In this document: piece after piece, positions 1 through 58,240 of the stretch
How the letters are laid out: each line of letters opens with the position of its first letter
Position numbering within the stretch: position 1 is the first letter of the stretch
NCBI GenBank assembly: GCA_027315005.1
Contig: DAHUZT010000049.1
Location: forward strand, 1 to 58,240
DNA: 58,240 nt
Reading direction: 5' to 3'
Source of the DNA: Acidimicrobiaceae bacterium
GTDB taxonomy: Bacteria > Actinomycetota > Acidimicrobiia > Acidimicrobiales > RAAP-2
Notes under the pieces: generated by a model
Seen by the model: the letters and a program-made list of their open reading frames with translations, nothing else
Told to the model about the DNA's origin: nothing
The model's database searches: none
Program-made: the position numbers and the translations under genes

Positions 1-1001
1 ATGGTGGGGAAGCGGGAGTCGAACGCCTCGAGCCCGGTGGCGTCCAACCAGAGGTGCTCGACCCCCTGGTCGGCCAGCCGACGGGCCATGGCCTTGCTCA
101 CCACGTCGCGGGGGGCCAGCTCGTCGACGAAGCGCTCGCCCCGTGCGTCGCGCAACAGGGCCCCATGGCCGCGGAGCGCCTCGGAGAGCAGCGGGCGGGG
201 CATGGCCGGATGGTGGAGTGCGGTGGGATGGAACTGCATGAACTCGACGTCGGCCACCGCCACCCCGGCCCGGAGGGCCATGGCCAGACCGTCGGCGGTG
301 GCCTCGGCCGGATTGGTGGTCACCGCGAACAGCTGCCCGGCCCCCCCGGTCGCGAGGACGGTGTGGGCCGCCCGCACCTCGACCTGATCGCCGGACGCGC
401 TGAGCGCCCGCACCCCGACGCACCGGCCCCCCTCGACCACCAGGTCGAGGGCGAACCACCCTTCGAGCACCGCGGCCGCGCTCGATCGGGTGGCGTCGAC
501 CAGGGCCCGCTCGACCTCCATGCCGGTGGCGGCACCGCCGGCATGGACCACCCGGGCCATCGAGTGGCCACCCTCGCGGGCCAGATCGAAGGCGCCGGTC
601 GGCTGACGGTCGAACACGGCTCCGAGGCCGATCAGCTCGTGGACCCGGGACGGCCCCTCGTCGACCAGGACCCGCACCGCGTCGACGTCGCACAGCCCGG
701 CTCCGGCGGCCAGGGTGTCGGCCAGGTGGAGATCGGTGGAGTCCTCGTCGCCACCGAGCACGGCGGCCACCCCTCCCTGGGCCCATCGGGTGGCCGACTG
801 GGACAGCTCGCCTTTGGTGAGCACCCCGACCCGCAACCCCGGTCCGGACCGGCGCCTCCCCGGAGGCGACCCGAACACCTCGCGGTGCGCGCGATGGGGC
901 GCGGCCAAGCGCACCGCGGCCGACAGACCGGCCACCCCGCTGCCCACCACCAGGACGTCGAGATGATCGAACCTGGGTTTGGGGGCGGAACCGGCAGTCA
1001 C
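1..1001 (-). CDS. nadB: L-aspartate oxidase NadB, partial (C-terminus outside window)
   Basis: The product is an FAD-dependent L-aspartate oxidase that makes iminoaspartate for de novo NAD synthesis in the cytoplasm. From a GTG start the frame is open for 333 codons to the window edge, so the C-terminal third is missing. Visible features are the dinucleotide-binding GSGVAGL near residues 20-26, the TRWAQGGVAA flavin segment, and the EFMQFHPT motif of the succinate dehydrogenase/NadB flavoprotein family. The GTG is preceded by a GGAG about 8 bases upstream and lies 34 bases after the panC stop, so it is probably the last visible gene of the panC transcript. A roughly 15-residue basic insertion after the first beta-alpha unit (about residues 31-50) is unusual. 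Fumarate reductase subunits are related, but the motifs and the panC neighbour favour NadB. Confidence 0.93.
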   Translation of the reverse strand, partial: MTAGSAPKPRFDHLDVLVVGSGVAGLSAAVRLAAPHRAHREVFGSPPGRRRSGPGLRVGVLTKGELSQSATRWAQGGVAAVLGGDEDSTDLHLADTLAAGAGLCDVDAVRVLVDEGPSRVHELIGLGAVFDRQPTGAFDLAREGGHSMARVVHAGGAATGMEVERALVDATRSSAAAVLEGWFALDLVVEGGRCVGVRALSASGDQVEVRAAHTVLATGGAGQLFAVTTNPAEATADGLAMALRAGVAVADVEFMQFHPTALHHPAMPRPLLSEALRGHGALLRDARGERFVDELAPRDVVSKAMARRLADQGVEHLWLDATGLEAFDSRFPT

Positions 1002-1035
1002 CGTCCGACGCTCCGGCGCGATAGGGGCACGCCGT

Positions 1036-1983
1036 TCAGCCGCCCGAGCGGGGCCCGAGGTTGTCGATCAGGCGGACCTGACCGACCTCTGCCGCGATGA
1101 GCAGGCGCAGTGAGCCGGGGTCCGACACCGTGGCCACCGGTTCGAGGTCGAAGGCGTCCACCACGACGGCGTAGTCGAGGGTGGCGAGGGGTTCTGCCGC
1201 CACCGTTGTCGCCATGACCGATTCGACCGCGCCCGGATGCCGCTCTCCGGAGGAGATGGCAAGAGCCCCGGCCCGAAGGGCGCTATACAGCACGGTGGCC
1301 GCGGCCCGTTCCGGACCCGACAACCGAACGTTGCGACTCGACAGGGCGAGTCCGTCGGGTTCGCGCACCGTTTCGCAGCCGACCACCTCGACCGGAAGGG
1401 CCAGGTCCCGCACCACCCGGCGGACGACGAGGAGCTGCTGGTAGTCCTTCGCCCCGAAGTAGGCCCGGCAGCGCCCGGCCGGTGCCAGCAGTTTCACCAC
1501 CACGGTGGCCACCCCGTCGAAGTGCCCGGGGCGGGAGGCACCCTCCAGGCGCCGGGCGAGGGTGGGCACCGAGACCACAGTGCCGTCGGGACCGGTCCCC
1601 GCGGGGTAGAGCTCGCCGGCCGTTGGGGCGAAGACCAGCGATCCCCCGGCCGAGGCCACCAGGTCGAGGTCGGCCTCCCAGGTGCGCGGGTAGGCGGCCA
1701 GGTCCCCGGCGTCCGTGAACTGGGTCGGGTTGACGAAGATGGTGACGACCACGACGTCGCACTCGGAGGCCGCCTGCTCGATCAGCCACCGGTGCCCGGC
1801 GTGAAGGGCACCCATGGTCGGGACGACCCCGACGGTCCGGCCGGTCGCACGGGCGGCATCGGTGACTCCGGCGTACTCCGCGACGGTGCGCGCGACGACG
1901 AGCCCGGGGCCGGTCTCCGGGGAGCCCCGCCCCCGGGACCCTGCACCGCGCGACGAGGCCGGAGCGACCGCGGCGCTGGTCAC
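1036..1983 (-). CDS. panC: Pantothenate synthetase (pantoate-beta-alanine ligase)
   Basis: PanC condenses pantoate and beta-alanine using ATP, the last step of pantothenate synthesis. The 315-residue protein shows the family hallmarks in order: PTMGALHAGH (55-64, HIGH-type nucleotide-binding motif), FVNPTQF (83-89), RPGHFDGV, FGAKDYQQ and the KMSKS-like LSSRN. An N-terminal extension of about 28 residues rich in Gly, Ser and Arg precedes the usual start, so the true start could be internal. The annotated ATG overlaps the stop of the upstream Rossmann/DUF2520 gene by 4 bases (ATGA), which supports it and indicates translational coupling. panD is not present next to it. Confidence 0.96.
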   Translation of the reverse strand: MTSAAVAPASSRGAGSRGRGSPETGPGLVVARTVAEYAGVTDAARATGRTVGVVPTMGALHAGHRWLIEQAASECDVVVVTIFVNPTQFTDAGDLAAYPRTWEADLDLVASAGGSLVFAPTAGELYPAGTGPDGTVVSVPTLARRLEGASRPGHFDGVATVVVKLLAPAGRCRAYFGAKDYQQLLVVRRVVRDLALPVEVVGCETVREPDGLALSSRNVRLSGPERAAATVLYSALRAGALAISSGERHPGAVESVMATTVAAEPLATLDYAVVVDAFDLEPVATVSDPGSLRLLIAAEVGQVRLIDNLGPRSGG

Positions 1984-2798
1984 GCGACCCGTTCCTCTGG
2001 CGATGCGGCCCCGGCCAACTCAGAGGGTGCCGCATCGGAGGCGGCGGGCACCGAACCCGGTCCGGTCGCAGCATCGAGCGAGAGGCGGCGGGCCAGATCG
2101 ACCATGGCGTCGTAGGCGGACAGCTCCAGCCGGGCGCCGGACAGCCGGGCCAGCTCCTCGCGGTGGCGACCGATGGTCTCCCAGTCGCCACGGACCGCCG
2201 GCCCGGTCAACGCCTGGCGGGGACCCAGGCTGATCGCGTCGTCGAGGGCCGACCGCATGAGCCCTTCGAAGGCGGCCAGCGGCAACCCGACCGAAGCGGC
2301 CACCCGCTCCACCTGCCCGGTGAGTGCCACCAGGTGGTTGGCGGCGATGGCCGCAGCGGCGTGATACCGGGCGCGCTCGGCATCGCCGACGGCGAAGGCG
2401 GTGCCCCCGAGGGCTCGGACCACCCGAGCGAGCAGCGGATCGCCACTCACCGCGAAGGCGATGCCGGATCCGAGGCGGCGGCATCCGACCTCGGGGGTGG
2501 GGAGCGGAACGAGGGGGTGCAACGACCCGCGGCGAGGATGGTCGTGGAGCACGTCGAGTCGGAGGGAACCCGACAGGTGGGCGACGACGGTGCTCGCACA
2601 CGGGGTAACAGAGGAGGCGACGGTGGCCACCGCGTCATCGGGAGTTGCCATCACGAGCAGGTCGACCCCGTGGGCCGCACCGGCCAACGGATCGGACCGG
2701 CCGAGGATCCCCCGGAGCTCGAAGCCTTCCCGTCCTTCGAGCGCGGCCGACAGCGACAGCCCGGCCCGTCCCGGACCGATGACACGGAATGTGATCAC
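1980..2798 (-). CDS. Rossmann-like / DUF2520 domain protein
   Basis: This 272-residue protein has an N-terminal NAD(P)-binding Rossmann-like fold (GPGRAGLSL near residues 8-16, LLVMATPDDAV near 48-58) and a helical C-terminal DUF2520 domain (AANHLVALTGQ near 151-161). The overall plan resembles ProC and ketopantoate reductase-type 6-phosphogluconate dehydrogenase-fold enzymes. It overlaps panC by 4 bases, and in many actinobacteria this family sits beside panC. An oxidoreductase role in pantothenate synthesis, such as ketopantoate reduction, is therefore an inference from context; no substrate can be read from the sequence. The last 30 residues are Ala/Pro-rich and probably disordered. Confidence 0.88.
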   Translation of the reverse strand: MITFRVIGPGRAGLSLSAALEGREGFELRGILGRSDPLAGAAHGVDLLVMATPDDAVATVASSVTPCASTVVAHLSGSLRLDVLHDHPRRGSLHPLVPLPTPEVGCRRLGSGIAFAVSGDPLLARVVRALGGTAFAVGDAERARYHAAAAIAANHLVALTGQVERVAASVGLPLAAFEGLMRSALDDAISLGPRQALTGPAVRGDWETIGRHREELARLSGARLELSAYDAMVDLARRLSLDAATGPGSVPAASDAAPSELAGAASPEERVA

Positions 2799-2865
2799 GA
2801 GACCCCTTTCGACGTTCCGGCCCCGTAGGGGTGCCGGTCGCGTCAGGCAATCGTGCTGATGGGAA

Positions 2866-3366
2866 TCACAGTGTACCCACCGGCTCGACCTCGCCGCGAG
2901 CGGCGGCCACGGCTCGGGGATCGGCCAGGTCGGGGGCCAGCTCGGCCAATGGGGCCATCACGAATCGGCGCTCACGCCAGCGGGGGTGGGGCACGGTGAG
3001 CTCGGGCTCGTCGAGCACGACCCCGTCGATCCAGAGCACGTCGACGTCGAGCGTGCGGGGACCCCACCGCACGTTCCGCACCCGCCCGGCGGCCGCCTCC
3101 AGCCGGTGGCATTCCCTGAGCAGCAGGTGGGGATCGGGTTCGGGTCCGAGAGCCAGCTCGACCACCAGGTTCAAGAAGTGGCTCTGATCTTCGGGGCCCC
3201 CCACCGGCGAGGACTCGTACACCCGGGAGACAGCGACAACCGGCGCCCGGCCACCGGCCCGCAGCTGGTCCACGGCACGGCGCAGGTGGGCCCACCGATC
3301 GCCGAGGTTGGAGCCGAGGCCGAGGAAGGCCCGGAGACGGGGAGGGACCGGCCGGGTGACGCTCAC
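2866..3366 (-). CDS. folK: 6-hydroxymethyl-7,8-dihydropterin pyrophosphokinase (HPPK)
   Basis: FolK transfers pyrophosphate from ATP to 6-hydroxymethyl-dihydropterin, making the substrate of FolP. The 166-residue length is normal. Motifs visible are LGLGSNLGDR near residue 15, SRVYESSPVGG near 46, the acidic ATP-binding RWGPRTLDVDVLW near 99-111 and the VPHPRWRERRFVMAPLAEL block near 124-142. It starts in a 4-base overlap with the folB stop, so folB and folK are translationally coupled. A 67-base gap separates it from the next gene. Confidence 0.96.
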   Translation of the reverse strand: MSVTRPVPPRLRAFLGLGSNLGDRWAHLRRAVDQLRAGGRAPVVAVSRVYESSPVGGPEDQSHFLNLVVELALGPEPDPHLLLRECHRLEAAAGRVRNVRWGPRTLDVDVLWIDGVVLDEPELTVPHPRWRERRFVMAPLAELAPDLADPRAVAAARGEVEPVGTL

Positions 3367-3854
3367 TGCAGACGGGTGATCCGGACACCGACCGAGTCGA
3401 TGTCGACCGGAAGCGGGGGGCGCACCTTGCGGAGCGCGACCTCCACCGAGACGATCCGGTGGTCACCGGCCAGCACCGCATCGGCGACCGCGCCGGCCAG
3501 GGCCTCGAGCAGTGAGAACGACGCGTCCCCCGAGACCACCCCGGCCGCGTGCTCTACCACCGCCGCATAGTCGACGGTGTCCGCCAGCCGGTCGTTGCGC
3601 TCGGCCGTCGACAGGTCCACCATCAGTGCGAGGTCGAGCTCGAACGGTTGGGCCCGCCGGCGCTCCTCGTCCAAGACCCCGTGGGTGCCGAGGATCCGGA
3701 GACCGGTGAGCTCGATCCGGTCGGCCGGCAGGTGGTCCCGTTGATCGGCGGTGGCGATGGAAGCGGCAGGGGGACCCGACCCGGCCCGGTCGATGCCCGC
3801 GCGCCGACGGGTCGGCTCGCCCCGCTTCGCCCTCACCGGCGCGCCCTCGCCCAC
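3363..3854 (-). CDS. folB: Dihydroneopterin aldolase
   Basis: FolB converts 7,8-dihydroneopterin to 6-hydroxymethyl-dihydropterin. The core starts at about residue 46 with RIELTGLRILGTHGVLDEE; the GTHGVL segment and the later glutamate of the LLEALA helix match the family's pterin-binding residues, and VEVALRKVRPPLP is the typical C-terminal strand. The preceding 45 residues are basic and low in complexity, so a shorter start is possible. It lies between the phosphatase-like gene and folK with gaps of 28 and -4 bases, within the folate gene set. Confidence 0.93.
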   Translation of the reverse strand: MGEGAPVRAKRGEPTRRRAGIDRAGSGPPAASIATADQRDHLPADRIELTGLRILGTHGVLDEERRRAQPFELDLALMVDLSTAERNDRLADTVDYAAVVEHAAGVVSGDASFSLLEALAGAVADAVLAGDHRIVSVEVALRKVRPPLPVDIDSVGVRITRLQ

Positions 3855-3882
3855 CGGAGCGCCCCCGGCCGGCCGAGAGCAC

Positions 3883-4428
3883 TCACCCGCCGGAACCGTC
3901 GGTGGACTCCCGAGCCGACCGGGCCGGTGCGCCGGCCAGCTCTCCGGCCTGGGCCACGAGCTCGCGCCCCGACGGTCCCATCGGTTGGCCGACGATGTGC
4001 TCCAAGACGGTGATCGCCTGGGGCGGGCCCGGAAGCCGACCGGACCAGAGCAGGTAGCCGGCGACCGCGCCGGTCACCCGGTCTCCGAGCTCCTCTTGAT
4101 GGACGAGGACGCGCCGTCCCGAGAGCAGTTCGCCATGGAGCCCGGCGTAGAGCTCGGACAGCGGGTTGCGGACGTCGCCGGTGACCGGAAGGGGGAAGTG
4201 GGTGGAGAGCATGTCGGTCTGCTCGTAGGCCTGGAGGTTGTGGGGGGACGGCAGCAGGGACACGACCATGGTGAACCCCTGCACCTTCAGCCAGATGATC
4301 TCCTCCTGGCGGCGCACCTTGCGGTGGTGCGGGGCGAACCCACCCGGTCGCTCGCTCATCGCCAGGGAGTCCTTGATCACCCAGGTGAAGTTGCGGGGGG
4401 GGATGCCGGCAGCCCACTTGCCGCGCAT
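3883..4428 (-). CDS. Dual-specificity-phosphatase-like protein with degenerate active site
   Basis: The 181-residue protein resembles the cysteine-phosphatase (DSP) fold. A HFPLPVTGD segment (78-85) sits where DSPs carry the general acid, followed by RRVLVHQEELGDRVTGAV (105-122) where the HCX5R P-loop is expected. The arginine (R117) and the histidine (H110) align without gaps, but the nucleophilic cysteine is glutamine (Q111). The conserved C-terminal helix with LLWSG and PPQAITVLEHIVGQ follows. By known chemistry it could not act as a classical phosphatase, so it may bind phospho-ligands or be an allosteric partner. The ATG at 4428 overlaps the folP stop as TGATG with GGAGG upstream; a GTG 9 bases earlier is possible. 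The fold assignment is by pattern only. Confidence 0.75.
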   Translation of the reverse strand: MRGKWAAGIPPRNFTWVIKDSLAMSERPGGFAPHHRKVRRQEEIIWLKVQGFTMVVSLLPSPHNLQAYEQTDMLSTHFPLPVTGDVRNPLSELYAGLHGELLSGRRVLVHQEELGDRVTGAVAGYLLWSGRLPGPPQAITVLEHIVGQPMGPSGRELVAQAGELAGAPARSARESTDGSGG

Positions 4429-5231
4429 CAGCCCCACCTCCCTCCGACCAGCCCGGCCGCCTGCACCGTGGCCGCCACGTCGTGGACGCGGACCATGTGC
4501 GCACCGCCGTGCATGGCCAGGGTCGCGGTGGCCAACGATCCGGGCAGTCTCTCGGTCACCGGGAGCACCCGCCCGTCAGGGCCGGCGCCCACCGTCCCGA
4601 GGAACCCCGTGCGGCTGGTACCGATCAGCACGGGAAACCCGTGGCCGGCGAGCTCGCCGACCGATCCGAGGAGGGCCAGATTGTGCTCGACGGTCTTCCC
4701 GAACCCGATGCCCGGGTCGATCCAGACCTCGTCGACCCCGGCCTCTCTCGCCCGACCGGCCCGCTCTAGCAACATGGCAGTCACCTCGGCGACCACGTCG
4801 TCATAGTGGGGGTCGAGCTGCATGGTGGCCGGGTCTCCCGACCGGTGCATGGCCACCCAACCCACCCCGTGGCGCGCCGCCACCGGCCAGAGCGTGGCGG
4901 AGACGTCGTTCACCAGAGTGGCCCCGGCCCCCACCGCCGCCTCGGCCACCCGCTCCTTCGTGGTGTCGACCGACAGCCGGACCGCTCCGGCGAGTGCCTC
5001 GACCACCGGGACCACCCGTCGGAGCTCCTCCTCGGCGTCGACCTCGGTCGCGAATGGCCGGCTCGACTCTCCTCCGACGTCCACCACGTCCGCCCCCTCG
5101 GCGATCATCTCCATGCCCCGCTCCACGGCCCGTTCGATTTCGAAGAACTCACCGCCGTCGTAGAACGAGTCGGGGGTGACGTTCAGGATCCCCATGACGA
5201 GGGGCCGTTCGCTCGGTTCGGGGACGGGCAT
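4428..5231 (-). CDS. folP: Dihydropteroate synthase
   Basis: DHPS joins hydroxymethyl-dihydropterin pyrophosphate with p-aminobenzoate. In 267 residues it shows MGILNVTPDSFYDGG (13-27), VDVGGESSRPF (50-60), LSVDTTK (86-92), LVNDVSA (107-113), DPGIGFGKT (172-180) and RVHDV near the C-terminus. Two positions differ from the usual family pattern: the glycine of SRPG is phenylalanine (F60), and the lysine of the SRK motif, which contacts the pterin in characterised enzymes, is threonine (T208). The position between folE and folB supports a genuine folate role, but a FolP2-like paralogue with altered activity cannot be excluded. It ends overlapping the next gene. Confidence 0.9.
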   Translation of the reverse strand: MPVPEPSERPLVMGILNVTPDSFYDGGEFFEIERAVERGMEMIAEGADVVDVGGESSRPFATEVDAEEELRRVVPVVEALAGAVRLSVDTTKERVAEAAVGAGATLVNDVSATLWPVAARHGVGWVAMHRSGDPATMQLDPHYDDVVAEVTAMLLERAGRAREAGVDEVWIDPGIGFGKTVEHNLALLGSVGELAGHGFPVLIGTSRTGFLGTVGAGPDGRVLPVTERLPGSLATATLAMHGGAHMVRVHDVAATVQAAGLVGGRWG

Positions 5232-5285
5232 GCACCCGTAGCGTAAACCAGGCGGCTCGGGGCCGCCGGAGATGGACGGCGATCC

Positions 5286-5858
5286 TCAGTAGTGGGCCCG
5301 CACGAACTGCATGGCCTCCATCCGGGTGGACGGATCGTTGCGGAAGAGCCCCCGTACCGCCGAGGTCACCGTCGAGGTCCCCGACTTCTTGACGCCGCGC
5401 ATCGACATGCACAGGTGCTCGGCGTCCACCACCACCAGTACCCCACGGGGGGCGAGCGCCTTCTCGATCGCATCGGCGATCTCGGTGGTCATCCGCTCTT
5501 GGACCTGCAGCCGCCGGGCGTAGCCGTCGACCAGCCGGGCGAGCTTCGACAGTCCGGTGATCCGGCCGTCGTCGCCGGGGATGTAGGCGACGTGGGCCTT
5601 GCCGATGAAGGGGATGAGATGGTGCTCGCACAACGAGGCGAACGGGATGTCCCGCACCATGACCATCTCGTCGTGGTCGGCGGCGAAGGTCACCTCGAGG
5701 TGGTCGCCCGGCTCCTCGCCGAAGCCCGAGAAGAGCTCCTCGTACATGTGGGCCACCCGGGCGGGGGTCCGGACGAGTCCGTCGCGCTCGGGCTCCTCCC
5801 CGAGAGCCTCGAGCAGGTCGCGAACGGCCCGCTCGATCCGGGGGACGTCGACGCTCAC
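5286..5858 (-). CDS. folE: GTP cyclohydrolase I
   Basis: FolE opens GTP to dihydroneopterin triphosphate, the first step of folate synthesis. The 190-residue protein has all key elements: [14 protein letters not shown], the zinc and active-site segment [42 protein letters not shown], and the second zinc cysteine in [10 protein letters not shown]. It starts with GTG or ATG at 5858 and is followed by folP after 54 bases. The usual actinobacterial neighbour ftsH is absent between it and the tilS-hpt gene; the gap there is only 72 bases. Confidence 0.97.
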
Positions 5859-5930
5859 CGCCCCGACCTCGATGGGGACCCGGTCAATGCCGGCCCCCCG
5901 CGGGGCGACACGCAGCCGGACGACTCGCCC

Positions 5931-7586
5931 TCAACGCGGGTCGCCGGTGTAGACGTGCACGGCTCGGAGATTGCGCAGGCGCTCTGCGACATCGAGGCCA
6001 TAGCCCACCACGAAATCGGGCGGGATGTGAAACCCGACATAGCGCAGGTCGAGGTCGGTCCGCTGCTGCCCATCCTTTACCAGGAGGGCGCACACCTCCA
6101 GGCTGGCCGGAGCGCGAGCAAGCAGGTAGCGCTGGAGGTAGCTGAGGGTGAGGCCGCTGTCGACGATGTCCTCCACCACCAGCACGTGACGACCGGTCAG
6201 GTCGACGTCCAGGTCCTTGACGATGCGGACCACGCCCGAGGTGCGGGTGGCGCTCCCATAGGACGAGACGGCCATGAAGTCCACGTCGACGGGCAGGGAG
6301 ATGGTCCGGCACAGATCACTCATGAATACGAACGCGCCCTTCAACACGCCCACCAGAAGGGGCGGGCTGTCGACGTAGTCGGCGCTGATCCGCTTCCCGA
6401 GCTCGAGGATCCGCTGCTCGAGGTCCTCGCTCGAGACGACCACCTCACCGACCCCGAGCAGCTCGTCGGGACCGGGCTGCAGTTCGGGACCGGGCTGCAG
6501 TTCGGGGTCCGACAGATCGCCCAAATCGGAACCGAAGGTGGAGCCCGACCGGGCCACAGGGCCGTGGTGCTCCCCGGTGGTGGTCACGGGCACGACTGTA
6601 TCCGAGCCGGAGAACCGGGATGCCGGCGAACCCCAGCCGGAGGGTGCGGCCACCGGTCCCGACCGCTCGAGCCGCCCCCGGCTCCGGGTCACCCGCTCCC
6701 CGCCGGGGAGCTCGGTCGACCGGTGACGACGCCGGGCGACATCGAGGACCCGTTCGACGGCGGCGAGGGACGGAGGGTGCGGACCGGTCCCCGAGAGCCA
6801 TTTCCGGATAACCCGGCGCGACGCTGCCTCGGGCGCTGCGCCCAGGGCGGCCGCATCGGTCGGATCCACGAGCGATGCCACCACATGGAGCAGATCCGCG
6901 TCCGAGGCCAGCACCCTGGCCTGTCGGACGAGCACCGGCACCACATCGCGCCCGGCGACGTCCGAACACAGCGGGAGCAGCTCGTGGCGGATGCGGTTGC
7001 GCACGAAACGGCGGTCCCGGTTCGAGGGATCGTCGATGACCCGGAGGCCGAGCCGCCGGCAAAGCGCTTCGGTCTCGAAACGGCGCAGGCCGAGCAGGGG
7101 GTGGCGGAACCCGGGCCGCATACCGGAGAGACCCGACACCCCCGCACCTCGCAGCAGGTTGAGGAGTACGGTCTCGGCCTGGTCGTCGGCGGTGTGCCCG
7201 GTGGCGGCATCCGGTCCGAGCACCCCGAACCGGGCCAGCCGGGCCCGGGCCTCCAGGTTGGGACCGGGTTCGACGGCGACCCGCTCCGAGACGAACGCGG
7301 CACCGAAGCGACGCGCCGCGTCGGCCACGACATCGGCCTCTGCTGCCGAGCCCTCCCGGAGAGCGTGGTCGACGTGGACGGCGGTGACCGAGCAGCCCGC
7401 CGCCACGGCCAGCACGAGGAGGGTCAGCGAGTCGGGCCCACCGGAGACCCCGCAGACGAGAGTGGACCCGCCCTCGGGGAACGTGCAACGCCGGAGCAGC
7501 TCGGCGATGCCTGGGTCGCCGGGCCGACCAGGCCCGGCGGCGAGCCGGCCGGGCTCAGCCCGAGAGTGCCGGCGTCGTCCCGACAC
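5931..7586 (-). CDS. tilS-hpt: Fused tRNA(Ile)-lysidine synthase / hypoxanthine phosphoribosyltransferase
   Basis: One continuous reading frame encodes two enzymes. Residues about 40-330 are TilS, which modifies C34 of the tRNA-Ile CAU anticodon: P-loop GVSGGPDS, DHALREGS, GHTADDQAETVLLNLLRG and IDDPSN are visible. Residues about 385-551 are a purine phosphoribosyltransferase (Hpt) with LVGVLKGAFVF, VVEDIVDSG (PRPP loop) and GYGLDVAERLRNL. The linker carries a duplicated 18-base unit encoding ELQPGP twice. I chose the GTG at 7586, with GGTGGA upstream and a 32-base overlap with the preceding stop; no later ATG, GTG or TTG precedes the TilS core. TilS-Hpt fusions are known in some other bacteria. 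A single-base change in the linker would separate the two, but the frame is intact. Confidence 0.92.
   Translation of the reverse strand: MSGRRRHSRAEPGRLAAGPGRPGDPGIAELLRRCTFPEGGSTLVCGVSGGPDSLTLLVLAVAAGCSVTAVHVDHALREGSAAEADVVADAARRFGAAFVSERVAVEPGPNLEARARLARFGVLGPDAATGHTADDQAETVLLNLLRGAGVSGLSGMRPGFRHPLLGLRRFETEALCRRLGLRVIDDPSNRDRRFVRNRIRHELLPLCSDVAGRDVVPVLVRQARVLASDADLLHVVASLVDPTDAAALGAAPEAASRRVIRKWLSGTGPHPPSLAAVERVLDVARRRHRSTELPGGERVTRSRGRLERSGPVAAPSGWGSPASRFSGSDTVVPVTTTGEHHGPVARSGSTFGSDLGDLSDPELQPGPELQPGPDELLGVGEVVVSSEDLEQRILELGKRISADYVDSPPLLVGVLKGAFVFMSDLCRTISLPVDVDFMAVSSYGSATRTSGVVRIVKDLDVDLTGRHVLVVEDIVDSGLTLSYLQRYLLARAPASLEVCALLVKDGQQRTDLDLRYVGFHIPPDFVVGYGLDVAERLRNLRAVHVYTGDPR
6468..6503. 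repeat. 18-bp tandem repeat in the TilS-Hpt linker
   Basis: Two perfect copies of the 18-base unit gggaccgggctgcagttc lie side by side and keep the reading frame, giving two consecutive ELQPGP blocks between the two enzyme domains. Since the unit is a multiple of three, copy-number change would only alter linker length. Confidence 0.9.
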
Positions 7587-8682
7587 GGGAGATCCACCGC
7601 CCCGGATCGCGGATCTCCCCCAAGGTGGGGAGCCACTCCGGTCCCCGCCAGGCGACGTCGAGCAACTCGGGACCCCCGGAGCCCTCGACGGCGGCGATGA
7701 ACCGCTCCCCTTCCTCGTACTGCCGGAGCTTGGCTTCGAGACCGATGAGTTGCTGGAGCAGGCGAGCGGGGCCACGAACCTGCTTGCGGCGCTGGCGGAG
7801 CACCTCCGCGAAGTGGGCGGCGCTCGGGATGGCCCCAGCACCGGCCCGGTCCATGGTCACGTCCCCGTGGCCCTCCAACAGGCTCATCAGGGCCTGGATC
7901 CTCTGGATGCCCTCGAGCTGTTCGGGCGTCACCACGAGGCCCAGGGCACCGTTCTCCCGGAGGGGGTTCCGGCCGGCACGGATCTCGTCGGCCATCCGGC
8001 GCAGGGCCTCGGCGAAGCGAGAGGGGTCCGGCTCGAGCGAGCCGATCCCCTCCTCGACGATCGTGACGAAGTAGTCGCGCATCCAGGGGATGGCCGTGAA
8101 CTGGCAGCGGTGGGTCACCTCGTGGAGGGCCAGCCAGAGCCGGAACTCACCGGGATCGAACTGGTTGAGCTGTTCGAGTGCCACCACGTTCGGGCCCACG
8201 AAGTACACCAGGTCCTGGTCCTCGACCGACTCCTCGGTGAGCAGGAGGTCGTACTGACCGAGGACCCGGGTCGACAGCCACCCGAGGACCAGACCGATCT
8301 GGGTTCCCGTGGCAAGGCGGCCGGCGGCCCCGACCGGGACGGCCAACCGCTCGGTGACCGGATTGGAGGCAACGGCCCGAGCCGGATCGAACCGGGCCAG
8401 GTGGGGACCCAGAAGGCGCTGGAAGCTCGCGATGTTGGCGTGCACCCAACCGGCGCGGTCGGTCACCCTCGCCCGGGCAGGACCCGACGCCGACCGCAGG
8501 CCGGTGGACTCGGCCACCAACTCCTCGGCGCGAGCGGTGAGCTCCTCGAACTCGCCCTGGAGCTGGTCGGGGTCGTAGGTAGCGGGTACCCGGCGACGGT
8601 CTCCCACCCACCCCGCAACCCGTTCGGCCGCGCCCCACGACACGGTTCGGGCGTCGGCCGTCTCGATCTCGGAGTGCGTCAC
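7555..8682 (-). CDS. Zinc-dependent metalloprotease-like protein (DUF2342 / zincin family)
   Basis: The 375-residue protein belongs to the actinobacterial zincin family annotated as DUF2342 or F420-associated. It has a HEVTH zinc motif within LWLALHEVTHRCQF and a downstream glutamate-containing VTIVEEGIGSLE helix. The family typically lies upstream of tilS in actinobacteria, as here. No signal peptide is present, so it is probably cytoplasmic, and its substrate is unknown. I chose the GTG at 8682, 38 bases after the anti-sigma stop, because the open frame upstream (to 8889) overlaps the anti-sigma gene and is low-complexity Arg/Pro. The stop lies inside the beginning of tilS-hpt. Confidence 0.88.
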   Translation of the reverse strand: MTHSEIETADARTVSWGAAERVAGWVGDRRRVPATYDPDQLQGEFEELTARAEELVAESTGLRSASGPARARVTDRAGWVHANIASFQRLLGPHLARFDPARAVASNPVTERLAVPVGAAGRLATGTQIGLVLGWLSTRVLGQYDLLLTEESVEDQDLVYFVGPNVVALEQLNQFDPGEFRLWLALHEVTHRCQFTAIPWMRDYFVTIVEEGIGSLEPDPSRFAEALRRMADEIRAGRNPLRENGALGLVVTPEQLEGIQRIQALMSLLEGHGDVTMDRAGAGAIPSAAHFAEVLRQRRKQVRGPARLLQQLIGLEAKLRQYEEGERFIAAVEGSGGPELLDVAWRGPEWLPTLGEIRDPGRWISRVGTTPALSG

Positions 8683-8720
8683 ACGACTCAGTGTAGGGAC
8701 CCGGTGGCGGCCACGGGCGT

Positions 8721-9053
8721 TCAGCTCGGCGGGCGGCGGGCGGCGGGCGGCGGGCGGCGGGCGTGCTCGTCGTGGAGAGCGGTGGCCACCCGGGCGATCA
8801 GCGCTTCGGGCACCCGGTCCCTGCATCGGTTGGCGATCACCCTTCTGAGCTCGGCCTCGAAGCCGTAGGCGCCCACGCAGGGACCGCACATGTCCAGGTG
8901 CTGGGCGATCTCCACCCGCCGCTCGTCGGTGAGCTCGCCGTCGAGGTAGCTGTAGAGGCGCTCGATGGTTTCGTCACAGCTGAGGAAGCCCACCCTGCCC
9001 CGTGCCTCGTCTGGCGACCCGTGCGGATCGCCTGTCACTCCCCGGTCTCCCAC
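8721..9053 (-). CDS. Zinc-containing anti-sigma factor (RsrA/mycothiol-system type)
   Basis: The 110-residue protein has the zinc-binding anti-sigma pattern, with a histidine and two cysteines in AQHLDMCGPC (near 50-59), preceded by the CDETIERLYSYLDGEL helix. RsrA-type proteins hold SigR inactive under reducing conditions and release it on disulfide stress. It starts 7 bases after the stop of the sigma gene, the standard arrangement. The C-terminus (ARRPPPAARRPPS) is encoded by a 7-bp tandem repeat reaching almost to the stop. The initial 20 residues are variable, so an internal GTG start is possible. Confidence 0.9.
   Translation of the reverse strand: MGDRGVTGDPHGSPDEARGRVGFLSCDETIERLYSYLDGELTDERRVEIAQHLDMCGPCVGAYGFEAELRRVIANRCRDRVPEALIARVATALHDEHARRPPPAARRPPS
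8728..8762. repeat. 7-bp tandem repeat (5 copies) in the anti-sigma 3' end
   Basis: Five exact copies of ggcgggc occur in tandem, inside the last codons of the anti-sigma gene and ending five bases from its stop codon. Because 7 is not a multiple of 3, gain or loss of a copy would change the C-terminus and the stop position. Confidence 0.92.
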
Positions 9054-9060
9054 GTCGCTC

Positions 9061-9639
9061 CTACCTGGCCTGCTCGGTGGCCCGGATCAGGCCACGCCTT
9101 CCCCCTCGATCGACCAACGCCTTCTGGAGCGATCTTCTTCCACGATGGATCCGGCTCATGACCGTTCCGATGGGGACGTCGGTGATCTCGGCGATCTCCT
9201 TGTAGGAGAACCCTTCCACGTCGGCGAGGAGCACCGCGATGCGGAAGGCGTCGGGGAGGGACTCGATCGCGTCCTTCACGTCGATGTCGGTGAAGTGGGA
9301 GAGCGCCTCGTCCTCTGCGCTCCGCCCCAGCCCCGAGAAGCCGTCACCACCCAGGTGGTGGTACAGGTACAGCTCTTCGACATCCTCCACATCGGCGATC
9401 TCGGGCCGGCGCTTCTTCGCCCGGTAGGTGTTGATGTAGGTGTTGGTGAGGATGCGGTAGAGCCAGGCCTTCAGATTGGTGCCGAGCTCGAAGCTGGCGA
9501 AGGCTCGGTAGGCCTTGAGGTATGTCTCTTGAACGAGGTCCTCGGCGTCGGCGCTGTTCCTGGTCATTCGCATGGCCGCCGTGTAGAGGGCGGGCATGTA
9601 CTCCATGGCGAGCTCGGAGAACCGTTGCTGATCGGCCAT
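9061..9639 (-). CDS. ECF RNA polymerase sigma factor, SigR/SigH-like
   Basis: The 192-residue protein has sigma region 2 ([20 protein letters not shown] near 27-46, with [15 protein letters not shown] following) and region 4 ([25 protein letters not shown], then the helix-turn-helix [20 protein letters not shown]). The sequence pattern and the adjacent zinc anti-sigma gene match the SigR/SigH group that controls thiol-oxidative stress in actinobacteria. It is the first gene of the minus-strand block that runs to nadB. I did not find a clear SigR-type promoter in the 100 bases upstream. Confidence 0.93.
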
Positions 9640-9744
9640 GACTGCACCCTACACAGCCCCTGGCTCATCGCGGCAGCCCCCGGTCGGGTGACGTCCTCCC
9701 GGCCCGGGTCGGGGCCTGCGATCTCTTCGGCCTACAGTCTCCTC

Positions 9745-10530
9745 ATGGGTCGGCAACCGGGAGCATCGTGGACCATCGAGGGAGGGGCGGCGGTGACGGT
9801 GGCCGCCACCACTGCCGACCTCTGCAGACAGGCGGCCGACGCGGCCGCGGCCGCCCTCCGGGCGGCGGTGGCCGAGCGGGGCCGGGCCCACGCCATGTTC
9901 GCCACCGGGAATTCGCAGCTGGGTATGATCGAAGCCCTGGTCAACCACACCGCGGGTGTGCCCTGGGACAAGACCGTCGTCTTCCACATGGACGAGTATC
10001 TCGGCGTCTCCGACGACCACCCGGCCAGCTTCTGCCGTTGGATCCGCCGGCGCATCGTCGAGCCGGCCCGGCCGGAGGCAGCCCACCTCCTCGACGGGAC
10101 GCTGCCCGCAGACGAGGTCTGCGCGGCCTACAGCCGGCTCCTCGCCACCCACCCTCTCGATCTGTGCTGCCTCGGCATCGGGGAGAACGGCCACCTCGCC
10201 TTCAACGACCCGCCGGTGGCCGACTTCGACGACCCCGCCGACGTGAAGGTGGTGGTGCTCGACCCGCGGTGCCGCCTCCAGCAGGTCGACGAAGGCCATT
10301 TTGCCGCTGTGGCGGAGGTGCCCGAACAGGCGATCACCGTCACCGTCCCCGCCCTCCTCCGGGCCCGGCAGGTGCTGGCCATCGTCCCCGACGCCAGGAA
10401 GGCGGAGGCCGTGCGCGATGCGCTGTCGGGACCGGTCTCCACCTCGTGTCCGGCCTCGGCGCTCCAGCACGCACCCCAGGCCTCGATCTACCTCGACGGC
10501 GATTCCGCCGGCCTCCTCCCGCCCGGGTGA
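9745..10530 (+). CDS. Glucosamine-6-phosphate deaminase / 6-phosphogluconolactonase family protein (NagB-like)
   Basis: The 261-residue protein shows NagB family features: ATGNSQLGMIEAL near the N-terminus (sugar-phosphate loop), VFHMDEYLGV with the catalytic Asp/Glu pair, and CLGIGENGHLAFNDPP. This supports isomerising deamination of glucosamine-6-phosphate to fructose-6-phosphate, or a related sugar-phosphate reaction. The frame stays open far upstream, but the ATG at 9745 follows the divergent sigma gene by about 105 bases and begins the conserved part. It is the only plus-strand gene between 1 and 25 kb. Its 3' end overlaps the convergent hydrolase gene by about 43 bases. Confidence 0.87.
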   Translation: MGRQPGASWTIEGGAAVTVAATTADLCRQAADAAAAALRAAVAERGRAHAMFATGNSQLGMIEALVNHTAGVPWDKTVVFHMDEYLGVSDDHPASFCRWIRRRIVEPARPEAAHLLDGTLPADEVCAAYSRLLATHPLDLCCLGIGENGHLAFNDPPVADFDDPADVKVVVLDPRCRLQQVDEGHFAAVAEVPEQAITVTVPALLRARQVLAIVPDARKAEAVRDALSGPVSTSCPASALQHAPQASIYLDGDSAGLLPPG

Positions 10531-11537
10531 CCGGAGGCCGCCAACCACCGGTCGAGGAAGGGATAGGCCGCGGCCCCGTCCCACCGGTGCTCGCCGTCGA
10601 AGACGTGGTGGACCAGGCGGTCGCCGGCGCCGAGATGGTCGTACAGCACGCGCAGGCGCGCGATTGACGCCTCGGCGGCAGGGAGTGGGAAGAGGAGGTC
10701 GCCCCGGCCCGACTCCACGAGGAGCGGCCGTGGGGCGACCAGGGCGCCGAGGTCGACGTGCTCCATCGACCCGAGCATGGCCGGGAGCACCTGGGACCCG
10801 CACAGGTTCCAGGGAACCCGGTGGGACGCTGCCCACGACGACAGGTATCCGCTGACCACCACCGCAGCCGGTCGGGGATCGACGGCGGCGAGGAAGAGCG
10901 AGGCCGTCCCGCCGTACGAGAAGCCGCAGACCCCGATCCGGGAGGGGTCGACCAGCGGGTGGGCACTGAGGACATCGAGGGCGCGTGCCAGGTCCCACAG
11001 GTTCTGGGTGAGGGGGTTCCAGCCACCCATGATCTGATGGACGAGGTTGGTGTCGCAGCCGTAGTGGTCCGGGGGGTTCCAGTCGGCCCGTTCACCGAAG
11101 CAACGCAGGTCGGGCGCCAGCACCACGTGCCCGCGCCGGGCCAGCTCGGCGGCGTACTCACCGCCCCCGGCGGCGTCCGGCTCCAGGCCGCAGATGAGCG
11201 ACTTCCCCGCACCGTGCCCGTGCACGCAGAGCACGGCTGGCCCGCGACCCTCCCGCCCGTCGGGGACGAGCAAGAAGGCCGGCACCGACATCAGCTCCTC
11301 GGTGTCGAACACGATCCGCTTGCGCACGAAACCGGCACAGTCGGTCTCGTCGGTCTCTTCGACATCGGGGGGGACCGGATCGGGCCACGGAGCCAGCGCC
11401 CCCTCCAGGCGGGATCCGAAGCGCCGGCGCCACTCCTCGAAGGCCGCCGGGTCCTCGGGCAGGCCGTCGTCGTCGGTGGTGGCCGAGAGCCGGCTCACCA
11501 CCTGGAACCACGGAGAGAAGTTGCGCCGGCGTCCCAT
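10488..11537 (-). CDS. Alpha/beta hydrolase (dienelactone hydrolase / acetyl-xylan-esterase-like)
   Basis: This is a 349-residue cytoplasmic alpha/beta hydrolase with the oxyanion-hole strand AVLCVHGHGAGKS (near 101-113), the nucleophile elbow GFSYGG, and a late histidine in FDGEHRWDG. The length and the N-terminal cap resemble abhydrolase_7/acetyl-xylan-esterase-type proteins that deacylate carbohydrates or xenobiotics. The substrate is not evident. It follows the DUF3089 lipoprotein gene by 18 bases and is the last gene of the minus-strand run that includes the Liv-type transporter. The 3' end overlaps the nagB-like gene on the other strand. Confidence 0.85.
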   Translation of the reverse strand: MGRRRNFSPWFQVVSRLSATTDDDGLPEDPAAFEEWRRRFGSRLEGALAPWPDPVPPDVEETDETDCAGFVRKRIVFDTEELMSVPAFLLVPDGREGRGPAVLCVHGHGAGKSLICGLEPDAAGGGEYAAELARRGHVVLAPDLRCFGERADWNPPDHYGCDTNLVHQIMGGWNPLTQNLWDLARALDVLSAHPLVDPSRIGVCGFSYGGTASLFLAAVDPRPAAVVVSGYLSSWAASHRVPWNLCGSQVLPAMLGSMEHVDLGALVAPRPLLVESGRGDLLFPLPAAEASIARLRVLYDHLGAGDRLVHHVFDGEHRWDGAAAYPFLDRWLAASGHPGGRRPAESPSR

Positions 11538-11555
11538 CGTTCGACCGCTGCGCGT

Positions 11556-12755
11556 TCAGCGACCGGTCGCCTGCACGTAGTGCGAGCTCTGGGCCGCGAC
11601 GTCGGAGACCAGATTGCCGGCCGCGATGTTGACGTCGACCAGGTGCAGCCCCCAGGTCGGAGGCAGCACCCGGCTCAACTCGTCGAGTATCGGCCTCCCC
11701 GAGGGCGCAGAGGCCGAGGCCGAAAGGAAGGTCGCGCCCCCTTTGGCGGTGCAGGTGGCGATGAACCGGTCCGGCCACGACACCCACGGGGTCGCGACCT
11801 TGGGGACGAGAGGAGCGATCCCCGTGCCGACGACCCCACTCAAGCCGGTGAGGTGGGTCGGGACCTCGGTCTCGAGTGACCCCGTCCCTCCTGCGAGCGC
11901 GGCTGGGTTGGTGCACAGCACGTGCTCGCCCGGGCTGGACGTCCGGCCGAAGATGCTGTTCGCCGGGGGCGGCGAGCCGGCCGAGAAGGTCGAGTAGGCG
12001 ATGACGCATCCGGTCTGGCGGGCACTCCGGCAGGCCGGGATGGTGGAGAAGGACCCGCCCTGCGACTTCCCGTCTCGCACAGTGACGTTGCCGCCGAGGA
12101 GGATCGCCGAGACGAGGCGCCGACGAACAGACGGGTTTCCTTCGACGGTCTGGGCGATGAGACGCTCCAGGACGAACGCCCCCTGCGAGTGGCCGATGAG
12201 CACGAAGCCCCTGCCGTCGTTGTAGTGGGTCAGGTAGTCGCGCCAGGCAACGAAGACGTCGCCGTAGGCCTCGGAGGTGTTCACCGGGGTGGTCGCCTGG
12301 CCGGTGAGAGAGGCCAGGGTGGCCTGTCGGTACATGGGGGCATAGACCCGGCACTGTTGGGAGAACGGGGAGGCCTGGGCTGCGGCCACCCCGGTCTCGG
12401 CCGGCTGGACGGCCAGGGTGGCGTTGCCGGTCGTCTCGGTGCTGACCGTGGGGTAGACGTAGAAGCAGTCGATCGGGGGGTCGGTCGCCGGGTGCCGGTG
12501 GACGACGGTCCAGGCACCGTCGGGTCCGATGCTGGTGGTGGTCAGGTTCCCGGCGCAGGGGTCCGAGACCAGTCCGGGGCGGCACAACCACGTCACACCG
12601 GCAGCGTCCACCCGCCCGGTCACGACGGGTGGAGGAACCGGTGCCGCGTTCGATGAGCCACAGGCGCTGACCGACAGGGCGAGGGCGCCGACCACCCACA
12701 GGCTCAGAACGGCCCGCCTGCGGTGTCGAACGACGTCATGCACCGCCCGGGGCAC
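11556..12755 (-). CDS. DUF3089 esterase-like lipoprotein
   Basis: The 399-residue protein has a basic N-terminus, a hydrophobic segment (about 14-30) and a lipobox ending LSVSAC, so it is probably a secreted lipoprotein. The body matches DUF3089, an alpha/beta-hydrolase-like family, with the nucleophile motif FVLIGHSQGAF and the segment DCFYVYPT near the start. The substrate is unknown. Its start overlaps the 3' end of the LivG-type ATPase gene by 20 bases, so it is likely co-transcribed with the transporter. Confidence 0.85.
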   Translation of the reverse strand: MPRAVHDVVRHRRRAVLSLWVVGALALSVSACGSSNAAPVPPPVVTGRVDAAGVTWLCRPGLVSDPCAGNLTTTSIGPDGAWTVVHRHPATDPPIDCFYVYPTVSTETTGNATLAVQPAETGVAAAQASPFSQQCRVYAPMYRQATLASLTGQATTPVNTSEAYGDVFVAWRDYLTHYNDGRGFVLIGHSQGAFVLERLIAQTVEGNPSVRRRLVSAILLGGNVTVRDGKSQGGSFSTIPACRSARQTGCVIAYSTFSAGSPPPANSIFGRTSSPGEHVLCTNPAALAGGTGSLETEVPTHLTGLSGVVGTGIAPLVPKVATPWVSWPDRFIATCTAKGGATFLSASASAPSGRPILDELSRVLPPTWGLHLVDVNIAAGNLVSDVAAQSSHYVQATGR

Positions 12756-13602
12756 CTCCGACGACCGCCCCTCGTGACGGGCTCGGCAGCGCGCCCGAGA
12801 CGGCCAGCGCCTCCTCGCTCGCGCCCAGATAGGCGGCGAGAGCCCGGGGGTCGGCAGCCACCTCCTCGGGGGTGCCGACCGAGACGACCCTGCCCGCCTC
12901 CATCATGACGACCCTCGTGCACAGCTCGAAGACGAGGGGGACGTCGTGCTCGACCAGCACGATGGTGGTGTCCGCCACCTCGTGGAGCCGCCGGAGCAAC
13001 GGCACGAAGGCCTCCGCCTCTCTCTGGGCGATCCCGGCGGTCGGCTCGTCCAAGAGGAGCAGCCGGGGCTGCGCCAGCACGATGGCGGCGAGGTCGACCA
13101 CCCGCCGGGTGCCCGTCGACAGCTCGGCGATACGGAGATGGCGAAACCGGCCTATCCCGAACGCCTCGATGATCCGGTCCACTTCGGAGCGCTTCTCCCG
13201 CTCGGACCGCCGGGCCCAGGGGAGCTGGAGCGTCGACGAGAGGAGACCGACCGGGCGTCGGGCGTCCTGGGTGAGGAGCAGCACCTCCTCGACCTGCAGC
13301 TCCGGAAAGAGCCGGCAGTCCTGAAAGGAACGGACGAGACCCAGGCCGATCCGCTCCTCGGGTAAGTACTCGACCAGGCTGTCGCCGTCGAGCAGCACCG
13401 ACCCCGCCCGGAGGGCGACGATGCCCGAGATGACGTCCAGCATGGTCGTCTTGCCCGATCCGTTGGGCCCGATGAGCCCCACGATGGTCCCGGGCTCGGC
13501 CTCGAGACTGGCACCGTCGACCGCCTTCACCCCGCCGAAGGTGACCAGCGCGTCCTTCACCTCCAGCCTGGCCGGACCGTCCCTCCGAGCAGCTCCGCTC
13601 AC
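12736..13602 (-). CDS. Branched-chain-amino-acid-type ABC transporter ATPase (LivG-like)
   Basis: The 288-residue ATPase has Walker A GPNGSGKTT, Q-loop SFQDCRLFPELQV, signature LSTGTRR (instead of LSGGQ, as often in LivG proteins), Walker B LLLLDEPTAG and switch histidine VEHDV. I chose the GTG at 13602, which overlaps the permease stop by 4 bases (GTGA); the open frame far upstream is antisense-like noise over the permease. It would energise the adjacent fused LivH-LivM permease together with the LivF-type domain of the MFS fusion. The last 25 residues are Gly/Ala/Pro-rich. Confidence 0.92.
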   Translation of the reverse strand: MSGAARRDGPARLEVKDALVTFGGVKAVDGASLEAEPGTIVGLIGPNGSGKTTMLDVISGIVALRAGSVLLDGDSLVEYLPEERIGLGLVRSFQDCRLFPELQVEEVLLLTQDARRPVGLLSSTLQLPWARRSEREKRSEVDRIIEAFGIGRFRHLRIAELSTGTRRVVDLAAIVLAQPRLLLLDEPTAGIAQREAEAFVPLLRRLHEVADTTIVLVEHDVPLVFELCTRVVMMEAGRVVSVGTPEEVAADPRALAAYLGASEEALAVSGALPSPSRGAVVGGAPGGA

Positions 13603-15590
13603 GACACGGCTCCGCCGACCGCCACCGGCTCGAGCGGTTCGTTTCGCTGCGGTCCGGGGGGCACGTCGCTGCGATGCCCGAGACGCTCGATGCCGTCGGT
13701 CACCAGATCGCCGAACCGGTGCAGCAGTTCGGCCAGCCCGCCCGGCAGGTAGAGGATGAAGGCCAGTAGCCCCATCCCACTGGTCAGGAACTGGATGGTG
13801 GAGGTGGTCCCGAAGATGGCCGGGAGCCCGATGAAGTAGAGGGCACCGAGCACCGCCCCCGAGATCGACCCGAGGCCGCCGATCACCACCATCGAGACCA
13901 CCAGGATCGAAAGGCTCGGGTTGAAGGTCGAGGTCGAGATGCGTCCGGTGGCAAAGGCAAGGCACACCCCGGCGTACCCGGCGATGAACCCCGAAAGGGC
14001 GAAGGCCAGGATCTTGCTCCGGGCCAACGGGATCCCCATCGAGCCCGCCCCCACCTCGTTGTCCCGCACCGACATCAAGCGACGGGCCATGCCACGATCG
14101 CGCCACACCGCCACCATCGCCACCGACACCACCAGGACGGCCAGCGAGAACCAGGCAAACGCCTGCTGGGACCCGAGAGCGATGCCGAAGAAGCTCGGAA
14201 CCGGCAGGAGGGTCGACTGGGGATTCGGCAGCCCGCTGCACAGCAGCCGGTGGACGACCGGGAGCGACCAGCAGGGCGTGCCCATCACCGATCCCATCAG
14301 CCACACCCCGAAGGCGAGGGTGCTGACCGCCAGGTACAAGCCGCGCACCCGCAGAGCCGGCAGTCCGATGAGCACGGCCACCACCGCAGTGACCACACCG
14401 GCGAACGGCATGAGGAGGACGATCGGCACGCTCGCACCGAGGTGGGCGGCCATCAGCGCTCCGCAGGCCACCAGGCCGAACTGGCCGAGGGACACCTGCC
14501 CGGCCCAGCCGGTGAGCACGGTGAGCGAGAGGGCGATCACCCCGTAGATGCAGATCTGCGACAGCAGGAAGGACTTGCCGGGGCTGAGGACGAAGGGGAG
14601 CAGCGCCACCACCACGATGGTCGCCATCACCCCGGCCCTGCCGACGCCGCGCCGGAGCGGGGTGTCGTGCCGGAGCTGGCTCGCCGATCCCGCGATCCAC
14701 GACGAGCGCTCCTCGGTGCGCGCCCCCTTCTGGAGCGCGGCGATGCGGACGAGCAGCACGGCGGAGACGATGAGGAAGAGCACCAGATCGACCTGGGTGA
14801 TACTGCTCAGGTTCCACACCAGGATCTCCTGGATCACGCCGACGGCGATGGCGGCCACGAACGCGACGGTGAGGTTCACCATGGCCCCGACCATCGCCGC
14901 GGTCAGGCCGAGGAGCAGCAGTTCGGGGCTCAACACCTGGGTGAGCGAGGAGGTCTGCCCCGGTGCCGCCAGGATGGCGGTGAAGGCGGAGAGCACGCCG
15001 GCCAGGATCCACGCCATGGTCGAGGCGCGCCGCACCCACACCCCCGAGAGGCGGGCGGAGTCGCTGTTCTCGGCCATGGCCCGCATGGCCAGACCCCACG
15101 GTGACCACCGGACGAAGGCGGCCAGAGCGATCGCCACCACGGGTGCCACGATGAGGGTGAGCACCTGCCCGGGGGTGACGATGGTGGTACCGATGTGGAA
15201 CGACAGGTCGAAGGGAACCGGAAAGGCACGGTAGAGGTTCTTCGGTCGGATGAAGGGCAGCGCGGTGAACACGAAGAGGAGCTGGCTGAGCCCGATGGTG
15301 GCCACCATCACCAGCACGCGTGATCGGTTGAACAGCCGGCGGAGCAGCAGCTCGCTCACCGCTCCCACCGCGCCGGCCATGGCGACCGCGAGCACCAGCG
15401 AGAACCAGTAGTCGAACCCGAAGTCGAAGAAGCACTTGGCCAGGAAGACCGCCGCCACCACGCCGAGCTGGCCCTGAGCGAAGTTGAGCACACGCGTGGT
15501 CCGGTAGATGAGCACCAGCCCGAGGGCGAGCAAGCCGTACCCCAGCCCGATGACGACTCCCTGGAAGAGGACGGAGCTCGGGACCGACAT
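13599..15590 (-). CDS. Fused LivH-LivM type ABC permease
   Basis: A single 663-residue membrane protein contains both permease subunits of a Liv-type transporter. Residues 1-285 match LivH (YGLLALGLVLIYRTTRVLNFAQG near the N-terminus). Residues about 310-640 match LivM (LTVLTGWAGQVSLGQFGL, then MSVRDNEVGAGSMGIPLAR, GGLGSISGAVLGALYF). Each half carries about eight hydrophobic segments. A charged linker of about 40 residues joins the halves. It lies 9 bases after the MFS-LivF gene and overlaps LivG by 4 bases. No solute-binding protein is adjacent. Confidence 0.93.
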   Translation of the reverse strand: MSVPSSVLFQGVVIGLGYGLLALGLVLIYRTTRVLNFAQGQLGVVAAVFLAKCFFDFGFDYWFSLVLAVAMAGAVGAVSELLLRRLFNRSRVLVMVATIGLSQLLFVFTALPFIRPKNLYRAFPVPFDLSFHIGTTIVTPGQVLTLIVAPVVAIALAAFVRWSPWGLAMRAMAENSDSARLSGVWVRRASTMAWILAGVLSAFTAILAAPGQTSSLTQVLSPELLLLGLTAAMVGAMVNLTVAFVAAIAVGVIQEILVWNLSSITQVDLVLFLIVSAVLLVRIAALQKGARTEERSSWIAGSASQLRHDTPLRRGVGRAGVMATIVVVALLPFVLSPGKSFLLSQICIYGVIALSLTVLTGWAGQVSLGQFGLVACGALMAAHLGASVPIVLLMPFAGVVTAVVAVLIGLPALRVRGLYLAVSTLAFGVWLMGSVMGTPCWSLPVVHRLLCSGLPNPQSTLLPVPSFFGIALGSQQAFAWFSLAVLVVSVAMVAVWRDRGMARRLMSVRDNEVGAGSMGIPLARSKILAFALSGFIAGYAGVCLAFATGRISTSTFNPSLSILVVSMVVIGGLGSISGAVLGALYFIGLPAIFGTTSTIQFLTSGMGLLAFILYLPGGLAELLHRFGDLVTDGIERLGHRSDVPPGPQRNEPLEPVAVGGAVS

Positions 15591-15599
15591 GCCCCCTCC

Positions 15600-17813
15600 T
15601 CAGCCGATCCCCGCGACGGAGGCGCCGAGGAAGACCGGTCGCAGGAGGTCACCACGTTCGAGCAGATCGCCGGTGGGCCCGTCGAAGCGCACTTCTCCGC
15701 GCTCGATGAAGATGGCCCGTGGGGCCAGGCTCATCGTCCGGTTGACGCTCTGCTCGACGAGCAGCACGGTGGTGCCCCCTGCATTGATCTCACGGACGAT
15801 CCCCATCAGCCGGTCGACCGCCATGGGGGCGAGACCGAGGGCCAGCTCGTCGATGAGCAGGAGCTTCGGCTCGGTCATCATGACCCGGGCCAGGGCCAGC
15901 ATCTGCTGTTCGCCGCCCGACAGCGTGCCCGCCGGCTGGTCGAGCCGCGCGGCGAGCTCGGGGAACCGGTCGACCGCCACGTCAAGGGCGGAGCGTGAAC
16001 GCTCCCGCTGCTGTCGCAGGGAGTAGGCGCCCACCCGGAGGTTGTCGCGCACCGTCATCCCGGGGAAGGTCATCTTGCCCCCGACCAGGAGGGCCACGTC
16101 CAGCCCCAGGATCTGCTCGGGCTCGAGGAAGGTCGAGGTGATCCCGTTGATCCGGATCACCCCGCGGTGGGGATGCTCCAGCCCGGCGACGGCCCTGAGG
16201 AGGGTGGACTTCCCCGCTCCGTTGGTCCCGAGGAGGCCCACGATCTCCCCCTGGGCGATTTCGAGGTTGACGTCGAACAGCACCTGGTTGGAGCCGTAGT
16301 AGAAGTCGAGGTTGTGGACCTGAAGGGCGGGTACGTCCCGGCCTGCCTGGCGACGCTTCCCCTCGGCGTGCCGCTCGAGCACGTCCTCGATGACGAGTGT
16401 GATGTCACGACGGACGTAGCGCGAGCCGACCATCAGCAACACGCCGCCCACCGCGCAGACCGGGCCGATCAGGGTGAGCGCCACCGTCGGCCCGTGTAGG
16501 TACCCGACGGCATCGCTGATCGCACCCAGCAGCACGGCTCCGGTGAACCCCCCGAACACCAGGGCGTAGACGCCGAACATGGCGAAGCAGATGGTGCGCA
16601 TCTCCGGCGGGGCGGTGGCGGCCAGGGTGAGGAAGATGCAGATGGACAGAGGTGCCACCGCTGCGTTGGCCAGGAACTGGAGGGCGACCACCATCCAGAG
16701 GTTGGGCATGTAGAGGGAGGTGACGAACAGGGCGCCGTATGCGGTGATGCACGCACCGGCCACCACCAGCGGCCTCTGGGGGGCCTTGCGGAAGTAGCGG
16801 TCCCCGAGAACGTAGGCCACCGGCAGTCCGAGGAAGGCGGCCAGCCCGATGATCGAGTACACCTCGCTGCGTTGCGCGGTGTCGAGGCCCCAGGTCCGGG
16901 TGAAGTAGAGATTGCCGAACAGGGGCCCGCCGGTCCCGGCGAAGCCGAGGATGGCGACCGCCACCAGCTCGAAGTAGACGGTGCGGATCCGCAGCAGCCT
17001 GGTGACCGCTGAGCCGAGGAGCACCCGGGGTGCCTCCCCCTGCTGGGAGTGGATGTCCATGCCCGACGCCCGCAGGATGTGGCTGGCTTCGTTCTGCCCC
17101 TTGTCCGGTTCGCGCATCCGGAAGAGGGAGAACCCGATGGGAAGCCCGATCAGGCCGATCAGCATCGCCCATCGCCAGTCGTGATGGACACTTGCCAGAA
17201 GACCGAAGGCCAGGATGCCGACGGTGAGGGAGATGGGATCGGCGAGGTTGTGCCAGCTGAAGATCCGGCCGCGCCCTTCGGTCGGGTAGGCGTCGGCGAG
17301 ATACGAGTTGTGCACGGTGTCGCTGAGGCTGAAACCGACCGACGCCACCAGATAGAGGAATGTGAAGGCCCACACGTTGGGGGACAGCGCCATCAGCGGG
17401 GCGAAGATGGAGAAGACGATGAGCCCGACAGCGGCTACCGTACGTCGGCTGCCACGGTCGGCCCACAGCGCCAGGGGGACCGCCCACAAGAGCTGGGCGA
17501 CGGCCGCCACGAAGACGACGGCGCCGAGGGCTGCGTCATGGATGTGGAACGACCGCTCGAGGTTGGTACCGATGAGCGAGATGCCGTTGCCGAAGGTGTC
17601 GGGCACGATGGCCGCCGCGGTCAACAGCGCCAGCGGAAGATAGCCGTACTGACGGAGGATGCCGGCAAGTGCGGGAGGCTTCCCTTCCCCCGTCCCGGGG
17701 ATGACATCCAGGTCGGCTATGAGCTCGGGGTCGCGGGTCTTCTCGACGACCTCCTTCAGGAGCTCGTCGGGAACTGCGAAGTCGAACAGCGGTTGCTCCC
17801 CCATGCGGTGCAC
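15600..17813 (-). CDS. MFS transporter fused to a LivF-type ABC ATPase
   Basis: The 737-residue protein joins two normally separate transporter types. Residues about 55-465 form an MFS-like membrane domain with about 12 hydrophobic segments and a motif-A-like LALWADRGSRRTV (115-126). Residues about 496-737 are a LivF-type nucleotide-binding domain with Walker A GTNGAGKST (529-537), Q-loop, signature LSGGEQQMLALARV, Walker B LLLIDELALGL and VEQSV. A basic linker (VRRDITLVIEDVLERHAEGKR, about 467-486) connects them. It begins the transporter operon, followed 9 bases later by LivH-LivM. The start could be the ATG at 17813 or the one at 17804. The frame is continuous with no sign of error. Whether the MFS part transports or only anchors is unknown. 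Confidence 0.9.
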   Translation of the reverse strand: MHRMGEQPLFDFAVPDELLKEVVEKTRDPELIADLDVIPGTGEGKPPALAGILRQYGYLPLALLTAAAIVPDTFGNGISLIGTNLERSFHIHDAALGAVVFVAAVAQLLWAVPLALWADRGSRRTVAAVGLIVFSIFAPLMALSPNVWAFTFLYLVASVGFSLSDTVHNSYLADAYPTEGRGRIFSWHNLADPISLTVGILAFGLLASVHHDWRWAMLIGLIGLPIGFSLFRMREPDKGQNEASHILRASGMDIHSQQGEAPRVLLGSAVTRLLRIRTVYFELVAVAILGFAGTGGPLFGNLYFTRTWGLDTAQRSEVYSIIGLAAFLGLPVAYVLGDRYFRKAPQRPLVVAGACITAYGALFVTSLYMPNLWMVVALQFLANAAVAPLSICIFLTLAATAPPEMRTICFAMFGVYALVFGGFTGAVLLGAISDAVGYLHGPTVALTLIGPVCAVGGVLLMVGSRYVRRDITLVIEDVLERHAEGKRRQAGRDVPALQVHNLDFYYGSNQVLFDVNLEIAQGEIVGLLGTNGAGKSTLLRAVAGLEHPHRGVIRINGITSTFLEPEQILGLDVALLVGGKMTFPGMTVRDNLRVGAYSLRQQRERSRSALDVAVDRFPELAARLDQPAGTLSGGEQQMLALARVMMTEPKLLLIDELALGLAPMAVDRLMGIVREINAGGTTVLLVEQSVNRTMSLAPRAIFIERGEVRFDGPTGDLLERGDLLRPVFLGASVAGIG

Positions 17814-17823
17814 ACACTATCCA

Positions 17824-17837
17824 TGACGCCGCCGTCA
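17824..17837. promoter_or_regulatory. Imperfect palindrome upstream of the MFS-LivF gene
   Basis: The 14-mer tgacgccgccgtca has 5-base inverted arms (TGACG / CGTCA) and ends 11 bases upstream of the MFS-LivF start. It shares the TGAC-N6-GTCA layout with the perfect palindrome at 22439-22452 upstream of the GH4 gene. A common regulator is conceivable but unproven. Confidence 0.3.
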
Positions 17838-17880
17838 GGTCGGACCATTTCGGATGCCCGATGTCCGGATTGCCGGCGGA

Positions 17881-17958
17881 GCGGTGAGGTCGATCAGGCC
17901 GGTCGAGCGGTGAGGTCGATCAGGCCGGTCGAGCGGTGAGGTCGATCAGGCCGGCGGC
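17881..17958. repeat. 26-bp tandem repeat at the kinase 3' end
   Basis: Three tandem copies of a 26-base unit beginning gcggtgaggtcgatcagg are present; the third diverges in its last bases. The copy inside the coding region encodes the last residues of the FGGY kinase and the stop codon falls in the middle copy, so the outer copy is a duplicated gene end. Confidence 0.9.
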
Positions 17959-19320
17959 CACCGTATCGGCCGAAGGACGCAGTCGCTCGTAGGCGGAGAC
18001 CGCCTCGGGTGCGGGCTCCAGGGTGTGCGCCACCGGGTCGAGACGGTCGACACTCCAGGAGAGGCCGACGGCCGATGCGGCCACCAGGGCGGCGCCGACC
18101 GAGGCGGCCTGACCCGAGCGTCGGCAACGGACGGCAAGTCCGGTGACGCCGGCGAGCACCTCGCGCCACACCGGGATGACGGCTCCGCCACCGGCGAGTG
18201 CCAGACCGGTCGACACCGATCCGGGATCCATGAGCGTCAGGCAGCGCGCGATGTCACGGGCCACGGACTCGAAGACGGCCCGTGACAGCTCGGCCGCCCC
18301 GTGGGCCGAAGAGATCCCGACGAAGGCGGCTCCGGCGTCGTCGCGCCACCACGGGGCCCGGGCCCCGTCGAGCCACGGCGCCGCGGTCACCCCGGCGGCT
18401 CCGGGGGGACAACCTGCCGCCATCGAAGCCAGCTCGGCCGGCGTTCGACCGGTGAGCATGCCCAGCCACCCGAGCATCGAAGAGGCCGCGGCAAGCCCCC
18501 CTTCGAGCAGCCATCCGCCGTCGATGGCCCGGGAGGTGACCAGCCCGTCCGGGACGGGGTCCGGACGTTCGGGTTGCGGGCGCGACACGTTCGCTGTCGT
18601 GCCCCAGCTCACCATCGGGACCGACGGATGGGCCCCGCTTCCGGTCACTTCACAGGCACGGTCGCCACCGCCGATGACGACCGGGGTGCCGGAGGCCACG
18701 CCGAGCTCGCCGGCGATGGTGGTGGACAGGCCCCCGAGCATGCACTCGGGTACCACGACCGGAGGGAGCTTTCCCGCGACCCCACCGGTCATCGACGCGA
18801 TCGGCAGGCCGTGCCGGTCGTAGACGCCACTCACCGAGGCCATGGTGGCATCGGTCGCCACCCGGTCGGTGAGCCACCAGGCCACCCGGTCCCGCGCCCC
18901 GAGGACCCAGGTGGCAGCCGCGAGATCCTCGGGGCGGTGGCCCTCGAGCCAGGCCAGCTTGGCGGCCACCGGGGCGAGCTCGGCCGTGCCGGCCCTCCGG
19001 CCCGCTCCGGCCGGGGCCCGGCGGTCGGACCAGATCAGGGCGGGTCCGAGGGGGGCTCCGTCGCGGTCGAAGAGCCCGACGCTCTGTCGGGCGCCGGTGA
19101 GCCCGATCGCCTGGATGGCCCCCCATCGCCGGTCGACCCCGCTCCGCAGGCGGGCACAGGCCTGTCCGGCTGAATCGCACCAGGCCCGGGGGTTCTGTTC
19201 GGCCCGGCCCGGAGCTGGGTGCGAGGTCTCGAGCGGGACCCCTTCCATGCCGACCATGCCGGTCCCATCCCACAGCACCGCCTTGGTCACGCTGGTACCG
19301 AGGTCGATGGTGAGGATCAC
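17920..19320 (-). CDS. FGGY-family carbohydrate kinase (xylulokinase-like)
   Basis: The 466-residue protein begins with the FGGY ATPase phosphate-1 motif (ILTIDLGTSVTKAV, catalytic-fold Asp at 6), has QAIGLTGARQSVGL and LIWSDRRA, the later IGGGDRACEVTGSG and SWGTTANVS, and the adenosine motif LALAGGGAVIPVWREVLAG near 390. It should phosphorylate a sugar, sugar acid or polyol. I chose the GTG at 19320, which overlaps the aldolase stop by 4 bases (GTGA). Together with the upstream dehydrogenase and aldolase it looks like a three-enzyme sugar-acid or polyol pathway. The C-terminus is encoded by a 26-bp tandem repeat. Confidence 0.9.
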   Translation of the reverse strand: MILTIDLGTSVTKAVLWDGTGMVGMEGVPLETSHPAPGRAEQNPRAWCDSAGQACARLRSGVDRRWGAIQAIGLTGARQSVGLFDRDGAPLGPALIWSDRRAPAGAGRRAGTAELAPVAAKLAWLEGHRPEDLAAATWVLGARDRVAWWLTDRVATDATMASVSGVYDRHGLPIASMTGGVAGKLPPVVVPECMLGGLSTTIAGELGVASGTPVVIGGGDRACEVTGSGAHPSVPMVSWGTTANVSRPQPERPDPVPDGLVTSRAIDGGWLLEGGLAAASSMLGWLGMLTGRTPAELASMAAGCPPGAAGVTAAPWLDGARAPWWRDDAGAAFVGISSAHGAAELSRAVFESVARDIARCLTLMDPGSVSTGLALAGGGAVIPVWREVLAGVTGLAVRCRRSGQAASVGAALVAASAVGLSWSVDRLDPVAHTLEPAPEAVSAYERLRPSADTVAAGLIDLTARPA

Positions 19321-20084
19321 CGGCCGTGCACGATCCCGGCGAGCTCGGCGGCGATGACCGCTGGGGATGGCTCGAGCAGGACAGCCCGGCCGATGGCCAG
19401 GCCGGCGGCCCCACCCGCCATCGCGTCGCGTGCCTCGGTCAGGGCCCCGGCGGAACCGTTGTCGCGGTGGGGACCGCCGAGGAACAGCACGGGAACGCCG
19501 ACGGCTGCGACCACCCGGGCCACCGCGTCCGTCCGGGCCCCGCCGGGTGGCTCGTCGGGGACGGGCACCTTGAGCAGCGGGGCTCCGAGGTCGTGGGCGA
19601 TCACCGCCGCCAGGACGATGTCGTCGGTCAGACGTGACATCCGGCCGTCGCGCCAGCACACCGGCTCGATCATGGCGTCGAGCCCGGCATCGGCCGCATC
19701 CTCCAGGACCTGGCCCAGCAGCTCGAGTGCCGCCGCGCCGTGCTCGTCGTCGAAGGCGATGCGGGTCATGTGCTTGACCCCGGTCCAGCCGTCGGCCGCC
19801 GCCCGGACCACGGTGGCCACCAGCCGGTCGTCCAGCTCGAAGGCGGCGCCTGCAAGTCCGGTGCGGTTGATCGACAGGTAGGTCCGCTGTTCGGGGACGA
19901 GGGCGCCCGAACGGGCCAGCTCGCCGAGAGGCTGGGCGGTGGCAAGGATGCCGTCGCAGCTGGGGAGGGCCGCCCGCAGCGCCGACAGGTAGTCGGCGTA
20001 GCTTTCGATGGTCATCACCCCCCGCGCGCGGTGGTCGGCCGCAAGGACGAGGGCCGGTACCGGCAGCCGGGTGGGGACGGTCAT
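19317..20084 (-). CDS. Class I aldolase-like (beta/alpha)8 protein (DeoC/LacD/FbaB type)
   Basis: The 255-residue protein looks like a single (beta/alpha)8 barrel of the DeoC/LacD/FbaB aldolase group: it starts ALVLAADHRARGVM, has GVKHMTRIAF and a strand LLKVPVPDEPP carrying a candidate Schiff-base lysine, and ends with LFLGGPHRDN and GLAIGRAVL phosphate-binding loops. It would cleave a phosphorylated sugar or sugar acid. The ATG at 20084 overlaps the dehydrogenase stop as TGATG, and the kinase GTG overlaps its stop, so the three genes are tightly coupled. The exact substrate is not deducible. Confidence 0.82.
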   Translation of the reverse strand: MTVPTRLPVPALVLAADHRARGVMTIESYADYLSALRAALPSCDGILATAQPLGELARSGALVPEQRTYLSINRTGLAGAAFELDDRLVATVVRAAADGWTGVKHMTRIAFDDEHGAAALELLGQVLEDAADAGLDAMIEPVCWRDGRMSRLTDDIVLAAVIAHDLGAPLLKVPVPDEPPGGARTDAVARVVAAVGVPVLFLGGPHRDNGSAGALTEARDAMAGGAAGLAIGRAVLLEPSPAVIAAELAGIVHGR

Positions 20085-20971
20085 CAATCCAGGCCGGAGA
20101 GCGCGAAGATCACCTTGGCCATCGACGAGAAGTCCTGGCGGCCGTACCCCGCGACGGTGGCGGAGGTGAGTGTCTGCCGGGCGGCAGCCGTCCCGGTCAT
20201 TGGCACCCCGGCCCGAGTCGCATAGGAAAGCGCCAGATCGAGGTCCTTTGCCATGAGATCGGTCATGAACCCGGGTAACCACCCGTTCGTGGCAGGGCTG
20301 TCCTCCACGACGCCGGCCACCGGGAGCCGGGTGCGCACGGCCGTGCAATCACCGGTGGCGTGGGTCAGGACCTCGTGGAGCTTCTTCGGGTCCACCCCCG
20401 ACTTTCTGGCAAGCGCAGTGGCCTCGGCGGTGGCCTGCATCTGGGCGGCATAGACGAGGTTGTTGCAGAGCTTCACCACCTGGCCCATGCCGGCTCCCCC
20501 TACGTGGACCACGAGCCCGGCGAACGGGTCGAGCGCGGGACGGACCTCGTCCAGGGTCCGGCCCTCGCCCCCGACCATCAAGGTGAGGGTGCCCGCCTCG
20601 GCTCCGGCCGTGCCGCCCGACAGCGGGGCGTCGAGGAACCCGGCACCGGTCACGCCCACCCGATCGTGCTGGTCACGGGCGACGTCGGGATCGATGGTCG
20701 AGCAGTCCACAACCGTCTTGCCCGGCCCGAGGGCGGGGAGCATCGCCTCCACGACCTCGGCCACCTGGGGCGAGCTCGGGACACAGAGGAAGACAACGGT
20801 CGCCGCTTCCGCCACGGCCAGGGGGTCTCTCCCGGCAAGGGCACCGAAGGCCACAGCCTGCTCGACCGGACTCGGACTGCGTGAGGCCACCGTCACCTGG
20901 TGGCCCGCGCCGAGCAGGTGGCGGGTGATGGGCAGGCCCATGGCCCCAAGTCCGATGAAGCCGAGTCGCAT
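20084..20971 (-). CDS. Beta-hydroxyacid dehydrogenase (3-hydroxyisobutyrate dehydrogenase family)
   Basis: The 295-residue NAD(P)-dependent enzyme has GFIGLGAMGLPITRHL at the N-terminus (dinucleotide fold), FLDAPLSGGTAGAEAGTL (substrate-binding signature), the catalytic lysine in GQVVKLCNNLVYAAQM, and KDLDLAL near the C-terminus. Family members oxidise 3-hydroxyisobutyrate, D-glycerate/tartronate semialdehyde or four-carbon sugar acids such as threonate. Placement immediately before an aldolase and an FGGY kinase favours a sugar-acid substrate (inference). The start has a clean GGAGG upstream. It overlaps the aldolase by one base. Confidence 0.9.
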   Translation of the reverse strand: MRLGFIGLGAMGLPITRHLLGAGHQVTVASRSPSPVEQAVAFGALAGRDPLAVAEAATVVFLCVPSSPQVAEVVEAMLPALGPGKTVVDCSTIDPDVARDQHDRVGVTGAGFLDAPLSGGTAGAEAGTLTLMVGGEGRTLDEVRPALDPFAGLVVHVGGAGMGQVVKLCNNLVYAAQMQATAEATALARKSGVDPKKLHEVLTHATGDCTAVRTRLPVAGVVEDSPATNGWLPGFMTDLMAKDLDLALSYATRAGVPMTGTAAARQTLTSATVAGYGRQDFSSMAKVIFALSGLD

Positions 20972-21010
20972 GGGGAACCTCCTCTCCGTCTCTGTTCTTT
21001 TCCTTCTGCC

Positions 21011-21044
21011 GATGCGGTGTTATCGGTGATGCGGTGTTATCGGT
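21011..21044. repeat. 17-bp tandem repeat between the GH4 and dehydrogenase genes
   Basis: Two perfect copies of gatgcggtgttatcggt lie in the 77-base gap between the GH4 stop and the dehydrogenase start. Nothing else is recognised in this spacer. Confidence 0.9.
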
Positions 21045-21048
21045 GATG

Positions 21049-22401
21049 TCAGCGGTCGGCGGCGAACGGGAGCCAGGCCTCGGTGCCCCCCAGCAGCTCC
21101 GCCACCATCTGCTCGGTGCGGTGGAGGTCCCCCCGACCGGCCAGCGGGTCCAGGAGGAACGCGGCCCCGGCAAGCGAGCGGTCACGCTCGAGCGCGGCGG
21201 TCACCGTGAGCTCCTGCACGGCAACGTGTCGGCGGACGAGCTCGGCGAAGGGTGTGGGCAGCGGGGCGACGTCCCGGCCCCTGATCCCGGACCCGTCGAC
21301 CACGCAGATCGACTCGACCACTGCGCCCTTCGGCGCGTCGGGCACCTGGCCGGCATTGGGAATGTTGCAGGGGAGCTCCCGTGCTTCGCCGGTGAGCAGC
21401 GAGTCGATCACCTGAGCCGGCAATTCGCCGGAGAACCAGGTCTGCAAAGGCTTGGTCCCGGCCAACCAGGCATCCACGTCGGCGATGTAGCCGTCCTGAT
21501 GCTTCTGGCGCTCGGCAATCGAGGTCAGCTCGATGTTGTAGCTGCCGCCCTGGCCCGACTCCTCGGTGAGAACCCAGGGCACGAACTCGGCGATGTGGCG
21601 GTCGCCGGCGGCGGGAAGGGCGCCCCACCGGTCGAGCAGTGTGAGCTTGAGCACATGGCGGCGCACGAAGTCGAGTGTCGAGAAGTCCTCGGCCGCCTCG
21701 CGGCCGGGAGAGGGGGCGAGCGATGGCAGCCCGCCGGCATCTTCGACCCAGCGGCGCAGGATCTCGAACCCGTCCTCACCCTCGACCCGGAGCTCGGTGA
21801 CCACGGGGAGGTGGTTCACCCCGGCCACCGTGGTCGTGATGGCATCGACCGGACTCCCGAGGGCCAGTGCGAAGTCGATGACCCAGTTGCCCACCTCGTG
21901 GCACAGCCCGACCGCCTTGATGCCCGTCTGGCGGAGGACGGCACGGGTCAGACAGGTCATCGGATTGGTGATGTTGAGCATCCAGGCCTCCGGACACAGC
22001 TCCTCCATGTCCCTCGCCATGCCGAGCAGGACGGGCACGTTGCGGAGGGCTCGGTTGATCCCTCCCGGACCGACCGTGTCGCCCACAGACTGGTGGATCC
22101 CGTAACGGGCGGGAACGTCGAGGTCGACTGCCATCGAGCCGAACCCACCGGTCGAGATGGTCACGATCACGAAATCGGACCCCTCCAGGGCCTCGCGCTG
22201 GTCGGTGGTGGTAGTGATCGTGGCGCCGGAACCGAGTGCCTGGTTCACCATGTCGCCGAGCGCCCGCATCTTCTCGAGCGGCGCCGGTTCGACGTCCTCC
22301 AGCACGATGTGTGCCCCCTCGAGCGACGCGGTGCTCAGCAGATCGGCCAGGAGCTCGGGCGTCCACTGGTAACTACCACCGCCGACGATGGTGATCTGCA
22401 T
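21049..22401 (-). CDS. Glycoside hydrolase family 4 (alpha-glucosidase / 6-phospho-beta-glucosidase type)
   Basis: GH4 enzymes use NAD and a divalent metal to cleave glycosides by a redox mechanism. The 450-residue protein has the Rossmann start QITIVGGGSYQWTPEL, a DFVIVTISTGGFGSM strand, the metal-binding NITNPM (asparagine of GH4) and the CHEVGN motif, plus GVNHLPVV. I chose the ATG at 22401, where the Rossmann fold begins; the frame is open 11 codons further upstream. A perfect 14-bp palindrome lies about 40 bases upstream. It belongs to the sugar-catabolic run with GH1 and the dehydrogenase/aldolase/kinase genes. Substrate and phospho-dependence are not deducible. Confidence 0.88.
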   Translation of the reverse strand: MQITIVGGGSYQWTPELLADLLSTASLEGAHIVLEDVEPAPLEKMRALGDMVNQALGSGATITTTTDQREALEGSDFVIVTISTGGFGSMAVDLDVPARYGIHQSVGDTVGPGGINRALRNVPVLLGMARDMEELCPEAWMLNITNPMTCLTRAVLRQTGIKAVGLCHEVGNWVIDFALALGSPVDAITTTVAGVNHLPVVTELRVEGEDGFEILRRWVEDAGGLPSLAPSPGREAAEDFSTLDFVRRHVLKLTLLDRWGALPAAGDRHIAEFVPWVLTEESGQGGSYNIELTSIAERQKHQDGYIADVDAWLAGTKPLQTWFSGELPAQVIDSLLTGEARELPCNIPNAGQVPDAPKGAVVESICVVDGSGIRGRDVAPLPTPFAELVRRHVAVQELTVTAALERDRSLAGAAFLLDPLAGRGDLHRTEQMVAELLGGTEAWLPFAADR

Positions 22402-22438
22402 GGCTTCAGATTCTCCCGTTGGGGAAATGGGCATGACC

Positions 22439-22452
22439 TGACACGCGTGTCA
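22439..22452. promoter_or_regulatory. Perfect 14-bp palindrome upstream of the GH4 gene (candidate operator)
   Basis: TGACACGCGTGTCA is a perfect inverted repeat centred about 45 bases upstream of the GH4 ATG. Length and TGA/TCA ends resemble LacI- or GntR-type operators, though the centre is GC rather than the CG of classical LacI sites. Confidence 0.45.
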
Positions 22453-22493
22453 CTCTAGCGACCGGTCCGGTGCCGATCGCAGGGGTCTGTTTT

Positions 22494-22542
22494 CCGTACC
22501 GTTCCGACCGCTCAGCGCAGTCCGTACCGTTCCGGACCGCTC
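22494..22542. repeat. 20-bp near-direct repeat in the GH1-GH4 intergenic region
   Basis: ccgtaccgttccgaccgctc (22494-22513) recurs at 22522-22542 with one inserted g. The pair is 28 bases apart in the space between the GH1 stop and the GH4 start, so it could be a direct-repeat protein-binding site. Confidence 0.6.
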
Positions 22543-22554
22543 CATGGCGCCCTC

Positions 22555-24075
22555 TCAGCGCCCGGGAGGGTCGCCGTGTGCTCCCTCGCGGGCCCACGAG
22601 ATCAGCGCACGGTAGGCACCGGCCGAGTCGCGCCCCTGGGCATCGGTGTCCAGCCACCGGAACCCGCGAGGGCCACGCGCTCGATCGATGCCGAAGATCC
22701 CGAACCGCGGCTCGTAGGAGCCCCACTCGTAGTTGTCGACCAAGGACCAGTGCAGATACGCCCTGACCGGGCAGGAAGCGGCCACGGCAGCCACCACCGA
22801 GTCGACGTGCTGGCGAAGATAGCGGGGCCGGTCCCAGCCGTCTGTGCGCGGGTAGGAGCGTCCGTTGTGCACCCGGCTGCACAGCCCGTTCTCCACGATC
22901 CAAAGGGGGAGAGCCGGCAGCAGGGAGTGCTGGTCGTGGCACCACCGGGCCATGGCCTCTGGGTCGGGAGGCACGTCCCAGAGTGCCCGGGAAGGCTCGA
23001 AGCGGCGCCCGCCGGAGCTCTGGTGCCCTGGAAGGCGGAGGGCGTGGCTGGCCACCGGGTCGTACCAGTCGAATCCGGTGGTGTCGAGCGGCCGTTCGTC
23101 GGGCCCTCCATAGACGGCGTCGAGCACCCGGCGTCGCGAGGGTCGGCGCAACCTCGACCGGACCGGCGCCGTCCGGCCGGGGCGCATCGCTGCGCCGTAG
23201 GGCGAAGACGCCGCGAACAGGCGTCGCAGCATCGCCTCGCCCCGACCGGCGGGCGGGAACAAGGTGTCGTGCCGGTCCCGGCGATCGTCGAGGTAGGCGT
23301 CGACCCCGTCTCGTTCCACACCGGCGGACCGGACGGTCAACAGATCGGTGAGCATCCGGTCGTGCTCGTAGATCGAAGAGGAGCTCGTGTTGACCGTGAC
23401 TTCGGCGTCGGGCTGGGCAGCGTGGATCTCCCGGAAGGCGAGCACATGGGCGGTGAGCAGATGGTCGAGCGCGGTGAAGGCCTCGGGCACGGCGATCCTG
23501 CGCCCGGGCGGGCAGTCACCTTGGATCCAGCCCATGAGGGCGACGATGTTGGGCTCGTTGATGGTGATCCAGCGGCGGCAGCGGGGCACGAGGGCGGGCA
23601 GTACCCGGGACACGTGGGCCGAGAAGCGATCCGGCGCGTCGTCCTCCAACCAGAATTCCTCTCCCAGCCACCCAGGATGGGTGAAGTGGTGCAGGGTGAC
23701 GATCGGTTCGAGGCCACGTTCGTGACAACCGTCGAGGATGCGGCGGTACCCGTGGAGTGCCTCGGCGTCGAAGTCGCCCTCCACCGGCTCCAGCCGGGCC
23801 CACTCGACCGACAGGCGGAAGGCGTTGCAGCCCATGGCCGCGGCCCGGTCCAGCGCTACCTCGGGCTCGCGCCAGAAGTCGCAGGCGTTGCCCGAGGGCT
23901 CGATCCGGCCACTGCGCTCCCACCGTTCCCAGTTGTTGGCCGGCTCTCCCGGCCCGTTGTACCCGCCTTCGACCTGGAATCCGGCGGTGGCCACGCCGAA
24001 GAGGAAGTCGTCCGGCAGCGCGATGGGAGGACGGGGCCCGGTGATCATCTCCGCCTCACTGCTGGACAGCTCCAC
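22555..24075 (-). CDS. Glycoside hydrolase family 1 (beta-glucosidase-like)
   Basis: The 506-residue protein has the GH1 (beta/alpha)8 layout: FLFGVATAGFQVEGG near 24-38, FRLSVEWARLEP, the acid/base motif TINEPN with E174, and the nucleophile motif IVENGL near 415, followed by YLHWSLVDNYEW. It would cleave beta-glucosides or beta-galactosides. No signal peptide is seen, so it acts in the cytoplasm. It starts 13 bases after the GH43-like lipoprotein gene. An unusual insertion of about 60 residues (arginine-rich, near 275-330) interrupts the barrel between the two catalytic residues. Confidence 0.92.
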   Translation of the reverse strand: MELSSSEAEMITGPRPPIALPDDFLFGVATAGFQVEGGYNGPGEPANNWERWERSGRIEPSGNACDFWREPEVALDRAAAMGCNAFRLSVEWARLEPVEGDFDAEALHGYRRILDGCHERGLEPIVTLHHFTHPGWLGEEFWLEDDAPDRFSAHVSRVLPALVPRCRRWITINEPNIVALMGWIQGDCPPGRRIAVPEAFTALDHLLTAHVLAFREIHAAQPDAEVTVNTSSSSIYEHDRMLTDLLTVRSAGVERDGVDAYLDDRRDRHDTLFPPAGRGEAMLRRLFAASSPYGAAMRPGRTAPVRSRLRRPSRRRVLDAVYGGPDERPLDTTGFDWYDPVASHALRLPGHQSSGGRRFEPSRALWDVPPDPEAMARWCHDQHSLLPALPLWIVENGLCSRVHNGRSYPRTDGWDRPRYLRQHVDSVVAAVAASCPVRAYLHWSLVDNYEWGSYEPRFGIFGIDRARGPRGFRWLDTDAQGRDSAGAYRALISWAREGAHGDPPGR

Positions 24076-24088
24076 GAGCGACAGTATG

Positions 24089-25276
24089 TCAACCGGGCGG
24101 CGCCGCCCAGTGCACCAGGTCGGTGCTCCTCGCCACTCCGAGCTTGGCGTGGCCCCAGCCGTCGAACGCGCTGAGCTCGGTGCTCCCTGCGTAGACGGCG
24201 TACACGTAGTGACCTCGCAGGGTGGAGGCGTCGCACAAGAAGATCGAGTTGGCGTGTTCGTAGCCGATGCTCGAGATGCCCGGTCCGCTGTTGAACGCCT
24301 GGGAGGGCATTACGAGCTCGGCGCCGCCGGTCCAATCCAACCAGCCCGAAGGAGTGCTCGGATCACCGGCCAGGGTGAAGATCCACGGCTGGTCGAGATT
24401 GTTCGACGTGGCCACCAGATGCCAGGTTCCGCCGACGGTGAAGAACTCGTAATTCTCGATGGTGCCGCCGACGACCTGGATGTTCGGCCGTCCCACCAGC
24501 TGCCACGGACCCGACAGTGACCCCGAGCTCGACCGGGCGATCTCGAATGCAGCCGGTTGGGTCGGGGACGAGTACTTGAAGCCGACCAGCAGGTCGTGAC
24601 CGGTCTCGATCAGCGCGCCGTCGATCATCCGGTCCTGAGGCGACAACGCCAGGTCACGAGCCAGAGGATGCGGTGCCGACCAGGTGTCGAGGTTCCCAGA
24701 GGTCCGGTAGAAGAGGCGCGACTGGACGTGCCTCGGACCCGAAGCGCCCGGATCCGACTGGTAGGTCACCACGAACTGGCCCGATGCCTCACGGGTGATG
24801 TCCGGCGAGGCGACGCCGAACACGCCGGGCTGGCGGGGCCACGGGGTGATCGGTGACCAGTGCCGGAGGTTCGAGCTGGTGGCGGTCGCGATGTCCCAGT
24901 AGATGCCACCGGGAAGCGCCCGGTCGTAGGTGACATAGCTGAAGATCATGTGCCAGCTGCCGGCCGCCCAGATGAGGGCCGGGTCCTTCACGCCTGCGAT
25001 GGGGCTGGCCAGGATGGGATTGCTCAGATGGGACCAGTCCACCTTCACCCCATTCGGGCCGCCCACGATGCAGGAGTGTCCTGCGCCAGACGCCAGTGCC
25101 GCCGGGGTGATCGGTCCCGAAACCGGTCCGGACGCCGCAGCGGATCCCGGACTCTTGGCCGGACCGGCGCCGGCGGAGCCGCAGGCGGCCAGAATGCACA
25201 GGACGACGGTCGCCACCAGCGCGGCGGACCTTCTCGTGACCGGGCGGGCCCCGGTCGGCTTCGCATGCTCCCCCAT
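24089..25276 (-). CDS. Secreted GH43-like five-bladed beta-propeller lipoprotein
   Basis: The 395-residue protein has a signal peptide with lipobox LAAC at about 29-32 and so should be an extracellular lipoprotein. The body resembles clan GH-F/J propellers (GH43/GH62-like): repeated short blades with acidic residues in GVKDPALIW, ASPDITRE, MIDGALIE and IENYEFF. I infer hydrolysis of arabinose- or xylose-containing glycans, or another furanoside; a non-catalytic binding role is also possible. It starts the sugar-catabolic run and is divergent from the DMF-amidase-like gene, with 55 bases between the two starts. Confidence 0.72.
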   Translation of the reverse strand: MGEHAKPTGARPVTRRSAALVATVVLCILAACGSAGAGPAKSPGSAAASGPVSGPITPAALASGAGHSCIVGGPNGVKVDWSHLSNPILASPIAGVKDPALIWAAGSWHMIFSYVTYDRALPGGIYWDIATATSSNLRHWSPITPWPRQPGVFGVASPDITREASGQFVVTYQSDPGASGPRHVQSRLFYRTSGNLDTWSAPHPLARDLALSPQDRMIDGALIETGHDLLVGFKYSSPTQPAAFEIARSSSGSLSGPWQLVGRPNIQVVGGTIENYEFFTVGGTWHLVATSNNLDQPWIFTLAGDPSTPSGWLDWTGGAELVMPSQAFNSGPGISSIGYEHANSIFLCDASTLRGHYVYAVYAGSTELSAFDGWGHAKLGVARSTDLVHWAAPPG

Positions 25277-25331
25277 ACGTTCCCGAGCGTAGCCCGGCGG
25301 TCGACCCTGGAACCCGACTCACCGGGGGCTA

Positions 25332-27020
25332 GTGTTCGTCGCCGTGACGACACGGGTCGAAAGACGCCGTTACCGCCGCCGCAGCCGCCGCCGGAGGGTG
25401 GCGACCCGCCGCGCCATCGGCGTGGTCGCGGTGGTCGTGGTGATCGCCGCCGTGGTCGCGTTCGCCGCCGGCACGTTCGGTCACCACAACCGAAACGCGT
25501 CGGCCGGCCACGCCCCGGGCACCGCAGCAGCGACCGCCCGATCCGGCAAGCACGCCGTGCAGACGACCTTCGAGGGACCGCAGGGTCCCGAGGCATCGTG
25601 GGTCGTGGCCGAGAACCGCAAGCCCGGAACCACCAAGTGGCAGATCAGCGGCACCCAGAGCCCGAACGGCATCATGGGCTACGCCAGCCGGGTCCAGGCG
25701 CGTCTCGGCCAGGAGGTAGGGCTCTACGTCTCGACCGCTGCGCCCCAGTTCCATGTCGACGCATTCCGCATGGGCTATTACCAGGGCAAGGGTGCCCGAC
25801 TGGTCTGGCGTTCCGCGGAGGTCACCGGCGGTGTCCAGAGTCCGTGCCCGCTCACTGCGGGCATCAACATGGTCGAGTGTCAGTGGAACCAGTCGCTCAA
25901 TTTCGTCGTCACCAGTGCCTGGGTCCAGGGGCAGTACCTTCTCAAGCTGGTCGGCAGCAGCGGAGCGCAGAGCTACGTGCCCCTCACGGTGTGGGAACCG
26001 GCGAGCCATGCCACCTATGTGATCATGTCCGGGGTACTGACGGAACAGGTCTTCAACCCCTTCGGTGGATACGATCTCTACCAGGGAGGCACCCCCTGCG
26101 CCCCGAACCACTACCCCTGTTCGACCCGGGCCCGGGTGGTCTCCTTCGATCGACCCTACGCCACCGGCAATGGCGCCGGAAGCTACCTGGGTCTGACCTA
26201 CCCGCTCACCCGCATGGCCGAGAAGGACGGCCTGGACGTCACCTACTGGACCGACATCCTCCTCGCCGAACATGGGAACCTTCTCGGACACCACAAGGTC
26301 CTGATCTCCCCCGGGCACGACGAGGAATGGTCTCAACGGATGCGTCAAGCGGCGGTGTCCGGCCGCAACAGTGGGGTCAACCTGATCTTCTTCGGGGCCA
26401 GTCCGGTCCTGCGCAAGGTGCGCCTGCAGGCGTCCCCGCTCGGTCCCGACCGAGAGGTGGTCAACTACCGTGATCCGACCAAGGATCCCCTCTACGGCAT
26501 CAACAACGCAGAGGTCTCTCAGAACTGGTGGGGTCAACCGCCGGCCAACCTGCCCGCGCACACCCTGGTGGGGGCCGAGTACATCGGCTACAACAACCTG
26601 CAGAACTTCCCGCTCGTCGTATCCGACCCGACCTCGTGGCTGTTCAAGGGCACCGGCCTCGCCGCGGGGGCACAGATCCCCGGGGTCCTCGCCAGCGACT
26701 TCCAGGCGTACGATCCGGTGGCAGCAAACAATCCGCCCGGCGTCGAGATCCTCGCCCATTCGCCGGTGACCGTCGAGTACCACCCCAACCGGAAGTTCGC
26801 CGACACGACCTACTACACGTGGGCACCGAGCGGGGCCGGGGTCTTCCAGAGCGGCATGGTCAGCTGGATCACCTCGCTCGGGGCGTGCCCACCGGCCACC
26901 GCATCGTGCCCGTCGAAGGTGATGCGCCAGATCACCGGGAACCTGCTCCGGGTGTTCGGAGCCGGACCGGTCGGGCTGCGCCATCCGTCCCAGTCCAACG
27001 TGGCGCAGTTCTACGGCTGA
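25332..27020 (+). CDS. Membrane-anchored protein with DMF-amidase beta-subunit-like domain
   Basis: The 562-residue protein has an Arg-rich N-terminus followed by one membrane segment (about 30-48), so most of it lies outside the cell. The remainder resembles the C-terminal domain of the N,N-dimethylformamidase large subunit: GYYQGKGARLVW, QVFNPFGGYDLYQGG, RMAEKDGLDVTYWTDI, LISPGHDEEWS and GVNLIFFGA follow the family order. Related proteins are common in actinobacteria without any link to dimethylformamide, so amidase activity is not assured. The start is a GTG with a second in-frame GTG four codons later. Its neighbours are carbohydrate enzymes, so a glycan or amide-decorated polymer is conceivable. 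Confidence 0.75.
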   Translation: MFVAVTTRVERRRYRRRSRRRRVATRRAIGVVAVVVVIAAVVAFAAGTFGHHNRNASAGHAPGTAAATARSGKHAVQTTFEGPQGPEASWVVAENRKPGTTKWQISGTQSPNGIMGYASRVQARLGQEVGLYVSTAAPQFHVDAFRMGYYQGKGARLVWRSAEVTGGVQSPCPLTAGINMVECQWNQSLNFVVTSAWVQGQYLLKLVGSSGAQSYVPLTVWEPASHATYVIMSGVLTEQVFNPFGGYDLYQGGTPCAPNHYPCSTRARVVSFDRPYATGNGAGSYLGLTYPLTRMAEKDGLDVTYWTDILLAEHGNLLGHHKVLISPGHDEEWSQRMRQAAVSGRNSGVNLIFFGASPVLRKVRLQASPLGPDREVVNYRDPTKDPLYGINNAEVSQNWWGQPPANLPAHTLVGAEYIGYNNLQNFPLVVSDPTSWLFKGTGLAAGAQIPGVLASDFQAYDPVAANNPPGVEILAHSPVTVEYHPNRKFADTTYYTWAPSGAGVFQSGMVSWITSLGACPPATASCPSKVMRQITGNLLRVFGAGPVGLRHPSQSNVAQFYG

Positions 27021-27076
27021 GCCACCGGTGAGCTACCCCGGCTGGGCCCCTCCCGACCCTTCGCTAGGCTCGGTCG

Positions 27077-27769
27077 ATGGTCCCCGCCCTCAGGTACGTG
27101 ACCCAGGTCGCCCCCTACCGGGACGGCCCGGCGGGTGTCCACGGCGTGCTCGATCAGTCGGCGCTGGCCATGGCCCAGCTGGCTGAGACGGCCGGGCTGG
27201 GCTTCGAGCGGGTATTCGACGTCCGCGAGCTCGACCCCCGGTCCTTCGACGACACCGGGGTGCTCGCGCTCTTCACCATCGGTGAGACTCCGTGGTCGAC
27301 GGCACAACGTCGTTCCCTCCTCGAGTCGGTGCGCGCCGGACGCACCTCGGTACTCGCCATCCACTCGGCGACCGACGCCTGCTACGGGTGGGACGACTAC
27401 CGCCTGCTGGTCGGTGCCCGTTTCGACGGCCATCCCTGGACCCAGACCTCGACGCTCGATGTCCTGGTACCCGACCATCCGGCGCTCGCCCACCTCGGTA
27501 CCACGTGGCGCTGGTACGACGAGATCTACCGGTTCCGCGCTCTCCGACCCGAGGCGACGGTGCTCCTGGCCGCCCGATCCGACGAGCTCGACTCTGCCGC
27601 CACCACGGACCCCGAACCGGCATTCGGCTATCCACTGTCCTGGTGCTTCACCGAGGGGGCCGGGCGGGTGTTCTCGACCGCTCTGGGGCATTTCCCCTCG
27701 GCATGGGAGAGCGTCGAGTACCTACGACACCTGGCCGGGGGACTGAGCTGGGTCACCGGAAAGGCCTGA
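27077..27769 (+). CDS. ThuA-like (class I glutamine-amidotransferase-fold) protein
   Basis: The 230-residue protein matches the ThuA/trehalose-utilisation fold: ALFTIGETPWSTAQRRSLLESVRAG near 64-88, VLAIHSATDACYGW near 93-106, LDVLVPDHPALAHL and WYDEIYRF, then the late VFSTALGHFP. ThuA relatives act in sugar catabolism (for example 3-keto-disaccharide metabolism) but the reaction is often unknown. It follows the DMF-amidase-like gene on the same strand by about 56 bases and lies end-to-end with the convergent GH13 gene. No signal peptide is present. Confidence 0.85.
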   Translation: MVPALRYVTQVAPYRDGPAGVHGVLDQSALAMAQLAETAGLGFERVFDVRELDPRSFDDTGVLALFTIGETPWSTAQRRSLLESVRAGRTSVLAIHSATDACYGWDDYRLLVGARFDGHPWTQTSTLDVLVPDHPALAHLGTTWRWYDEIYRFRALRPEATVLLAARSDELDSAATTDPEPAFGYPLSWCFTEGAGRVFSTALGHFPSAWESVEYLRHLAGGLSWVTGKA

Positions 27770-27812
27770 CCGCCTGAACCGGGCGGTCGGGCGCTGTACC
27801 CGCCCACCGGCC

Positions 27813-29414
27813 TCACCCGCGGTGGCGCTCGAGGACCGCTGCCTGCCAGCCACCGAGTCGCAGGCCCCCGTCGAGTACCTCCCCATCGCGGGTCCGATCC
27901 GAACAGAGCAGCACGGTGCCGGTGAGATCTTCGAACGAGCATGCGGAGTCGGTGAGGGTGAGGCAGACCACCGTCCGCTCGCCCCGGCTCCAGCACCACG
28001 AGCCGACTGGGGAATCGAGCGCTCGGTATCCCCCGAACGCCAGGTCGGAGCTGGTGCGCCTCAAGGCGATGAGCGAACGGACGAAATGCAGCATCGACGA
28101 CGGGTCACGACGCTGGTCCTCGACGTTGCAGGCAGCGAGATCGCCGAATGGCAGCCAGGGTTCGACACCCGGATCGGTGAAACCGCCCCCCTCGACATCG
28201 CGCCAGTGCATCGGCGTGCGCATCGCATCGCGACCGGCATAGGCCGGCCAGTAACGGACCCCGAGTGGATCACGAAAGCGCTCGGGCGGCACCTCGATGT
28301 CCTCGAGACCGATCTCGTCACCCTGGTAGAGCACCGGCGTCCCCCGGAGGGTCAGCAGCATCGCCAGCGCCACACGGGTCTTGGCCGGATCCCCTTGCGC
28401 CCATCGGGTGGCCAGCCGGGACATGTCGTGATTCGACCCGGTCCAGACGGGCCACGCACCGGGGGGAAACGCCCGTTCGACGCCGGCCACGATCTGACGG
28501 AGGGCATCCGCATCGAGCGGTGCGTTGATGAACGGGAAGTCGAACGCGAGGTGCAGCTCGTCCGACCCCCGGCCGTAGTAGGCGGCCAGGACGTCGATGT
28601 CCTCATCCGGAGTTTCGCCGATCAGGACGCGCCCGGGGAAACGATCGGCGAGCGAGCGCCACCGTCGCAGGACGTCGTGCAGCTCGGGACGCCCACAGTT
28701 GTACAACCAGCGTTGCCCGAACATCTGCTCGGTGAACGAGTCGGCGTCGGTGGCCGGTGGGTTGTCCCTCAACAGCGCATCCTTGACCACCATGTTGCAC
28801 ACGTCGATCCGGAACCCGGACACACCTCGGTCGAACCAGGTGACCATGATGTCGTCGAAGGTCTGCCGGACCTCCTCGTTCCACCAGTTGAGATCCGGTT
28901 GCTCCGCCAGATGGTTGTGGAGATAGTACTGACCGGTGCCCTCGTCGAGCGTCCAGGCCGGACCACCGAAGCTCGAGATCCAGTTGTTGGGTGGCGAGCC
29001 CTCGGGGGTTCCATCGGCCCAGACGTACCAGTCGCGGTGGACCGACGAGCGTGAGGACCGCGAATCGACGAACCACGGATGTGCCACGCTGGTGTGATTG
29101 GGCACCAGATCCAACAGGATGCGGATGGACCGCCGCCCTGCCGCGGCGATCAACGCGTCCAGCTCGCCGTTGGTCCCGAGCTCATCGGCCACCGCGATGT
29201 AATCCGAGACGTCGTAACCCCAGTCGGCATTGGGCGAGCGGGTCACCGGGCTGAGCCAGATGCCGTCCACTCCCAGCCATTCGAGGTGGTCGAGGTGGTC
29301 GATGACCCCCGCGATGTCACCGGTACCGTCCCCATTGGAGTCGGCGAACGAGCGCACGTACACCTGGTACAGGACGCCCCCCTGCCACCAGGGCCGGGGG
29401 ATGTCAGCCGGCAC
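27813..29414 (-). CDS. Glycoside hydrolase family 13 alpha-glucosidase (oligo-1,6-glucosidase-like)
   Basis: The 533-residue alpha-amylase-family enzyme begins WWQGGVLYQVYVRSFADSNGDG. It has DLVPNHTS near 102-109, the nucleophile GFRIDV (D204), the acid/base LIGETPDE (E267), the transition-state Asp in GSNHD (D330), and the GTPVLYQGDEIG segment. These define an exo-acting glucosidase such as oligo-1,6-glucosidase or sucrose/isomaltose hydrolase. No signal peptide is seen. I chose the GTG at 29414, which overlaps the PhyH stop by 11 bases; the open frame further upstream is antisense-type noise. It is likely co-translated with PhyH. Confidence 0.93.
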   Translation of the reverse strand: MPADIPRPWWQGGVLYQVYVRSFADSNGDGTGDIAGVIDHLDHLEWLGVDGIWLSPVTRSPNADWGYDVSDYIAVADELGTNGELDALIAAAGRRSIRILLDLVPNHTSVAHPWFVDSRSSRSSVHRDWYVWADGTPEGSPPNNWISSFGGPAWTLDEGTGQYYLHNHLAEQPDLNWWNEEVRQTFDDIMVTWFDRGVSGFRIDVCNMVVKDALLRDNPPATDADSFTEQMFGQRWLYNCGRPELHDVLRRWRSLADRFPGRVLIGETPDEDIDVLAAYYGRGSDELHLAFDFPFINAPLDADALRQIVAGVERAFPPGAWPVWTGSNHDMSRLATRWAQGDPAKTRVALAMLLTLRGTPVLYQGDEIGLEDIEVPPERFRDPLGVRYWPAYAGRDAMRTPMHWRDVEGGGFTDPGVEPWLPFGDLAACNVEDQRRDPSSMLHFVRSLIALRRTSSDLAFGGYRALDSPVGSWCWSRGERTVVCLTLTDSACSFEDLTGTVLLCSDRTRDGEVLDGGLRLGGWQAAVLERHRG

Positions 29415-30354
29415 CGTGCGGGTGACCCGACCCAGTTGGGGCCACCGGTGCGGCAGCCCATGGGGACAGGTCGAGCTTCGGGTAGCGGGCGGAGACGCCG
29501 GCCAGGGTCTCGGCAGTCCAGTAGGGATGGCCCGGTTCCGGAAATCCGAGAACGGTGAGCTGGCGGACGCTGGCCTTCGGTACCAGCCGGTGCCAGGCCA
29601 TGTCCTCCCCCCGGACCGGCCAGACATGGAACCCCATCCAATCGGTGTCGACCGGCTTGAAGGCGAGATGGAGGAGGAAGCGGGCCGCTCCCGGAGCGAC
29701 CAGTTTAGTGCCCCGATGGAACACGTCCGGTCGGTAGGCCAGCACCGAACCGACCGGACCAACGGCCGGGACCTCTTCCGCGTAGAGGTCGGCGTACTCG
29801 TCGTAGCGGAGGTAGGTACGCTCGATCGGGATCTGAGAGGTCGACCGGCGCGACACCATCCGGGTGGCGCCGGTCTGTTCGGTGACGTCACTCAAATAGA
29901 CGAAGAGGAGCAGCTGTTGGTAGCCCCGGTCCGCGCGGGGAACGACCAAGGTATGGTTGCCGTAGTCCGCATGGAGGAGCTGTTCGTGGTCGGCCATGTC
30001 GGACGAGTACTTGGCACTGACCAGCCCCTGGTACAGCTGCACCCGCTCCACGCAGAGCAGCTGTTCGGCCAGATCGATCAGTCGATCGTGCACGGTCAGC
30101 AGATTGAGGGCAAGGCCGGCGAAAGGGAAGGTGGGTTTGGCCTGATCCCACCTGAGATCGAAGCCCTTCTGCTCCGAGTCCTCCCGAGCAGGGTCCGACA
30201 GCGCCGATGCGACGTCCTCCGCCGTAGGGAACATCCCACCGATGTCACCGAGGGCCGCACCGATCCCATCGGGAGGGAGCAAACCTTCGAGGAGGCACCA
30301 ACCGTCGACGTTCCACCGTTCGACCGCTTCTTCACCGATGACGGGCTCGACCAT
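29404..30354 (-). CDS. Phytanoyl-CoA dioxygenase family protein (PhyH)
   Basis: The 316-residue protein fits the Fe(II)/2-oxoglutarate PhyH family: the iron-binding HxD is in LLHADYGNH, the distal histidine in DVFHRGTKLV, and the RFLLHLAF strand supplies the 2-oxoglutarate-binding arginine. It starts with VEPVIGEEAVERWNVDGWCLLEG, the usual opening helix. The substrate is unknown. The 3' end overlaps the GH13 start by 11 bases, so a product linked to the glucosidase pathway, such as an osmolyte or a glycosylated metabolite, is a possibility rather than a conclusion. Confidence 0.85.
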   Translation of the reverse strand: MVEPVIGEEAVERWNVDGWCLLEGLLPPDGIGAALGDIGGMFPTAEDVASALSDPAREDSEQKGFDLRWDQAKPTFPFAGLALNLLTVHDRLIDLAEQLLCVERVQLYQGLVSAKYSSDMADHEQLLHADYGNHTLVVPRADRGYQQLLLFVYLSDVTEQTGATRMVSRRSTSQIPIERTYLRYDEYADLYAEEVPAVGPVGSVLAYRPDVFHRGTKLVAPGAARFLLHLAFKPVDTDWMGFHVWPVRGEDMAWHRLVPKASVRQLTVLGFPEPGHPYWTAETLAGVSARYPKLDLSPWAAAPVAPTGSGHPHGAG

Positions 30355-30467
30355 TGCCGTGGTCTAGCAGCTGCGGTCGGCCGGCTCCGCGAAGCCGGAC
30401 ATCTCGGTGACGGCGGCCCTGCCTCCGGTCGGGCCCAGCCCGCACGTGGCTCCGCCCCTCGTCGTGC

Positions 30468-32009
30468 TCACGGAGAAAGCGTCGGCAGCGGTTGCCACGA
30501 CCGCACCTGGACCCAGCAGGTCCCCTGGGGGACGTGGTCCTTCGGCATCTTGCACTGCGATGAGGGTGGCTGGTTGACGTGCAGGCGGACCACCTGGTAC
30601 TCGGTCGGCCCGTAGTGCTTGTTGGGACCGTAGCTGAGGATCGGTGAGTAGGTCCCCGGGTAGTTGTTGATTTTCGACATCGCCGTCACGAACGTCCGCC
30701 GGTTCAGATTCCGTCCAGCGGCCCTCGCCGCGGTGGCGAACAGGTTGATCACCTGGCACCATCCGGCGATCGGTCCCTGTTCCTCGATGTAGGGGGTGCT
30801 GTTGCCCGGTGGCACCTGGGGGTAGGCCTTGTGCCACACCTTGTAGCAGGCTCGGACCCCGGGGTCGTAACCTCCCTGGCTCTGCGGCCGGTTGTCGTCG
30901 ATGCCGCCGAGGGTCATGGTGGTCACGCCCTCCTGACCATTGAGCGCCTTGGCGTAGGGAATTGGGATGAGGCCCAAGGCTACCTGGATCGAGGATTCGT
31001 AGTCGCTCAGCAGCAGGCGGGGAAAGTACTGCTGGGATGTCTGGGCCTGGAGGAGCGGGTAGAACACGTTGAACGGAATGAGCGGGATGATCGAGTTGAC
31101 CCCGTCCGCCCGGAGCTGCTGGATGATCACCGGTGCCTCCGCCCCGGTCGTGGCCGTGTCGTTGGGGTTGGCGTCGATGGACTCGACCACCGGGGTCACC
31201 CCGATCTTTCGGAGGTCCGGGAGGAGGTAGTCCTGGAAGGCGAGCTGGTCCGAGGCGCGGTTGCCGACGATCACACCTACCTTGCGTGCTCCCCCCAGCA
31301 GCTTGGCGCTCTTCCCCCACGACACCACCGCGGCCAGCACGGCCGCCTGGTCCGGTCCGGTCCACCACAGATACGGTGATCCGAGGTTGGTCCAGTCGGT
31401 CACCGTCGACCACTGGCCGATGAAGGGGGTGTGCCCTTCCTGGGTGATGCACAGCTGGTTGGAGTCTTGCCAGGTGCCGAGACCATCGAGCACGGCGAAG
31501 GCGGCCGGCGACCCTTCGGTCCACGTCTTGCACAGAGCACGCATATCGGACGAGCTGGCCGGATCGTAGGTCTGGATGATCGGATTGATCGTCCGCCCGT
31601 TGATACCGCCGTGGTCGTTGATGTGCTTGACGAACAGGCGGATCGCCTTCTGTTGCTCACCGTACTCGACGTCCTGGGCGAAGCCCTCCTTGCCAGCGAG
31701 CGAGGTCAGGGACACCACGGGAAAGACCACGTTGATGGAGTTGCCGACCACTCCCCGTGATGACGTGCTGGCCCGGTCCACGGGCACCGCCCGGGTGCTC
31801 GAGGCCCCTCCCGTCGAAAGACCACCGGCCGCCGCCTGGGCCGACACCGAAGTGGACGACGGAGCGATGGCCACGTACGCCACCAAGCCGACCACGACCG
31901 CGACCACGATGGCCACTGTCCGCAACCGGGTCGCCGGCGAACGTCGGACGAAGTGCCCCCAGGACCGTGCGAGTGCCGAGAGAGGGTTCCAGCGCGCCCA
32001 GCCGCTCAT
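30468..32009 (-). CDS. Liv-type ABC transporter substrate-binding protein (type 1 periplasmic-binding fold)
   Basis: The 513-residue protein has a membrane segment at about 30-50 and then a type 1 periplasmic-binding body: INVVFPVVSLTSLAGKEGF, the linker AIRLFVKHINDHGGINGR, KVGVIVGNRASDQLAFQDY and GPIAGWCQVINLF. There is no lipobox cysteine after the membrane segment, so it is anchored by an uncleaved helix rather than as a lipoprotein. LivJ-type binding proteins normally lie next to their permease; here the nearest Liv-type permease genes are 15 kb away and lack one, so partnership is plausible. Upstream is a 377-base gap with an 8-bp tandem repeat. Confidence 0.87.
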   Translation of the reverse strand: MSGWARWNPLSALARSWGHFVRRSPATRLRTVAIVVAVVVGLVAYVAIAPSSTSVSAQAAAGGLSTGGASSTRAVPVDRASTSSRGVVGNSINVVFPVVSLTSLAGKEGFAQDVEYGEQQKAIRLFVKHINDHGGINGRTINPIIQTYDPASSSDMRALCKTWTEGSPAAFAVLDGLGTWQDSNQLCITQEGHTPFIGQWSTVTDWTNLGSPYLWWTGPDQAAVLAAVVSWGKSAKLLGGARKVGVIVGNRASDQLAFQDYLLPDLRKIGVTPVVESIDANPNDTATTGAEAPVIIQQLRADGVNSIIPLIPFNVFYPLLQAQTSQQYFPRLLLSDYESSIQVALGLIPIPYAKALNGQEGVTTMTLGGIDDNRPQSQGGYDPGVRACYKVWHKAYPQVPPGNSTPYIEEQGPIAGWCQVINLFATAARAAGRNLNRRTFVTAMSKINNYPGTYSPILSYGPNKHYGPTEYQVVRLHVNQPPSSQCKMPKDHVPQGTCWVQVRSWQPLPTLSP

Positions 32010-32386
32010 CGACGGCTCCGCCGTGTCCTCGACGGGCGCCCACTGCGATCGTCGCCGTCATCCCCCGCCATCGCTGCTCGCACCGTGGGAGCGATCTGGA
32101 CGTCCTGCCCCGGTCCGTCTGCCTTCCTGACCGTCGTCGTTGTTTTCCTGACCGTCGTCATGGCCTTCCCCCTCTTCCTCCCCCGGTACCGCCCGGATCG
32201 ACGACCGGGTGCCCGCTCGCCGCAGCCGCTCCGGTTTGCAGCGACCGCCGGGCCGTCCGACCGTCTGGCGAGGGCTCCCGGGCGCCCACACCGTACCGCC
32301 GGCGAAGGGTGGGTGGTCGACGCCCCGGTGGCCCGGTGGCCCGGTGGCCCGGTGGCCCGGTGCGACAGAATCGGCGGCGGTGCGGG
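32010..32386. other. Gene-free stretch with an 8-bp tandem repeat
   Basis: These 377 bases between the binding-protein start and the DoxX stop contain several long open frames on both strands, but all are low-complexity, Arg/Pro-rich and lack family resemblance. The only clear structure is the 8-bp tandem repeat at 32323-32362. It presumably holds the promoter of the binding-protein gene. Confidence 0.6.
32323..32362. repeat. 8-bp tandem repeat, 5 copies
   Basis: Five tandem copies of gcccggtg (the first begins ccccggtg) occur in the gap upstream of the binding-protein gene and just downstream of the DoxX stop. Confidence 0.92.
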
Positions 32387-32992
32387 CTAGCCGCCGGTCG
32401 GCCGGTCACCACCACCATCGGCGGCCCCATCGCCCGAGGCTTCGTCATCGGTCCCCGGCCCGGGCGCAGTGTCGGTCGCAGTCTCCGGATCCCTCCTGCT
32501 GCTTCCCAGCATGACCGCGGCGGCCCCCACCCCGAGCGCGGTCGAGAAGAGCGCCCTCGCCAGCCCACCCCGTGCCTTGCCCCGGGCCGCATCCACCGAC
32601 AGCCGACCGGGACCGAGGGCGGACAGTGCCCCGGCCGTCGCGCCGACCACGGCGACGTACTCCCATCCACCCTTGAAGATGAAGAAGCCCTTCCCCTTGT
32701 GGTCGGTGGCTGCCGCCGAGGTCATCACGCCGATGATGCCTGCCGACGCCAGTGGCGTCATCGCTCCGAGGGTGACGAGTGTCCCCGTCGTGATTTCCGT
32801 GGCCGCCGCCACCCGGGCATGCACGTGGGCCGGTTGCAGACCGAGAGACTCGAAGTACCGGGTGGTCCCTTCCAGGCCACCGGGGCCCCGGACCTTGTTC
32901 ATTCCATGGGCCACCATCATCGGACCGATGGCGCCCCGCAGAATTAGGGCGGCGACATCCGCTCCGGGGTGGTCCTTGTTCGCTCTCGACAT
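32387..32992 (-). CDS. DoxX-family membrane protein
   Basis: The 201-residue protein has four or five hydrophobic segments and the DoxX-like sequence ALILRGAIGPMMVAHGMNKVRGPGGLEGT near 15-43, then LVTLGAMTPLASAGIIGVM and GGWEYVAVVGATAGALSALGPGRLS. Members of this family are small membrane oxidoreductase-associated proteins of uncertain function. The last 40 residues are Asp/Gly/Thr/Pro-rich and look disordered. I chose the ATG at 32992, where the conserved part begins; the frame continues upstream but without resemblance. It is a single gene divergent from the hypothetical at 33154. Confidence 0.85.
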   Translation of the reverse strand: MSRANKDHPGADVAALILRGAIGPMMVAHGMNKVRGPGGLEGTTRYFESLGLQPAHVHARVAAATEITTGTLVTLGAMTPLASAGIIGVMTSAAATDHKGKGFFIFKGGWEYVAVVGATAGALSALGPGRLSVDAARGKARGGLARALFSTALGVGAAAVMLGSSRRDPETATDTAPGPGTDDEASGDGAADGGGDRPTGG

Positions 32993-33153
32993 GGCGGCCT
33001 CCGTCGTCCTCGTGGACGATGCGCATCGTACAGGCCGGCGCACTCTGTCGGGACGGCTGCGCCCTGCAGGGCCTGATGCGATTGTCGGTTGTCGGACCAG
33101 GTCAGCTCGGGTCACCATCGAAAGCCGTCTGTGTGCCTCCCGGATGATGCACA

Positions 33154-33480
33154 ATGCAGAGCGTGACCAGACCAGAGGCCATCGATGATCTCCGTAATCG
33201 CCGGTCCTTGCGGCAGGCGATCGACTACCGGTCCACCTCGATAGCGATCGAGGAAGTTCCCGGTGTCGGCCGGATCTCGCTGATCGAGCGACCCGACGGC
33301 ACCACATTCACCGTCTCGGTCCCGCACGACGGCGTAGAGGGAAGGGGGGCCGGCCCCGAAGCGGACCGGACCGGGTGGATCGCCGGCGCCCGTGCCGCCG
33401 GGGACACGGCCGGAGCGGGTCTGGCCCGCCTGGCCGTCGTCGCCACCGTCCCGATCGAGCGTCTTGTCCTCACCCGCTGA
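33154..33480 (+). CDS. Hypothetical protein
   Basis: This 108-residue open frame has an evenly charged, protein-like first half (EAIDDLRNRRSLRQAIDYRS) and an acidic C-terminal half, and it is oriented away from DoxX. I do not recognise a domain or signal peptide, and no strong ribosome-binding site precedes the ATG. It could be a small cytoplasmic protein. The opposite strand has an 88-residue frame that is Arg/Pro-rich and less likely to be real. Confidence 0.5.
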   Translation: MQSVTRPEAIDDLRNRRSLRQAIDYRSTSIAIEEVPGVGRISLIERPDGTTFTVSVPHDGVEGRGAGPEADRTGWIAGARAAGDTAGAGLARLAVVATVPIERLVLTR

Positions 33481-33626
33481 CCGCGACCCACCTCACCAGA
33501 TGAAAGCGGCAGGGGAGCCTGGCCAGGGCGGCACCGTCGGGGCGGCCGGACTCGAGATCCCGAGGGCGCGGGGACCGGTGGCGCCCCCGGAGATGAGATC
33601 AGGACTGGTCAGCAGTGCAGCGGTGA

Positions 33627-34607
33627 TCAGCGGTGCACGGGTGACATGTCCCCGTACCGATCACCGACACCAGCACCGGGTGGGAGCACCTCGTCGAGTC
33701 GCCGCAACTCGTCATCGCTCAGGACGACCGAGTCTGCTCCGACGTTCTCTTCGAGGTATGCGGGACGCTTGGTCCCCGGAATGGGGACGACATCGTCCCC
33801 CCGAGAGAGCACCCAGGCCAGAGCCAGCTGGGACGCGGTGATGCCCTTGTCGGCCGCGATTTCCCGGACCCGATCGACGAGCTCGAGGTTCTTGTGGAAG
33901 TTCTCGCCCTCGAACCGGGGGTTGTGACGCCGGAAGTCATCGGGGTCGAGGTCGTCGATCGTACGGATGGATCCGGACAGGAAGCCGCGCCCGAGCGGCG
34001 AGTAGGCCACGAAGCCGATGCCCAGTTGACGGACGGTCTCCAACACCCCATCGACCTCCGGGTCCCTCGTCCACAGCGACCATTCGGTCTGCAGAGCGGT
34101 GATCGGGTGGACGGCGTGGGCGCGCCGGATGGTGCCCGGAGCGGCTTCCGACAGACCGAGATGCACCACCTTCCCCGCCTCCACCAATCCGGCCATGGCC
34201 CCCACTGTCTCCTCGATCGGGGTATCGGGGTCCACCCGGTGCTGGTAGTAGAGGTCGATATGGTCCACGCCCAGCCGCTCGAGTGAGGCGTCGCACGCTG
34301 AGCGCACGTACTCCGGACGACCGTTGATCCCGATCCGGGTACCATCTGCCGCGCGCTGGTTCCCGAACTTGGTGGCGATGACCACCTCGTCGCGCCGCCC
34401 GGCCAGTGCTCGACCGACCAACTGCTCGTTGGTGAACGGTCCGTACATGTCTGCGGTGTCGAAGAAGGTGACCCCCAGTTCGAGCGCCCTGTGGATGGTT
34501 TCCGTCGATTGGCGCTCGTCAGCTCGGCCGTAGAACTCGCTCATGCCCATACAGCCGAGCCCCTGAGCCGACACGACGAGATCGCTTCCCAATGGTCGAG
34601 TGTGCAT
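33627..34607 (-). CDS. Aldo/keto reductase
   Basis: The 326-residue NADPH-dependent reductase has the AKR barrel with [12 protein letters not shown] near 17-28, catalytic residues in [14 protein letters not shown] (Asp, Tyr), VIATKFG (Lys) and LYYQHRVDP (His), and the late cofactor loop [14 protein letters not shown]. It would reduce aldehydes or ketones; the substrate is not evident. It is a single minus-strand gene and ends about 146 bases from the plus-strand hypothetical. Confidence 0.93.
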
Positions 34608-34718
34608 CGACTCGTTCTAGCGTGCCGATGACCTGCCCGGGACGCGGGAGGTCGTGAACCGCCCGCGGGGACTCAAAGCGCACCATTTGCGACACGCCCG
34701 CATCGCGACCGGCAAGGT

Positions 34719-35564
34719 TCAGGCGAGCGCGCCCTCTAGGCTCCGGCCCGAAGCGGCCAGGTCGAGTTCGACCACGCCCCCCGAAGTGAACCGGGCCACG
34801 ACCCCGAATCGATCGCCCCGGATCAGGGTGTGCCTCCATTCGAGTGGCCGGTCAGCGGCGAACCCGAGTCGGTCGATGGCGAGGGCAGCCACCTGCGCGG
34901 TCACCCCCAGGGCCGTGCGCTCCGCGCTCGTCGGAACCACCGCGTGGATTCGTTCCACCCCTCCGGTCAGGCGTACACCCGTACGGGCCAGGAGTTCGTC
35001 ATAGAACGCGGTGCGGGTGAAGTCGACGTCGAGGAGGGGCGCGGCGACGCTGGCGGGGAACCACACCTGGTCGACGGCAAGCGGTTCTCCACCGGCCAGG
35101 CGGATCCGATCGAGGAACAGCAGATCGGTCTGAGCGTCGAGCCCGAGCCGCGCGGCCACCCCCTCGTCACGCCGGGTTCTCAGCGCCCGGACGATGCTCC
35201 GTTGCTCCAAGCCGGCCTCCTCGACGGACCGGAAGAGGCTGTAGAGCGCCCCGAGCGGCTGTTCGAACTGAGCGGTGGATCCGGTGCGCGGACGGAGCCC
35301 ACGGCCGGAGACGACAGCACCCTCCCCCCGGAGTCTTCGTACGGCCTCCCGTACCGTGTTCCGGCTCACTGCATAAGAGTCGGCGAGTGCCAGCTCGCTC
35401 GGGAAGCTCTCGCCGAACTCACCGGAGCGCAGCCGCCGCCGGAGATCGTCGAGGAGTTGGGCCCACAGGGGCAGCGGGCTGTCGCGGTCGAGAGCGCTGG
35501 GCCCTCGGGCGTACTCGCCGAGCCGGCGAGGGTCGGACCGACGTGCGGATGGTCCCCTGGTCAT
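34719..35564 (-). CDS. GntR/HutC-family transcriptional regulator
   Basis: The 281-residue protein has an N-terminal GntR winged helix (PLWAQLLDDLRRRLRSGEF near 32-50, then SELALADSYAVSRNTVREAVRRLRGEGA with recognition helix) and a UTRA ligand-binding domain (DRIRLAGGEPLAVDQVWFP, AAPLLDVDFTRTAFYDELL, LEWRHTLIRGDRFGV). Such regulators bind small ligands and control nearby catabolic genes. The ATG at 35564 overlaps the rhodanese stop by 4 bases, so the two are coupled and probably act with the divergent MBL/rhodanese gene. An upstream extension exists but lacks resemblance. Confidence 0.9.
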   Translation of the reverse strand: MTRGPSARRSDPRRLGEYARGPSALDRDSPLPLWAQLLDDLRRRLRSGEFGESFPSELALADSYAVSRNTVREAVRRLRGEGAVVSGRGLRPRTGSTAQFEQPLGALYSLFRSVEEAGLEQRSIVRALRTRRDEGVAARLGLDAQTDLLFLDRIRLAGGEPLAVDQVWFPASVAAPLLDVDFTRTAFYDELLARTGVRLTGGVERIHAVVPTSAERTALGVTAQVAALAIDRLGFAADRPLEWRHTLIRGDRFGVVARFTSGGVVELDLAASGRSLEGALA

Positions 35565-35998
35565 TCCACGCGTCCCGGCGCGCCGTCGTCGGTGAGCACG
35601 GGCAGGCCGGCCTCCGCCCATGCCAACATCCCGCCGGACAGATTGGTGACGCTCACCCCCGCGCCACGAAGTAGCTCCGCAGCACGTGCCGACCTCCCGC
35701 CGGACCGGCAGACGACCACCACCGCCACGTCGCTCGGCACCTTCTCAGGGTCGAGCCGTCCGAGGGGGAGGTGCCGGGCCTGTGGCGCGTGTCCGGCGCG
35801 CCACTCATCGGGCTCACGCACGTCGAGGAGGTACCCGCCGCAGTCGACGATACGGTGCGCGTGGTGGGGCTCCACGTCGTCGGGGAGGTCGGCATTCCAC
35901 CCCGTTCCCGCAGCGTCCGCGCCTCTCGTCCCCGGGACGAGCCCGGTGCCGCCCTTGTCGACCGCGTCCGGTCGGCAGGATCCCATGCGCTCTCCCAT
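35561..35998 (-). CDS. Rhodanese-like single-domain protein
   Basis: The 145-residue protein has a single rhodanese domain with GGYLLDVREPDEWRAGHAPQARHLPLG and an active-site loop CRSGGRS (Cys nucleophile, accepting a sulfane sulfur). The first 35-40 residues are low-complexity. I chose the ATG at 35998 because GAGGAG lies 6 bases upstream; an ATG at 36058 is possible but has a weak site. It is co-transcribed with the GntR regulator by a 4-base overlap and diverges from a persulfide-dioxygenase-like gene. Confidence 0.88.
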   Translation of the reverse strand: MGERMGSCRPDAVDKGGTGLVPGTRGADAAGTGWNADLPDDVEPHHAHRIVDCGGYLLDVREPDEWRAGHAPQARHLPLGRLDPEKVPSDVAVVVVCRSGGRSARAAELLRGAGVSVTNLSGGMLAWAEAGLPVLTDDGAPGRVE

Positions 35999-36074
35999 GT
36001 CCACTCCTCGGCTCGTGTCCACTCGTCGGCATCGGCCGTGATCGCTGTCCGCGTTCATCCTCGCCGATCCTGAA

Positions 36075-36104
36075 GTTATACCAATATGCTAACATTGGTA
36101 CAAT
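36075..36104. promoter_or_regulatory. Overlapping divergent promoters with a shared palindromic operator
   Basis: An AT-rich island in GC-rich DNA carries face-to-face promoters. For the MBL/rhodanese gene (plus strand) TTATAC (36076-36081) and TACAAT (36099-36104) are 17 bases apart. For the rhodanese/GntR genes (minus strand) TTGTAC (36103-36098) and TATAAC (36080-36075) are also 17 bases apart. Between them lies TACCAAT-N8-ATTGGTA (36079-36100), a perfect inverted repeat covering both spacers. A repressor binding it would block both promoters; GntR at 34719 is the obvious candidate. Confidence 0.6.
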
Positions 36105-36120
36105 GTAATTCGAGATGTCA

Positions 36121-36176
36121 CCGTTCGGCACAGACGTCACCATTCGCGGCAGTCATGGCCGTTCGGCACAGGCGTC
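36121..36176. repeat. 18-bp imperfect direct repeat in the 5' leader of the MBL/rhodanese gene
   Basis: ccgttcggcacagacgtc (36121-36138) recurs at 36159-36176 with one mismatch, 38 bases apart, between the divergent promoter and the start codon. Confidence 0.75.
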
Positions 36177-36196
36177 GCCGACGAAAGGAGGACCCG

Positions 36197-37564
36197 ATGG
36201 TCGCGGTCGAGGTCGTGCCCACGGACGAGCTGGGTGACCGCAGCTACATCGCGCATGACGGAGCCCTGGCCATCGTCATCGATCCGCAGCGCGACCTGGA
36301 TCGGATCGAATCGGTACTCGAGGAGCGGGGCCTGCGCTGCATCTTCGTCCTCGAGACCCACATCCACAATGACTACGTCTCGGGGGGCCTGGAGCTTGCC
36401 CGCCGCACCGGAGCCGAGTACGTCGTCTCGGCGGAGGAAGAGGTCGCCTTCGAGCGGAGACCGGTGCACGACGGAGACATCCTGGCCGCAGGCGATCTGC
36501 GAATTCGGGTGCTCTCCACTCCCGGCCACACGCCCGGTCACCTCTCCTTTCTGGTGCAGGGCCCTGGTGGTGTCCCAGCTGCCTTCACCGGTGGAGCCCT
36601 CCTCTACGGGAGCGTGGGCCGCACCGACCTGGTCGATCCCACCCTTACCGAGGAGCTGACCCACCGTCAGTACCGCTCGGCGCACCAACTGGCCCGGGTC
36701 GTCCCTGACGAGTCACCGGTCTATCCGACTCACGGGTTCGGTAGCTTCTGCTCGTCGGGATCGGCCACAGGTGGAGACTCCAGCACCCGCAGCACCATCG
36801 GGAACGAGAAGCGCCACAACGACGCCCTGGTCGCCGACGACGAAGATTCCTTCGTCGCAGCCCTGATCGCCGGGCTCACCGCGTATCCCGCCTACTACCA
36901 CCACATGGGTCCGCGGAACCGGCTAGGGGCCGGCCCGATCGACCTCTCCACGCCGAAGGGTGCCGGTGCCGATGAGCTGGCCAAGGCGATCGCCGACGGT
37001 GATTGGGTGATCGACCTGCGCGAAAGAAGGGCGTTCGCGACGGACCATATTCACGGAACCTTGAACTTCGCGCTGGAAAGGCCGTTCTCCACCTACGTCG
37101 GCTGGCTCCTGCCCTTCGGAACCGCCCTGGTGATGATCGGGGAGAGCTCCGAGGAGGTCGCCAGCGCCCAACGACAGCTGGTGCGCATCGGCATCGACCG
37201 ACCGGATGCAGTGGCGATCGGTCCGCCCGAAGAGCTGACTGGCGGACGTGCCCGCTCCTCCTATCCGGTGGTCACCTTCGACAGCCTCGCCGATCAGCCC
37301 GATGCTCTCGTCCTCGACGTCCGGAGGGACGACGAGAAGCAGTCCGGTCACCTTGCCGGTTCGCTTCACATCCCACTCCACCAACTGGGAGCACGTCTCG
37401 GAGAGCTTCCCGCCTCGTCGCTGTGGGTGCACTGTGCGTCCGGCTACCGGGCGAGCATCGCCGCCAGCCAGCTGGATGCCTCCGGCCATCGGGTCGTCCT
37501 GATCGACGACGACTGGGAGAACGCCGAGTCGAGCGGACGTCCGATGGTCTCGGCCGACCGGTAG
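36197..37564 (+). CDS. MBL-fold / rhodanese fusion protein (persulfide dioxygenase-like)
   Basis: The 455-residue protein joins a metallo-beta-lactamase domain with two rhodanese domains. The metal motif is ETHIHNDYVSGG (H55, H57, D59), followed by STPGHTPGH and PTHGFGSFC. The first rhodanese (about 265-355) lacks an active-site cysteine; the second has HCASGYR (C413). The family acts on glutathione or other low-molecular-weight persulfides and on sulfite or thiosulfate production. I chose the ATG at 36197, which follows AAAGGAGG at ideal spacing; the frame is open further upstream. Its divergent partner is a rhodanese/GntR pair. Confidence 0.92.
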   Translation: MVAVEVVPTDELGDRSYIAHDGALAIVIDPQRDLDRIESVLEERGLRCIFVLETHIHNDYVSGGLELARRTGAEYVVSAEEEVAFERRPVHDGDILAAGDLRIRVLSTPGHTPGHLSFLVQGPGGVPAAFTGGALLYGSVGRTDLVDPTLTEELTHRQYRSAHQLARVVPDESPVYPTHGFGSFCSSGSATGGDSSTRSTIGNEKRHNDALVADDEDSFVAALIAGLTAYPAYYHHMGPRNRLGAGPIDLSTPKGAGADELAKAIADGDWVIDLRERRAFATDHIHGTLNFALERPFSTYVGWLLPFGTALVMIGESSEEVASAQRQLVRIGIDRPDAVAIGPPEELTGGRARSSYPVVTFDSLADQPDALVLDVRRDDEKQSGHLAGSLHIPLHQLGARLGELPASSLWVHCASGYRASIAASQLDASGHRVVLIDDDWENAESSGRPMVSADR

Positions 37565-37648
37565 GATCGAAGTCGATTCGGTGTCGCGACGCGGGGCAAC
37601 CGCGCGCTGCGTCCCGACGGCGTTCTGATAGCCCGTGAGGAGACAACC

Positions 37649-38026
37649 ATGCGTCGAGACCAGGAGTTGGGCAGGGCGATCGGTCTGGTGTCCCTTCTGC
37701 TCGGAGCGTTGACCGGTCAACGCGAGCTCTCTGAGTCCGATCGCTACGAAGTCGCTCAATGGGCGGTGGATCATGTCAACCGATCCGACATTCGTGATCT
37801 CGTGGTCAAGGTGATCAGCACAGAGATCATCGACACCTCCGAATTCCGTGAGAAGGTCGCCGAGGCGATCCAAAAGAAGTTCCAGGTCGATTGCGGCGCT
37901 CGGATCGACACACCCACCGGTGCCGATGACATGCCGACCGGTACCTGCGAAGCGCCCACCGGTGCCGATGAGACCACCGGGTTGTCGGGCCACTCCCGCG
38001 GTGCTCCGGAGGCCTCGGAGCACTGA
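37649..38026 (+). CDS. Hypothetical protein with Pro-Thr-Gly repeats
   Basis: The 125-residue protein starts at an ATG with GAGGAG upstream. Its first 85 residues are a plausible helical domain (LSESDRYEVAQWAVDHVNRS and TSEFREKVAEAIQKKFQVD). The C-terminal 40 residues carry repeated short elements (PTGADD, PTGTCEA, PTGADE) and are probably disordered. I do not recognise the family. It follows the MBL/rhodanese gene on the same strand by about 85 bases. A role linked to that gene is only positional inference. Confidence 0.62.
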   Translation: MRRDQELGRAIGLVSLLLGALTGQRELSESDRYEVAQWAVDHVNRSDIRDLVVKVISTEIIDTSEFREKVAEAIQKKFQVDCGARIDTPTGADDMPTGTCEAPTGADETTGLSGHSRGAPEASEH

Positions 38027-38201
38027 GTAGGCACCCGAGTGCGACCCTGACGCGGTCGCAAGGGCAACATGCGTTGTCGGTCGGGCGGAGAATGCGTACG
38101 GTGTGCGGATCCTGGGAGGTGCAGGGCGCACGTTCCCAGCCGGCCGGTGCGTGCGGCCCTGCCGCCGTCAACCGTCGATCACATCCACAGGGGGAACCGA
38201 G

Positions 38202-39461
38202 ATGCTGCAGTGGCGAAGGAGGTCAACCGACCGCTTCGAGCGGACGCTGACGAGGGCAGCGTTCCGGCGACGATCGTCACTGACCGCCGGGCTTCTCCTG
38301 GTGACTGCACTGGTGATGACCGGTTGTTCGAGTTCGACACCGTCCGCGTCGAGCTCGGTCGTCCACGGAGACACCGTGCCGACGGTGGCCAACCTCGGAC
38401 CGACCAGCTTCATCAACCCCGGGCCGTTCGCCGCCGGAGAGACCACCCTGTCGCTCGCCGCGGGGGGACCGCTGGTCGAAGTCTGGTACCCGGCACCGCC
38501 GACGTCGATCAAGGGTCACAGCCAGGCCACCTACGACGTCGCCAGTTGGCTGCCGCCCGCGCTCCAGAAGCTGATCCCCCCCGGCTTCACCGGTGCCACC
38601 TACAGGACCGGGGCCTACCGGGGCGTCCCGATCGCATCCGGGCGGTTTCCGCTGGTCGTCTTCACCCACGGCTATTCCGGATTCAGGGACCAGTCCACCT
38701 TCCTCACCTCCCGGCTCGCCACCTGGGGATTCGTGGTAGCTGCACCAGACCTTCCGGACAACGACCTGACCGCCGTTTTGAGCGGTGTCAAGAGCCAGGG
38801 GATAGGGGCGGATATCGCCGAACAGCAGAGAGTCATCAGCCTCATGGCCAACGACGACTCCAACCCGTCGAATCAGTTTCACGGACACCTCGACATGAGC
38901 CGGGTGGCGGCCATCGGGCACTCGCTCGGCGGTGCCATCTCCGAAGGACTTGCGGTATCCGATCCACGGGTCACCACGTTCATCGGCATGGCCGGAGCGA
39001 CCGTCGGTTCCTTCGGGCAGACCAGTACGGGAGCGACGAGCCAGGTGCCCGCCAAGCCTGGGATGCTGATGGTGGGAACGGCAGATCAGGTTGTGAGCCC
39101 GGCTGGTATCGCCAGTTCCTTCGTGGCCATGCGCGCTCCCAAGCGCCTCGTGACGCTGCGCAACTTCGGGCATCTCGTCTTCGCGGACATCTGCGAGATC
39201 GGAGCCGGCCAGGGTGGCCTCGTCGCCATCGCCAACTCGGTCCACATCACCATTCCGCCCAACTTGAAGAAGCTGGCGACTGATGGCTGCAACCCGCCCG
39301 ACACGCCGGTGACCGAGGGCTGGCCTGTGGTGCGCCAGGCGGTCATCGCCCAGCTGCGGCACGTCTTCGGATTCGACCCGTCATTGGCCGGTCTGAGCGG
39401 ACTCGGCGCAGCCTTCCCTCATGTGGTTGCCCGAAACGTCTACGTCGGTCCGGCGAAATGA
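38202..39461 (+). CDS. Secreted alpha/beta hydrolase lipoprotein (PET-hydrolase/chlorophyllase-like)
   Basis: The 419-residue protein has an N-terminal hydrophobic segment with a lipobox (VMTGC at about 38-42), so it should be an exported lipoprotein. The alpha/beta-hydrolase body shows LVVFTHGYSGFRD (oxyanion region), the nucleophile elbow AAIGHSLGGA, LMVGTADQVV (Asp) and FGHLVFADI (His). The arrangement is like extracellular esterases/lipases of the chlorophyllase/cutinase-like type. The start at 38202 has a purine-rich GGGGGAACC upstream and gives a proper signal peptide; an alternative start at 38103 has no resemblance. Confidence 0.86.
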   Translation: MLQWRRRSTDRFERTLTRAAFRRRSSLTAGLLLVTALVMTGCSSSTPSASSSVVHGDTVPTVANLGPTSFINPGPFAAGETTLSLAAGGPLVEVWYPAPPTSIKGHSQATYDVASWLPPALQKLIPPGFTGATYRTGAYRGVPIASGRFPLVVFTHGYSGFRDQSTFLTSRLATWGFVVAAPDLPDNDLTAVLSGVKSQGIGADIAEQQRVISLMANDDSNPSNQFHGHLDMSRVAAIGHSLGGAISEGLAVSDPRVTTFIGMAGATVGSFGQTSTGATSQVPAKPGMLMVGTADQVVSPAGIASSFVAMRAPKRLVTLRNFGHLVFADICEIGAGQGGLVAIANSVHITIPPNLKKLATDGCNPPDTPVTEGWPVVRQAVIAQLRHVFGFDPSLAGLSGLGAAFPHVVARNVYVGPAK

Positions 39462-39497
39462 ACCTGTCGGGTCGATCTCCTGTACGACGCCGGGTCC

Positions 39498-40907
39498 TCA
39501 CATCGGGTGGGCGGCAACCTCGCCAGCGGAGATCGCATCCACGAGCTGGGCGTGGTCCCGCTCGTTCTGCGCCGCGTACCGGCGTGCGAATCGTCCGACC
39601 GCCTGGGTGAAGGTGCCCTTCCTCCCCATGTAGGCATCGATGGCGACAGGATCACCGGTCCGAGCATGGGCTCGGGCGAGGGTCTCACCACAAGCAGTGG
39701 CGAACTCGGCCAGTCGAGGCGCGACCAGCTCGGTACTGGGAATGATCTTCATGTCGCGGAACTGGCGGACGTAGAAATCCTTCGGGCCAAGAGATCCCCA
39801 GCCCACGAAGATGTCGGTCGCGCTCTGGATCAAACGCTTTCCGGCGATCACCCGCTCGCCGTGATGAGTATGCAGGGCGGGCCGGGTGTGAGCCTCGTAG
39901 ACCGAAGGCCCCGCCTGCTTGAATTGCAGGAACAGCGGGTCGGCCCCGCTACCTCCCTCGAAGAGCACCAGGTACACCTGCATACCCACACTGCCGACGC
40001 CCACCACCTGGCGAACCATGTCGACCTCGGTGAAGCGATCGAAAAGGTGCTGCCGATCGTTTCCGAGGCTGAGCCGGTAGTCGGCGATCAGGCGATCGAC
40101 GATGTCGGTCTGTTCATCATCGGCGATGGTGTCACGGATCGGCGGTTCTTCGTTGATCCGAGGCCGGCCGTGGACCGCCGTCGTCAGTTTGGCGAACGCT
40201 CCCCGATGGGTCCGATGTCTCTTCTTCTTGTCGATATGGATCGATACCCGACCGCGATCCGCCGGTTCGAAATAGCGCAGCAGGCTTTCCACGTGCGTGC
40301 CGTCGTACCAGATGTCGAGTTCGGACATCTCCGTGTACCGACGGATCCGTCGGCGGTAGGCCTCCACGGCCGAGGCAACGGCCGCGGTGGCCTTCGGCGT
40401 CCTGATCCCATGTTGACCCGCAAGCACGAACAGGCTCGCCGCCAGGCGCTGCAGGTCCCACTCGAAGGGACCGGGATGGGTCTCGTCGAAGTCGCGCAGG
40501 TCGAACATGAGGTTCCGCTCAGGAGTGGCCCACAGACCGAAGTTGAGCACGTGAGCATCGCCACAGAGTTGCACCGTCAAACCACTGTCGGGCCTGGATG
40601 CGAGGTCGGCCGCCATCACCGACGCCGCACCCCGAAAGTAGTTCCAGGGGGTAAGGGCCATCCGATGGTGTCGGATGGGAAGCAGCTCGGGCACCCGGAT
40701 CTGGTTCTGGGCGAGAATCGTCTGAAGGGCATCTTGGCCACGGGTCGCGGCGCTCCAATCCCCCAGTGCGCCGCGTCGGATCCGCTTTCGGGCAGCTTTG
40801 CCGGACTCTCGCCGCTCATCGGGGGTCGCCGAAAGATCGTGCCGGAGGTGAGAAGGTCCGTTCGAGACGACGGACTCCTGCGTGCGACCTGGATCAGACG
40901 TCGTCAT
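39498..40907 (-). CDS. DUF2252 domain protein
   Basis: The 469-residue protein matches DUF2252, a family of unknown biochemical role with distant kinase-like traits: ALTPWNYFRGAASVMAADL, QLCGDAHVLNFGLWATPERN, MFDLRDFDETHPGPFEWDLQRLAASL, GVGSVGMQVYLVLFEGG, and LARAHARTGDPVAIDAY near the end. GDAHxxNFG is reminiscent of the phosphotransferase catalytic loop. No signal peptide is seen. I chose the ATG at 40907 with AGGGG 6 bases upstream rather than the one 39 bases earlier. It is convergent with the upstream hydrolase and divergent from PhyH. Confidence 0.92.
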   Translation of the reverse strand: MTTSDPGRTQESVVSNGPSHLRHDLSATPDERRESGKAARKRIRRGALGDWSAATRGQDALQTILAQNQIRVPELLPIRHHRMALTPWNYFRGAASVMAADLASRPDSGLTVQLCGDAHVLNFGLWATPERNLMFDLRDFDETHPGPFEWDLQRLAASLFVLAGQHGIRTPKATAAVASAVEAYRRRIRRYTEMSELDIWYDGTHVESLLRYFEPADRGRVSIHIDKKKRHRTHRGAFAKLTTAVHGRPRINEEPPIRDTIADDEQTDIVDRLIADYRLSLGNDRQHLFDRFTEVDMVRQVVGVGSVGMQVYLVLFEGGSGADPLFLQFKQAGPSVYEAHTRPALHTHHGERVIAGKRLIQSATDIFVGWGSLGPKDFYVRQFRDMKIIPSTELVAPRLAEFATACGETLARAHARTGDPVAIDAYMGRKGTFTQAVGRFARRYAAQNERDHAQLVDAISAGEVAAHPM

Positions 40908-41212
40908 GTGATCCCCTCGCTCGACCTTCGCTCCCCGCCGGTTCATCGTCAGGTCGTCATCCGGATTCTACGTGGAGGCTCGAGCGGTTCACCAGTGCCT
41001 CCCGGCCCGGTGGACGAAGGACGAGCGACCGGCGTCGTCAGACCCGGGACATCGAGGTCAGCAACGGACCTGGCGCTCAACGTTGTCTCTCTCGAACTTC
41101 CTGCCTCGATCGCCGAACTCGGTGTCCTCGGCGCCGTCGGTGCGCCTGCTATTCGGGTACCATCACTCTGGCGCTCTCGCAGGAGAACCCGGGTGGTCGG
41201 GATGAGGAGATC

Positions 41213-42043
41213 ATGAGAGCACAGCTCGCCCATCTGTCGTCTACAACCGACGCCGACTCAGTGGCCGAGGCGGTGAAGGCGGACGGTGCGGTCGTCGTGG
41301 ATCGCTTGGTCCCCCTCGAGCTCATGGATCGAATCGCCGACGAGCTCACCCCGAGCATGCAGCGCACCCCGACCGGACCCGACGAGTTCTCCGGGGTCCG
41401 AACCCGACGGACCGGTGCGCTCATCGCCCGTTCACCGTCCAGCCGGCAATTGATCCAGCATCCGCTGATCCTCTCCGCGGTCGGAAAGGTGCTCGAGCAT
41501 GCCTCCAACTTTCAACTGCACCTGACCCAGGCCATCGCCATCGGCGCTGGGGAGCCGGCTCAACCGATCCACCGAGACCAGTGGGCATTCGACTTCTTTC
41601 CCTTCCCAAAGGGTTATGAGGTCCAGTGCAACACGATCTGGGCACAGACCGATTTCACAGAGGACAACGGAGCCACTCGATTGGCGATCGGAAGCAACCA
41701 CGCGGACGACGGGATCACCATTCAGCAGTCCGATACCGTGCCGGCCGAGATGGGACGCGGATCGGTCCTCGTCTATTCCGGAAGCATCTACCACGGTGGA
41801 GGTGCCAACCGCACCGACACCACCCGGATCGGACTCAACATCACCTACAACGTCTCGTGGCTGCGCCAGGAAGAGAACCAATACCTGTCGGTTCCCCGTG
41901 AAGTGACTACCACCCTTTCCACCGACCTCTTGCGGCTGATGGGCTATGGCCGAGGGGCCTATGCCCTGGGATATGTCGACGATCTCCGCGACCCCATCGA
42001 GGTGCTCCGACCCGGAACAGGATCGAACGGCTTTGAGGCCTAA
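41213..42043 (+). CDS. Phytanoyl-CoA dioxygenase family protein (second PhyH)
   Basis: The 276-residue protein fits the PhyH Fe(II)/2-oxoglutarate family: the HxD in PIHRDQWAFDFFPFP (about 119-133), the distal histidine in SIYHGGGANRTDTTRIGLNI, with the arginine for 2-oxoglutarate. It starts SSTTDADSVAEAVKADGAVVVDRLVP, the typical lead-in, and lies 6 bases after GAGGAG. It is much closer to the ectoine-hydroxylase-like and phytanoyl-type branch than to the PhyH at 29404, and the substrate is unknown. It faces the convergent AhpD-like gene, with 68 bases between stops. Confidence 0.9.
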   Translation: MRAQLAHLSSTTDADSVAEAVKADGAVVVDRLVPLELMDRIADELTPSMQRTPTGPDEFSGVRTRRTGALIARSPSSRQLIQHPLILSAVGKVLEHASNFQLHLTQAIAIGAGEPAQPIHRDQWAFDFFPFPKGYEVQCNTIWAQTDFTEDNGATRLAIGSNHADDGITIQQSDTVPAEMGRGSVLVYSGSIYHGGGANRTDTTRIGLNITYNVSWLRQEENQYLSVPREVTTTLSTDLLRLMGYGRGAYALGYVDDLRDPIEVLRPGTGSNGFEA

Positions 42044-42111
42044 TCTGCCTCAGGTCATACCGGCAACAGGCAACCGGCGTGCGGCGGGTTCTTACGCGCC
42101 TCCGCCTCGGA

Positions 42112-42471
42112 TCAATCGGTCAGCTGCGGAGGAGCAGCGTACTCCACGAACGCTTCGAGGGCCCGCGGACCCCAGACCGTTGCCGGTCCACCGTTCATCA
42201 TGATGGCGACACCCATGGCCTCCGCCACCTCGGCCTCGGTCACCCCGTGCCTGGCTGCGCCGCGGGCATGCGCCGCCACACAGCCATCGCACTCTCGAGT
42301 CACAGAGATCGCCAACGCAATCAATTCCTTGGTGGCGGTGCTCAGTGCCCCCTCCGCCATCGCTGCATCGTGAAGCGCCGAATAGTCCGCGAGGACATCA
42401 GGAAGCGCCTCACGGAGCCTGCGTGCTGGTTCCCGCAGCTCGTTCTGCACTTCGCGGGCTCTACCCATCAT
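42112..42471 (-). CDS. Carboxymuconolactone decarboxylase / AhpD-like protein
   Basis: The 119-residue protein has the AhpD fold with the redox motif ECDGCVAAH (two cysteines and the histidine of the CxxC...H pattern) in the helix following KELIALAISVTR. Family members act as alkylhydroperoxidase partners or carboxymuconolactone decarboxylases; the CxxC favours thiol-peroxidase activity. The start has GAGCGC-type purines and no strong site. It is a single gene between PhyH and the site-2 protease. Confidence 0.88.
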   Translation of the reverse strand: MMGRAREVQNELREPARRLREALPDVLADYSALHDAAMAEGALSTATKELIALAISVTRECDGCVAAHARGAARHGVTEAEVAEAMGVAIMMNGGPATVWGPRALEAFVEYAAPPQLTD

Positions 42472-42545
42472 CGCGCTCCTTTTCTCTCTGCGCCTACAGG
42501 CTGGTCACCACCACGCTGATCTCCCGCCGCCGAGGGCACTTTGGG

Positions 42546-43601
42546 TCACCCTGGAACGGCAGCCGTCCGGTGAAGGATCGCCTCGACGTCTCCGGCCGCG
42601 ACCATGCCGCTCACACGTCCGTCGGTGCCGACCGCGAGCGATCGAGACCGGGCCCGGCCGAATGCGTCGAGCGCTGCGGGGAAGAGTGGAGCCGTGGGAT
42701 CGAGGAGGGGCGCCCCGCGATCCGCGACACTTCCGATGGCCACGTCGTGAGCCGCGGTGGCCAACCGCTCGGATGTCAAGAGGCCCAGGTAGCTGCCTTG
42801 GTGTACCACGACCACCGTCAGACCCGGAAGATTCCCCAACGAGCCGACCGCGTCCCCGACCGGCATCCACGCGGGGAGGATCACGGGACGGGTCATCGGC
42901 AGGTCGCCGACCCGGCGATTGCCCAGAGCGGAATGGACCAGTGCGGCCCGACCCTCGCTCCGGGCGCCGAAGAGGACGAAGAGACCGATCAGCACCAGCC
43001 AGAGATCGACGAACACCCCGAAGAGGACCATGGCGAACCCGAACGCCTGGCCCACTCGGACGGCGATCGCCGTGGCCCGCGGCTCAGGGCGGAATCGGGT
43101 CAGCACCGACCGCAACACCCGACCCCCGTCCATCGGGAGCGCGGGCAGCAGGTTGAACCCTGCCAGCACCACGTTGACCCAGGCGAGGTCGACGAGGAGC
43201 CCCCCAGCGGTCAGCGTCGGGGGCCACAGCCTGCCACCGGTGACCACGCTCACCGCCCCCAGGATCACGGCCAGCACCAGGCTGGACAACGGTCCGGCGA
43301 CCGCGATATGCAACTCGTCCTCGGGGGTGCGGGCCAGATCGGGGATCTCCGACGCGCCACCGATTGGGAGGAGCACGATGTCGCGCACGTCGATGCCCCG
43401 TCGCCGAGCTACGAGGCAGTGAGCCAGTTCGTGGAAGACGACCGAGGCGAACAGCAGCACCAGCCACAGCACAGCGCCCATTGCGGCGACAGTCCCGGAA
43501 CCAACCTGGACCATCACCACCAGTATCACGAGCAGCCCGAACGACCAGTGGACGCGGATCGGTATCCCCCGCACCTTGGCGACCTGCAATGCATGCCTCA
43601 T
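42546..43601 (-). CDS. Site-2-type membrane protease (M50B family)
   Basis: The 351-residue protein has several hydrophobic segments and the zinc motif HELAH (H57, E58, H61) in a membrane segment, a second conserved LLPALPMDGG (Asp of the S2P family, about 153-162), and a C-terminal part with CBS-like sequence. It would cleave membrane-embedded substrates such as anti-sigma factors. I chose the ATG at 43601, which has GAGGAG 7 bases upstream. The frame extends upstream across the 7-bp tandem repeat but that part is not conserved. It is divergent from the PAP2 gene. Confidence 0.92.
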   Translation of the reverse strand: MRHALQVAKVRGIPIRVHWSFGLLVILVVMVQVGSGTVAAMGAVLWLVLLFASVVFHELAHCLVARRRGIDVRDIVLLPIGGASEIPDLARTPEDELHIAVAGPLSSLVLAVILGAVSVVTGGRLWPPTLTAGGLLVDLAWVNVVLAGFNLLPALPMDGGRVLRSVLTRFRPEPRATAIAVRVGQAFGFAMVLFGVFVDLWLVLIGLFVLFGARSEGRAALVHSALGNRRVGDLPMTRPVILPAWMPVGDAVGSLGNLPGLTVVVVHQGSYLGLLTSERLATAAHDVAIGSVADRGAPLLDPTAPLFPAALDAFGRARSRSLAVGTDGRVSGMVAAGDVEAILHRTAAVPG

Positions 43602-43705
43602 CTGGCCGCTCCTCTCCCCCGTTCTAACACGCTTGGGGGAGGACCTATGCCCGCCGGGCAGCGATCGGCCTTCGCATGTACTTTGTGTGGTAGGCACGAC
43701 CTCGC

Positions 43706-43782
43706 CGTCGGGCGTCGGGCGTCGGGCGTCGGGCGTCGGGCGTCGGGCGTCGGGCGTCGGGCGTCGGGCGTCGGGCGTCGGT
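43706..43782. repeat. 7-bp tandem repeat (about 11 copies) between the S2P and PAP2 genes
   Basis: Ten exact copies of cgtcggg and a final near-copy (cgtcggt) run from 43706. They lie in the 262-base gap between the divergent site-2 protease and PAP2 genes, 104 bases from the former start. Copy-number change would alter promoter spacing on either side. Confidence 0.95.
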
Positions 43783-43863
43783 ATGGTGTCGGCGCCGTCG
43801 AGGAAATTGCCGGTATCCCCGCATGAGAGCAGACGCTGCGGCTGAGGCGTCCTCGGAGGAGCC

Positions 43864-44628
43864 GTGGCCCAAGAACGAGAATCTTCCGGAGCCGGGCCCG
43901 AGCCGAAGGGCCGAACCGGCCGGGTCTTTGGCGCCGCGGGGCTGCTGATCGCCGTCGCCGCCGGGATATTCGCTGTCGGGCTCCTGGTGGGATTGGTGAT
44001 CGTCGGTCGGCATGGCGGAGACCCGATCCAGGGGTGGGACAATACTGTCGAGCGCTGGTTTCCCCTGCACCGTGGTCCACTCGTCGGAGTGTCGAAGTTC
44101 GTCGCCACCTACTTCGACGCCGCTCCACTCGCCGTCATCTGCGTGGTCCTCAGCACCACCTTGGCCTTCACCCTGCGTACCATCCGGGCCCTCGTCCCCA
44201 TCGTCGCCTACCTCGGAGGCGAGTTCCAAGTCTTCATGATCCGCCAGATCATCCTCCTTCACCGACCTCCGACCGCCAACTACCCGGCACCTGGTGCCAT
44301 CAAAGGCGTGCACGAGACGAGCTATTCGTTCCCGTCCGGCCACTCCGTCGCCGTGACCGCCGTGCTCTTCGCCCTCCTCGGCACCGTGGCGTTGACCCAC
44401 CGGATCTGGTGGCCTTGGCTCGTCGCTCTTCTTGCCTCGCTGTTCGTCATCGACACCCGCCTGGTACTGGGCGTCCACTGGTTCAGCGACGTCACCGTCG
44501 GGTTGGTGCTCGGGGCCATCTGGGGGATCACCGTGGCCGTTGTCGCCCGAGGTGTCGAATGGGACGACGTCCTGGCGGTCATCCGGCCCGTCTCGCACCG
44601 GCTCCTCGGTCGAATCGGGGACGACTGA
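43864..44628 (+). CDS. PAP2-family lipid phosphatase
   Basis: The 254-residue membrane protein has about six hydrophobic segments and the three PAP2 motifs in order: IRQIILLHRP (about 136-145, K/R-x6-RP type), SFPSGHSVAVTA (about 159-170) and DTRLVLGVHWFSDV (about 197-210). These are consistent with dephosphorylation of membrane lipid phosphates such as phosphatidate or undecaprenyl pyrophosphate. The start is a GTG. Its upstream region carries the 7-bp tandem repeat. Confidence 0.93.
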   Translation: MAQERESSGAGPEPKGRTGRVFGAAGLLIAVAAGIFAVGLLVGLVIVGRHGGDPIQGWDNTVERWFPLHRGPLVGVSKFVATYFDAAPLAVICVVLSTTLAFTLRTIRALVPIVAYLGGEFQVFMIRQIILLHRPPTANYPAPGAIKGVHETSYSFPSGHSVAVTAVLFALLGTVALTHRIWWPWLVALLASLFVIDTRLVLGVHWFSDVTVGLVLGAIWGITVAVVARGVEWDDVLAVIRPVSHRLLGRIGDD

Positions 44629-44705
44629 GCCCGGCAACACAGATCCGAAGCGTGATGAGCGCCACGCCTTCTTCAGTCACCCGCGACTCGAACGCCTCCG
44701 GAACC

Positions 44706-45269
44706 TCATCCACGGATCGTCACGATACTGGCCACCATCGAACCGTTCACCCCGAGGGAGCCGATCGTTCTCACCTTGTCCCCTACTTGGAGGCTCGACA
44801 CGCTGGCCGGCGATTTGCCCAGGCGATAGCTCGTCGTCGACGAGGTAGTGACCGTGTGGGCGACACCGGAGCCGGTAGTGAGAGTGAACCCAGCTGTAGT
44901 GAGCGCGCTTACCGTACCTACGAGGCTCGGCAGCAGGATCACGACCGTGGCTGCAGTGGCTGGGGAGGATCCGGGTACCAGGCGGACGCGGACGTGCTCT
45001 CCGATGACGACATCGGAGAGCGTCGCACCGACATGACCCTTTGCGTACTTGGTGGAGCTGTCGAGGGCGACGGACTTCGTCGTACCGTGGGACACGAAGG
45101 AGAGGCGTGACCCGCCGACAGCCGTCACCACTCCGACGACCGCCTTCGACCCATGGCCCTTGACGGCAGAAGTGGATGTCGTAGAGGAGCCGGAGGAACA
45201 GGCTGCGGCGAGCAGGGCGACCGCGACGACGGCGAAGAGCCACATTCTCGTTTTGAACTTGTTGATCAT
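44706..45269 (-). CDS. DUF5666-like lipoprotein
   Basis: The 187-residue protein has a short signal with lipobox LLAAAC at about 19-24 and a beta-rich body of Ser/Thr/Val/Gly segments (VVGVVTAVGGSRLSF, VGTVSALTTAGFTL) typical of DUF5666 proteins. I chose the ATG at 45269, with AGGAG 6 bases upstream, 71 bases after the MacB-like stop. It is probably the last gene of the export operon and may act as its extracytoplasmic partner. The function of the family is unknown. Confidence 0.82.
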   Translation of the reverse strand: MINKFKTRMWLFAVVAVALLAAACSSGSSTTSTSAVKGHGSKAVVGVVTAVGGSRLSFVSHGTTKSVALDSSTKYAKGHVGATLSDVVIGEHVRVRLVPGSSPATAATVVILLPSLVGTVSALTTAGFTLTTGSGVAHTVTTSSTTSYRLGKSPASVSSLQVGDKVRTIGSLGVNGSMVASIVTIRG

Positions 45270-45340
45270 CCCATGCTCCTTGGCGTGTAGGGGGCTCCTT
45301 GGCCCGTGGTGGGTCCGCCGGCTCACGGCGGCGAAGTCCG

Positions 45341-46573
45341 TCATTCGCTTCGGAGGGCAACTATGGGTGAGAGCCGGGCTGCCCGCATGGCCGGATAGAC
45401 ACCGAAGACGAGCCCGATGGCGGTGGCGACAACCAGCGACGTGACGATGGCAAGGGACGAGACGACGATCGAAGTCCCGAGCAGGTGCGGCAAGACGAGG
45501 ATCCCGACGAGTCCGAGCCCCACTCCGAACACACCCCCCGCGAGGCCGATGAGTATTGCCTCGAGGAGGAATTGCCTGAGGATTGCACTGCGAGTGGCGC
45601 CGAGCGCTTTCCGGAGACCGATCTCCGAGACACGTTCGGTCACTGACACCAGCATGATGTTCATCGCACCAATGCCACCCACCAGAAGAGCGATCGTCGC
45701 CACGCCTGCCAGCAGAATTGTGAGTGTGTGGGTGATCAGGCTGGCCGTCGAGAGCAGGCTCGTCTGCGGCGTGATGGTGAAGTCGGCCAATGATGGGCGG
45801 CTCACATGGTGAAGCTGCAAGAGGAGGCTGAACGCCTCGGTGTAGGCAGGACCCATCGTCGCGGAACTTGTGGAGGAGACCAGGATGCCTGAGAGGCTGT
45901 TCGCGAACGGACCGGCACGACCGAAGAGCTGCTCGGCTGTCGAGATGGGAACGATTGCGAGGTTGTCCAGGTTGGTGCTCGCCGATGAACCGGCCGGATT
46001 GAGCACGCCTACGATCGTGAAGGGTATGCCGGCAATGTCGGTGATCTGCCCGACGGGGGAGGTCCCGGGGAACAGACTTGTTGCCACTTCGGAACCGACG
46101 ACGGCGACGCGTGAAGCACTGCTCACCTCATTGGCCGTCAGACCGCTACCGAGGACGACCTGGCGGTTGCGAACCGTCAGGTAGGACGGGGTCGTACCGA
46201 CGACCGGCGCCGTCCAATTGTTGGAGCCTGCCGTAAGCACCTGGCTGCTCTGAAGCACCGGTGCCACTTGGGCGCAGTCGGGACAGTTGGTCTTCGATCC
46301 GAGCGCATTGGCGTCGGTAAGGGTCAGGTCGCCTGCCGTTCCAAGCGCACCGTGGACCGGACCGGTCGTCGTCGATCCTGGGGAGATGATGAGGAGATTG
46401 GTCCCGAGTGCATCGATCTCCGACGTGACGCGGGACTGAGCCCCCTCACCGAGCCCGACAGTGAGGATCACAGCAGCGATCCCGATCAGTATCCCGAGTG
46501 TGGTGAGCGCCGTGCGCAGCCGGCGCTCGACCAGGCTCTCGACTGCGGTACGCAGGGACAGCCAGAAGTTCAT
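45341..46573 (-). CDS. MacB/FtsX-type ABC permease
   Basis: The 410-residue protein has one N-terminal membrane segment (LTTLGILIGIAAVILTVGLGEG, about 24-45), a large extracytoplasmic MacB-PCD domain, and three C-terminal membrane segments of the FtsX domain (IALLVGGIGAMNIMLVSVTERVSEIGLRKALGATR motif). This is the permease of a MacAB-like or lipoprotein-exporter-like system. It starts in a 4-base overlap with the ATPase gene and precedes a DUF5666 lipoprotein. The substrate, a peptide, antibiotic or lipoprotein, is not evident. Confidence 0.93.
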   Translation of the reverse strand: MNFWLSLRTAVESLVERRLRTALTTLGILIGIAAVILTVGLGEGAQSRVTSEIDALGTNLLIISPGSTTTGPVHGALGTAGDLTLTDANALGSKTNCPDCAQVAPVLQSSQVLTAGSNNWTAPVVGTTPSYLTVRNRQVVLGSGLTANEVSSASRVAVVGSEVATSLFPGTSPVGQITDIAGIPFTIVGVLNPAGSSASTNLDNLAIVPISTAEQLFGRAGPFANSLSGILVSSTSSATMGPAYTEAFSLLLQLHHVSRPSLADFTITPQTSLLSTASLITHTLTILLAGVATIALLVGGIGAMNIMLVSVTERVSEIGLRKALGATRSAILRQFLLEAILIGLAGGVFGVGLGLVGILVLPHLLGTSIVVSSLAIVTSLVVATAIGLVFGVYPAMRAARLSPIVALRSE

Positions 46574-47343
46574 TCAGCTGCTCCCTCGCCGATGACCCGA
46601 CCGTCCTGGACCCGAACTTGCCGACCGGCATGAGCGGCGACCCCGGGATCATGGGTGATCAGAATGACGGTGCGGCCACCCGCCCACAAGGCGTCGAGCA
46701 GTGCAAGGACCTCGGTGGACTGCTCACGTGAGAGGTTGCCGGTCGGCTCGTCTGCGAGGATGATCGCGGGCTCGGTGACGAGCGCTCGAGCAATGGCCAC
46801 TCGCTGCTGCTGACCGCCGGAGAGCTCGCTCGGTCGGTGGTCGGCCCGATCGGCGAGGCCGACAGCATCCAGGGCGCTCATAGCCCGATCGGACCGCTCG
46901 CGTTTCGAGGTGACACCTGCATAGCCGAGCGGGAGCTCGACGTTGCGGCGTGCGGAGAGGCGTGTCAAGAGGTGGAACTGCTGGAAGACGAATCCGATTC
47001 GCTCATTGCGGATTGCCGCCAGCTCCGTATCATCGAGATCCTGAACGTTGTGGCCGTCGAGCAGAAATCGGCCTGAGCTCGGAACGTCGAGGCACCCGAG
47101 GATGTGCATGAGGGTCGACTTCCCTGAGCCGGACTGACCCATGATGGCCACGTACTCGCCCGCGGTGATCGTCAGATCCACCTCCTGGAGGGCTTGAACG
47201 GTCGAGGCTCCCATGCCGTAGGTCTTCCAGAGGGAGTGCATCTGGATCAAAGGCGCCTTGTCCCTGTCGGTCGTGCCGAACTGCCCGGTGTCGACGATGA
47301 CCGGTGTTGCCAGCGTATCCTCGTCATCTCCGTGGTCAGCCAC
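46570..47343 (-). CDS. MacB/LolD-type ABC ATPase
   Basis: The 257-residue ATPase has Walker A GQSGSGKST, Q-loop VFQQFHLL, signature LSGGQQQRVAIARAL, Walker B IILADEPTGNL and switch ITHDPG. This is the MacB/LolD/FtsE type, paired with the FtsX-type permease that follows with a 4-base overlap. I chose the GTG at 47343, which overlaps the HlyD-like stop by 8 bases; the frame further upstream overlaps the HlyD gene and lacks resemblance. Confidence 0.93.
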   Translation of the reverse strand: MADHGDDEDTLATPVIVDTGQFGTTDRDKAPLIQMHSLWKTYGMGASTVQALQEVDLTITAGEYVAIMGQSGSGKSTLMHILGCLDVPSSGRFLLDGHNVQDLDDTELAAIRNERIGFVFQQFHLLTRLSARRNVELPLGYAGVTSKRERSDRAMSALDAVGLADRADHRPSELSGGQQQRVAIARALVTEPAIILADEPTGNLSREQSTEVLALLDALWAGGRTVILITHDPGVAAHAGRQVRVQDGRVIGEGAAE

Positions 47344-48520
47344 CGAGACCGCGCCTCCCGCCGCCTCCGCCGCCTCCGCCGCCGAGCAGTCCGGCCGCTC
47401 CCCCACCCTTCTTCTTGACGCCGGTGGGGCTCGGAACCGCCGCTCGGGAACTGGCGAGGACGACGGAGGTGCCTGCACTCAACCCGGAGGTGACCGCGGT
47501 GCGGATGGGGTCACTCGGACCGAGCTGGACAACCTGCCGAGTCGGCTTGCCCTGGTCGAGCACAAACACGAAGTTTCTCGCGCCGACGGTGTGCACCGAA
47601 CTGGTGGGCACGGTCAGAACCCCCGTCGCCTGGCTGACCACGATGCTGACTTGCGCACTGGCCCCAGCAAAGAGCCCAGGAGGATTGCCGCTGACGGCGA
47701 TGTCGACGGGGAACACGACGACACCTTGGGTCGTCGCTCCTTGCGGTGCGACCGAGGAGACCTGGCCGGCAAGGGATCCACTTGCGCCCGCTGGGGTGAT
47801 GAGCGCCGACTGGCCAGGATGCACCTGCGCCACCTGGGTGTCGGCCACCTGGGCCGAGACGAGAAAGCCCTGCGAACCGTTGACGACGATCGCCCCACTC
47901 GGACCGTTGGCAGATGCAGCGCCAGCGGCTCCTCCTGCCCCCCCGCTTGCCCCCCCGCTATTGGCAACCGCCTGACCGGGCACGATACTGACCGACGCCA
48001 CGACCCCGCTACCCGGTGCGACGATACTTGCGGCGTTGAGTTGCTGTTGGGCCGAGGCGACCGCGGCGTTCGCGCCAGCGATCGCCGCCTGGTCAGCCGC
48101 GAGCGTGCTCGGGAGTGGGGGAGTCGGACCCGAGGAGTCTTGGTTCAGCTTGTCCTGGGCGCCCTGGAGGGTCGCCTGGGCCTGGTCGAGCTGGTAGGTA
48201 AGGGGCGTCGTGTTGAGTTGCGCAAGGACCTGGCCGGCTACGACCTGTTGGCCCGGGGTGACGCTCACGGTGGCGACGATCCCAGGACCACCGAAGTTCA
48301 GCCCCCAAACGGTCGTCGGCTCGATCGTCCCCGAGACCTCGACTGTCGTCGTGACCGAGCCGATCCGTGCCGTGGCAAGGACATAGCGCCCCGCACCGGA
48401 ACCACCTAGACCGACCACGAGTGCAACCACGACCACTCCGGTGAGGACAATTGCGGTGAGCGAAAAGAGCAACCGGTTCTTCGATGTGATCGAGGGTGTC
48501 CGTCGCGTGGTGGGGGTCAC
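47336..48520 (-). CDS. HlyD/MacA-type periplasmic adaptor protein
   Basis: The 394-residue protein has one membrane segment (about 17-38), a lipoyl-like pair of half motifs (GIVATVSVTPGQQVVAGQVLAQL and VVASVSIVPGQAV), a short helical hairpin rich in Ala/Gln, and a beta-barrel region with VFVLDQGKPTRQVVQLG. It ends with a Gly-rich tail (GGGGGGGGGRRG). The adaptor type fits an ABC exporter of the MacAB kind even in a monoderm. It is transcribed from a GTG start 150 bases after the histidine kinase gene. Confidence 0.88.
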   Translation of the reverse strand: MTPTTRRTPSITSKNRLLFSLTAIVLTGVVVVALVVGLGGSGAGRYVLATARIGSVTTTVEVSGTIEPTTVWGLNFGGPGIVATVSVTPGQQVVAGQVLAQLNTTPLTYQLDQAQATLQGAQDKLNQDSSGPTPPLPSTLAADQAAIAGANAAVASAQQQLNAASIVAPGSGVVASVSIVPGQAVANSGGASGGAGGAAGAASANGPSGAIVVNGSQGFLVSAQVADTQVAQVHPGQSALITPAGASGSLAGQVSSVAPQGATTQGVVVFPVDIAVSGNPPGLFAGASAQVSIVVSQATGVLTVPTSSVHTVGARNFVFVLDQGKPTRQVVQLGPSDPIRTAVTSGLSAGTSVVLASSRAAVPSPTGVKKKGGGAAGLLGGGGGGGGGRRGLGG

Positions 48521-48670
48521 GTCGCCTCTCGTCGAATGGTCTTCAGATCTCGAGGGAACCGGTCTTCACGCAGCACCCGACCATCATGAACGGTGAATTC
48601 TGTGAAGAACATGAGAACTGAGCCGGTGAGACCCTGGAGGACCTGTGGATAACTCTGGACCCCGGATTCC

Positions 48671-50110
48671 TCAGTCTTTCCCTGCCGTCCCGATGTTCCC
48701 ACGAGGCCGACCCCCGGGCTGTGGGAGAACGATCCTCACCCTCGCTCCACCGGCGCGGCCGTTCACCGCTTCCACCCTCCCTCCGTGGGCTTCTGCGATC
48801 GATCTGACGACGGCCAGTCCCAGCCCCGCACCTCCGGTGCTCCGGTCGCGCGATCCAGCCGGCCGAGCGAAGCGGTCGAAGGCATGGGGAATGAACCCGG
48901 GTGCGAACCCCGGACCTTCGTCTCTGACCTCGAGCACAATTTCGTCGGCCTCATCTGTGATTGTGGTCCTGATCTCGACGATGGAGCCTGGCGGAGCCAT
49001 TCGAAGTGCATTGTCGAGAAGGTTGTCTATGGCCTGACGCAGCCGGAGCGCATCGCCGACGACCGTCTCCGTCCCGGCGCCGATCTGGATGGACAGCCGA
49101 ACATCTCGTTCGATCGCGCGTGATTCCCGGAAGGCAACCGCTGCCTCGAGCACCTCGGAAGTGGCGAAGGGCTCGACGGCAAGAGCCAGGCGTCCTTCGT
49201 CTACCGTGGCGAGCAGGAGGAGGTCTTGTGCCAAATGGCTGACGCGATCCGTCTCTTCCTTCGCCCTGCGCACAGCCTGCACGAGCTCATCTGGTGATCT
49301 TCCAGGTCGTCCCGCCATCTCCAACTCGCCGCTCAGTACCGCGAGCGGTGTACGGAGCTCGTGACCGGCATCCGCGATGAAGGAACGCTGGCGTGCGAGC
49401 GTTCCTTGGTGACGGGCGAGCAGATCATCCATCGTCCTGGCAAGGGCCGCGAGCTCGTCCGATGTATCGGGCACGTCGAGCCGAGCAGTGAGATCGTGCT
49501 CGGAGATCTCAGCCGTCCGCCGCCGCAACCTCTCCACAGGAGCGAGGGCTGCTCCTGCCAGGAGCCAGGCTCCCGCAGTCGCGATCACGACGGCGACGCC
49601 CCCGGCGATGATGATGTCGAGCTCCACTTCGCGAACGGCCTCTTGGTTGGATGCCGAGGAAAGACCAATCGCAAGGTCCCAACCTGGCATCCCGCCAATT
49701 TGCGAGACGAACACCCTGATCGGATCCGGAGGAGACCCGATGGCGAGGTTGAGATACCCGCTGTGGTGCAACGCGGCAATCAACCTCGTTCTGGGGATCA
49801 GGTGCTCGACGGTCGCTCCGAAGCCGACCGATACGCCATGTGGGCCAAAGACCTGGAGTGCCGCGGCTCCTCGACGCTTGTCCAGTCGTTGCAAGTCGAT
49901 CGGGTGTGATCCCAATGATGTCGGCGCGATCCCGTGCTGGTTGTCGACGGTGAGTGCCGAAGAGATGACCCGGGCCTTGCGAGCGAGGTGGCCGTCAAGG
50001 GTCTCGTTGAGGCCTCGAGACAGAAACCACACCCCGATGAAACCACCGACGACGAAGAGCGCCAGGCTTGCTGCACCAACGACGAGCGCCAGTCGCATCC
50101 GGATTGGCAT
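48671..50110 (-). CDS. Sensor histidine kinase
   Basis: The 479-residue protein has two membrane segments (about 8-30 and 168-188) bounding an extracytoplasmic domain, then HAMP, a HisKA domain with phospho-acceptor H250 in DAGHELRTPLAVLSGEL, and an ATPase domain with N-box LRQAIDNLLDNAL, VRDEGPGFAPGF and GGAGLGLAVV. It signals to the adjacent response regulator, whose stop overlaps its ATG as TGATG. The neighbouring MacAB-like genes suggest it senses an envelope or drug stress. Confidence 0.95.
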   Translation of the reverse strand: MPIRMRLALVVGAASLALFVVGGFIGVWFLSRGLNETLDGHLARKARVISSALTVDNQHGIAPTSLGSHPIDLQRLDKRRGAAALQVFGPHGVSVGFGATVEHLIPRTRLIAALHHSGYLNLAIGSPPDPIRVFVSQIGGMPGWDLAIGLSSASNQEAVREVELDIIIAGGVAVVIATAGAWLLAGAALAPVERLRRRTAEISEHDLTARLDVPDTSDELAALARTMDDLLARHQGTLARQRSFIADAGHELRTPLAVLSGELEMAGRPGRSPDELVQAVRRAKEETDRVSHLAQDLLLLATVDEGRLALAVEPFATSEVLEAAVAFRESRAIERDVRLSIQIGAGTETVVGDALRLRQAIDNLLDNALRMAPPGSIVEIRTTITDEADEIVLEVRDEGPGFAPGFIPHAFDRFARPAGSRDRSTGGAGLGLAVVRSIAEAHGGRVEAVNGRAGGARVRIVLPQPGGRPRGNIGTAGKD

Positions 50111-50859
50111 CAGCGAGACGATCGCCGTGCGGCGGAAGAGCCATCTCCTGGTTTCGCCGGACCGGACGAGTCTTCGAATGCCCGATCATTCGAAAGTCGC
50201 AAGCGGTAGCCCACTCCTCGAACCGTCTCGAGATCGTTGCGGCCAAAAGGTCGATCGATCTTTCGGCGGAGGTACGCCACATACTGGTCGATGACGTTAG
50301 AACTTCCCTCGAACGCGAAATCCCAGATCTGCTCGAGGATCCTGGTACGTGTCAGAACGACGCCAGGATTGCGGAGGAACAGCTCCAGCATGGCAAACTC
50401 CCTCGGCGTCAAGTCGAGTACGCACCCGCATCGGCTCGCACAGTGGGCGGCCGGATCGAGCTCCAAATCGCCTACACGGAGAACGACCGGACGTTCGCCC
50501 GTAGCTCGCCGTATGAGGGAACGGAGACGGGCGGCAAGTTCGGCAAGGCTGAACGGCTTGACGAGATAATCGTCGGCGCCGGAATCGAGGCCCCGGATCC
50601 TGTTCGAGACATCGTCGAGAGCCGTCAACATCAATACCGGGCTCCATCGCTGGGCAATGCGCAGACGCCTGCACACCTCGAACCCGTCGATCTCGGGAAG
50701 CATCACATCGAGTACGATGGCCGCGTAGTCCCACTCGGTTGCATACCAGACCGCCTCGCCGCCGCCAGGTGCGTGGTCGACGACATAACCCTCTTCCTCC
50801 AACGACCGACGGAGTAGGGCTGCCATTGCCGGGTCGTCTTCTGCGACGAGGATTCGCAC
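50110..50859 (-). CDS. OmpR-family response regulator
   Basis: The 249-residue protein has a receiver domain with phospho-acceptor D51 (LDVMLPEIDGFE), the switch TALDD and the lysine in DYLVKPFSL, and an OmpR/PhoB winged helix with LTPREFAMLELFLRNPGVVLTR and FEGSSNVIDQYVAYLRRKI. It partners with the downstream histidine kinase. I chose the GTG at 50859, where the receiver begins; the frame is open further upstream without resemblance. The last 20 residues are Ser/Arg-rich. Confidence 0.95.
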   Translation of the reverse strand: MRILVAEDDPAMAALLRRSLEEEGYVVDHAPGGGEAVWYATEWDYAAIVLDVMLPEIDGFEVCRRLRIAQRWSPVLMLTALDDVSNRIRGLDSGADDYLVKPFSLAELAARLRSLIRRATGERPVVLRVGDLELDPAAHCASRCGCVLDLTPREFAMLELFLRNPGVVLTRTRILEQIWDFAFEGSSNVIDQYVAYLRRKIDRPFGRNDLETVRGVGYRLRLSNDRAFEDSSGPAKPGDGSSAARRSSR

Positions 50860-51011
50860 GGGAGCGAGCTTAGGTTCGCAACATGTCAAGAACGTGTGAG
50901 AAACCCATACCGCCGATCCGTCGGTCGGTGGGTCGCCGGGCGGGCGCCGCATGGCACCTCGAAGCGGTCCCTCCCTCGAACGCCGATCGATCCCTGGGGG
51001 CCCGGCACGAC

Positions 51012-51815
51012 TCAGTCCTTGTGCGGAGCCCAGCGCCAGCGACGAGCGGCGACGAACACCGCCGCCATCCCCCAGACGGCGAGGATCAAGATGTCGTGCC
51101 AGTCCCAGGCCGACGCGCCCCGCCGGGTATCGAACGGAGCAAAGGTCGCGAGCATCAGGTGGCGGATGGGGAAGTACCCCGAGATGGTGGCCAGGGTCGA
51201 ACCCGCCTTGAGCGGGTACCACAACCCCGACAGAAACAGCAGCACGAAGAAGACCACGCTTACGATGGGGCCACCCGAATCCTGGTTGGGGATCAGGGTG
51301 CTAGTGGCGATCCCGAGCGCGGTGAAGCAGATCACCCCGATGATGACCGCGACGACAAGGGCGGCGATGTTCTGCGGCAACACGACGTCGTAGGCGAACT
51401 TGCCGACGAGCAAGAGGAGCGCGACCTGGGCCACGGAGACCACCAGGGCGCTTCCGGTCACGCCGGCAAGTATCACCCAGGTGGGCAACGGCGAGAGCCG
51501 CATCCGTTTCAACAGACCGGTCTCGCGGCGGATCACGAGCGCCACGGCCAGGGTATTGAAGCAGGTCGACATCACCCCATAGGCGACGAAGCCGGGCACA
51601 TAGTACTGGATGGCGCGGATGCCTCCGAGGGACCCGACGTGCGACCTGCCCCCGGTGGCACCCAGGAGCACCAGGAAGATGACGCTGAAACCGACCGTGA
51701 AGATCGCAGCCACCGGGTTGAGCCAGAAGCTGAGCTGCTCATAGTAGACCTGCCTGCCGACGAGGCGTAGGTCGCGCACCCCCCGGAAGTTGCCATGGAC
51801 AACGAACGCACTCAT
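51012..51815 (-). CDS. ABC-2-type permease
   Basis: The 267-residue protein has six hydrophobic segments and the ABC-2 signature region (LVIRRETGLLKRMRLSPLPTWVILAG). It follows the ATPase gene with a 4-base overlap, so the pair forms an export system for a drug, lipid or polysaccharide. The sequence LSGLWYPLKAGSTLATISGYFPIRHL near 206-231 is typical of the family. It is the last gene of the YceI-ATPase-permease set. Confidence 0.9.
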   Translation of the reverse strand: MSAFVVHGNFRGVRDLRLVGRQVYYEQLSFWLNPVAAIFTVGFSVIFLVLLGATGGRSHVGSLGGIRAIQYYVPGFVAYGVMSTCFNTLAVALVIRRETGLLKRMRLSPLPTWVILAGVTGSALVVSVAQVALLLLVGKFAYDVVLPQNIAALVVAVIIGVICFTALGIATSTLIPNQDSGGPIVSVVFFVLLFLSGLWYPLKAGSTLATISGYFPIRHLMLATFAPFDTRRGASAWDWHDILILAVWGMAAVFVAARRWRWAPHKD

Positions 51816-52747
51816 GCTGGGTCCCGGGCGTCAGGTCCGGCGGCGTCGCCCACCAGCCGGAGGTAGGCGTCCTCGAGGGTCAGCCGCTCGACCGTCAGGT
51901 TCACCAGAGCCACCTGGTGGTCGAGTGCCCAGCTGGTGAGCGTGGCGAGCACGGCGATCTCCCGGTCGGTGCTGATCTCGATCACCCCGTCGTCCGAGCG
52001 TTCGACCGCCACCGGCAACGCATCGGCAGACGTCCCCGGCGGCAGCCGGAACCGTATCCGGCACGTCCCGCGGTCCCGGCCGCCGAGTGTCTCGGGCGTC
52101 CCGTCGGCGACGATCCGTCCCCCGGTGATCACCGCCACTCGCGAGGCCAATGCTTCGGCTTCATCGAGGTAGTGGGTGGTGAGGATCACCGTCGTCCCCC
52201 GCTCGGCGAAGGAACCGATCAGCTCCCAGGCCTGCCGACGGGCGGAGGGATCGAAGCCCGTGGTCGGCTCGTCGAGGATCAGCAGGTCAGGATCCCCGAT
52301 GATCCCGAGGGCGAGGTCGAGACGGCGCTGCTGGCCACCCGAGAGGGTCTTGACCCGCTTTTGGGCCTTGTCCTCGAGCCCGACCAGGTGCAGCACCTCG
52401 TCGACCGGACGGGGTCGGGGGAAGAAGCCGGCGTGGCGATCGAGGACCCGCCTTACCGACAGGAATGGCTCGACGGCAAGCTCTTGGAGAACCACACCCA
52501 TCTGCTCCCGCAGCTGCCTGCTGGTCGCCTTGTCCGCCGGGTCGAAGCCGAGGACCTCGACCCGCCCGGTGTCGCGGGTACGGAAGCCCTCCAGGATCTC
52601 GATGGTCGTCGTCTTGCCGGCACCGTTGGGTCCGAGGAGGGCGAATACCTCACCCCGTGCGACCTCGAAACTCACACCATCGAGGGCGTGCAACTGACCG
52701 TAGGACTTGGCCAGGCCCTCGACGACCACGGCGGAGTCTCCTCTCAT
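51812..52747 (-). CDS. DrrA-type ABC exporter ATPase
   Basis: The 311-residue ATPase has Walker A GPNGAGKTT, Q-loop VLQELAVEPFL, signature LSGGQQRRLDLAL, Walker B LLILDEPTTGF and switch LTTHYLDEAEAL, then a C-terminal extension of the CcmA/DrrA type. It would drive the adjacent ABC-2 permease in drug or lipid export. It overlaps the YceI stop by 4 bases and the permease start by 4 bases. Confidence 0.94.
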   Translation of the reverse strand: MRGDSAVVVEGLAKSYGQLHALDGVSFEVARGEVFALLGPNGAGKTTTIEILEGFRTRDTGRVEVLGFDPADKATSRQLREQMGVVLQELAVEPFLSVRRVLDRHAGFFPRPRPVDEVLHLVGLEDKAQKRVKTLSGGQQRRLDLALGIIGDPDLLILDEPTTGFDPSARRQAWELIGSFAERGTTVILTTHYLDEAEALASRVAVITGGRIVADGTPETLGGRDRGTCRIRFRLPPGTSADALPVAVERSDDGVIEISTDREIAVLATLTSWALDHQVALVNLTVERLTLEDAYLRLVGDAAGPDARDPA

Positions 52748-53274
52748 GACCGGTGCAAGGTCACGTCGATCGACAGTCGGACCCGCCGACCGACCATGCC
52801 CTTCTTATTGGTCACGCCCAAGTCGGTCCTGTCGAGCTCGCCGGAGATCCGACCCTTCACGACGTCGCCGTCGATAGTGAACTCCTCCACCCGAAGCGTG
52901 GTGGGCACTTCCGCACCATGGGCACCAACGACTCCCTGAAGGGCCCACCCCTCACCATCTTCCTGTATGGAGCGGCTCGCGAAGGTCATCGTCGGGTAGC
53001 GAGCGGCGTCGAGCAGTGTCGGCGAGAGAACGTCCCGATCGCGGGTGGCATTCCCCGAGTCGTAGCTCGCAGCGTCGACGGCCACGTCGACGGTCGTCGT
53101 GCTCGGGTCGGCTCCTACGGTGAGGGTGCCCGAGGAGACCTTGAACTGACCACGAACGCCCAGTAGCCCGAACATCGCCCTCACCTCGGCGACGACTCCA
53201 CTCCTCTCCGTGTCGATGCGGTAGCTGCCGGGCGGCGGAATGGAAGGGGCGCTCGGGTGGGGTTCGTGTGCCAT
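52744..53274 (-). CDS. YceI-family protein
   Basis: The 176-residue protein is a lipocalin-like YceI domain: GSYRIDTERSGVVAEVRAMFGLLGVRG near 16-42, KVSSGTLTVGAD, VAVDAASYDSGNATRDRDVLSPTLLD, and the late VTLHRS. YceI proteins bind long isoprenoid or fatty-acid-type chains and are often secreted, but no signal peptide is visible here. It begins the operon with the ABC-2 system, with a 4-base overlap to the ATPase. Confidence 0.92.
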   Translation of the reverse strand: MAHEPHPSAPSIPPPGSYRIDTERSGVVAEVRAMFGLLGVRGQFKVSSGTLTVGADPSTTTVDVAVDAASYDSGNATRDRDVLSPTLLDAARYPTMTFASRSIQEDGEGWALQGVVGAHGAEVPTTLRVEEFTIDGDVVKGRISGELDRTDLGVTNKKGMVGRRVRLSIDVTLHRS

Positions 53275-53610
53275 GGTTCTCTGTGCTCCTCGGAGTCGGT
53301 CACTCGGGCAACTGTCTGCGGGCTCTCCCGGGGCGGCTCAATTCCGGGTCCTCGGGGACGGCCATGGTGGGCCGAGCATCCGGTAGCGTCCGGCGGAGTG
53401 AACCTACACGCTGTTCACGCCTGCAGTACGACGAACGTGACAGGGTGGAGCGCTCCAGCGCATGCTAGGAGGACCCATCGCAAGCGCATGGGCGATGATG
53501 ACCCGCGGCGACCTCGAGGCGCTCGGTCGAGGCACCGGCTTCGGAGCTCTTGACGCCTCGCACCGCTGCAGCCAAGCTCCTTGGCCAGGTAGCTACGATC
53601 ACGATTCCCC
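53275..53610. other. Gene-free stretch
   Basis: Upstream of the YceI start and before the broken hydrolase, these 336 bases carry no recognised gene. A 50-codon plus-strand frame (53462-53614, with AGGAGG-like bases nearby but no resemblance) overlaps the start of the hydrolase remnant. It presumably contains the YceI promoter. Confidence 0.5.
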
Positions 53611-53887
53611 ATGAACACCACCCGGTTCCTCGACGTCCCCGACGGACACCTCGCATACGACGACACCGGGGAAGGCCCCTGTTGGTGGACACTCCGGCCA
53701 TGCTCGACCTGCGGTCCGAATTGCACTTCTGTCACCCCACCGCTCGTCGAAGTGGGCTTCCGGGTCGCCACTATCGACCTGCAAGGCATGGGCGAGACCA
53801 GTACCACAGGGCCGGACGACAAGAGCATCCCGTTTGCACACGATCTGATGGTCTTCACCCGCCATCTCGACGGTCGCCCGGCCATCC
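53611..53887 (+). pseudogene. Broken alpha/beta hydrolase (N-terminal remnant)
   Basis: The frame starts like an alpha/beta hydrolase (FLDVPDGHLAYDDTGEGP). The next expected strand (VDTPAMLDLRSELHF) is in another frame, and the one after (VEVGFRVATIDLQGMGETST, then FTRHLDGRPAIL) is back in the first. At least two frameshifts (near 53675 and 53730) thus break it, and the nucleophile elbow and everything downstream are absent. At about 53887 the sequence switches to a TetR regulator. The gene is dead, apparently by deletion. Confidence 0.75.
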
Positions 53888-54375
53888 TCTTGCCTCCCTC
53901 TACAAGCACGTGGAGAGCCGGTCGGCCCTTCGCCATCGGATCGCCATAGTGGCCATGGCCGAGATGGGCGAAGCGATCAGGGACGCCGCCGTAGGAAAGG
54001 CAGGGTCCGAAGCACTCACTGCGCTCGCAAAGACAACCGAGGGCTACGTCGCATCCCACCCCCGCCGGTATTCATCGACGATCTCTAACGAGATCACCGG
54101 CCCCGAAGACCCGCTGTTCCACTCCAGCACCAGGATGAATGGCACCGACGGAGCGGTACTTGTTGGTTACGGCATCGCCGAGAGCCAGATGGTCCACGCC
54201 ATCCGCACCATCCGCTGCAGTCTCCACGGGTATATCGCCTTACAATCCGCCAACGCTTTTCAGTGGGGTGGAGGCCGACCCCGAGGAGACTCTCGCATGG
54301 ATGACGGGATTGATCGACCGCTGGATGCGAAGCGTTACCGGAGGAATCGACACGAGGTCGAGGGAGCCGGAATGA
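53888..54375 (+). pseudogene. Decapitated TetR-family regulator (C-terminal remnant)
   Basis: ASLYKHVESRSALRHRIAIVAM corresponds to the end of a TetR helix-turn-helix (YKHV is the recognition-helix end), followed by a TetR C-terminal domain (ALTALAKTTEGYVASHP, then SQMVHAIRTIRCSLHGYIALQSANAFQW). The first about 40 residues of the DNA-binding domain are missing, replaced by the hydrolase remnant. A further frameshift near 54262 moves the end into another frame (EADPEETLAWMTGLIDRWM), which stops at 54375. The stop overlaps the start of DUF1697 as ATGA. Confidence 0.75.
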
Positions 54376-54893
54376 TCCGCCAAGTGGCACTGCTCCGCGG
54401 AATCAACGTCGGAGGAAAGAACACCGTACCGATGGCGGCACTTCGTGACCTATTCGTGTCACTCGGTCATGACGACGTGGCCACGCTTCTCCAGAGCGGA
54501 AACGTCGTCTTCACCGGTTCGGGACATGCAGTACCGGGAGACCTGGAAGCAGCCATCTCGGAGCAGTTCGCCATCACCTGCAGGGTCATCGTCGTCAGTC
54601 GAGACGAGCTCGAACAGGTGGTGGCCGACAACCCCTTCGCCGAGTACCAACCGACCACAGTGCACGTCGGATTCGTCGGGGCACCACCGGACCAACAGTC
54701 CGTCACCACCATCGACGCCGGTTCATTCGCTCCCGAGGAGCTCGTCCCAGGCGATCGCCACCTGTACCTTCACCTCCCCGGCGGCATGGGACGGGCGAGG
54801 ATGCCCTCCCAACTCGAACGCCGGCTTGGCGTGCCGATCACCTTCCGCAACTGGACCACGGTCACCAGGCTGGCTGATCGCGCGTGCGGGTGA
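54372..54893 (+). CDS. DUF1697 protein
   Basis: The 173-residue protein matches DUF1697: QVALLRGINVGGKNTVPMAALRDLF near the start, LLQSGNVVFTG, VVSRDELEQVVADNPFAE, RHLYLHLPGGMGRARM and RNWTTVTRLADRA at the end. The function of the family is unknown. It is intact although its upstream neighbours are broken. The start has GGGAG upstream and overlaps the TetR remnant stop by 4 bases. Confidence 0.92.
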   Translation: MIRQVALLRGINVGGKNTVPMAALRDLFVSLGHDDVATLLQSGNVVFTGSGHAVPGDLEAAISEQFAITCRVIVVSRDELEQVVADNPFAEYQPTTVHVGFVGAPPDQQSVTTIDAGSFAPEELVPGDRHLYLHLPGGMGRARMPSQLERRLGVPITFRNWTTVTRLADRACG

Positions 54894-54972
54894 CGGCACG
54901 CGCCGCCCAGCTCCCCTGCAGCTGTTGCCGGCCGCCGTAGCCGTTGGGGATCGATCTCGCGTCCGGCGTGCG

Positions 54973-55745
54973 TCAGCGGCTCCTGGACGGGGACGGGGAC
55001 GTCTTGCCACCAACCACCTCCGCGCCATCAGGCCATTGCCACTTGGTGGCCTTCGTGTCGGTGGCCTTCGTGTCGGTGGCCCCGATCGCCAGGATCAAGC
55101 GTTTGGTGTCAGTGCCGCATGCAGCCGAGAAGCCTCCGATCCGCCCACCGGCGGCAAGCCCCCGGTGACAGGGCACCACGATGGCAGACGGGTTGCGACC
55201 GAGGGCCTGTCCCACGGCCCGCGCCGAACCCGGCCGGCACAGCCGTTCGGCCAGCTCACCATGGGAGATGGTGATCCTGGGCGGTCTGGAGCGAGCTGCC
55301 TCATAGACCTGCCGCCGAAAGGCAGACAGCCCGTCCATGTCGAGCGGATCCACGAGAGATCCGAACAGTCCCCTCCCAGGTGACTGGAGATGGCGGCGAT
55401 GACCCGCTGCACGGACTCCGGTGGCTCGGACGCTACTGCGCCCGGATGGCTCAGGACGGTGCGACGGCCTGTCTGCGCCACTGATGACTCGGGAAGATGG
55501 ATGCCGAATACGGCAACGTTGTTCCACACGATGGCGCATCGCCCGATCCGCGTCTCGAACAGGGTGTACTCGGTACCTGCCACGGTGGCGAGCCGTTCGC
55601 ACTCTTCTCGTCCAACAGCCTCCGGCAGCAACACCGAACTCGCCTTCTTCCCGATGGAGAAGCGTGGTCCAACGGATCCTCCCTCATCGAGGTCGGATTT
55701 GTCAGCGCACACAGGTGCACACTCACGTGTCTCCTCCTTTGACAT
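54973..55745 (-). pseudogene. ogt: Frameshifted methylated-DNA-protein-cysteine methyltransferase (ogt)
   Basis: Ogt/MGMT repairs O6-alkylguanine. The N-terminal part (YTLFETRIGRCAIVWNN, VFGIHLPESS, PPESVQRVIAAISSHLGGD) is in one frame. The catalytic part (MDGLSAFRRQVYEAARS, SARAVGQALGRN, VPCHRGLAAGGRIGGFSA with the active-site PCHR) is in another. The break is at about 55347, where restoring one c in ggatcc would give SWIPLDMDGL, so a single-base deletion or sequencing error is likely. A 15-bp repeat follows in the 3' end. The start is uncertain; an ATG at 55745 begins the last open segment. Confidence 0.75.
55045..55080. repeat. 15-bp tandem repeat in the 3' end of the ogt remnant
   Basis: Two copies of ggtggccttcgtgtc plus six further bases. 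It encodes repeated ATDTK on the minus strand in the C-terminal tail after the ogt catalytic domain. Confidence 0.85.
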
Positions 55746-56260
55746 GGAATACCGGCCTGCAACCCGGTCAACGGCGGTCGCCGGCTCGGCCGCGGGAATC
55801 TCGGCGGGCCACGCCCGTCCGACCATCTCGGGCCCATCGGCGATCGGGATGAACGCCACCACCTGACCGACGTCGTCCTCGAATAACTCGCTCCGAAAGA
55901 GCCTGCCGTCGGGCCCGGTCGAGATGGCATTCGCGGAGCGAAGCGTACGGTGGAGCTCGTCGAAGGCCTCATTCCACCACGTTGCGACATCGTTCATGGA
56001 GATCGGCTCGGAGATCACCAACGCGGCGGTCGCACCCGCCGCCCGGTATTCCACGCTGATCGGCATGTCCGGCACGTGGAGGGCTCCTTTCACCTGTTCG
56101 AGGCGCATCCCGAGATCGCGGACCCTGCGGATGACCTGACCGATTGGCACCTGGGCAGCCCGTCGATATCGTCGAAGCGACGGCCGAGCATGGCCACAGC
56201 CCTACCATGCTCGGCCCGGAAGCTCTCGCCGATCTCAAAATGCTGGAGTGCCGCCACCTG
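55746..56260 (-). pseudogene. Broken MerR regulator with GyrI-like effector domain
   Basis: On the minus strand a MerR-like dimerisation helix (PIGQVIRRVRDLGMRLEQVKGAL) is followed by a GyrI-like domain (ISVEYRAAGATAALVI, WWNEAFDELHRTL, GPDGRLFRSELFEDDVGQVVAFIPI). A weak HTH remnant (LQHFEIG, then RAEHG and RRFDDIDGLPR) is in another frame upstream, implying a frameshift near 56150. The C-terminal third of the GyrI-like domain is missing and the frame runs directly into the ogt remnant. The gene is non-functional. Confidence 0.65.
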
Positions 56261-56392
56261 AGGCGCGGTCCTCACTCTCAGCGATGAAATGCGGACGACA
56301 CCGGGACAACAGCTTTTCGTTCGCCGTGAGCGCGTCAGCCGTTTGAACGAAGGGACACCCGCCGCGGCTCGAAGCATGCGGGCGGCAGGCAC

Positions 56393-56763
56393 AGCCCGGA
56401 TTCAGCGTCAGTCGGCGTCCCCAGCGAACCCCTCCACTGGGTCCGTACCTCCCTCAAGTCCCCCCGATGCCTACCAGCGGTCCGGGACGAGAGGTGAGCT
56501 TCTTCTGCTGCTCCTTCTACAACGTCGCAGTCTGGTCGGGCGAGAGCCAGGATCAGATCCAAGGCCTGGCCCTTCTGCAGAGTCTCCCGATCATTTTCGG
56601 CAGCACCGTGGCCATCGCTACGGTGTGCCCGGGAGCTCATCGGTGTTTTTCGAGATCATCGCCTCCTTGCCACGGACGGCGCCCTGGTCGACATTCCGAC
56701 GCCAGCTTCGACAGCTTGGTGTACGGCGCCATCCGGTGCCGTTGGACGCGGAAGGATTGCGCA
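56393..56763. other. Gene-free stretch upstream of the DGPF gene
   Basis: Open frames on both strands exist but none shows family resemblance. The stretch lies between the MerR remnant and the DGPF gene and may be degraded coding sequence. Confidence 0.45.
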
Positions 56764-57192
56764 ATGAAGTTCATGCTGCTGCAGAGCTACGGGGAGTTCG
56801 AGTCGGACTGCCCGCCGATGTCTGAGTGGGAGCCGGAGGACATCGTCGCCCATACCAACTTCCAGCTGACGCTCAACCGGGAGCTGATCCAGTCCGGCGA
56901 GCTGATCGACGCTCAAGGTCTGTCGACGCCCGAGCTGGCCAAGTCGGTTGTCTGGGACGGGGTCGGGCCTCCGGTTGTTACCGATGGTCCGTTCCCCGAG
57001 TCGAAAGGACCGCTCGTCGGCTACCGGCTCGTCGAGGTCGCAACAACAGCACGGGCCATCGAGATTGCTGCCAAGATCTCGGCCGCCCCAGGAGCAGGTG
57101 GGAAGGCCGTCCGCCAGCCGATCGAGGTACGCGAGGTGCAGGAGGCTCCCGACCCCGAGTCCCTCGCCGACAGGGTGCCCGGCGAGGAGTGA
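56764..57192 (+). CDS. DGPF-domain (YCII-related) protein
   Basis: The 142-residue protein has the DGPF/YCII fold: KFMLLQSYGEF at the start, the NRELIQSGELIDAQGLS helix, and the name-giving VTDGPFPESKGPLVGYRLVEV. Such proteins often sit next to an ECF sigma factor. The stop overlaps a downstream GTG (57189), where only the first residues of such a sigma factor remain. The function is unknown. Confidence 0.9.
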   Translation: MKFMLLQSYGEFESDCPPMSEWEPEDIVAHTNFQLTLNRELIQSGELIDAQGLSTPELAKSVVWDGVGPPVVTDGPFPESKGPLVGYRLVEVATTARAIEIAAKISAAPGAGGKAVRQPIEVREVQEAPDPESLADRVPGEE

Positions 57193-57230
57193 CCGCTGAG
57201 GCGAGCACCACGGACCTGCTTGATGACTGG
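57189..57230 (+). pseudogene. Possible 5' remnant of an ECF sigma factor
   Basis: The GTG at 57189 overlaps the DGPF stop by 4 bases and encodes TAEASTTDLL, a typical start of the sigma factors that pair with DGPF proteins. The frame then continues without resemblance (DWRYGSSLHSD...), so the rest seems deleted or replaced. This rests on about ten residues and context only. Confidence 0.35.
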
Positions 57231-57785
57231 CGCTATGGATCGTCGCTGCACTCGGACCGCCGCTACCGCGCGGCGGGTACCAGTTCGAGGGAGTGCCGTT
57301 CATCGTTCGGCTATCGGAGCAACCAAACATGGAGCGGCGAATCAAGAGCGGCCCACACCGGTGCGCCGTCAGCACCTCTGGCGGAGTGCTGCGCAGGGTC
57401 GGCGCCAAGCAGCAGCGGTCTCCCAACGACAGTGTCCGTCCGCCACGATGCTCGCACCATTCAGGGCAGTACCGGTGCCGAGGGGCATGATTCATTGATC
57501 CCAGCGATGTGCGGGAGCCACTGAGCCGTGGGCCACCCTCCACCGCCATCCCCTCAGTCCGGAGGTTGCTCAGCAATCAGTTACCCCATGGTTGTGGAAA
57601 ACGGACTGAAGGGATCACCAGCCCACGTCCTTCCGGTTCATCAGCGGCCTGATCAGCGGAACCTGTCTTCCCATCGCAGAATGGTTCCATTCGGTGTTAG
57701 ATCCGTCGGATTCCGATTCTTGTGCGAGTGAGACGGACGTCGACCGGACTATCCTCAGTCACTGGACGGCTGTTCGAGATCCGGC
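57231..57785. other. Gene-free stretch
   Basis: No recognised gene in these 555 bases. Several plus-strand frames exist but are Arg/Ser/Pro/His-rich and lack starts with ribosome-binding sites. It is probably debris of the deletion that removed the sigma factor. Confidence 0.5.
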
Positions 57786-58196
57786 CTACTCGTCGTCTCG
57801 GCGCGTCGCGGACAGAGCGATCATCAGGTCTGTCGTAGCCCTGGCCGCCCTCTTGTCGAGGTCGTGGTGACGCGAGCCGCGATGGTCACCGACGGTCCTC
57901 GCTGAGATCGCGCACCGTTCAGCGAGATCTGCGAAGTCGTCGAACGCGGTCTCGAACTGCTCACCGATCGCGGTATCCGGACAAGGGTGATCGACCAGCC
58001 ATGCAGATGCAGTGCAGGCAGCAGCCGCGACCTCGTCGCCGGCGACAGACGTCGCCTGAGCTCCCTTGAACAGCACACCTGTCACCCGCTGCGCTGCGCC
58101 AATGAGCTCGGAGACCGACGGCATGGCTTCTGTGAGCCAGGCCTCGATCTCGGGACTGGCCGGTGCTGGCCTGTCCCCGGGGTGATCTGATTCCAT
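57786..58196 (-). CDS. Hypothetical protein
   Basis: The 136-residue protein has an all-helical look (SPEIEAWLTEAMPSVSELIG, QFETAFDDFADLAERCAISA, ARATTDLMIALSATRR) and three cysteines or so in the middle. I do not recognise a family. It ends about 45 bases from the window end and is the only intact minus-strand gene after the YceI cluster. Its start has no strong ribosome-binding site in view. Confidence 0.55.
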   Translation of the reverse strand: MESDHPGDRPAPASPEIEAWLTEAMPSVSELIGAAQRVTGVLFKGAQATSVAGDEVAAAACTASAWLVDHPCPDTAIGEQFETAFDDFADLAERCAISARTVGDHRGSRHHDLDKRAARATTDLMIALSATRRDDE

Positions 58197-58240
58197 GGTG
58201 TCATCGTTTCACCGTCCTCGGCGACGGGGCGACCTGGATC

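Follow-up and report, generated by a model that had tools for sequence, protein, structure and literature searches.

A Spinster-like MFS domain in one frame with the LivF ATPase of a branched-chain-type ABC importer in Actinomycetota

Primary transport, driven by ATP, and secondary transport, driven by gradients, are usually treated as separate. ArsA-ArsB is a case of a carrier that is able to work with an ATPase partner, but its folds are unrelated to those described here and it involves no fusion with an ABC importer. In this work we analysed a window of 58,240 nucleotides, by which we mean the whole stretch of DNA, taken from a draft genome of 3.06 Mb (G000, contig 69). On its reverse strand a LivF ATPase carries a 12-TM MFS domain in the same open frame, next to a fused LivH-LivM permease (LivHM). 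The system shares LivH-LivM, LivG and LivF with intact motifs, and probably a LivK-type binding protein, with the HAAT (LivFGHMK) importers, but differs from them in the MFS domain borne by LivF, in the frequent fusion of LivG as well, and in the sugar-catabolic cluster in which the genes of the window group are found. The closest solved relatives of the MFS domain, by profile and by fold, are the Spinster proteins (HnSpns 6e8j and SPNS2), with which it has the motif A charge relay in common. Unlike these, the window type has no equivalents of D41, R122 and E129, and an ABC ATPase is added at the C-terminus. Two more copies exist in the same genome, on contigs 100 and 48 (C100 and C48). They share the MFS-LivF unit beside LivHM, but each is an MFS-LivF-LivG single chain in which LivG is fused behind LivF, and their identity to the window protein over the MFS stretch is 24 and 26%. 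Judged by its parts, the system adds a Spinster-like MFS to a HAAT importer, and we have not found this combination described: among the papers covered, as judged by title and the start of the abstract and with many subscription papers outside the coverage, there was no MFS-LivF or MFS-ABC ATPase fusion. A full secondary-carrier fold whose distance from an ABC ATPase is nearly constant across a conserved family would be a natural system for testing the coupling of the two kinds of transport.

The window protein is encoded by 737 codons in an open frame (table 1). Pfam assigns residues 80-414 to MFS_1 (5e-32 for the protein) and residues 513-656 to ABC_tran (1.7e-28), while among the NCBIfam models UrtE and LivF are the best for the ATPase part, both under the cut-off. 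The Walker A, signature and Walker B motifs of LivF are intact, and the ATPase motif residues are found in 68-70 of 70 fused proteins. A Walker B ending in DEL instead of DEP was considered as a marker of the fused clade and was dropped because three ordinary LivF proteins of the same genome also have DEL. The genes for MFS-LivF, LivHM and LivG are tightly spaced: the start of LivHM, preceded by GGAGG, lies 9 bases past the stop of the fusion, and the GTG of LivG, whose identity was assigned by Pfam, overlaps the stop of LivHM.

Table 1. Coordinates of the described features in the window (residue numbers are those of the MFS-LivF protein; fractions are counts among 15 window-type loci)
Feature	Position	Strand	Remarks
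alpha/beta-hydrolase esterase	10488..11537	-	recurs in 9/15
LivG ATPase	12736..13602	-	Pfam; start within LivHM stop
LivH-LivM permease, fused	13599..15590	-	663 aa; two PF02653 stretches
MFS-LivF fusion protein	15600..17813	-	737 aa; MFS domain ~57-470, helical junction ~470-497, LivF ATPase 497-737
Walker B LLLIDE	15846..15863	-	residues 651-656
ABC signature LSGGEQQ	15903..15923	-	residues 631-637
Walker A GTNGAGKS	16206..16229	-	residues 529-536
junction from TM12 to ATPase, helical	16311..16394	-	residues 474-501
MFS motif A ADRGSRR	17442..17462	-	residues 118-124
FGGY sugar kinase	17920..19542	-	start approximate; 14/15
Cgl0159/DeoC-LacD-type aldolase	19317..20132	-	start approximate; 12/15
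3-hydroxyisobutyrate-dehydrogenase-like reductase	20084..20971	-	13/15, either strand
GH4 glycosidase	21049..22434	-	13/15
GH1 glycosidase	22555..24075	-	
LivK-type substrate-binding protein (PF13458)	30468..32009	-	close relative of those beside MFS-LivF in related genomes

The first-pass annotation of this DNA had described an MFS domain and a LivF ATPase in one frame beside a fused LivH-LivM, and had raised the question whether such fusions always occur together with LivHM and LivG. The fusion and its fused neighbour are borne out by the Pfam domains and by a scan with domain profiles of 77 distinct loci, from which eight duplicate contigs had been removed. MFS and LivF are found in one frame in 70 of the 77 loci, including two (L127 and L144) in which the contig ends inside LivF. 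LivHM adjoins 68 of these 70 fusions, and in the remaining two (L127 and L129) the contig ends in the fusion. Homologues encoded by two separate genes had been named as evidence that would speak against a true fusion, and among the 77 loci there was no case of MFS and LivF as an ordinary pair of individual genes. Four loci have an MFS without LivF (L145, L148, L168 and L172), and these also have no LivHM nearby. In L086 a contig end cuts the MFS before LivF and LivHM adjoins. A frame break inside LivF is seen in L079 (1605-4644) and L087 (3-2070), with the rest of the ATPase in a second frame and LivHM adjoining in both; the break is either an error or a real split.

LivH and LivM share one frame in 69 of the 77 loci. 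The single frame extends from the MFS through LivF to LivG in 37 of 77 and from LivHM to LivG in 13 of 77, with L122, L150 and L151 having a domain partly in another frame or split, and LivG is a separate gene in most window-type loci. These fusions lend strong support to the earlier suggestion that the ATPase domain would pair with LivG and LivHM, and they would give one MFS, LivF, LivG, LivH and LivM per complex. An ordinary LivHM fusion of 636 aa is also found on a Variovorax plasmid. For the history of the ATPase, a quick tree was built from 76 LivF sequences, of which 68 are fused (at least 215 residues) and 8 stand alone. A branch with a support of 98 separates the fused LivFs together with the stand-alone LivF of L136, the closest stand-alone sequence to the fused clade, from the seven other stand-alone LivFs, and a branch that splits all fused from all stand-alone sequences has a support of 28 only. 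Within the fused side, one branch of 27 contains the window type and another of 39 contains the single-chain types and a few others. The tree fits a single fusion event and does not prove it. The L136 locus has, at positions 1-3098, an ordinary set of LivH, LivM, LivG and LivF that includes no MFS, and immediately downstream of this set comes a LivHM / MFS-LivF-LivG pair.

The junction of these proteins is of near-fixed length. Counted from the Asp that ends TM12 (residue 470) up to the Gly with which Walker A begins, it spans 58 or 59 residues in 62 of 70 fused proteins, 58-60 in 66 of 70, and 59 throughout the 15 window-type proteins. As a control, the distance between the H-loop of LivF and the Walker A motif of LivG was measured in 34 single-chain proteins, and this distance varies from 97 to 160 residues (SD 14.5). 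The ATPases themselves are near-constant, with 157 residues from Walker A to the H-loop in 52 of 68 LivFs and 173 in 33 of 34 LivGs. The Asp that opens the junction is D in 70 of 70 fused proteins; it can be seen by eye in the MFS-only relatives as well and is therefore independent of the fusion. In an AF2 model of the fusion (pLDDT 83, pTM 0.73), TM12 and the junction form one helix, residues 449-489. In-frame start codons occur within the junction of 65 of 70 proteins, and in 27 of 70 there is one that follows a Shine-Dalgarno-like 4-mer; internal initiation could therefore yield a free LivF in addition.

The MFS domain modelled alone (pLDDT 84.9, pTM 0.83) has human SPNS2 structures as its ten best matches in the PDB, and later matches include, among others, HnSpns, DgoT, SV2A, Spns1 and G6PT. 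By sequence profile, 6e8j (HnSpns) is the top hit for the MFS. When the whole fusion model was used with Foldseek, the 50 best matches listed were ABC proteins, with no MFS among them. In HnSpns, D41 and E129 act as proton switches with R122 as a buried partner, and D87-R91-D142 form a charge relay of the cytoplasmic gate (PMC9440201; PMC13192786, preprint). In HnSpns numbering, the window type has no acid at 41 (0/15), no arginine at 122 (0/15) and no acid at 129 (0/15), and it has the gate residues D87, R91, D142 and R149 in 15 of 15 each. Among the 58 other fused proteins, a set that includes L079, L086 and L087, there is D or E at 41 in 41, R122 in 42 and an acid at 129 in 6, and the gate residues D87, R91, D142 and R149 are present in 52, 58, 56 and 51. 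D41 and R122 are each present in 5 of 5 MFS-only relatives, and an acid at 129 in 0 of 5. We had considered the loss of E129 to be a consequence of the fusion, and dropped this idea because the acid is missing in the MFS-only relatives too. Displaced acids could replace the missing switch residues. Of the 15 window-type proteins, 2 have an acid at another place in TM1 and 6 have one at position 133, and the protein of the window belongs to both groups. Position 133 is also acidic in 16 of the 58 other fused proteins and in 3 of 5 MFS-only relatives. In nine of the 15 window-type proteins, positions 38, 41, 129 and 133 all lack an acid and the residue at 122 is not basic.

Conservation of the pore helices was examined as possible proof of transport, and this was not borne out over the 70 fused proteins: TM1, 4, 7 and 10 are no more conserved than the outer helices TM3, 6, 9 and 12 (0.471 versus 0.468), and within the window type there is a slight excess only (0.856 versus 0.805). 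The dN/dS of the MFS part lies between 0.047 and 0.179 in ten pairs, within the range of the Liv domains, and by this measure the MFS is under purifying selection like the Liv parts. Pairwise MFS distances follow those of LivF, LivH and LivM (r 0.80, 0.87 and 0.87 in the 59 loci with all five domains), and 0 of 999 permutations gave a correlation as high. Two of the MFS-only proteins, in L168 (8647-11700) and L172 (7837-9780), are nested inside clades of fused proteins in a quick tree of 78 rows, and a topology that groups the five MFS-only rows in one clade is rejected (p-AU 0.002). No LivF or LivHM was found in the stretch fetched for either of them. The ATPase may possibly have been lost in these two lineages, and their position suggests MFS domains that were freed from LivF and retained; the MFS thus seems able to persist without Liv.

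Starting from the observed anatomy, co-occurrence, near-fixed junction and gene setting, we tentatively favour a composite of an ABC importer and a rigidly docked MFS that acts as a built-in second transport path; the assembly, the transport by the MFS and the substrate are what we infer. The complex would contain a complete branched-chain-type (HAAT) importer of binding protein, LivH-LivM, LivG and LivF, with one Spinster-like MFS domain carried by the N-terminus of LivF. As TM12 is predicted to run on as one helix into the ATPase, the MFS would be docked at a fixed geometry, one per complex. ATP hydrolysis by LivF and LivG would drive uptake through LivHM, and the MFS, with its cytoplasmic gate kept, would most likely offer the same class of nutrient, or a by-product of it, a second route. 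The retained gate together with the missing switch residues of the window type suggests an MFS that still moves without being driven as Spinster proteins are. Several points stand against this reading, namely the switch residues (0/15), the pore helices without excess conservation, the internal starts, the binding protein 14.5 kb away and the 25 of 77 loci in which none was detected.

The first-pass annotation had offered anchoring, transport and export of a product as roles of the MFS, and the same missing residues raise the question whether it transports at all. It might serve as a membrane anchor or as an assembly or sensing domain that carries nothing, keeps LivF in place at LivHM and perhaps has a stabilising or regulatory effect on the importer. 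That none of the 15 window-type proteins has any of the three proton-switch residues at its usual place, that the pore helices show no extra conservation over the whole family and that the junction is near-fixed would all suit such a silent role. It is harder to reconcile with the gate, kept throughout the window type and in 51-58 of the 58 others, with the TM1 acid and the TM4 arginine in the majority of the other fused proteins, and with the MFS-only relatives within fused clades. We regard it as rather unlikely, and prefer the built-in second path.

It is possible, if quite improbable, that ATP hydrolysis by LivF and LivG drives the MFS itself. The TM12 helix would then transmit the movement of the ATPase to the gate, and the carrier would now be ATP-driven, perhaps in exchange with LivHM. 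The continuous helix with its near-fixed spacing fits this idea, as does a gate that is retained where the usual proton-switch residues are missing, but the TM1 acid is retained by 41 and the TM4 arginine by 42 of the 58 other fused proteins, and we know of no MFS that works by ATPase-driven gating. Another reading, to which we give little credence, is a transporter of a new class whose single ABC ATPase pair would serve two unlike paths simultaneously, LivHM being coupled as usual and the MFS through the rigid TM12-ATPase helix, with proton coupling traded for mechanical or exchange coupling. The domains might also be joined for equal expression only, so that the MFS and the Liv importer would be two independent transporters of one pathway. 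The catabolic neighbourhoods which they have in common and the two lineages with an MFS alone within fused clades are in line with this, but a junction of near-fixed length, set against the variable stretch between LivF and LivG, is not, and we place it lower again, as improbable. An assembly or frame artefact, for which the breaks in L079 and L087 (2 of 77) and the draft assembly of the window could be cited, is very improbable given a single frame in 70 of 77 loci, including the single-contig genomes G402, G091 and G076, and a fusion on an Embleya replicon recorded as complete. The single MFS-LivF frame of the window is confirmed as real and extends far past the window; chance read-through in GC-rich DNA is excluded by its recurrence, by the near-fixed junction with its invariant Asp and by the low dN/dS of the MFS part.

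The investigation of the taxonomic distribution shows that the family is widespread in the window's order. With a profile of the three MFS domains of the window's genome, 19 of 61 genomes of the family matched at 1e-40, and the five other genomes of the window's genus among these 61 gave no match. A profile of 20 MFS domains matched 21 of 396 genomes of the phylum. Outside the window's own genome, loci were fetched for 27 of 28 places of the family scan and 41 of 45 of the phylum scan. In the order, an 18-row profile found the MFS family in at least 150 of 298 genomes, with at most five candidates per genome scored, and among the matches listed all but four lie in open frames of at least 700 codons, which fits a fusion by length evidence alone. 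The MFS family may therefore be an important nutrient route in this order, and its members are presumably annotated as plain MFS or Liv parts. In the GTDB species collection, a window-type alignment yielded 14 loci, all titled as Acidimicrobiaceae, Acidimicrobiales, Actinomycetes or Actinomycetota metagenome assemblies, and by title 8 of the 14 come from palsa or bog samples. Plasmid records were the material searched outside Actinomycetota. One of 72,556 covers at least 80% of the fusion, and the same record is found with the window's MFS. In the locus L178 (NZ_CP108785.1) the fusion is on a 5.7 Mb replicon of Embleya sp. NBC_00888 which is listed as a plasmid, adjoined by LivHM-LivG and a binding protein.

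Of the 77 loci, 52 have a LivK-type binding protein, in 51 cases no more than 9 kb away; some of these were detected by low scores, and some are encoded on the opposite strand. The system would thus amount to a complete importer with an MFS in addition. The profile scan of the fetched loci detected no binding protein in 25 of 77. In the window the candidate lies 14.5 kb upstream of the fusion and shares its strand. Its score is 667 on a profile of the adjacent binding proteins of related genomes, in which it is itself included; those proteins reach 658.

Neighbouring genes were counted in the 15 window-type loci on either strand and uncorrected for contig ends (table 1). Since these loci share sugar-catabolic genes, the substrate of the window type is probably a sugar, a sugar acid or a glycoside. 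In some of the other loci acyl-CoA ligases, thiolases, CoA transferases or amidohydrolases are found nearby, and substrates may therefore differ across the family. The first-pass annotation had placed a DUF3089 lipoprotein and an esterase in the operon. The esterase does recur, but the DUF3089 protein was rejected as a component of the system, because it has no relative among the neighbouring frames compared and is not conserved beside the relatives of the fusion. In the window it lies at 11556-12755, between LivG and the esterase, and its N-terminus is lipoprotein-like by eye. A frame of the alpha-amylase family (GH13) at 27813-29891 belongs to the same cluster and strand, and for three further frames of the sugar cluster (395, 551 and 226 aa, within 24089-27691) neither Pfam nor NCBIfam gave a match at the thresholds applied. 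At 9768-10530 on the forward strand there is a frame which is glucosamine-6-phosphate deaminase-like by eye. A LarA-type gene of the lactate racemase family is found upstream of MFS-LivF in 11 of the 15 window-type loci (L118-L126, L128 and L129), the window not being one of them.
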